This document shows positions 1 to 25,615 of a stretch of DNA of 25,615 nt, one piece after another. Position 1 is the stretch's first letter, and every line of letters starts with the position of its first letter. The notes under the pieces are model-generated. The model was not told the DNA's origin. It made no database searches and saw only the letters and a program-made list of their open reading frames with translations. Origin of the DNA: Bacteroidales bacterium (GTDB taxonomy: Bacteria > Bacteroidota > Bacteroidia > Bacteroidales > Bacteroidaceae); assembly GCA_004552195.1 (NCBI GenBank), contig SFPC01000041.1, positions 1 to 25,615 of the forward strand, in the 5' to 3' direction. A program made the translations under genes and the position numbers.

Positions 1-115
1 CGACAAGGTCAAACATCGGGATAACCCGGGGTGTCGCTCCCTTCGGTCGCTTGCCCCGGGCTGTGAGCTGTTGCCCCTTTGGGGCGCAGCCTGACGGCTA
101 TGGGGGCTTAACTTG
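1..115. repeat. Cluster of short REP-like palindromes
   Basis: Three GC-rich inverted repeats lie in a row: CCCGGGG (25-31) with CCCCGGG (54-60), GCCCC (73-77) with GGGGC (81-85), and AGCC (88-91) with GGCT (96-99). The inside of the first is itself rich in short complementary pieces. No open reading frame of interest crosses it. Dense GC-rich palindromes in otherwise moderate-GC intergenic DNA are typical of REP-type or IS-associated repeats. The family cannot be named from the sequence alone, and the element may continue left of the window. Confidence 0.5.
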
Positions 116-148
116 CTGAGGTTTCAATGTTTATCTGCATGCTTGAAC

Positions 149-160
149 TTTTACCGGACA
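149..160 (-). repeat. 12-bp motif TTTTACCGGACA, inverted copy of one at the right end
   Basis: The complement, TGTCCGGTAAAA, occurs again at 25526-25537, so the two copies face outward from the window. AT-rich ATTATT-type sequence lies just inside both. This could be the end of a mobile or repeated element present on both sides. It is only 12 bp, so coincidence or a shared regulatory word is possible. Confidence 0.35.
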
Positions 161-172
161 CCAATAATATTA

Positions 173-208
173 AATAAGGAGTAACTGCGCTTGCAGCTAC
201 TCCTTATT
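173..208 (-). terminator. Hairpin, probable nifJ terminator (distal)
   Basis: A 16-bp stem (173-188 with 193-208) with one mismatch and a 4-base loop lies about 90 bp past the nifJ stop. Read on the minus strand it is followed by an AT-rich but not pure T tract. It could also stop transcription entering from the left. Confidence 0.5.
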
Positions 209-216
209 ATATTATA

Positions 217-265
217 GGAGAGAGCGTTGCTCAAAACGAATGAGAAAAATCCCAACGCTCGCTCC
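217..265 (-). terminator. Long hairpin just past nifJ, probable terminator
   Basis: A 13-bp stem (217-229 with 253-265, one mismatch) encloses a smaller CTCA/TGAG hairpin (230-233 with 241-244). It begins about 30 bp beyond the nifJ stop codon on the minus strand, the usual place for a transcript end. The T tract is poor, so it may act with the second hairpin at 173-208 or protect the 3' end. Confidence 0.5.
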
Positions 266-295
266 TTTTCATTTAAGCTTTAAAGAAAGCGGTAC

Positions 296-3200
296 TTAAA
301 GGCTCCAGTCTTCCTTCGTCTTGCGAACATACGAAGCGTAACGGCGCTGAGCGGCCTTCTTCGTTTCGTCGAAGAGTTCCTGTGCCTGTTCGGGCAGGGC
401 CTTCTTCAGCGAGAGGAAGCGTACTTCGTGGTCCAGATAATCCTGGAAGAGGTCCCAATCCGGCTCTTTGCTGTCGAGCGTGAAGGGGTTCTTGCCTTCG
501 GCTTCAAGAGCGGGGTTGTAACGCCACAAGTGCCAATAACCACAAGCCACGGCGCGGGCTTCTTCAGCCTGGCTGCGACCCATACCGCCCTTGATCTTCA
601 AACCGTGGTTGATACAGGGAGCATAGGCAATGATGAGTGAAGGTCCGTGGTAAGCCTCAGCCTCACGGATGGCCTTCAAACACTGGGCCTGATCGGCACC
701 CATAGCCACCTGAGCCACATAAACGTAGCCGTAAGTAGCCTGCATCAAACCGAGGTCTTTCTTCGTTACGCGCTTGCCGGCAGCGGCAAACTGGGCGATG
801 GCACCCACGGGCGTAGCCTTGGAGGCCTGACCACCGGTGTTGGAGTAAACTTCGGTGTCAAGTACGAGAATGTTCACATCCTCGCCGCTGGCCAATACGT
901 GGTCCAGACCGCCGTAACCGATATCGTAAGAAGCACCGTCGCCACCAATAATCCACTGGCTGCGCTTGGTGAGGAAGTGAGAGAGTTCCTCAAGCTGCTT
1001 GCAAACGGGGCATCCCTTGGCTGCGCTCTCCTTGATCAGCGGCTCCAGCTTGAGGGCTGCGGCACGGCTGGCTTCGGAGTCTTCTTGTGCGGCTATCCAT
1101 TCTTTGGCGGCTTCCTTGTACTCTTCACCGGCGTGGTCGGAAGCAATCATCTGCTCCAAGAGGCTCTGGATGCGTTTGCGCATCTTCTTGTTGGCCATCA
1201 CCATACCGAGACCGAACTCGCAGAAGTCTTCAAAGAGAGAGTTGGCCCAAGCAGGACCCTGCCCCTTCTCGTTCGTGGTGTAGGGAGTTGAAGGAATGGA
1301 ACCGGAATAGATTGAGGAGCAGCCCGTGGCGTTGGCAATCATCTGGCGGTCGCCGAAGAGCTGGCTGACGAGTTTCACATACGGAGTTTCGCCACAACCG
1401 GAGCAAGCACCGCTGAACTCGAAGAGCGGGGTAGCAAACTGCGAGTTCTTGGGGTTGAGCTTCACGTCAACCAAGTGTTGCTTGGTGGCCACGTTCTTCA
1501 CGCAGTAATCCCAGTTGGCAGCTTCGGGCATCTGGCCTTCCAGCGGCACCATTTCGAGGGCCTTGTTACCCTTGAGGCCGGGACATACATCCACACAGTT
1601 ACCGCAACCCAGACAGTCGAGCACATCCACCTGCTGAACGAAGTGCATGCCCTTCATGGCGGCAGGTGCTTTCATTTCGATGCTTTCGCCACCGAATCCC
1701 TGGAGCTCTTCATCAGTCAATACGAAGGGACGGATGGCAGCGTGGGGACATACAAAGTCGCACTTGTTACACTGGATACAGTTCTCCTTGTGCCAAACGG
1801 GAACGAAGGCAGCCACACCGCGCTTTTCGTAGGCGGCAGTACCCTGTGCCCAAGTACCGTCTTCGGAAACCTTGTAGGCACTTACGGGCAGGAGGTCGCC
1901 GTTCTGCGCATTGATGGGGCGTACCAAATCGGAGATGTAAGCGGGCTCGTCGCGCACCACTTTCTCGTCCTCGGGCAGGTTGGCCCATGCGGGGTCAATG
2001 ACTAACTGCTTGTACTCACCACCACGGTCAACGGCCTGGTAGTTCTTATCAACCACATCCTGGCCCTTCTTGCCGTAGCTCTTCACGATGAATTTCTTCA
2101 TCTGCTCTACGGCCAGGTCAACGGGAATTACCTCCGTGATGCGGAAGAAGGCAGACTGGAGAATGGTGTTCGTGCGGTTGCCGAGCCCGATTTCCTGGGC
2201 AATCTTGGTAGCGTTGATATAGTAAACGGTGATATTGTGCTCAGCAAAGTAACGCTTGGCGTTGTTGGGCAGGTTCTTGGCCAGTTCCTCACCCTCCCAG
2301 ATGGTGTTGAGCAGGAACGTACCGTTGTCGCGGAGGCCGCGCAACACATCGTACATGTGGAGATAAGCCTGAACGTGGCATGCCACGAAGTTCGGGGTCT
2401 TGATTTGGTACGTGGAGCGGATGGGAGTGTCGCCAAAGCGGAGGTGAGAACAGGTGAAGCCGCCCGATTTCTTCGAGTCGTAGGAGAAGTAAGCCTGGCA
2501 GTACTTGTCGGTATTGTCGCCGATAATCTTCACTGAGTTCTTGTTGGCACCTACCGTACCATCGGCACCCAGTCCGTAGAACTTGGCCTCGAAGATGCCT
2601 TCGCCGCCGAGTGCCTTTTCAGCCTCCAGGGGCAGCGAAGTAAAGGTAACGTCGTCCACGATGCCCACGGTGAAGTGGTCTTTCGGTTCGGGCAATGCGA
2701 GGTTGTCGTAAACGGAAATGATCATGGTCGGCGTAGTGTCGCACGAACCGAGGCCGTAACGGCCGCCCACGATGACGGGACGTTCTGCCTCGTTGTAGAA
2801 GGCATCCTTCACATCGAGGTAGAGAGGTTCGCCGCTGGCACCGGGTTCCTTCGTACGGTCGAGCACGGCAATCTTCTTGCAGGTCTTGGGCACGGCAGCG
2901 AGCAGGTGTTTCACGCTGAAGGGGCGATAGAGGTGAACGCTCACCATACCCACCTTCTGGCCCTGGGCGTTGAGGTAGTCAATGGCTTCGCGGGCAGCCT
3001 CCGTTACGGAGCCCATGCAGATGATGACGCGGTCGGCATCGTCGGCACCGTAGTAGCTGAAGAGCTTGTATTCGCGGCCGGTAATCTTGGAGATTTCAGC
3101 CATGTACTTCTCCACAATGGCGGGCACAGCATCGTAGTAGCTGTTGCAAACCTCGCGGTGGGCGAAGAAGGTTTCGGGGTTCTCGGCCATACCGCGGGCC

Positions 3201-3844
3201 ACGGGGTGTTCGGGGGTGAGGGCGCGACTGCGGAACTCGCTCACCTTGTCCATAGGCACGAGGGGACGGATAGCCTCCTGGTCCATCACTTCAATCTTCT
3301 GGTATTCGTGCGAGGTGCGGAAGCCATCGAAGAAGTTGATGAAGGGTACGCGGCTTTCAAGCGTAGCCAAGTGAGCCACGGCGGAGAGGTCCATCACCTC
3401 CTGCACGGAACCTTCGCAAAGCATGGCGAAGCCGGTCTGGCGGCAGGCCATTACGTCCTGATGGTCGCCGAAGATACAGAGAGAGTGGCTGGCCAGGGTA
3501 CGTGCAGACACGTGGAACACGCAGGGAAGCAGTTCACCTGCAATCTTATACATATTGGGAATCATCAGGAGCAAGCCCTGCGATGCCGTAAAGGTAGTGG
3601 TGAGGGCACCGGCCTGCAAAGAGCCGTGAACAGCTCCGGCGGCACCGCCTTCACTCTGCATTTCCTGCACTTTCACCGTGTCGCCGAAAAGGTTGATGCG
3701 GCCTTGAGCCGACCATTCGTCAACGTGCTCTGCCATGGGAGAGGACGGTGTGATGGGATAAATGGCAGCAACTTCAGAGAACATGTACGCAATGTGCGCA
3801 GCGGCCTGGTTGCCGTCACAAGTAATGAATTTCTTGTTTGCCAT
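296..3844 (-). CDS. nifJ: Pyruvate:ferredoxin (flavodoxin) oxidoreductase, single chain
   Basis: This cytoplasmic enzyme converts pyruvate and CoA to acetyl-CoA and CO2 and passes the electrons to ferredoxin or flavodoxin; it is central to anaerobic sugar breakdown. The 1182-residue length is normal for the fused homodimeric PFOR. The N-terminal transketolase-like pyruvate-binding domain begins MANKKFITCDGNQAAAHIAY with the YPITPSSPMAEH motif. Two ferredoxin-type 4Fe-4S motifs follow, CIQCNKCDFVCP (about residue 690) and CLGCGNCVDVCP (about 745). The proximal-cluster motif CSGCGETPY lies near 815 and the thiamine-diphosphate motif GGDGASYDIGYGGLDH near 965. All expected cluster cysteines appear present. 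It lies downstream of the ATPase gene on the same strand with a 188-bp gap, so it probably has its own promoter, although none fits the consensus well. Identification is firm. Confidence 0.97.
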   Translation of the reverse strand: MANKKFITCDGNQAAAHIAYMFSEVAAIYPITPSSPMAEHVDEWSAQGRINLFGDTVKVQEMQSEGGAAGAVHGSLQAGALTTTFTASQGLLLMIPNMYKIAGELLPCVFHVSARTLASHSLCIFGDHQDVMACRQTGFAMLCEGSVQEVMDLSAVAHLATLESRVPFINFFDGFRTSHEYQKIEVMDQEAIRPLVPMDKVSEFRSRALTPEHPVARGMAENPETFFAHREVCNSYYDAVPAIVEKYMAEISKITGREYKLFSYYGADDADRVIICMGSVTEAAREAIDYLNAQGQKVGMVSVHLYRPFSVKHLLAAVPKTCKKIAVLDRTKEPGASGEPLYLDVKDAFYNEAERPVIVGGRYGLGSCDTTPTMIISVYDNLALPEPKDHFTVGIVDDVTFTSLPLEAEKALGGEGIFEAKFYGLGADGTVGANKNSVKIIGDNTDKYCQAYFSYDSKKSGGFTCSHLRFGDTPIRSTYQIKTPNFVACHVQAYLHMYDVLRGLRDNGTFLLNTIWEGEELAKNLPNNAKRYFAEHNITVYYINATKIAQEIGLGNRTNTILQSAFFRITEVIPVDLAVEQMKKFIVKSYGKKGQDVVDKNYQAVDRGGEYKQLVIDPAWANLPEDEKVVRDEPAYISDLVRPINAQNGDLLPVSAYKVSEDGTWAQGTAAYEKRGVAAFVPVWHKENCIQCNKCDFVCPHAAIRPFVLTDEELQGFGGESIEMKAPAAMKGMHFVQQVDVLDCLGCGNCVDVCPGLKGNKALEMVPLEGQMPEAANWDYCVKNVATKQHLVDVKLNPKNSQFATPLFEFSGACSGCGETPYVKLVSQLFGDRQMIANATGCSSIYSGSIPSTPYTTNEKGQGPAWANSLFEDFCEFGLGMVMANKKMRKRIQSLLEQMIASDHAGEEYKEAAKEWIAAQEDSEASRAAALKLEPLIKESAAKGCPVCKQLEELSHFLTKRSQWIIGGDGASYDIGYGGLDHVLASGEDVNILVLDTEVYSNTGGQASKATPVGAIAQFAAAGKRVTKKDLGLMQATYGYVYVAQVAMGADQAQCLKAIREAEAYHGPSLIIAYAPCINHGLKIKGGMGRSQAEEARAVACGYWHLWRYNPALEAEGKNPFTLDSKEPDWDLFQDYLDHEVRFLSLKKALPEQAQELFDETKKAAQRRYASYVRKTKEDWSL

Positions 3845-3956
3845 AATTATTGTTTGATAGAATAAGGATTGTTGTGTGCTTGATAACGGCCTTTCCGCAA
3901 CGAAGAAAAGGCTCTATCTTTTTCCATTGCCGCCGTGTTGGTTGCGGAGGCCGGAT

Positions 3957-3981
3957 TTTTCTGCCGTTGTGGAACAGAAAA
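3957..3981 (-). terminator. Weak hairpin after the ATPase gene
   Basis: TTTTCTG (3957-3963) can pair with CAGAAAA (3975-3981) around an 11-base loop, about 50 bp beyond the ATPase stop and upstream of nifJ. There is no clear T tract on the minus strand, so termination here is only a guess. Confidence 0.25.
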
Positions 3982-4032
3982 GCCCCATCTGCCCCCTTGG
4001 CGGGAGCCGATCAGGCTATCCTGTTGTTCAGA

Positions 4033-5217
4033 CTAATAGAGGAAACCGAAGAGCCACAGAGGAATTTCGTTTTCCCGGCCGATGTCTGTATTGTATTTCA
4101 CGTAAACCGTATCGGCTGTGGTGCGCACGCGGCGTGACTTGTCGCATACACAGATATTAGTGGCATTGTTGATACGGAAGAGGCCGTTACGCCGGCCTTT
4201 GTTCACCGTGTGGTGCCGCCACAGGCAGTTTACGAAGAACGTTTCCATGATGTGTTGTTCCGACATGCTCGGATCATACACGGCGTGCATCAGGTTGGCA
4301 TCGTGAAGGTAGATAGCGGCCGGTTTTTTGGGGAACGTTTCTTTCTCACGGTGAACCATATTGATAAGGCGTGTTTCTTCGAGATACTTCAGATAGTTCA
4401 TCACCGTGGCGCGCGAGGTTCCGATTTCCTGTGCCAGCTTGCTCACATTGGGCGACGAGGGGTCGCCAATAGCCAAGAGGTAGAGCAGTTTCTTGATGCG
4501 CGAAAGGTACTTCAGCTCAATTTGTTTGTTGAGCAGGAGGTCTACCTCTATCATGTTGTTCATGGCTTTGAGCAGCGCCTCCGTGAAGTTGTGATTTTCC
4601 AAGAAGAAGGGGTAATAGCCGTGTTGCAGATAATCCTGGAAGTACTGCCAAGGATGCACGCGGGGCAGGATAAAGCGCAGAATTCGCTCATGATCGGCCA
4701 ACAGCTGGTCGAGCGTGTATGCCTCGAAGTTCTCATGCGTCACGAGATTGATATACTCTCGGAAAGAGAAGCCGTGTAACACATACGTGCGGCTCAACGA
4801 GGAAAGTTCGCTATCGTCCTCTACCTCGCCGGTGTTGACTGAAGTGGTGGTGTAAACAATGCGCAGGTAAGGATACTTGTGGTAACATTCCACCAATTGC
4901 TCTCTCCAATCGGGCAACTTAAATGCCTGATCGACGAGCAACACAGAACCACCCTCCTCCACAAATCTGCCGGCAAAGTCCACAATACCGTGAGCCTGGA
5001 AGTAGAAGCTGTTGAGATTGATATAGAGACATTGACGCAACTGCGGATCAAAGTTCTCTTTGGCATACTGTAAGAGGAAGGAAGTCCGTCCCACGCCACG
5101 CGGGCCCTTGATGCCAATCATACGGTAGCTCCAATCTATCGTATCCATCAGCGAGCGGCGTACCGGAGCATTGAAATGCTCCATCAAATAGGCGTGCGAG
5201 ATAAAAAACGTTTCCAT
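4033..5217 (-). CDS. AAA_14-like (DUF4143-type) ATPase with altered Walker motifs
   Basis: This 394-residue protein has the layout of the AAA_14/DUF4143 group common in Bacteroidetes: a P-loop domain (about 15-230) followed by a winged-helix segment (about 265-300, SKLAQEIGTSRATVMNYLKYL) and a C-terminal region. The P-loop reads GPRGVGRTS (residues 38-46), with Arg44 where the catalytic Lys normally stands. The Walker B stretch reads VLLVDQAFKLPDW (92-104), with Gln97 where the family has Glu (compare the usual xxxDExxKxPxW). Both changes should weaken ATP hydrolysis, so this may be a nucleotide-binding but hydrolysis-poor member. The biological role of the family is mostly unknown. It is divergent from the RiPP operon and has its own promoter, so a functional link is not shown. 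Confidence 0.8.
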   Translation of the reverse strand: METFFISHAYLMEHFNAPVRRSLMDTIDWSYRMIGIKGPRGVGRTSFLLQYAKENFDPQLRQCLYINLNSFYFQAHGIVDFAGRFVEEGGSVLLVDQAFKLPDWREQLVECYHKYPYLRIVYTTTSVNTGEVEDDSELSSLSRTYVLHGFSFREYINLVTHENFEAYTLDQLLADHERILRFILPRVHPWQYFQDYLQHGYYPFFLENHNFTEALLKAMNNMIEVDLLLNKQIELKYLSRIKKLLYLLAIGDPSSPNVSKLAQEIGTSRATVMNYLKYLEETRLINMVHREKETFPKKPAAIYLHDANLMHAVYDPSMSEQHIMETFFVNCLWRHHTVNKGRRNGLFRINNATNICVCDKSRRVRTTADTVYVKYNTDIGRENEIPLWLFGFLY

Positions 5218-5277
5218 TGAATGTTGTTTTTCTTGGATAAAAACACCCGCCGGGACAATCTGTCAACGAATGCGAAG

Positions 5278-5309
5278 CAAAGATACGAAGTTGTTATTTA
5301 ACTTGCAAA
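5278..5309 (-). promoter_or_regulatory. Bacteroidetes-type promoter of the ATPase gene
   Basis: On the minus strand TTTG (complement of 5306-5309) is followed after 20 bp by TATCTTTG (complement of 5278-5285). This matches the Bacteroidetes -33/-7 consensus (TTTG, 19-21 bp, TAnnTTTG). The predicted transcript start is near 5271, giving a leader of about 50 nt before the ATG at 5217. Confidence 0.75.
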
Positions 5310-5482
5310 GCAAACTTGACATTTTTTCTTATTTCTCCGACTTTAATCTATACTGTTGCCGCGCCCGACGTTTTTATTCCAAGTGTTTTACAGACAATTG
5401 CGAAACCGGCTGTCGAACATGGAGGAAAACACGCTAACTAACGACGAGGCTCCGCGCCAAATGTTAAAACGGAAAGAGCCGA

Positions 5483-5514
5483 TTTGGCAGTTAAAAATGA
5501 AAATCTTACCTTTG
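5483..5514 (+). promoter_or_regulatory. Consensus promoter about 500 bp before the RiPP operon
   Basis: TTTG (5483-5486), 20 bp, TACCTTTG (5507-5514) fits the Bacteroidetes consensus very well. The predicted start near 5521 falls at the base of the hairpin at 5522-5558. It could drive a long-leader transcript into the RiPP operon or a very short RNA. Confidence 0.6.
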
Positions 5515-5521
5515 ACGTGTC

Positions 5522-5563
5522 AAAGGGAGGAAACTGTCAGCTGCGGGTTCCTCCTTTTCTTTT
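5522..5563 (+). terminator. Terminator-like hairpin at the predicted 5' end of a transcript
   Basis: AAAGGGAGGAA (5522-5532) pairs with TTCCTCCTTTT (5548-5558), giving 11 pairs including one G-T, and is followed by CTTTTG. It resembles an intrinsic terminator, but it sits immediately after a consensus promoter. It may be an attenuator, a 5'-protecting hairpin, or the end of an unseen short transcript. A second small hairpin (GAGTTGT 5635-5641 with ACAACTC 5646-5652) lies further on. Confidence 0.45.
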
Positions 5564-5927
5564 GCCTTCATTTTCCAGCGAAACAACGGCCAGATGCGGC
5601 AAAAATAGTCCTGGATTTGATTTTCCTACTCGCCGAGTTGTAAAAACAACTCCTGCTTCTCTCTTTCCAACTCCTCATTCTCTACCTGCTACTCCCTTTT
5701 CCGGCAACGCCAATCAAGGCTCCGCACCTTACATAAGGTTAAAAATGTTAATGTGCTCTTTGGATGAAAGGACCCTATCGGCCGTATGGCCAACGACAAG
5801 CCGAAGCTATCGGACGGTGCCGGTTGTAGACATTCCGAGAGGAAAGATAGGATTGAGGAAAGCACAAGTTATACGCGCTAAAACCAAAAAAAAATACAAG
5901 AAAACTTACGCATCCAAACAAATAACG
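5564..5927. other. Intergenic leader region with no convincing gene
   Basis: Apart from the small hairpin at 5635-5652 I see no gene here. One plus-strand frame stays open through the whole region and runs into the candidate precursor at 6015. Its translation lacks protein-like character and contains the predicted promoter at 5928, so it is treated as non-coding leader DNA. Confidence 0.5.
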
Positions 5928-5935
5928 TATATTTG
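5928..5935 (+). promoter_or_regulatory. Likely -7 box of the RiPP operon promoter
   Basis: TATATTTG matches the TAnnTTTG -7 consensus and lies about 80 bp upstream of the candidate precursor ATG, giving a leader of roughly 73 nt. The -33 element is weak: TTAC stands about 18 bp upstream instead of TTTG. A poor -33 box may mean that an activator is needed. Confidence 0.5.
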
Positions 5936-6014
5936 CGGCAACAACTTACGCAAAACAAAGAAGATTCCGAAACGCTTGAAAGGGAGTAGGAGACATCCTT
6001 TTATCTTATCTGCT

Positions 6015-6128
6015 ATGACACAGAATGAAAACCTGTACAACGAGCTCGATTCTCGTTTGGACATCACCGAAGCCAACGCTGAATGGTGTGATCATTGCAG
6101 TCAGGGTCATCCCGCACCGCTCGACTGA
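6015..6128 (+). CDS. Candidate RiPP precursor peptide, 37 residues
   Basis: A short frame starts at ATG 6015 (MTQNENLYNELDSRL...) and ends in WCDHCSQGHPAPLD. The first 23 residues are acidic and polar, like a leader for enzyme recognition. The last 14 hold the only Trp (W24), both Cys (C25, C28) and both His (H27, H32), all good targets for YcaO and radical SAM chemistry. It lies 24 bp ahead of the first radical SAM gene and on the same strand, where RiPP precursors usually sit. There is no double-glycine, signal peptide or TIGR04149-type leader. A purine-rich stretch (GGGAGTAGGAG) lies rather far upstream of the ATG. It is too short for a certain call; the alternative is a small regulatory peptide or a chance frame. 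I do not recognise its family. Confidence 0.7.
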   Translation: MTQNENLYNELDSRLDITEANAEWCDHCSQGHPAPLD

Positions 6129-6152
6129 TAGGTAACAAAGAGGCTCACCATC

Positions 6153-7292
6153 ATGACCATGCAACGAAACATCTACGTAACGATTAAGGGAACGCTACGC
6201 TGCAACCTGGCTTGTCAGTACTGCTATGGCAGGGACAACCACGCTATCGGCGCACAAATGACGGAAGAAGAAATCCACCAAGCCCTGACCTTTACGCGAG
6301 ACTATGCTTTGGAAACGCACGCCACGTCGTTGACGTTGTGCTGGCATGGCGGTGAGCCTCTTCTCTTGTCGTCTGTTCTGCCTGCTTACATGGAGGAGGC
6401 GAACAGACTTTTTTCTGCCATCGGCGTAAAGGTGCACCATGGACTTCAGACCAACGCCGTGGCTCTCCTACCCCGCACCTTCGACTTCATCAAGCAGTAT
6501 CTCGGCGGACATGTCGGCGTGAGCCTCGACCTGTTCAGCTCTTACCGCACCTTCCCCGACGGAACCCTGTCCACACAGCTCGTGGTGGACAACATTGACC
6601 GGGCTTTGGCGGCCGGCATCAGCTGTGGGGCCATCAACCTCGTTACCCGCGACAACCTTCACCGCATCCCCGACATTTACAACTTCTACAAGCAGCGGCG
6701 CATGAACGTGCGCTTGGCAAGGGTCTTCCCCATCCATCACGAAGCGACGGAGCATAATCCCATGTATCTCTCCGACGAGGAATTTGCCCAAGCCATGACG
6801 GACTATTTCGACCTGTGGGCCAACGATTCGCAACCGGCCCACAACCAGGACATCGTTAATCTGATAGGCGACCTGCTCTTGGGGAAACCCTCAGTGTGCT
6901 TCCGCGAACGGGAGTGCCACAAAAGATATCTCGCGCTTAGTCCCGGAGGCGAAATCTTCACTTGCGCAGAGTTTGACGTGCCGGAGTCGGTGGTGGGCAA
7001 CTTCCTGACGCAATCAGCGCACGACTTCGTTCGCTCCGACAGCCGCGACAAGCTGGCTCTCCGGGCTCCCGTGCCACAACAGTGTGCAGCATGCAAATTT
7101 CTCCGGATATGCCACGGCGGATGCTTCCGCGAGCGTTTCATGTTGGGCTATCCTTATCGCTGCAAGAGCAATTATCTGTATTGGGAGCACGTGGTGAGAT
7201 GGTTGGAAGCGAAGGGAGCCGGCCTTTTCCTGTTGGCCGACAAACCGGCCGACGAGGCGCGGAAAATACTCAAACAAATTTTCAAACCCTGA
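6153..7292 (+). CDS. Radical SAM/SPASM peptide maturase (rSAM1)
   Basis: This 379-residue enzyme starts almost directly with the radical SAM core: the CX3CX2C motif CNLACQYC (C17, C21, C24) binds the SAM 4Fe-4S cluster, and HGGEP (65-69) is the GGE-type SAM contact. The C-terminal third carries a complete SPASM domain: CHKRYLALSPGGEIFTC, then CAACKFLRICHGGC (CX2CX5CX3C), then YRC. This should hold two auxiliary clusters. Size and lack of an N-terminal recognition domain resemble peptide maturases such as GrrM/OscB/XyeB or the anaerobic sulfatase-maturase group. The start at 6153 is preceded by an AAAGAGG site; an ATG two codons later (6159) is possible. As the first enzyme after the precursor it probably installs a carbon-carbon or thioether crosslink, which is inference. 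Confidence 0.88.
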   Translation: MTMQRNIYVTIKGTLRCNLACQYCYGRDNHAIGAQMTEEEIHQALTFTRDYALETHATSLTLCWHGGEPLLLSSVLPAYMEEANRLFSAIGVKVHHGLQTNAVALLPRTFDFIKQYLGGHVGVSLDLFSSYRTFPDGTLSTQLVVDNIDRALAAGISCGAINLVTRDNLHRIPDIYNFYKQRRMNVRLARVFPIHHEATEHNPMYLSDEEFAQAMTDYFDLWANDSQPAHNQDIVNLIGDLLLGKPSVCFRERECHKRYLALSPGGEIFTCAEFDVPESVVGNFLTQSAHDFVRSDSRDKLALRAPVPQQCAACKFLRICHGGCFRERFMLGYPYRCKSNYLYWEHVVRWLEAKGAGLFLLADKPADEARKILKQIFKP

Positions 7293-7298
7293 CACACC

Positions 7299-8663
7299 AT
7301 GATGCGCCTACTCATCGTCATCCCTTGGTCACCCTTCCATGTGGGGCTGAAGGATTTCGATTTCGCACAAATGCCAGAGCGTGCGCCGGAGAGCATGGTG
7401 GCCCTGGCCACCTTCCTGCGCGAAAAGGGAGCCGAAGTGGCTGTGGCGGATATGCAGTGCCACTTGCTTCAATGCCAAGGCGACACGGCGCAGGCTCTGC
7501 AACGGCTTTACGCGCAATGCAACGAGTGGAAACCGGAGGTAATCGGTTTCTCCTTTTTTACTGCCCGCCTCAAGCCGGCAGCAGACATCTTTGAAGGACT
7601 GAGAAATCACTTTCTTTCCCACCGCTTGCCCCTGCCGCTGATGATAGCCGGCGGGGTACACGCCACGCTCCTGCCCCAACTGACATTCCAGCAAATACCT
7701 TTCGACGCGCTCATTGTGGGCGAAGGGGAAATGCCGCTGTGGCAACTCCTTCGGGGGGAGGACATGAACGAAATTCCGGGAGTGGTATTGCCGGGGGCGA
7801 ACCGCATCACGCCCCCCCGGGTGGTGGAACACTTAGACGAGCTGCCGCCGGCCGACTGGTCGCTCATTGATTTCCCGTTCTACACCCAGCCGGCGCATCT
7901 CATCTCTTCGGGACGGCTCGACGCCGTGTTGCCCGTCACCTTTGGGCGAGGCTGTAATTATCGGTGTAACTTCTGTGCACACGCCTGCTTTCTTAAACCG
8001 CGCTGCCACTCGGCCGAGGGTTTTCTCCGCAAGTTGGATGCCTATGCCGCACAGTGCCACGTCAACACCTTCCTGTTGCAGGACAGCTCCATAGGCAATT
8101 ATAAAAAGGAGTGGGCAGCGGTGTGCCAAGCGCTCATTGCGCGTGGAACGCCTTACCGCTGGTGGGCCAACCTCCGGGCGAACCAGGCCGACAGGGAGTT
8201 TCTCGAACTGCTCAAACGGGCGGGCTGCATCAAACTCTTCTTTGGCTTTGAATCAGGCAGCCAACGGGTGCTCGACCGCATGAACAAGCGCATCACGGTG
8301 GAGCAGTGCCGCGAAACGGCTCGCCTCTGCCACGAGTTAGACATCCCTTTCTACGCCAGCTTCATCGTCAACTATTTCGGAGAAACGGAGGCAGACCTCG
8401 CACTGACCGAACAGCTCATCCTTCAGACGCGCCCCACTTCCGTAGCGGTGAACACTTTCTCCCCCATCCCGGGCTCAAAGGACTACGATGCCCACCGCGA
8501 TGAAATTGTGCCGCACCTGAACAGCTTGGACGACTGGACCATGCTGGGATGTCTCTATTCCCAACTCTACTTCAGCCACTTGCCCAAAGAACGCTTCGAC
8601 TATTGGCGCCAAAGGCTGAGAAACTTACGCCAAACCATCAATGCGCATGAAGATTCTGACTGA
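7299..8663 (+). CDS. B12-binding domain radical SAM enzyme (rSAM2)
   Basis: The 454-residue protein has an N-terminal Rossmann-like cobalamin-binding domain (about 1-170) with the typical GGVHATLLPQ stretch (118-127) and VGEGE (140-144). The radical SAM core follows, with CNYRCNFC (C219, C223, C226) and GFESGSQRVLDRMNK. This is the class B arrangement, most of whose studied members methylate unactivated carbon or phosphorus; others do rearrangements or use B12 differently. Here C-methylation of the peptide is the likeliest job, but the sequence does not prove it. It begins 6 bp after rSAM1 and overlaps rSAM3 by 23 bp, which suggests translational coupling. No SPASM domain is present. Confidence 0.85.
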   Translation: MMRLLIVIPWSPFHVGLKDFDFAQMPERAPESMVALATFLREKGAEVAVADMQCHLLQCQGDTAQALQRLYAQCNEWKPEVIGFSFFTARLKPAADIFEGLRNHFLSHRLPLPLMIAGGVHATLLPQLTFQQIPFDALIVGEGEMPLWQLLRGEDMNEIPGVVLPGANRITPPRVVEHLDELPPADWSLIDFPFYTQPAHLISSGRLDAVLPVTFGRGCNYRCNFCAHACFLKPRCHSAEGFLRKLDAYAAQCHVNTFLLQDSSIGNYKKEWAAVCQALIARGTPYRWWANLRANQADREFLELLKRAGCIKLFFGFESGSQRVLDRMNKRITVEQCRETARLCHELDIPFYASFIVNYFGETEADLALTEQLILQTRPTSVAVNTFSPIPGSKDYDAHRDEIVPHLNSLDDWTMLGCLYSQLYFSHLPKERFDYWRQRLRNLRQTINAHEDSD

Positions 8664-10017
8664 AGGACACCACGAACGCACGGAGTGCCCCGAAGGAACG
8701 GCGGTCAAACTTTCCTGCTGGAACGACCTGACACCGTTGTCCGAAGGAAAGGTGGTGGTGTTCAACACGCTGCAACGCAATGCCGTGCTGCTCACAACCG
8801 ACACCTACGATGCACTCAAACAGGCCGACCTGTCGGGTAGCCTAACCGTCGAAGGGGAGGAGAAAAAACGGCTTTTCGCTCTGGGCATCCTGGTTCGCCG
8901 CGACAAGGACGAGCACGCGGCATGGAACAAGGCTTATCGGGAAGCGAAACTCGACATGAGCGACTTAGACATCACGGTGGTGCTGACGGAACAGTGCCAA
9001 ATGGGGTGTGTCTATTGCTTTGAGGGATTGGAAAAGGCACACCGCGTCATCACGGACGACACCGTGGAACGCCTTCTCCAATTTATCCGGCTTCACGAAG
9101 AAGGGTTGCGCAGTCTCCGCCTCACGTGGTTTGGCGGAGAACCGCTGTTGGCCTACGAACCCATGCGAAAGCTCTCGGAACGGGCCATTGCCTACTGCAA
9201 GGAGCACGGCATCGTTTACCGAAGCGACATCACCACCAACGGTTTCGCGCTCAACAAACAAAGAATTACCGAAATGGTGGAGCAATGGAAGATAAGGACT
9301 TTCATCATCACCGTGGACGGCACGGCACAAGTACATAACCAACGCCGACCGCTGCGGGGCGGAGGCGGAACGTTCGACACCATTTGGGAAAACGTGAAAC
9401 GGCTCATGCAGCACGACGTTTTCGTGCTCCTGCGCATCACCATCGACAAACGAAACGCCGATTCAGTGCCCGAACTCCTCGACCTCATGCACGCCGAGCT
9501 CCCGGCGGACAAAATACAGGTGGCCTTCTGCCGCACCTTCGACATGGCGTTCACGCCAAAGGCTTCTACACCTTATATATATAGTGAGCGGGAATTTGCG
9601 GAGGTGGAGTGGAAGCTGATGCAGTATGCCCACAGCCTCGGCATCTTCCGTTACCGTTTCCCCCATGCCGCCCCACGCGGCGGTTGCCTGCGCAACGGCG
9701 ATCTGGTCGTCGGTCCCGACGGCGAAATCTTCAAATGCCTCGACACCATCGGCGACACGAGGCGGATAATCGGCCACCTGATGCAACCTTCGGCCGATGC
9801 CGAACCGGAATGGCTTGTCCGGTGGCGCGAATGGCAGCCGGACAACCGACCGGAGTGCCGATGCTGTGCGCTCCAGCCGCTCTGCAACGGCGGATGCCCG
9901 CACAACGCACTCTTTAGCGACAAGAAGCACGGCTCGGACCTGCCCTGCCCGGACTGGAAGGCGAACTACAAACGACAAATCATCGAACTGGCTCATGCAA
10001 ACGACGAAAGCATATAA
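8641..10017 (+). CDS. Radical SAM/SPASM peptide maturase with N-terminal RRE-like region (rSAM3)
   Basis: The first roughly 95 of 458 residues form a small domain with a hydrophobic pattern (KVVVFNTLQRNAVLLTTDTY, then KKRLFALGILVRRDKDE) like the winged-helix recognition elements that grip RiPP leaders. The radical SAM motif CQMGCVYC (C119, C123, C126) and FGGEP follow. The C-terminal SPASM domain is complete: CLRNGDLVVGPDGEIFKC, then CRCCALQPLCNGGC (CX2CX5CX3C) and a late Cys. ATG 8641 and 8647 are both possible starts; either overlaps the rSAM2 end. It overlaps the YcaO gene by 23 bp. The role is likely peptide crosslinking or leader recruitment. The RRE reading rests on pattern only. Confidence 0.87.
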   Translation: MRMKILTEGHHERTECPEGTAVKLSCWNDLTPLSEGKVVVFNTLQRNAVLLTTDTYDALKQADLSGSLTVEGEEKKRLFALGILVRRDKDEHAAWNKAYREAKLDMSDLDITVVLTEQCQMGCVYCFEGLEKAHRVITDDTVERLLQFIRLHEEGLRSLRLTWFGGEPLLAYEPMRKLSERAIAYCKEHGIVYRSDITTNGFALNKQRITEMVEQWKIRTFIITVDGTAQVHNQRRPLRGGGGTFDTIWENVKRLMQHDVFVLLRITIDKRNADSVPELLDLMHAELPADKIQVAFCRTFDMAFTPKASTPYIYSEREFAEVEWKLMQYAHSLGIFRYRFPHAAPRGGCLRNGDLVVGPDGEIFKCLDTIGDTRRIIGHLMQPSADAEPEWLVRWREWQPDNRPECRCCALQPLCNGGCPHNALFSDKKHGSDLPCPDWKANYKRQIIELAHANDESI

Positions 10018-11704
10018 AGCGGCTTCCCCGCAACAAACCGTTGACCGCATCCGGCAAATCATTGCCCGCCTCAGCCTCCCCGTGAAGGAGCAACTGTTAG
10101 GCGATGGGCGGCTGTGCTGCTCGTGCCGCATATCTATCACACGCACAGACGACTTCTCCATCGGCACCAACGGCAAAGGCATGACGCAGGACTACGCCTT
10201 GGCAAGCGGCTACGCGGAGTTTATGGAGCGTTACCAACACCGCGTCATCGTTTACCCCAATCCCGCAGCGGAAGGGGCGGCTTGCCGCTTCTTCCCCGAC
10301 GAAACGGATTTCCGATGGCCGACCAAGGAAAAAATTGTGGAGCAGGTGAAGAAATTTTCTCCCTCCACCTTGCCCGCAGAGGGCATTGAGGCCGACAGCT
10401 TGGAGGGGAAGGAAATTCCGTTCTTCCACCTGAACAGCGGAAAGGTGGTGCCCGTTCCCTACTCGCTCATCCGCTGGGTCAGCGGAAGCAATGGCATGAG
10501 CGCAGGCAACATTCTGGAAGAAGCACTCATCCAGGGATTTTGCGAAATCTTTGAACGCCACGCACTGCAGCAGCTCTATTTGCGCCAACTCGTGCCGCCC
10601 ACCATTCCGGAGGCGGAATTTGAAGGCACAGACATACTCCGGCGGTTGCGGACCATGCAGGCAGAACACGGCATGGACTTTTCCATCAAAGACCTTTCGC
10701 TGGGCGAGGGTTTTCCCGTGCTGGGCTTGCTCGTCTTCAGCCCCGACCATGCAAAATATATCCTTCAGTTAGGCGCAGACCTCAGTCCGGTGATTGCGCT
10801 GGAGCGTTGTTTCACAGAAATCTTCCAGGGCTACACGCCCTCCACGCTCCGCTTTGAAAACCAAGTGAATGCGTGCGAGAAGCCCGACCTTTTCAACGAA
10901 TTCAAGCGCAGCCTGACGTACGGACGCGGCCGGTTGCACCGCGAGTTCTTCACTTCCGCGCCAAGCTATGCCTATTGCGGACACACGAGCATCCCCGTGG
11001 GACGCAATTTCCGCGAGGATTTGAACAACATCTGCCAATGGGTGATGCAAAAGGGGTATGATATTTACCTGCGCGACAATTCGTTCCTCGGCTTCCCCGC
11101 CACGCACCTCGTGGTGCCGGGCCTGTCGGAAATTGACAAGACTTTCTGCCGGCTGAACCGCCGCATCCGCCACATGACGCTCACGGAGAACCGTCCGAAC
11201 CCGCTGTTTCGCCTGCGGGAACTGACGGCGGAAACGGCTCCCCTGCTGACGCGCTACATTGAGCAGACCGACGGCGAAGCCATCGACCTCTTCACGCGCA
11301 ACACGCACCCCGGCAACCACGTGAACCGCCGCTTGCTGCTCGTACTCCTCCATCTGCGGCAAAACCACCGGGAGGCGGCGCGCGAACAGCTCGAACGTTA
11401 CTGCGAAGAGCAACGGGCACAAAACCGAATGGTGAAGCCATTGCTGCAAGCCCTGCTCCTGCGCCTCGGAGGCCGCCCGGACAACCAACCGGATGAGCGG
11501 TTGCTCCAAGCGGCCGACGATTTGCTGGCCCGACCGGAACGGATTTTCCACGCCATCCCCGTGCCGGAATGTTTCCACTGCGACCGCTGCGCCCTCAGTC
11601 GGGGATGCCGTTATCCGTTGCTACGCGAAATCGAAGAGATTACGCAAACGGCCATGCGCACTTATCCATTCAGACAAAATCACCTTGCTTCGCTTTTCTC
11701 ATGA
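9995..11704 (+). CDS. YcaO-family enzyme, E. coli YcaO type, with extra C-terminal Cys cluster
   Basis: YcaO enzymes use ATP to activate peptide amides and make azolines, thioamides or amidines. From ATG 9995 (MQTTKAYKAASPQQ) the product has 569 residues, near the length of E. coli YcaO, and key blocks match that protein: TNGKG (58-62), ALASGYAEFMER with E75 and E78, SNGMSAGN (165-172), then EALIQGFCEIFER with E184, E187 and R188. HLVVPGLSE (371-379) also fits. These are the expected Mg-ATP ligands, so it should be active. The C-terminal 170 residues are helical, as in E. coli YcaO. Two oddities are CCSC (41-44) and CX2CX2CX5C near the end (C526, C529, C532, C538), which could bind metal or an Fe-S cluster. 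No E1-like or TfuA partner gene is seen. The frame is open further upstream, but that part overlaps rSAM3 and looks non-coding. The last 4 bp overlap rSAM4. Confidence 0.9.
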   Translation: MQTTKAYKAASPQQTVDRIRQIIARLSLPVKEQLLGDGRLCCSCRISITRTDDFSIGTNGKGMTQDYALASGYAEFMERYQHRVIVYPNPAAEGAACRFFPDETDFRWPTKEKIVEQVKKFSPSTLPAEGIEADSLEGKEIPFFHLNSGKVVPVPYSLIRWVSGSNGMSAGNILEEALIQGFCEIFERHALQQLYLRQLVPPTIPEAEFEGTDILRRLRTMQAEHGMDFSIKDLSLGEGFPVLGLLVFSPDHAKYILQLGADLSPVIALERCFTEIFQGYTPSTLRFENQVNACEKPDLFNEFKRSLTYGRGRLHREFFTSAPSYAYCGHTSIPVGRNFREDLNNICQWVMQKGYDIYLRDNSFLGFPATHLVVPGLSEIDKTFCRLNRRIRHMTLTENRPNPLFRLRELTAETAPLLTRYIEQTDGEAIDLFTRNTHPGNHVNRRLLLVLLHLRQNHREAAREQLERYCEEQRAQNRMVKPLLQALLLRLGGRPDNQPDERLLQAADDLLARPERIFHAIPVPECFHCDRCALSRGCRYPLLREIEEITQTAMRTYPFRQNHLASLFS

Positions 11705-13071
11705 CCCGGAATTACTTGCTCGACCCCAACACTTGCCGACGCATTTTCCCCGACCTGACAGTCGTGGAGCACCAGGTGAGCCACGTGCGTGCCGTGCTGA
11801 CGGGACGGGAAAAGGCATTGGTGGACCGGCTCGACGTTTACTTTCCCCAAGCGGTGGACGAAACGGACACTGCGGCGGCCGAAAAACTGCGAAGCCTGTG
11901 GTTCATCAGGACAGCAGACGACCCGGCACACGACTTCACGTATGCCGACAAGCGGGAAACGGAAGCACATTTTTCCCTCGTTGAAGTTGACGCCACGACT
12001 CCGCCACCCCGGCCGTGGCTCACGACACTTGAAATCATCGTCACCTCGCGTTGCAACGAACGATGCCTGCACTGTTACATCCCCAACGGCGAGAAAGACG
12101 CCGCTGTGGTGCTCGACAAGGAAACGGTCAAGGAGGCACTGCGCCAATTCCGCGAGCTGAACGGCATGAAGGTGGTGTTCTCCGGCGGAGAGCCGTTGCT
12201 CCATCCCGACATCTGGGAACTCATGTCTTACTGCCGCGAGCTGGATTTAATGGTGCTCATCAACAGCAACCTGCTCACGCTCACCGCAGCCCAAGCCCGG
12301 AAGTTGAAAGAGCTGCGGGTGTTCAACGTGCAAGTGTCGCTCTACTCCACCCTCCCGGCCGTACACGACGGCATCACACAGCGCAAAGGCTCGCACGAAC
12401 GCACTCGCCGCAGCATTGAACTCCTCATCCAGGAAAATGTGCCCGCACTCATTTCCTGCCCGGTCATGCAGCAGAACCACCGAGAGGTGGCTGCGCTGAA
12501 ACGGCAGGCGGACCTATGGGGACTGGACTGCTATTTCGACTACATCATGATGGCCCGGCACGATGGGAATGCGGACAATTTGGCCACGTGTCTCACTCCC
12601 GAGGAGACAAAGGCGGTGGTACGCTGCGTAGTGCAGGGCAATCCGCTCTTTATGGAGGCCATCCGCTCCGCAGCCACGGAGGAGGAGCTGCTTCAAAAGC
12701 ACTTTGCACGCCGATGGCACGCCTGCCAAATCATGTCGAACCGATTGGGCCTCGATGCCGACGGCACGCTCTATCCCTGTCCGGGCTGGAACGGACTGTC
12801 CTTAGGCAATATCCGCGAAACGTCGCTCCGCGAGGTGTGGACGACCTCATCGCTCACCCAAGAGCTGCGCGCCACAGACCCACACCGCTTTGAGCGCTGC
12901 CAAACCTGCCAGCTGCACAATTTCTGCGACATGTGTCCCGTTTACAACTTCAATGAGAACGGCGCAGTCGACAAGGTCTGCACCCGCTTCTGCACCGCCG
13001 CCCGACTGTTGCGCGAGGTGGTGCTCGAACTCTGGACCGAGCAACAAACCGCCGACGTTTCGCAAGGCTGA
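11701..13071 (+). CDS. Radical SAM/SPASM protein, PqqE-like (rSAM4)
   Basis: ATG 11701 overlaps the YcaO stop as ATGA and gives 456 residues; the frame extends upstream, but that stretch lies inside the YcaO gene. The first 105 residues hold a possible winged-helix recognition region (LTGREKALVDRLDVYFP, then AAEKLRSLWFIRTADD). The core starts at about 108 with CNERCLHC (C118, C122, C125) and SGGEPLLHPDIW, as in PqqE and heme-d1 or AlbA-type maturases. The SPASM domain reads LDADGTLYPCPGWNG, then CQTCQLHNFCDMC (CX2CX5CX2C), then CTRFC. It is the last gene of the overlapping operon. Likely it modifies the same peptide, target unknown. Confidence 0.87.
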   Translation: MTRNYLLDPNTCRRIFPDLTVVEHQVSHVRAVLTGREKALVDRLDVYFPQAVDETDTAAAEKLRSLWFIRTADDPAHDFTYADKRETEAHFSLVEVDATTPPPRPWLTTLEIIVTSRCNERCLHCYIPNGEKDAAVVLDKETVKEALRQFRELNGMKVVFSGGEPLLHPDIWELMSYCRELDLMVLINSNLLTLTAAQARKLKELRVFNVQVSLYSTLPAVHDGITQRKGSHERTRRSIELLIQENVPALISCPVMQQNHREVAALKRQADLWGLDCYFDYIMMARHDGNADNLATCLTPEETKAVVRCVVQGNPLFMEAIRSAATEEELLQKHFARRWHACQIMSNRLGLDADGTLYPCPGWNGLSLGNIRETSLREVWTTSSLTQELRATDPHRFERCQTCQLHNFCDMCPVYNFNENGAVDKVCTRFCTAARLLREVVLELWTEQQTADVSQG

Positions 13072-13182
13072 CGGCCGATAGCCGAAACCTAAACCGAGCG
13101 AGCCTCAGCCGGAACCGGCCGTTCTGACAAATGGCCGGCCAACTCCACCACCTAACCTTTACACTTTCTCCCGCCACTCCAC
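13072..13182. other. GC-rich spacer after the RiPP operon
   Basis: This 111-bp gap contains repeated GGCCG words that can fold on each other, for instance ACGGCCG at its start and CGGCCGT in the middle. There is no T tract and no good TAnnTTTG box, so it neither clearly ends the operon nor clearly starts a new transcript. Confidence 0.4.
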
Positions 13183-14241
13183 ATGAACACCGAACTACTC
13201 CAAGCCCTTTGCCACACAACCGGCATCAGCGGCTACGAACAAGAAGCTACCGACTGCTTTCTTGACGCTTTGCGCCCCTGCGCAGCCGAATGCAGCACGG
13301 ACCTCATGGGCAACGCCATGGTATTCCTCGACCCGCCTACCCCGCACCGCCCACGCATCATGCTCGAAGCCCATGCGGACGAAATAGGTATGCAGATTAT
13401 CCACATCAGCGACAGCGGCTACCTCTACTTCCGCCCCAACGGGGGCATAGACGAGCAGTGTGTGCCCGGCACGCAGGTCGTCGTCATCACACGCAAGGGG
13501 GAACGACTGCCGGGCGTCATCGGCAAACGCCCCATCCACCTCATGACGGTGGAAGAGCGCAAATCCACCTTCAAGCTCCACCAACTATGGATTGACACCG
13601 GCTTAGAGCCGAAAGAACTCAAGGAGTTGGTGAACGTGGGCGACGCTGTCTGCGTACAGACCAACCTCCGTTTTCTCGGACCTCACCGCGTAACCGGTAA
13701 GGCCCTTGACAATCGCATCGGCCTTTTCGTGGTGGGCGAGGCACTCCGCCGTCTGGCCAACCAGCCCAGGCCTGCGGGCAACATTGTAGGCGTGGCCACT
13801 GTACAGGAGGAAGTGGGCTGTCGCGGTGCGCTCGTGGCGGCCAACGCACTCAACCCGGAAATCAGCCTGACCGTCGATGTGGATTTCGCCACCGACGTGC
13901 CGGACTGCCCGGCCTCGCACTACGGGAAAATATCCTTGGGCGGAGGTGTGGTCATCCAGCGCAATCTCGACTGTCATCCGCAGTTGAGTCTTCAGCTCGA
14001 AGAGTTGGCTCGTCAACACGACATCCCTTATCAAATCTCGGCCCGTCCGCACGCCAGCGGCGGCAATAATGCCTCACGTATCCAGCTGGCGCAAAACGGC
14101 ATCCGCACCGTTGTGCTCAGCATCCCCTGTCGCTATATGCACACCCCCGTGGAAGTATGCGACTTGCGCGATGCCGAAGCCGCCATCCGGCTGATTGAAG
14201 CGTTTTGCGCGCACTGCCAAACGCCGGAAGCTTCACTTTGA
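13183..14241 (+). CDS. M42-family metallo-aminopeptidase
   Basis: This 352-residue protein fits the M42 (glutamyl aminopeptidase/FrvX/TET) family, cytoplasmic di-metal aminopeptidases that form large oligomers. The expected residues are in place: H64 and D66 in EAHADEIGM, bridging D176 in ALDNRIG, catalytic E209 and ligand E210 in TVQEEVGCRGA, D232 in VDVDF, and H320 in RYMHTPVEV. The usual GGTDA stretch reads GGNNAS (293-298), a small departure. It follows the RiPP operon by 111 bp and precedes diaminopimelate dehydrogenase by 29 bp, all on the same strand. It could trim the modified peptide's leader or simply be a general peptidase; spacing favours neither strongly. Confidence 0.88.
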   Translation: MNTELLQALCHTTGISGYEQEATDCFLDALRPCAAECSTDLMGNAMVFLDPPTPHRPRIMLEAHADEIGMQIIHISDSGYLYFRPNGGIDEQCVPGTQVVVITRKGERLPGVIGKRPIHLMTVEERKSTFKLHQLWIDTGLEPKELKELVNVGDAVCVQTNLRFLGPHRVTGKALDNRIGLFVVGEALRRLANQPRPAGNIVGVATVQEEVGCRGALVAANALNPEISLTVDVDFATDVPDCPASHYGKISLGGGVVIQRNLDCHPQLSLQLEELARQHDIPYQISARPHASGGNNASRIQLAQNGIRTVVLSIPCRYMHTPVEVCDLRDAEAAIRLIEAFCAHCQTPEASL

Positions 14242-14270
14242 AAAACTTTAATCTTAACTGTTTATAAAAT

Positions 14271-15176
14271 ATGACAGACAAAAAAATCCGTGCAGCCATT
14301 GTGGGCTACGGCAACATTGGCCGTTACACGCTCCAGGCACTTCAGGCTGCCCCCGACTTTGAAATTGCCGGCGTAGTGCGCCGCCGGGGTGCAGAAAACA
14401 AACCCGCTGAGCTCGAACCTTACCCCGTTGTGAGCGACATCCGCGAACTGGACCACGTGGACGTGGCTATTCTCGCCACCCCCACCCGTAAAGTGGAGGA
14501 ATATGCGAAGGAAATCCTCAGCCTTGGCATCCACACCGTCGACAGCTTCGACATCCACAGCCAAATCCTCGCTTTGCGCAGCAGCCTCGGCGCGGTGGCC
14601 AAGGCGCACGACGCGGTGAGCATCATCTCCGCCGGTTGGGATCCCGGTTCGGACTCTGTGGTGCGCACCCTCCTGCAAGCCATCGCCCCGAAGGGCATCA
14701 CGTACACCAACTTCGGACCCGGTATGTCCATGGGCCACACTGTGGCCGTCAAAGCCATTGACGGTGTAAAGAAAGCCCTGTCTATGACCATCCCCACCGG
14801 CACCGGTATTCACCGCCGCATGGTCTACATTGAGCTGGAGGAGGGACATGATTTCGCCACCGTGGCTGCCGCCATCAAGGCCGACCCTTATTTTGCCTCG
14901 GACGAGACGCACGTGAACCTGGTGCCTTCGGTCGACGATGTCATCGACATGGGCCACGGCGTGAACCTGACCCGCAAGGGTGTGAGCGGCACGACGCAGA
15001 ACCAGCTCTTCGAGTTCAATATGCGCATCAACAACCCCGCGCTCACCGGCCAGGTGCTCGTCTGCACCGCCCGTGCCGCCATGCGCCAGCAGCCGGGTTG
15101 CTACACCATGGTCGAGGTGCCCGTCATCGACCTCCTGCCCGGCGACCGCGAGGAGCATATAGCTCATCTTGTATAG
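14271..15176 (+). CDS. ddh: meso-Diaminopimelate D-dehydrogenase
   Basis: The enzyme (EC 1.4.1.16) makes meso-diaminopimelate from tetrahydrodipicolinate, ammonia and NADPH in one step, for lysine and cell wall. The 301-residue product has a Rossmann start ([18 protein letters not shown], nucleotide-binding GxGxxG as GYGNIG), then the family-typical blocks [40 protein letters not shown] and the tail [22 protein letters not shown]. The AT-rich TTTATAAAAT before the ATG is a usual Bacteroidetes initiation context. It probably shares a transcript with the M42 gene. Its terminator lies at 15456-15485, beyond an inserted palindromic element. Confidence 0.95.
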
Positions 15177-15179
15177 TCG

Positions 15180-15242
15180 GTTTACACCTTATTATATATA
15201 GTCTACACCATATTATATATAGCCTACTCCTTATTATATATA
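15180..15242 (+). repeat. Three 21-bp tandem repeats ending in TTATATATA
   Basis: Units at 15180-15200, 15201-15221 and 15222-15242 share the pattern G-Y-Y-TAC-W-CC-W-TATTATATATA with few differences. They begin 4 bp after the ddh stop codon and run directly into the MITE-like element. They may be a small satellite, a slipped target region or a 3' regulatory stretch. Confidence 0.75.
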
Positions 15243-15451
15243 TAGGGTGGTTCTAAAAATTCTGATTTATATATTCTGATATTCTGATGGTTGCTTTGCA
15301 CCCTCTCGAAAGCGTCTTTTTGTAAGTAGGTTCAGTCACATATGTAAGTAGGTTCAGTCACATAGCCCGCTATGCTCCTTCGCCTACTTACAAAAATCCA
15401 CTTCCGATAGGGCGCAAATCTCCTCATCAGAATTATTAGAACCACCCTATA
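15241..15451. mobile_element. 211-bp palindromic MITE-like element
   Basis: A 26-bp terminal inverted repeat (15241-15266 and 15426-15451, one mismatch, core TAGGGTGGTTCTA) bounds the element. The arms stay similar inward: TTTTTGTAAGTAGG (15317-15330) is the exact complement of CCTACTTACAAAAA (15383-15396). The left arm holds three ATTCTGAT words and a perfect 22-bp tandem duplication (15321-15342 and 15343-15364). It has no coding capacity and is bounded by TA, as for IS630/Tc1-type or some IS5-type miniature elements. It separates ddh from its terminator, which suggests insertion. A transposase that would move it is not in the window. Confidence 0.75.
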
Positions 15452-15455
15452 GTGA

Positions 15456-15485
15456 AGGCGCAGCTCATCGGGCTGCGCCTTTTTC
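15456..15485 (+). terminator. Intrinsic terminator of ddh
   Basis: AGGCGCAGC (15456-15464) pairs perfectly with GCTGCGCCT (15472-15480) around a 7-base loop and is followed by TTTT. It lies about 280 bp from the ddh stop because the tandem repeats and the MITE-like element stand between. Confidence 0.85.
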
Positions 15486-15637
15486 GGCTTCACAGTTTTG
15501 TAACAAAGCTGTAACAAGCCTGCGATTGCGGACCTTTTCCTTTTGCTATGTCAAATGTAGCTCTTTTTCTGCAAACAGCCAAATCGGCATTTTTCGATTT
15601 AACATTTCAACCACGCGGTCGGCAAGGGGGATAAACA

Positions 15638-15705
15638 GAACGAACTTCTCCGCGACGGCTGTCGGGAAGAAGTTCGCTCACGGCGCGTTGCGCCAATCTT
15701 TTTTT
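15638..15705. terminator. Two hairpins between convergent genes
   Basis: The first stem is 15638-15649 with 15668-15679 (11 of 12 pairs; the inside CGAC/GTCG extends it). The second, GGCGC (15682-15686) with GCGCC (15690-15694), is followed by seven T's at 15699-15705 and looks like a plus-strand intrinsic terminator. On the minus strand the first hairpin lies about 50 bp past the stop of the 84-residue gene and could end that transcript. Confidence 0.6.
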
Positions 15706-15725
15706 ACCAAGTGGCAGGGCCGGCC

Positions 15726-15980
15726 TTATGCTTCGATTTGTTTGTCGTAAACCGGAGCCGTGGTAACGCCGTGCTTGGCGAATACCTCGGCGATGTAAGC
15801 CTGCTGTTCGGCGTTGATGGGTTTCTCACCGCTCTTCATGCGGTAGTAAAGTCCCTTGCCGAAATGCTCCACAAGGTCCTGCTTGATGGCAGAGGCCACG
15901 GAAGTGCTCACCTCGTCGTAAATGTTTGTCATCCCCTGCACCAGTATTTCGTGCGTTGCGTTTGCGTTGTTTGTGTTCAT
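15726..15980 (-). CDS. Small hypothetical protein, 84 residues
   Basis: I do not recognise the family. The product (MNTNNANATHEILVQGM...) is soluble-looking, with no signal peptide, membrane segment or Cys. The central part appears helical (YDEVSTSVASAIKQDLVEHFG), followed by GLYYRMKSGEKPINAEQQAYIAEVFAKHG, which reads like a short helix-turn-helix-sized unit. A clean start follows an AT-rich leader (CAATAAAAAAATG on the minus strand). It is a single gene between convergent hairpins and the divergent yitT-like gene. It is probably real because codon use and start context fit neighbouring genes. Confidence 0.65.
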   Translation of the reverse strand: MNTNNANATHEILVQGMTNIYDEVSTSVASAIKQDLVEHFGKGLYYRMKSGEKPINAEQQAYIAEVFAKHGVTTAPVYDKQIEA

Positions 15981-16026
15981 TTTTTTATTGAGTTGTAGTA
16001 AAGTCGGCGCGAAAATACGAAAAAGA

Positions 16027-16059
16027 TTTGGTCACGCCCCACTGAAAAGCGTAATTTTG
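16027..16059 (+). promoter_or_regulatory. Bacteroidetes-type promoter of the YitT gene
   Basis: TTTG (16027-16030), 21 bp, TAATTTTG (16052-16059) fits the consensus. The predicted start is near 16066, giving a leader of about 130 nt that includes a short GCCGG/CCGGC hairpin followed by CTTTTT (about 16080-16103). That hairpin could be a weak attenuator. Confidence 0.65.
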
Positions 16060-16196
16060 CGGGCAAGTTGCGCCACGAAGCCGGCGTCCGGCAGCCTTTT
16101 TAAAGGAAATGGCCGCGCCCGGACCGCATTTATCCCCATCACTGCGACACGGCGCGCAACAATCTTTAAACCTAATACATCGCACGCTACTTCATC

Positions 16197-17159
16197 ATGA
16201 AAAAGAATCTGTTCTCTTGGCTGAACATCCTGCTGGGCTGTACCATCATGGCGGCCGGCTTCGTTTTCTTCATCAACCCACATAATATTGTGCCCGGCGG
16301 CGTTTACGGCGCGAGCATCGTACTCCACAACCTGTTCCCCTCCATTCAGGTAGGTACGTTCGGCTACATCCTGGACGTGCCCTTGCTCATCCTGTCGGTG
16401 GTGTTGCTGGGCAGCAAACTGGGTTCGCGCACGCTGGTGGCCGCCCTGAGCACGCCGTTCATCATGAACGCGCTCTCCTGGCTGGCCTATCCCTCGGAAG
16501 CCGCGCTCCAGGCGTTGGACCCCACGCAGATTGCGGGTGGCACACTGGACCTTTCGGACCACCTCATGCTGACGACGCTCATGGGGGCAGTGGTGGTTGG
16601 CGTGGGCGAGGGCATCGTCATCCGTAACCGCGCCACGACGGGCGGCAGCGACATTGTGGCCATGATATTGCAGAAGTACATGCACATCAAGTTCTCCTCG
16701 GGCATCCTGTTGGTGGACGGCATCGTGGTAGGTCTGGGCCTGTTGGTGATAGGCTTCGGGCTGGGCGGCCACGCGGAGGGTTCGCAACCTTCATGGATGC
16801 TGTCGTTCTACTCGCTCATAGCCATTTACGTCATATCGCGCGTACTCTCGCGGGTCATCAACGGTGCGAAGAACGACAAACTGCTTTTCGTCATCAGCGA
16901 TTTGAAGCTCGAAGAACTGCACCGATATATCCTCCACCACCTTGACCGCACGGCCACGTGCATCAAGAGCAGCGGGCTCTACACGAAGCGGGAGAAACAA
17001 ATGATTTTCCTCGTCGTGAGCTACAAGGAGGTGGCGGGCGTGAAACAGGTGATCAAGGAGGCCGACCCCCGCGCCTTCGTGGTCGTCACCGACGCTTACG
17101 ACACCTACGGCGAGGGCTGGAAACAGCTGCCCGACAAGGGGGAAGTACAACCCGAGTAG
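16197..17159 (+). CDS. YitT-family inner-membrane protein (DUF161/DUF2179)
   Basis: The 320-residue product has an N-terminal membrane part with about five or six hydrophobic helices (for example NILLGCTIMAAGFVFFI, YILDVPLLILSVVLL, GILLVDGIVVGLGLLVIGFGL). The family signatures NPHNIVPGGVYGASIVLHNLF and RNRATTGGSDIVAMILQKY are present. The last 90 residues form a cytoplasmic DUF2179 domain (KLLFVISDLKLEELHRYILHHLDRTATCI, then EADPRAFVVVTDAYDTYGEGW). The transported substrate or role of this family is not established. It is monocistronic, with its own promoter. Confidence 0.9.
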   Translation: MKKNLFSWLNILLGCTIMAAGFVFFINPHNIVPGGVYGASIVLHNLFPSIQVGTFGYILDVPLLILSVVLLGSKLGSRTLVAALSTPFIMNALSWLAYPSEAALQALDPTQIAGGTLDLSDHLMLTTLMGAVVVGVGEGIVIRNRATTGGSDIVAMILQKYMHIKFSSGILLVDGIVVGLGLLVIGFGLGGHAEGSQPSWMLSFYSLIAIYVISRVLSRVINGAKNDKLLFVISDLKLEELHRYILHHLDRTATCIKSSGLYTKREKQMIFLVVSYKEVAGVKQVIKEADPRAFVVVTDAYDTYGEGWKQLPDKGEVQPE

Positions 17160-17574
17160 GGGGTGCGCCCCACGTCAGGGTGGGAGTAGGAGATATGAGG
17201 TTATAAGGTTACTGCTTGAAGGGAATGTTCCGACATTCACCCTTCAAGCAGTAACTGTATATCCCGAAAGAAGAGCCCAACATCCGGGAAGAAACAATGA
17301 AATGAAAAAAGAGTTCAGCATTAGTTGAGCTTACTTTGGTTCCAAAGCCCTGGAAGTGCCCCGTGCATTTCTGGGGCTGTTATTGTGCCTGAACGCTAAG
17401 CAGCATATACACGCCGGGAAGTTCGTAACACCGGAGAGCGGCGAGGGGCAGACGGGAAGTGGGGAGGGGAGCTGTCAGGGAGAAGGTGAAACGGTGTGAC
17501 GAGAAGCGGCAAAGGCAACCCCGCCCTTCACAATTTCTTCATTTTTGCGAAACGCGGCTGCAACACCCGCCCCC
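17160..17574. other. Intergenic region with palindromes, no gene seen
   Basis: The main structure is a long hairpin at 17208-17254: GTTACTGCTTGAAGGG plus AATGT pairs with ACATT plus CACCCTTCAAGCAGTAAC across a 2-base bulge and a tiny loop. No T tract follows it. Shorter inverted words (TCCCG/CGGGA near 17263-17290) lie downstream. The long hairpin may stop or stabilise the YitT transcript or be a REP-like unit. Confidence 0.5.
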
Positions 17575-17582
17575 TACTTTTG
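17575..17582 (+). promoter_or_regulatory. Likely -7 box of the TonB receptor gene
   Basis: TACTTTTG fits TAnnTTTG and lies 29 bp before the chosen ATG. No good TTTG stands at the right distance upstream; TTTTTGC is about 25 bp away. The position supports the start at 17612, since the longer frame beginning at 17459 would start upstream of the promoter. Confidence 0.5.
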
Positions 17583-17611
17583 CACCCGAAAACAAGCGAA
17601 CGAACTCATCT

Positions 17612-20380
17612 ATGAATTCAACCCTACGCATTGGCTGCCCGACCTTGTTATTGTGTGGCAGCATGCTGACTGTGAAGGCTGAAATGCCTTTTCTTATTTC
17701 CGAAACGCCCATTGTAAAACCTATTGCCCGCCCCATCAAGGGCCGGGTGGTGGATGCCCGCACCGGCGAGCAGATGGTGGGTGCCAGTGTCTTCCTCAAG
17801 GATTTCCCTCACATCCACACGACCACAGGACTCGACGGTTCTTTCACGCTGAACACGGAAGGGCACGCCGGCACGCTGTGCTGCACGTACCTGGGCTACA
17901 AAGCCGGGGAGTTCGACCTGGACCCGAACACCGCAGGGGAGGAGCTGTCGCTGCCGATGGAAGAACAGAATCAGGAACTGGGCGAAGCGGTGGTGATGGC
18001 GCACAACCCGGGGCGCACCGAGGCGGGAGCACGCGGTATTGAGCGCAAGGCAATGAACGTGGTGAACGTGATGAGCGCGAAGGCCATCGAACTGTCGCCG
18101 GACCTCACCGTGGCCAATGCCTTGGGCCGCGTTTCGGGCGTTACATTGGAACGTGGCGATGGCGGGGAGGGGCAATATGCCATCCTGCGCGGCATGGACA
18201 AGCGTTACAACTATACGTTGGTGAACGGGGTGAAGATTCCTTCGCCCGACAACAAGAACCGCTTTGTGCCACTGGATATCTTCCCAGCAGAGATGCTGGA
18301 CCGCCTGGAGGTGTCGAAGAGCCTGACAGCCGACCTGGAGGGCGACGGCATAGGCGGGGCGGTGAACATGGTGATGAAGGACGCGCCGGACCGGCGGCAG
18401 CTGACGGCAAACGCCGCACTGGGCTACAGCGCACGCTATTGGCAGCACGCGTTCGGCACCTTCGCCACCTCGGACATCCAGTCGCAATCGCCCAACGAAC
18501 GGCACGGCACGGACTACGCCGTGAGCATGAGCGATTTCACACTGGAGAACCTGACGGTGAAACGCCGGAAGGTAGTGCCCGACTGCACGCTGGGACTTTC
18601 CTACGGCGACCGCTTCTTCCACCAACGACTCGGCGTGATGCTGGCTTTCAGCGGACAGAACATTCACCGGGGCAAGGATGCCGACATTTACTGGCTGACA
18701 GGCTCGTCAAGCAACGACGGGACGCTGACACGGCGCACGACGAGCGAACAGCAGTCGCGGCTGGGGGCACACGTCAAGCTGGACTATTCCTTGGCTGAGC
18801 ACCACCGGCTGGCCTGGTACAACGCTTGGCTGTACTTCCGCAACCAGCAGGTGCGCGACACGGAGAAGAGCCAGTCGGAAGCGGTGCGACTGAAGCTGAA
18901 CTCGCAGCAGATTTTCAACTCAACGCTGATGGGCGAGCACGGTTTCGGCGACGAAAGACCCTTCGAGCTGAACTGGCGGGCGGTGTACGCCAAGGCGGAG
19001 AGCCGAACGCCGGACAATGCGGAGGTGTACCTCACCACGGCTTCGACGGGCTTGCAGACGGTGAGCGTGAACCCGGCCGCCCTGCGCAAATGGGAGCACA
19101 ATGACGACGAGGACCTGGCGGGCTACGTGGACCTGAAGCAGGAGTTCGAAGCGGGCCGCATGGGGACACTGCAGGTGCAGGCCGGCGGTATGTTCCGCGA
19201 CAAGCAGCGCACTTCGTTCTACAATGACTACACGTTCAAGGCGAGCACGGCGCAACGTACCTTGGTACGCGGCAAGGACTGGCAGGACTTCGACGAGATA
19301 CTGTTCGACGCGCCGCGCTTCGGCAACCTGAGCGACCCGCTGAACTACGAGGCTTCAGAGCAGGTGGGGGCAGCCTACCTCATGGGCAAGCTGTCAACGG
19401 GACGCACGGAGCTGACGGCAGGACTGCGGGCGGAAGATACGAAGCAGGGCTACCACCTGCTCTACCCCACCGAGGGGGCACGCAACCGGGGTGAACAGCG
19501 TTACTGGGACTGGCTGCCCTCGGTCCACCTGAAGCACCGGCTAACCACACGGAGCAACCTCCGCCTGTCGTACGCACGGGCCATCAACCGTCCGGGATTC
19601 TTCGAGATAGTGCCTTACAAGCTCTTGGGCGAGGACTACAACGAACGGGGCAATCCGGACCTGAAGCACACAGTGGCTGACAATGTGGACTTGCGCTACG
19701 AGCTGTTTCCCTCGGCAGCGGAGCAGCTGATGGCGGGCGTGTTCTACAAGCGCATCCAGAACCCTATCGAGTACGGTATGGAAACGAGCGGACAGGACAC
19801 TTACTATACGCCGGAGAATTTCGGAACGGCGCACAACATGGGTGTGGAACTGGACATCACGAAATACTTCCACCGGCTGGGCATCAAGGCGAACTATACA
19901 TACACTTACTCGAAAATTCGCACGAACAAAACGGTGGAGGAGGCGAACCCTGACCCGAATGCGGAAACTACCATCGTGACGCGCACTGTGCAGCAAACGC
20001 GCCCACTCTTCGGTCAGGCGGCCCACGTGGCGAACCTCTCGCTGCTCTACAAAGACACGCACCGGGGACTGGACGTGCAGCTGGCCCTGAACTACACAGG
20101 CAAGCGGCTCTGCGTGGTGTCGCGCTTCTTGGACAACGACTCGTGGCAGGCCGGACACACGCAGCTGGACGCATCGGCGGAACAGAAGTTGGGCGCATCG
20201 GGTTGGAGCCTGTTCGTGAAGGCGAACAACCTGCTGAACCTGCCCTTGGTGCAGTATGTGGAAAAGAACGAACGCAACGAGGTGCTGGGGCCGGAGTACG
20301 AACGCTACAAGGGCGGTCTGTTGGAACGCAAGGAGTGGCACGGACAGAGTTTCCTGATAGGCGTGAGGTATAAGCTATGA
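17612..20380 (+). CDS. TonB-dependent outer-membrane receptor
   Basis: From ATG 17612 (MNSTLRIGCPTLLLCGSML) the product has 922 residues. An N-terminal signal-like stretch is followed by a carboxypeptidase-regulatory-like beta-sandwich (about 42-125, IKGRVVDARTGEQMVGASV). The plug domain (about 130-260) contains VANALGRVSGVTLERGDGGEG, AILRGMDKRYNYTLVNGV and LEVSKSLTADLEGDGIGGAVN, and a 22-strand-type barrel ends in FLIGVRYKL. No SusD-like partner is adjacent, so it is not a standard glycan-utilisation pair. The next genes encode a beta-helix lipoprotein and a secreted acid phosphatase-like enzyme. Together they suggest uptake of a phosphorylated nutrient or cofactor, which is inference. The substrate cannot be read from the sequence. 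Confidence 0.92.
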   Translation: MNSTLRIGCPTLLLCGSMLTVKAEMPFLISETPIVKPIARPIKGRVVDARTGEQMVGASVFLKDFPHIHTTTGLDGSFTLNTEGHAGTLCCTYLGYKAGEFDLDPNTAGEELSLPMEEQNQELGEAVVMAHNPGRTEAGARGIERKAMNVVNVMSAKAIELSPDLTVANALGRVSGVTLERGDGGEGQYAILRGMDKRYNYTLVNGVKIPSPDNKNRFVPLDIFPAEMLDRLEVSKSLTADLEGDGIGGAVNMVMKDAPDRRQLTANAALGYSARYWQHAFGTFATSDIQSQSPNERHGTDYAVSMSDFTLENLTVKRRKVVPDCTLGLSYGDRFFHQRLGVMLAFSGQNIHRGKDADIYWLTGSSSNDGTLTRRTTSEQQSRLGAHVKLDYSLAEHHRLAWYNAWLYFRNQQVRDTEKSQSEAVRLKLNSQQIFNSTLMGEHGFGDERPFELNWRAVYAKAESRTPDNAEVYLTTASTGLQTVSVNPAALRKWEHNDDEDLAGYVDLKQEFEAGRMGTLQVQAGGMFRDKQRTSFYNDYTFKASTAQRTLVRGKDWQDFDEILFDAPRFGNLSDPLNYEASEQVGAAYLMGKLSTGRTELTAGLRAEDTKQGYHLLYPTEGARNRGEQRYWDWLPSVHLKHRLTTRSNLRLSYARAINRPGFFEIVPYKLLGEDYNERGNPDLKHTVADNVDLRYELFPSAAEQLMAGVFYKRIQNPIEYGMETSGQDTYYTPENFGTAHNMGVELDITKYFHRLGIKANYTYTYSKIRTNKTVEEANPDPNAETTIVTRTVQQTRPLFGQAAHVANLSLLYKDTHRGLDVQLALNYTGKRLCVVSRFLDNDSWQAGHTQLDASAEQKLGASGWSLFVKANNLLNLPLVQYVEKNERNEVLGPEYERYKGGLLERKEWHGQSFLIGVRYKL

Positions 20381-20426
20381 CCTCACTTGCACGGCGTGGG
20401 GCGGCTCCGAGGAGACAAGGCATTAA

Positions 20427-20462
20427 GGGGTGTTCTATAAATTAGGTTTTAAAGAATACCCC
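20427..20462. repeat. AT-centred hairpin resembling the MITE end
   Basis: GGGGTGTTCT (20427-20436) pairs with AGAATACCCC (20453-20462), with one G-T pair, around an AT-rich loop. Its left half, GGGGTGTTCTATAAATTA, is 14 of 18 identical to the end of the 211-bp element (GGGTGGTTCTAAAAATTC). It lies between the TonB receptor and the lipoprotein gene and may be a relic of a related element, or a structure that lowers read-through. Confidence 0.45.
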
Positions 20463-20530
20463 ATGAGTGATTTTACTTATTCCGGCCGTCTGCTGTTTTT
20501 TAGAGCGACCTTTTGCAAGTCATCAACTCT

Positions 20531-21958
20531 ATGAAATCTTCATTCTTTTTGGCCGGGATCATGGCACTTGCGCTGACCGGCATGACGGCTGCATCGTGCA
20601 GCGACGACAACGACGATTCTGCTGAAATTCCTCTTCCCGAAAAGCCGAAACCGGCGGAACCGGAAACACCGACGGAACTGGTACTGACTGGCGACACGGC
20701 CACGGGTGTATGGGCCAAGAACACCACGGTGAAAGTGGCCGGCCATCACGTGGTGGTGCCTGAAGGACAAAGTCTGACAATGGAAGAGGGCGTTACGGTG
20801 CTGTTCGACGACGGCGGCGTAGGAGCCAGCCACACTCCCATCGAACTGATTGTAGAAGGAAGCCTGTACTGCAAGGGCACGGAGGAGAACCCGGTGCGCC
20901 TGACGGTGGAGGAATCGAAACGCACGGCCGAAAACGCCTTCGCCGGCCTGTGGGGTGGCATCGTGGCCACGGAGAAGTGTCCCGAAATGCTGATTGACCA
21001 CACCATCATCGAGTACACGGGCGGCGCAGTGTCGCAGGATTCGCCCTCGGCCCTGAAGGGTATCTACACGCCCGGCGAGGACTTCGACCCGCAGATTACG
21101 ACGAACAACGTGAACGGACGCTACGTCATCACCAACTCCACGTTGCGCTACGGGGTGAGCGACGCCATCTACATGATGGGCGGACAGGGCATCATCCAGC
21201 ACAACACGTTTGCCGGTAACGGCGAAACGGGCGGCGAAGCGGTGAACGTGAAGGCAGGATGCAAGGTGGATGCCGCCTACAACCTGATGTTCGCGCCCAA
21301 CACGAACGGCTTCAAACTTTCTTCTTCAGGACAAAATGACGAGGCCGGCCGCAAGCAGGCTCTCATCCGGGCTTACAACAACACCATCGTCAATGCGGGC
21401 TGGCGGCGCGACGGCGTGAAGGGCGGCAGCGTGTATGTGGAGAAAAACGCCTTGGTCAGCGTGTTCAACAACCTGATGGTAAACTGTAAATACAAGGCAC
21501 AGACTCCGAAGTGGGGCAATCCGGCCATCGACGCGGGCTGTGCTACTGAAAGTGTCATCGACTACAACTTCTATGCTGCCGGAACGGTGTCGTCTGACCT
21601 GCCGCAGGATGTAGAGGAGGGCACGCTGAACAGCTTCCTCGGCTATACGTTGCCTAACAAGAACGTGTTCACGGACTACATTGACCTGCACAGCCCCGTG
21701 GCCGCATCGGCCGGCGATGGAGCCACGAACCCGCTGTTCGTCAACTTCGACCTGAACGCCGTGGCCCTGACTGCCTATGTGCTGAACCCCGCATGGGACT
21801 TCCACGTGGCGGCGGACTCGCCCGTGCTGAAAGGGGCTTACAGCGGCAACGAAAGCCGGATGCAACCATATTTCGGACAAACGGGCCTGAAGGTGGGCGG
21901 CGTGGCTTATACCACGGATGCTCCGACTGCACGCTTCGGTGCGTTCGGCACGAAGTAA
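20531..21958 (+). CDS. Beta-helix lipoprotein, probably surface-exposed
   Basis: Start at ATG 20531 gives a clean lipoprotein signal: MKSSFFLAGIMALALTGMTAASC with the lipid-bearing Cys at residue 23, followed by SDDNDD. An acidic S-D-D run after Cys is the known Bacteroidetes surface-export signal. A proline-rich linker (about 35-50) leads to a repetitive, Asn- and Gly-rich region typical of right-handed parallel beta-helices, for example VTVLFDDGGVG, LIVEGSLYCKGTEENPVRLTV, IIQHNTFAGNGETGG, IRAYNNTIVNAGW and VSVFNNLMVNC. Total length is 475 residues. Neither catalytic residues nor a substrate class are evident. It starts 150 bp after the TonB gene and ends 40 bp before the phosphatase, so it may be the binding partner of the receptor. 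Confidence 0.85.
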   Translation: MKSSFFLAGIMALALTGMTAASCSDDNDDSAEIPLPEKPKPAEPETPTELVLTGDTATGVWAKNTTVKVAGHHVVVPEGQSLTMEEGVTVLFDDGGVGASHTPIELIVEGSLYCKGTEENPVRLTVEESKRTAENAFAGLWGGIVATEKCPEMLIDHTIIEYTGGAVSQDSPSALKGIYTPGEDFDPQITTNNVNGRYVITNSTLRYGVSDAIYMMGGQGIIQHNTFAGNGETGGEAVNVKAGCKVDAAYNLMFAPNTNGFKLSSSGQNDEAGRKQALIRAYNNTIVNAGWRRDGVKGGSVYVEKNALVSVFNNLMVNCKYKAQTPKWGNPAIDAGCATESVIDYNFYAAGTVSSDLPQDVEEGTLNSFLGYTLPNKNVFTDYIDLHSPVAASAGDGATNPLFVNFDLNAVALTAYVLNPAWDFHVAADSPVLKGAYSGNESRMQPYFGQTGLKVGGVAYTTDAPTARFGAFGTK

Positions 21959-21998
21959 GATTTCCGCATCTGATTTCATGAAACCATAAAAACGACTT

Positions 21999-22931
21999 AT
22001 GCAACGTTTTTTCATCTATCTGCTTGGGGTGCTGCTCCCCGCCATGGCGTGGGGGCAGAACCCGGCCGAATGGCAAAAGCTGTGCGGCACACTAAACTTT
22101 TATCTCTGCAACGACATGGGTCGCAACGGCTACTACGACCAAAAACCGCTGGCGGAACTGATGGGCGAAATGGCCGAGACTGTAGACCCGGAGTGTGTGC
22201 TGGCAGCGGGCGATGTACACCATTTCCACGGGGTGCAGAGCACGACGGACCCGCTGTGGCTGACGAACTATGAGCTGATTTATGCACACCCGGAACTGAT
22301 GCTTCCCTGGCACCCTATTCTCGGCAACCACGAGTACCGGGGCAACACGCAGGCGGTGCTGGACTACGCACAGGTGTCGCGCCGCTGGATGATGCCGGGA
22401 CGCTACTACTCGCTGGTGTTCAACGAGAAAGGCGTGAGTGTGCGCTTCGTGATGATTGACACCACGCCGCTCATCGACAAATACCGCCGCGACACGGAGG
22501 ACTATCCTGACGCTGCCCGGCAGGACGAGGCGGAACAGCTGCACTGGCTGGACAGCACGCTGACGGCGGCACGGGAGCAATGGGTGGTGGTCATCGGACA
22601 TCATCCCATTTATGCGGAAACGGGCAAGGACACGGAGGAACGCGCGGACATGCAGGCGAAGGTGGACCCGATACTGCGCCGCCACCACGTGGACGTGTAT
22701 GCCTGCGGCCACATCCACAATTTCCAGCACCTGCGCGTACCGGGTTCGAACATCGACTACGTGGTGAACTCGGCGGCGGCCCTGAGCCGCAAGGTGAAGG
22801 AGGTGGAAGGCACGCGGTTCTGTTCGCCCGAAACGGGCTTCAGCCTCATTGCCGCCACTGACTCCACGCTCAACCTGCACTTTATCAACAAGGAAGGACG
22901 GGCAATATATGCGGTGAAACGACGGAAATAA
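21999..22931 (+). CDS. Secreted ACP5-like metallophosphatase
   Basis: This 310-residue protein carries a signal peptide (MQRFFIYLLGVLLPAMAWGQ, cut after about residue 20) and a calcineurin-like fold of the tartrate-resistant acid phosphatase (ACP5) type. Metal residues seen are D39 (NDMG), D72 (AGDV), N110-H111 (GNHEYRGN), H201 (GHHPIYAE), and H238 and H240 (GHIHNFQH). ACP5 landmarks such as SRRWMMPGRYYSLVF are also present. The Tyr that binds ferric iron in purple acid phosphatases (GDxxY) is replaced by His75 in GDVHHFHGV, so it may use other metals. It is likely periplasmic and releases phosphate from esters handled by the neighbouring receptor and lipoprotein. Confidence 0.87.
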   Translation: MQRFFIYLLGVLLPAMAWGQNPAEWQKLCGTLNFYLCNDMGRNGYYDQKPLAELMGEMAETVDPECVLAAGDVHHFHGVQSTTDPLWLTNYELIYAHPELMLPWHPILGNHEYRGNTQAVLDYAQVSRRWMMPGRYYSLVFNEKGVSVRFVMIDTTPLIDKYRRDTEDYPDAARQDEAEQLHWLDSTLTAAREQWVVVIGHHPIYAETGKDTEERADMQAKVDPILRRHHVDVYACGHIHNFQHLRVPGSNIDYVVNSAAALSRKVKEVEGTRFCSPETGFSLIAATDSTLNLHFINKEGRAIYAVKRRK

Positions 22932-22933
22932 CC

Positions 22934-22978
22934 ACAAAACGTCCGGGATTTGCGCTTGACAAATCCCGGACGTTTTGT
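22934..22978. terminator. Strong bidirectional terminator
   Basis: A perfect 18-bp stem (22934-22951 with 22961-22978) with a 9-base loop lies just after the phosphatase stop codon. It ends in TTTTG-TTT on the plus strand and AAAA-rich sequence on the other side. A second 7-bp hairpin, TCCTCAC/GTGAGGA (22993-23012), lies between it and the convergent DUF3467 gene. Confidence 0.85.
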
Positions 22979-23078
22979 TTCAAATGCCTGAGTCCTCACG
23001 ATGAAGTGAGGAGCAAGCGGAACGACGGTGAAAGAGGACGGCCTGAAGGGCCGACGGCTGTGCCCTTGGAAATGGGGC

Positions 23079-23408
23079 TTATGCCTTTCCCTCGGGTACA
23101 CCGAAGGGAGTGGCGGTACGTCCGCCCTGAGGCTGCTCGGCTCCCGGAAGGTTGATGGGGCCAAATGCCTTTTCGTACTTCATCACGTTGTCCTGCAAAG
23201 CGAAAAGCAGACGCTTGGCGTGCTCGGGAGCGAGAACGATGCGGCTCTTCACGTTGGCCTTGGGCACACCGGGCAACACGCGGATAAAGTCGAGCACCAC
23301 CTCGGCGCTTGAGTGCGTAATGATGGCCAGGTTGGCGTAGATGCCTTCTGCCACTTCGGGAGTCAGTTCAATCTTCAACTGACCGTCGTTGTGTTCTTGA
23401 TTTTCCAT
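23079..23408 (-). CDS. DUF3467 family protein
   Basis: The 109-residue protein fits DUF3467, short proteins found widely in Bacteroidetes: LTPEVAEGIYANLAIITHSSAEVVLDFIRVLPGVPKANVKSRIVLAPEHAKRLLFALQDNVMKYEKAFGPI is the typical core (described here from residue 15 in pieces: EGIYANLAIITHS, EVVLDFIRVLPG, KSRIVLAPEHAKRLL). No signal or membrane segment is present. Function is not established. The C-terminal 25 residues are Gly/Pro-rich and probably disordered. It has its own promoter on the minus strand. Confidence 0.9.
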   Translation of the reverse strand: MENQEHNDGQLKIELTPEVAEGIYANLAIITHSSAEVVLDFIRVLPGVPKANVKSRIVLAPEHAKRLLFALQDNVMKYEKAFGPINLPGAEQPQGGRTATPFGVPEGKA

Positions 23409-23480
23409 TGTTCTAATTTCTTATGTTTTTGAATGTGAATGCAAAGGGAATAGCTTTCAACCTTGAACTTTAAAGCCGGG

Positions 23481-23511
23481 CAAATGTATAGCCATTCATT
23501 GAATTAAGCAA
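23481..23511 (-). promoter_or_regulatory. Bacteroidetes-type promoter of the DUF3467 gene
   Basis: On the minus strand TTG (complement of 23509-23511), 20 bp, TACATTTG (complement of 23481-23488) match the consensus. The predicted start is near 23474, about 66 nt before the ATG at 23408. Confidence 0.7.
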
Positions 23512-23593
23512 GGGGCTTGGGTAATATTTCCCTAAAATACATACGAAACACCAAAAAATACATCATAGTTTTCCTAAAAAAGAAAAACTGCAT

Positions 23594-23601
23594 TACCTTT
23601 G
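23594..23601 (+). promoter_or_regulatory. Likely -7 box of the OmpA-family gene
   Basis: TACCTTTG fits TAnnTTTG. A TTTT run stands about 21 bp upstream in an A-rich stretch. Predicted start near 23608, giving a leader of about 78 nt that is AT-rich, as for highly expressed outer-membrane protein genes. Confidence 0.65.
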
Positions 23602-23685
23602 CAGCGATTAGTTAATTGATATCTTTTTATTTATTTTTACAGGAAACGTCTATAAAGGGACTATTATTCATTAAACAAATCATTT

Positions 23686-24840
23686 ATGAGAAAACTTTTT
23701 ACCCTTTTGGCACTGGGTGCAACGGTACTCACAGCCAATGCGCAGAAGTCTGTTCAAGGTTCCAAATTTTTTGACAACTGGTCAGTAGGTGTGATGGGCG
23801 GAACCATTATCCCCGCAAAGAACAACGACATTCCCGATGATTTCCGTGCCACTTACGGTGTGGAACTGAGTAAGCAGATTACCCCCATCTGGGGCATGAC
23901 GGCACAAGTCATGGCTGCCAACAACGTAACCAAGAACCCCAAAAGTGCGAACATCATTGATGTTGCCACTGTTCACGCTTTAGGACGCATCAACCTGAAC
24001 AACCTCTTCGGTGGCTATAAGGGTGCTCCCCGCCCCTTTGAGGTAGACCTCTTCTTCGGCATGGGCTACGGCCGCAACTTCTACACCGGCAATAAGGGCG
24101 ATGATGACTACATCACGGCCAAAGGTGGTTTGAACCTGAACTTCAACTTGGGCGAAGAGAAGGCTTGGACCGTATCATTGCGTCCCGCCCTCGTAGTGGC
24201 TCAAGAGAACGTGGCAAGAAATCAGGGTGCTACCATGAAGCTGGGCAACAGCGATTTGGAACTTACTGCCGCCCTCGTTTACCACTTCAAGAACAAGAGC
24301 AATGACAAGCGCTACATGACGTTTATCCGTGCCTATGACCAGGCTGAGGTGGACGGACTGAACGCACAAATCAACGACCTCCGTGCCGAAGTGGAAAGCA
24401 AGAAGGCTGAAGTGGCTCGCGAAACCGCACAGGTACGCAGCTTACAGAACCAACTAAACGACTGCCGCAACCGTAAGCCGGTGGTAGAGAAGGAAGTTAT
24501 CACGAATAGCACTAAGTCGCTCGAACAAACCGTTACATTCCGCCAGGGCAAGAGCACGGTGGATGCTGCACAGCTGCCCAACGTGGAGCGCGTGGCCACT
24601 TTCCTCAAGAACCACAAAAATGCCACCGTCAACATCAAGGGTTATGCTTCTCCCGAAGGTAGCGCAGAAATCAACGCTCGCATTGCCAAGGAACGTGCCG
24701 AGGCTGTGAAGAAAATCCTCATTGAGAAGTACAACATCTCCGCTAAGCGCATCACTGCTGAGGGTCAGGGCGTTGGCAACATGTTCAGCGAACCGGATTG
24801 GAACCGCGTGAGCATCTGCACCATCGAAGAGGCTGAATAA
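23686..24840 (+). CDS. OmpA-family outer-membrane protein
   Basis: The 384-residue protein has a signal peptide (MRKLFTLLALGATVLTANAQ) and a beta-barrel-like N-terminal half with alternating residues (about 30-205, e.g. WGMTAQVMAANNVT and VDLFFGMGYGRNFYTG). A short coiled-coil linker follows (about 225-265, INDLRAEVESKKAEVARETA). The C-terminal OmpA/MotB peptidoglycan-binding domain (about 283-384) carries NIKGYASPEGSAEINARIAKERAEAVK and ITAEGQGVG. The conserved Asp and Arg positions for diaminopimelate binding appear as EINARIAKERA. Members are abundant structural proteins linking the outer membrane to the wall. It is monocistronic, with its own promoter and a strong terminator. Confidence 0.93.
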   Translation: MRKLFTLLALGATVLTANAQKSVQGSKFFDNWSVGVMGGTIIPAKNNDIPDDFRATYGVELSKQITPIWGMTAQVMAANNVTKNPKSANIIDVATVHALGRINLNNLFGGYKGAPRPFEVDLFFGMGYGRNFYTGNKGDDDYITAKGGLNLNFNLGEEKAWTVSLRPALVVAQENVARNQGATMKLGNSDLELTAALVYHFKNKSNDKRYMTFIRAYDQAEVDGLNAQINDLRAEVESKKAEVARETAQVRSLQNQLNDCRNRKPVVEKEVITNSTKSLEQTVTFRQGKSTVDAAQLPNVERVATFLKNHKNATVNIKGYASPEGSAEINARIAKERAEAVKKILIEKYNISAKRITAEGQGVGNMFSEPDWNRVSICTIEEAE

Positions 24841-24898
24841 TTCTGCCAAAGGATAAGGGCGACACGCCACACTGTCGTGTCCACTCCTATGATATAAA

Positions 24899-24941
24899 GC
24901 GCAGCTTTGGACTTTTACTTATCCAAAGCTGCGCCGTTTTT
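24899..24941 (+). terminator. Intrinsic terminator of the OmpA-family gene
   Basis: A perfect 13-bp stem, GCGCAGCTTTGGA (24899-24911) with TCCAAAGCTGCGC (24922-24934), is followed by CGTTTTT. It lies about 60 bp after the stop codon. Confidence 0.9.
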
Positions 24942-25525
24942 ACCAACACTAAAAACCGCAGGCTCATCCCCAGTGCCGCTGCACCGGCCGCAACGCATGC
25001 TGCAAAAAACACGCACCGGAATATATAACTCCGGCGGCCTGCCGCAAAAGCAACAAGCCGCCGGATATATCATATAATCAACTATGGCATTCTGCCTTAC
25101 TCGGAACAAAGCAACTCTCTGCCGCCGACAACAAACTGCTCATCCCGATGTTTGAAACCCGCCAACAGGGAAACTAAAATTTCGTTCCTTAGGATTTCTC
25201 GTTGCAAAAGTATTACATTTTCGACAAGTAAGAATGCTTTTTGTAATAAAATTGAAAGAAACGATAGAATTTTTATACTTCACAACCTATTTAAAGAGCA
25301 ATTTGCCAAGAATGGCGTGAAGTTAGGGAGGAAAGGCAGGAAAGAAAGAAGCGGAAACGAGCCCTTGTACGCATACACGGCAACCATTGCGGCCAAGCTA
25401 TGAAAAACGACCTGACAGAACAGCCAATCAGTTTTATTGTATCAGAGAACAACCGAAACAAGACGCAAGAAGGAGAAACAAGGCGGCCGAAGAGCAAAAG
25501 TGGGTGTTAACCAACAAATTATTAC
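24942..25525. other. Intergenic region with one hairpin, no convincing gene
   Basis: CCGGCGGC (25031-25038) pairs with GCCGCCGG (25057-25064), and flanking ATATAT words (25021-25026 and 25065-25070) may extend the stem. A minus-strand TACTTTTG (complement of 25205-25212) lacks a -33 partner. Short open frames here have no recognisable features. The region from 25150 on is AT-rich, then purine-rich. Confidence 0.5.
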
Positions 25526-25537
25526 TGTCCGGTAAAA
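25526..25537 (+). repeat. 12-bp motif TGTCCGGTAAAA, outward copy of one at the left end
   Basis: This is the exact complement of 149-160. Downstream of it an imperfect hairpin (AGGGCTGACAC 25558-25568 with GTATCAACCCT 25580-25590, two mismatches) precedes the promoter at 25597. The set looks like the edge of a repeated or mobile unit that continues beyond the window. Confidence 0.35.
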
Positions 25538-25596
25538 CTTTTGCTAAGAAAATAAATTAGGGCTGACACTTCTCACGAGGTATCAACCCTTTTGGT

Positions 25597-25604
25597 TATC
25601 TTTG
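25597..25604 (+). promoter_or_regulatory. Possible -7 box reading out of the window
   Basis: TATCTTTG matches TAnnTTTG exactly and points to the right, toward DNA not shown. No TTTG stands at about 20 bp upstream, so the call is tentative. Confidence 0.4.
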
Positions 25605-25615
25605 TTTTTGAGTAA

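What the first reader, a model, noticed from the sequence alone, without database searches (positions are those of the whole stretch)
6015..13071. Compact operon with four radical SAM enzymes and a YcaO acting on one tiny peptide: probable undescribed RiPP pathway
Seen: a 37-codon gene and five modification-enzyme genes with gaps of 24 and 6 bp and then overlaps of 23, 23 and 4 bp, which implies coupled translation. The enzymes are three SPASM-type radical SAM proteins, one B12-binding radical SAM protein and one YcaO. Known: each family modifies ribosomal peptides in characterised systems (crosslinks, C-methylation, azoline or thioamide formation). Inference: the product is heavily modified in a core of about 14 residues. 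I know of no characterised pathway with exactly this set.
Basis: partly seen in the sequence, partly recalled or inferred. Interest (0 to 1): 0.95.

Follow-up and report, generated by a model that had tools for sequence, protein, structure and literature searches.

The report
Undescribed five-enzyme peptide modification cassette
A 37-residue peptide gene sits in one operon with four radical SAM enzyme genes and a YcaO gene; the set recurs, with a nearly unchanged peptide end, in seven other Bacteroidales genomes (one lacks one enzyme), so it is likely an undescribed pathway that would turn the peptide into a small, heavily altered molecule, which a neighbouring peptidase is predicted to release.

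Summary
In detail: coordinates, spacings and enzyme families check. Peptide and enzymes form a co-inherited cassette. A scan of 84,980 species genomes gave 7 loci with an orthologous YcaO; 7 of 7 carry the peptide, three SPASM-type radical SAM genes and YcaO, and 6 of 7 the B12 radical SAM gene. The peptide ends in a conserved core, [ED]-W-C-D-x-C-x-[EQ]-G (8 of 8 loci; W-C-D-x-C-x-x-G in 27 of 30 database relatives), under purifying selection. In Bacteroides, DUF805b leaders also precede other peptide/radical-SAM operons (10 of 30 loci fetched, 2 of them this cassette, against about 0.1 expected); five of the others include an M42 gene. No known RiPP family tested fits. The chemistry, the product and its role are untested.

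The parts
5957..5992 (+). Degenerate DUF805b-type RNA leader (Rfam RF02914) 22 nt before the peptide start codon
   Evidence: Rfam 15.1 bits, gathering cut-off 35.6, E 0.19 in 601 bases: below threshold here. Same position as copies over threshold in L001, L002, L003, L005, L006, L007 (42.4-49.4 bits). 19 alignment columns invariant over 8 leaders. Stem 3 of 4 pairs in the window.
6015..6128 (+). Precursor peptide gene, 37 aa
   Evidence: 60% mean pairwise identity over 8 loci; 30 database relatives.
6015..6080 (+). Predicted leader part of the precursor (residues 1-22)
   Evidence: Less constrained: pN/pS 0.45 for codons 1-21; Q3, R14, L15 and E19 invariant over 8 loci. The boundary is inferred.
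6081..6125 (+). Predicted core EWCDHCSQGHPAPLD (residues 23-37)
   Evidence: W, C, D, C, G invariant over 8 loci; W-C-D-x-C-x-x-G in 27 of 30 database proteins; pN/pS 0.14 for codons 22-37.
6153..7292 (+). B: SPASM radical SAM enzyme (anSME/DynA-like)
   Evidence: PF04055; TIGR04085 44.5 bits, DynA model 157 of 450 bits; anSME 4k37 E 2.9e-21.
7299..8663 (+). C: B12-binding radical SAM enzyme; absent in L001
   Evidence: PF02310 + PF04055; OxsB, 9ccb and AprD4 nearest in PDB; 6 of 7 genomes.
8641..10017 (+). D: SPASM radical SAM enzyme with an N-terminal domain aligned to that of CteB and TigE
9995..11704 (+). E: YcaO enzyme with a C-terminal four-Cys site (C526, C529, C532, C538)
   Evidence: PF02624 157.5 bits; S, E, Q and R residues of the ATP/Mg motifs (recalled) and the four Cys invariant in 29 sequences; model pLDDT 89.6, best PDB match E. 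coli YcaO.
11701..13071 (+). F: SPASM radical SAM enzyme (NirJ/PqqE/SkfB-like)
   Evidence: PF04055 + PF13186; SkfB 6efn E 2.6e-17.
13183..14241 (+). G: M42 (tetrahedral) aminopeptidase, added to the finding
   Evidence: PF05343 263 bits; TET aminopeptidase 1y0r E 1.6e-56; next to F in 5 of 7 loci and the only match at E <= 1e-15 in those 5 genomes; no match in the other 2.

Best explanation
The window holds a conserved cassette of a 37-residue peptide gene, three SPASM-type radical SAM genes, a B12-type radical SAM gene, a YcaO gene and an M42 aminopeptidase gene, which is likely a biosynthetic pathway for an undescribed ribosomally made, modified peptide (RiPP). Predicted working: the N-terminal half of the peptide is a leader bound by the CteB-like N-terminal domain of enzyme D; B, D and F then form radical-made crosslinks or other changes on the Trp-Cys-Asp-x-Cys core; YcaO activates a backbone amide with ATP to make an amidine, azoline or thioamide; the B12 enzyme adds an optional change, most simply a C-methyl group, since one relative does without it. 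The M42 aminopeptidase would then eat the leader from its N-terminus until the modified core stops it. The product is probably a small, nearly invariant molecule that acts inside the cell or leaves without a dedicated exporter, more like PQQ or a metal-binding cofactor than a varied bacteriocin. Shown: gene set, order, conservation, selection on the core, leader RNA in relatives. Inferred: every chemical step, leader binding, peptidase role, product role.
For: Co-conservation in 7 of 7 loci, C in 6, G in 5. Enzyme distance matrices correlate at r 0.91-0.99, with the peptide at 0.73-0.90. Core pN/pS 0.14 against 0.45 in the leader. L005 (Bacteroides) and L007 (Muribaculaceae) cluster together with support 100 in four of four gene trees, so the cassette moves as a block (groups). 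CxxxCxxC cysteines invariant in B, C, D, F. D aligns over its whole length with CteB and TigE. M42 is cassette-only in 5 genomes. Unrelated tiny peptides stand before other multi-radical-SAM operons with M42 under the same leader RNA.
Against: No product, mass or transcript was seen. D's leader-binding role rests on a fold match; Pfam finds no RRE-type domain in the N-termini of D or F at E <= 1, and F was not modelled. M42 is missing in L003 and L004 (and from their genomes at E <= 1e-15), so it cannot be required everywhere. In the window M42 lies 111 bp after F, with a DAP dehydrogenase gene 29 bp further on, so it could be read as a neighbour. Flanking ORFs were listed, not all annotated: the window has a TonB-dependent receptor at 17459-20380, and RND-type efflux ORFs (by eye) lie over 4 kb away on the other strand in L001 and L007, so export is not excluded.
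Confidence: 0.75

Rival explanations
1. An exported antimicrobial or signalling RiPP whose exporter is encoded elsewhere. The same maturation occurs, but the product acts on other cells.
For: The published Bacteroidales YcaO/radical SAM clusters BGC6-8 carry C39-peptidase exporters (PMC10352776 section 13). Two DUF805b-led radical SAM operons fetched here, L081 and L082, carry C39 ABC exporters. Patchy, horizontally moved distribution is usual for competition genes.
Against: No C39/ABC exporter or GG leader in the cassette. The core is nearly invariant between families of bacteria, whereas bacteriocin cores usually vary (recalled).
Confidence: 0.2
2. A scaffold pathway: the peptide is only a carrier, and one modified amino acid or di/tripeptide is cut out by M42, as for PQQ or pearlins.
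For: Aminopeptidase conserved next to the enzymes; no exporter in the cassette; strongly conserved W-C-D-x-C.
Against: Five enzymes acting on a single excised residue would be unusual, and the conservation runs through G-H-P to the end in one subtype.
Confidence: 0.2
3. The 37-residue ORF is not a substrate but a regulatory leader peptide for the downstream genes.
For: It lies 22 nt behind a cis-regulatory RNA and directly before the enzymes.
Against: Amino-acid-level selection strongest at the Cys/Trp end; other DUF805b-led radical SAM operons have unrelated Cys-rich peptides in the same place; in L008 a Cys-rich peptide ORF lies between the radical SAM and YcaO genes.
Confidence: 0.05

Closest known systems
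Itf pathway of Bacteroides thetaiotaomicron (ItfB YcaO amidine, ItfD Trp-Ile crosslink; passages of PMC11002830)
   Same: Bacteroides RiPP with radical SAM plus a YcaO fused to a Cys/Fe-S-type domain; the YcaO here also ends in four invariant Cys.
   Different: Itf has one radical SAM enzyme, a C39 exporter, a TonB receptor and an Ile-Thr-Phe end; here four radical SAM enzymes, M42, no exporter in the cassette, W-C-D-x-C core.
Chryseobasin pathway (ChrA/H/I/E/P; passages of PMC10214503 and PMC11002830)
   Same: Short Cys-containing C-terminal core and an M42 peptidase gene in the cluster (ChrP, not yet characterised there).
   Different: Uses an MNIO enzyme and partner, no radical SAM or YcaO.
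CteB / TigE type radical SAM RiPP maturases
   Same: Enzyme D matches them over the whole length, N-terminal domain included.
   Different: Those systems have one maturase and different precursors (recalled).
Bottromycin pathway (recalled; only a search listing seen)
   Same: YcaO, B12 radical SAM methyltransferases and an aminopeptidase act together.
   Different: Core at the N-terminus with a follower, two YcaO proteins, M17 peptidase, exporter, no SPASM radical SAM enzymes (recalled).
Aminopyruvatides (ApyD; passages of PMC11002830)
   Same: ApyD is the best NCBIfam match of C (117 of 750 bits); a C-terminal Asp also ends the type I core here.
   Different: Needs MNIO and P450 enzymes, absent among the window proteins scanned; type II peptides mostly end in Tyr.

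Membership tests
RiPP (general) | Short precursor gene beside modification enzymes, co-conserved | tested here: met
   7 of 7 loci.
RiPP (general) | Leader/core division with a recognition domain in an enzyme | tested here: inconclusive
   Selection differs between the halves; D's N-terminal domain aligns with CteB/TigE; no Pfam RRE hit.
RiPP (general) | Modified peptide detected | not testable with these tools
   Needs mass spectrometry.
Itf-type amidine RiPP | C39 exporter and TonB receptor in the cluster | tested here: not met
   None in the cassette A-G; a TonB receptor lies at 17459-20380, beyond other genes.
Itf-type amidine RiPP | C-terminal Ile-Thr-Phe or Phe end of the precursor | tested here: not met
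   Ends in -PAPLD, -Y or -D.
Azol(in)e TOMM with E1-like partner | Partner protein gene beside YcaO; PxPxP end of YcaO (recalled) | tested here: not met
   No partner among the nine proteins scanned; E ends in ...NHLASLFS.
Thioamide RiPP with TfuA | TfuA gene beside YcaO | tested here: not met
   No TfuA among the nine window proteins scanned.
Aminopyruvatide / MNIO RiPP | MNIO enzyme gene | tested here: not met
   None among the nine proteins scanned.
GG-leader, C39-exported Bacteroidales RiPP | Gly-Gly leader and C39 exporter | tested here: not met
   No GG in 8 of 8 precursors before the core; no C39 protein in the cassette.
NCBIfam radical SAM maturase families (e.g. TIGR04463, DynA, NirJ2) | Score over the equivalog cut-off | tested here: not met
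   D 298 of 525, B 157 of 450, F 107 of 500, C 117 of 750 bits (best 25 models shown for B, D, F).
DUF805b RNA (RF02914) | Covariance-model score over the gathering cut-off | tested here: inconclusive
   Met in 6 of 6 relatives scanned; not met in the window (15.1 of 35.6 bits). L004 found by pattern only.

The most novel reading that the evidence does not exclude
The cassette belongs to an unrecognised class of Bacteroidales RiPPs: tiny Cys-rich peptides, two or more radical SAM enzymes, an M42 aminopeptidase and no exporter, all translated behind the orphan DUF805b RNA leader. The class makes small intracellular cofactor-like or metal-binding molecules, and the leader RNA senses the product or the state it answers.
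Probability: 0.3. Interest if true: 0.92.

Novelty: new variant of a known kind. Interest (0 to 1): 0.78.

Why it matters
Five modification enzymes from three families on about 15 residues is a dense enzyme-to-residue ratio, and the near-invariant core suggests one defined product with one function rather than a varied toxin. The link to DUF805b gives an orphan regulatory RNA a concrete, testable set of target operons, and the M42 gene suggests how such peptides are freed without an exporter. The species carrying it include cultured Bacteroides (B. timonensis, B. faecalis), so it can be tested.

Tried and rejected
Own genome of the window: not held, so taxonomy, genome-wide copies and paralogues of the window itself are untested. 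Plasmid collection with YcaO: 46 records, none covering 80% of the query, all under 60% identity: no plasmid home found. Viral contigs: 2 distant matches only. Broad sampling at E <= 1e-120: 1 of 393 (order) and 1 of 399 (family) genomes, both times the query genome itself; 4 of 397 Muribaculaceae, three of them the known loci and one distant; Bacteroides genus 3 of 158 orthologues plus two genomes with distant matches. So it is rare and patchy. These scans use patterns or first-look filters, so counts are lower bounds. Bacteroides-type promoter upstream of the peptide: none of 8 loci has TTG-N17-22-TAnnTTTG; dropped. Amidine versus azoline versus thioamide: not decided; ItfB was not among the genomes searched. 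Idea dropped as unsupported: that the invariant Asp is the YcaO/RimO-type target; sister operons L077 and L078 carry UPF0004 methylthiotransferase-type genes on a C-D-M-C peptide, but the window has none. Enrichment of radical SAM genes behind DUF805b (P 1.5e-17 for 10 of 30, 1.1e-13 for 8 of 28) assumes uniform placement, uses the 30 best-scoring copies fetched out of 51 over the cut-off, and density from 10 chosen genomes; 20 of the 30 have no radical SAM-like ORF in reach. Stem support (129 of 144 cells paired, 2000 shuffles at most 112) is biased because 28 of the 36 elements were found with a model containing that stem; the window copy pairs at 3 of 4. pN/pS used 6 of 8 loci (type I peptides), leaving out the close L003/L004 pair. 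Of the 30 database peptides, 3 break the motif: P0141 lacks Trp, P0148 is frame-shifted, P0150 has a deletion. For YcaO relatives only 120 of 438 hits were listed.

Papers: PMC10352776 passages and section 13; PMC11002830 passages; PMC10214503 passages; all others as search listings only. That this pathway is not in print rests on ten searches of an open-access library without most subscription papers; the paper that described DUF805b (Weinberg and others 2017, recalled) was not held.
Full report
What is there. The finding's coordinates hold exactly. A 37-codon ORF at 6015-6128 is followed by B (6153-7292), C (7299-8663), D (8641-10017), E (9995-11704) and F (11701-13071). Pfam and NCBIfam give radical SAM for B, C, D and F, a B12-binding domain for C, YcaO for E, and SPASM by TIGR04085 for B and D and by PF13186 for F. 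No listed equivalog model reaches its cut-off, so NCBI's library has no name for these enzymes (25 of 63, 65 and 73 matches shown for B, D and F). A sixth gene belongs to the set: G, an M42 aminopeptidase at 13183-14241.

Is it a unit? One scan of 84,980 species genomes with a YcaO alignment gave 23 confirmed relatives; 7 are 50-59% identical and 12 more lie at 27-32% in other settings. In the 7, tblastn and ORF reading show B, D, E and F in order in 7 of 7, C in 6 of 7, G in 5 of 7, and the peptide upstream of B in 7 of 7. The L001 genome has no C at E <= 1e-15. The five genomes with G next to F have no other M42 match at E <= 1e-15, and the two without it have none at all, so G is a dedicated member where present. 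Genes overlap or nearly touch from B to F in 8 of 8 loci, except for an 83-bp gap in L001 where C is missing and gaps of up to 23 bp between E and F. Distances of the enzymes correlate at 0.91-0.99. The trees put Bacteroides L005 with Muribaculaceae L007 at support 100 in each of four genes and in their concatenation, against the species grouping: the cassette travels as a block.

The peptide. Over 8 loci W, C, D, C and G of the core and Q, R, L and E of the front half are invariant. A profile search gave 30 database proteins, 27 with W-C-D-x-C-x-x-G intact. There are two subtypes: 37-residue peptides ending mostly in GHPAPLD and 35-residue peptides ending mostly in Y or D. In the six type I loci pN/pS is 0.14 for the core codons and 0.45 for the leader codons: the protein sequence, and its end most of all, is under selection.

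The leader RNA. Aligning the DNA before the peptide showed a block conserved in 8 of 8 loci, ending 20-28 nt before the start codon. Rfam names it DUF805b (RF02914), a cis-regulatory family without known function: 42.4-49.4 bits in 6 of 6 relatives scanned, cut-off 35.6. The window's copy is degenerate, 15.1 bits, E 0.19, and is called by position and shared letters only. In 157 Bacteroides genomes 61 have a match at E <= 0.001 and 35 one over the cut-off; 14 control genomes have none. I fetched 30 copies. 10 have a CxxxCxxC protein in reach downstream; two are this cassette and eight are confirmed Radical_SAM proteins. Chance expectation from 240 radical SAM matches in 48.0 Mb is about 0.11 of 30. 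Twenty of 30 lead other genes, so the RNA is not a RiPP mark as such.

Sister operons. Wider stretches around the eight show that five carry an M42 gene with two to five radical SAM genes: L077 and L078 (peptides ending GPCDMCWGDLSL, with three UPF0004/methylthiotransferase-type radical SAM genes each), L079 and L083 (peptides ending CCDVFGYGCSCACNNS, with a B12 radical SAM gene), and L080 (peptide GCCDCFGGGCRCND, with a B12 radical SAM gene). L079's M42 is cut by the contig end; L078's M42 was assigned by BLAST only. L084 has an M18 peptidase; L077 has one too. L081 and L082 instead have GG-type peptides with C39 exporters and no M42 match. I saw no exporter in the five M42 operons, from ORF listings, not full annotation. 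Outside this group, L008 (Parabacteroides) has radical SAM, Cys-rich peptide, YcaO and M42 in a row without a DUF805b-like pattern.

Reading. The simplest account is a leader-guided RiPP pathway whose product is short, strongly fixed and freed by an aminopeptidase. A fixed core, no exporter in the cassette and a dedicated peptidase point to an intracellular or cofactor-like product rather than a bacteriocin, but that last step is weak: flanks were not fully annotated, and the cassette's patchy spread (3 of 158 Bacteroides, 3 of 397 Muribaculaceae) is also what competition genes show. It is a new variant of a known kind: known enzyme families in a combination I could not find described (ten searches, listed under Tried and rejected), tied to an orphan RNA.

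Noticed in passing
L077 (oriented 1798-10884), L078 (1700-9488): DUF805b-led operons with peptides ending GPCDMCWGDLSL, two further radical SAM genes, three UPF0004/MiaB-RimO-type methylthiotransferase genes each and M42; one passes the RimO equivalog cut-off (372.6 of 356.95 bits). Methylthiotransferases in a peptide operon would be new to me.
   Followed up: partly
L079, L080, L083: DUF805b-led operons with peptides ending CCDVFGYGCSCACNNS or GCCDCFGGGCRCND, two to five radical SAM genes, a B12 radical SAM gene and M42.
   Followed up: partly
L008 8553-12932: Parabacteroides PH5-46: radical SAM, 44-residue Cys-rich peptide, YcaO (31% identical) and M42 in a row; relaxase-like and integrase-like ORFs upstream by eye.
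   Followed up: partly
Genome G1197 contig C1, 1503025-1517318: Nine DUF805b matches in one genome, four of them within 14 kb.
   Followed up: no
L047-L076: DUF805b copies stand mostly about 20 nt before a start codon, also of non-RiPP genes (for example 269-271-residue proteins in L065 and L070), which hints at translation-level control.
   Followed up: partly
L001 8567-8649: The B12 radical SAM gene is cleanly absent in B. timonensis although its peptide core equals that of L006, which has the gene.
   Followed up: yes
L012, L015, L016: YcaO genes about 29% identical behind GG-leader peptides, with TonB-receptor-like and C39-exporter-like ORFs by eye and no radical SAM gene seen.
   Followed up: no
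window 14271-15176: Diaminopimelate dehydrogenase-type gene 29 bp after M42 (PF16654), possibly cotranscribed by accident of insertion.
   Followed up: no
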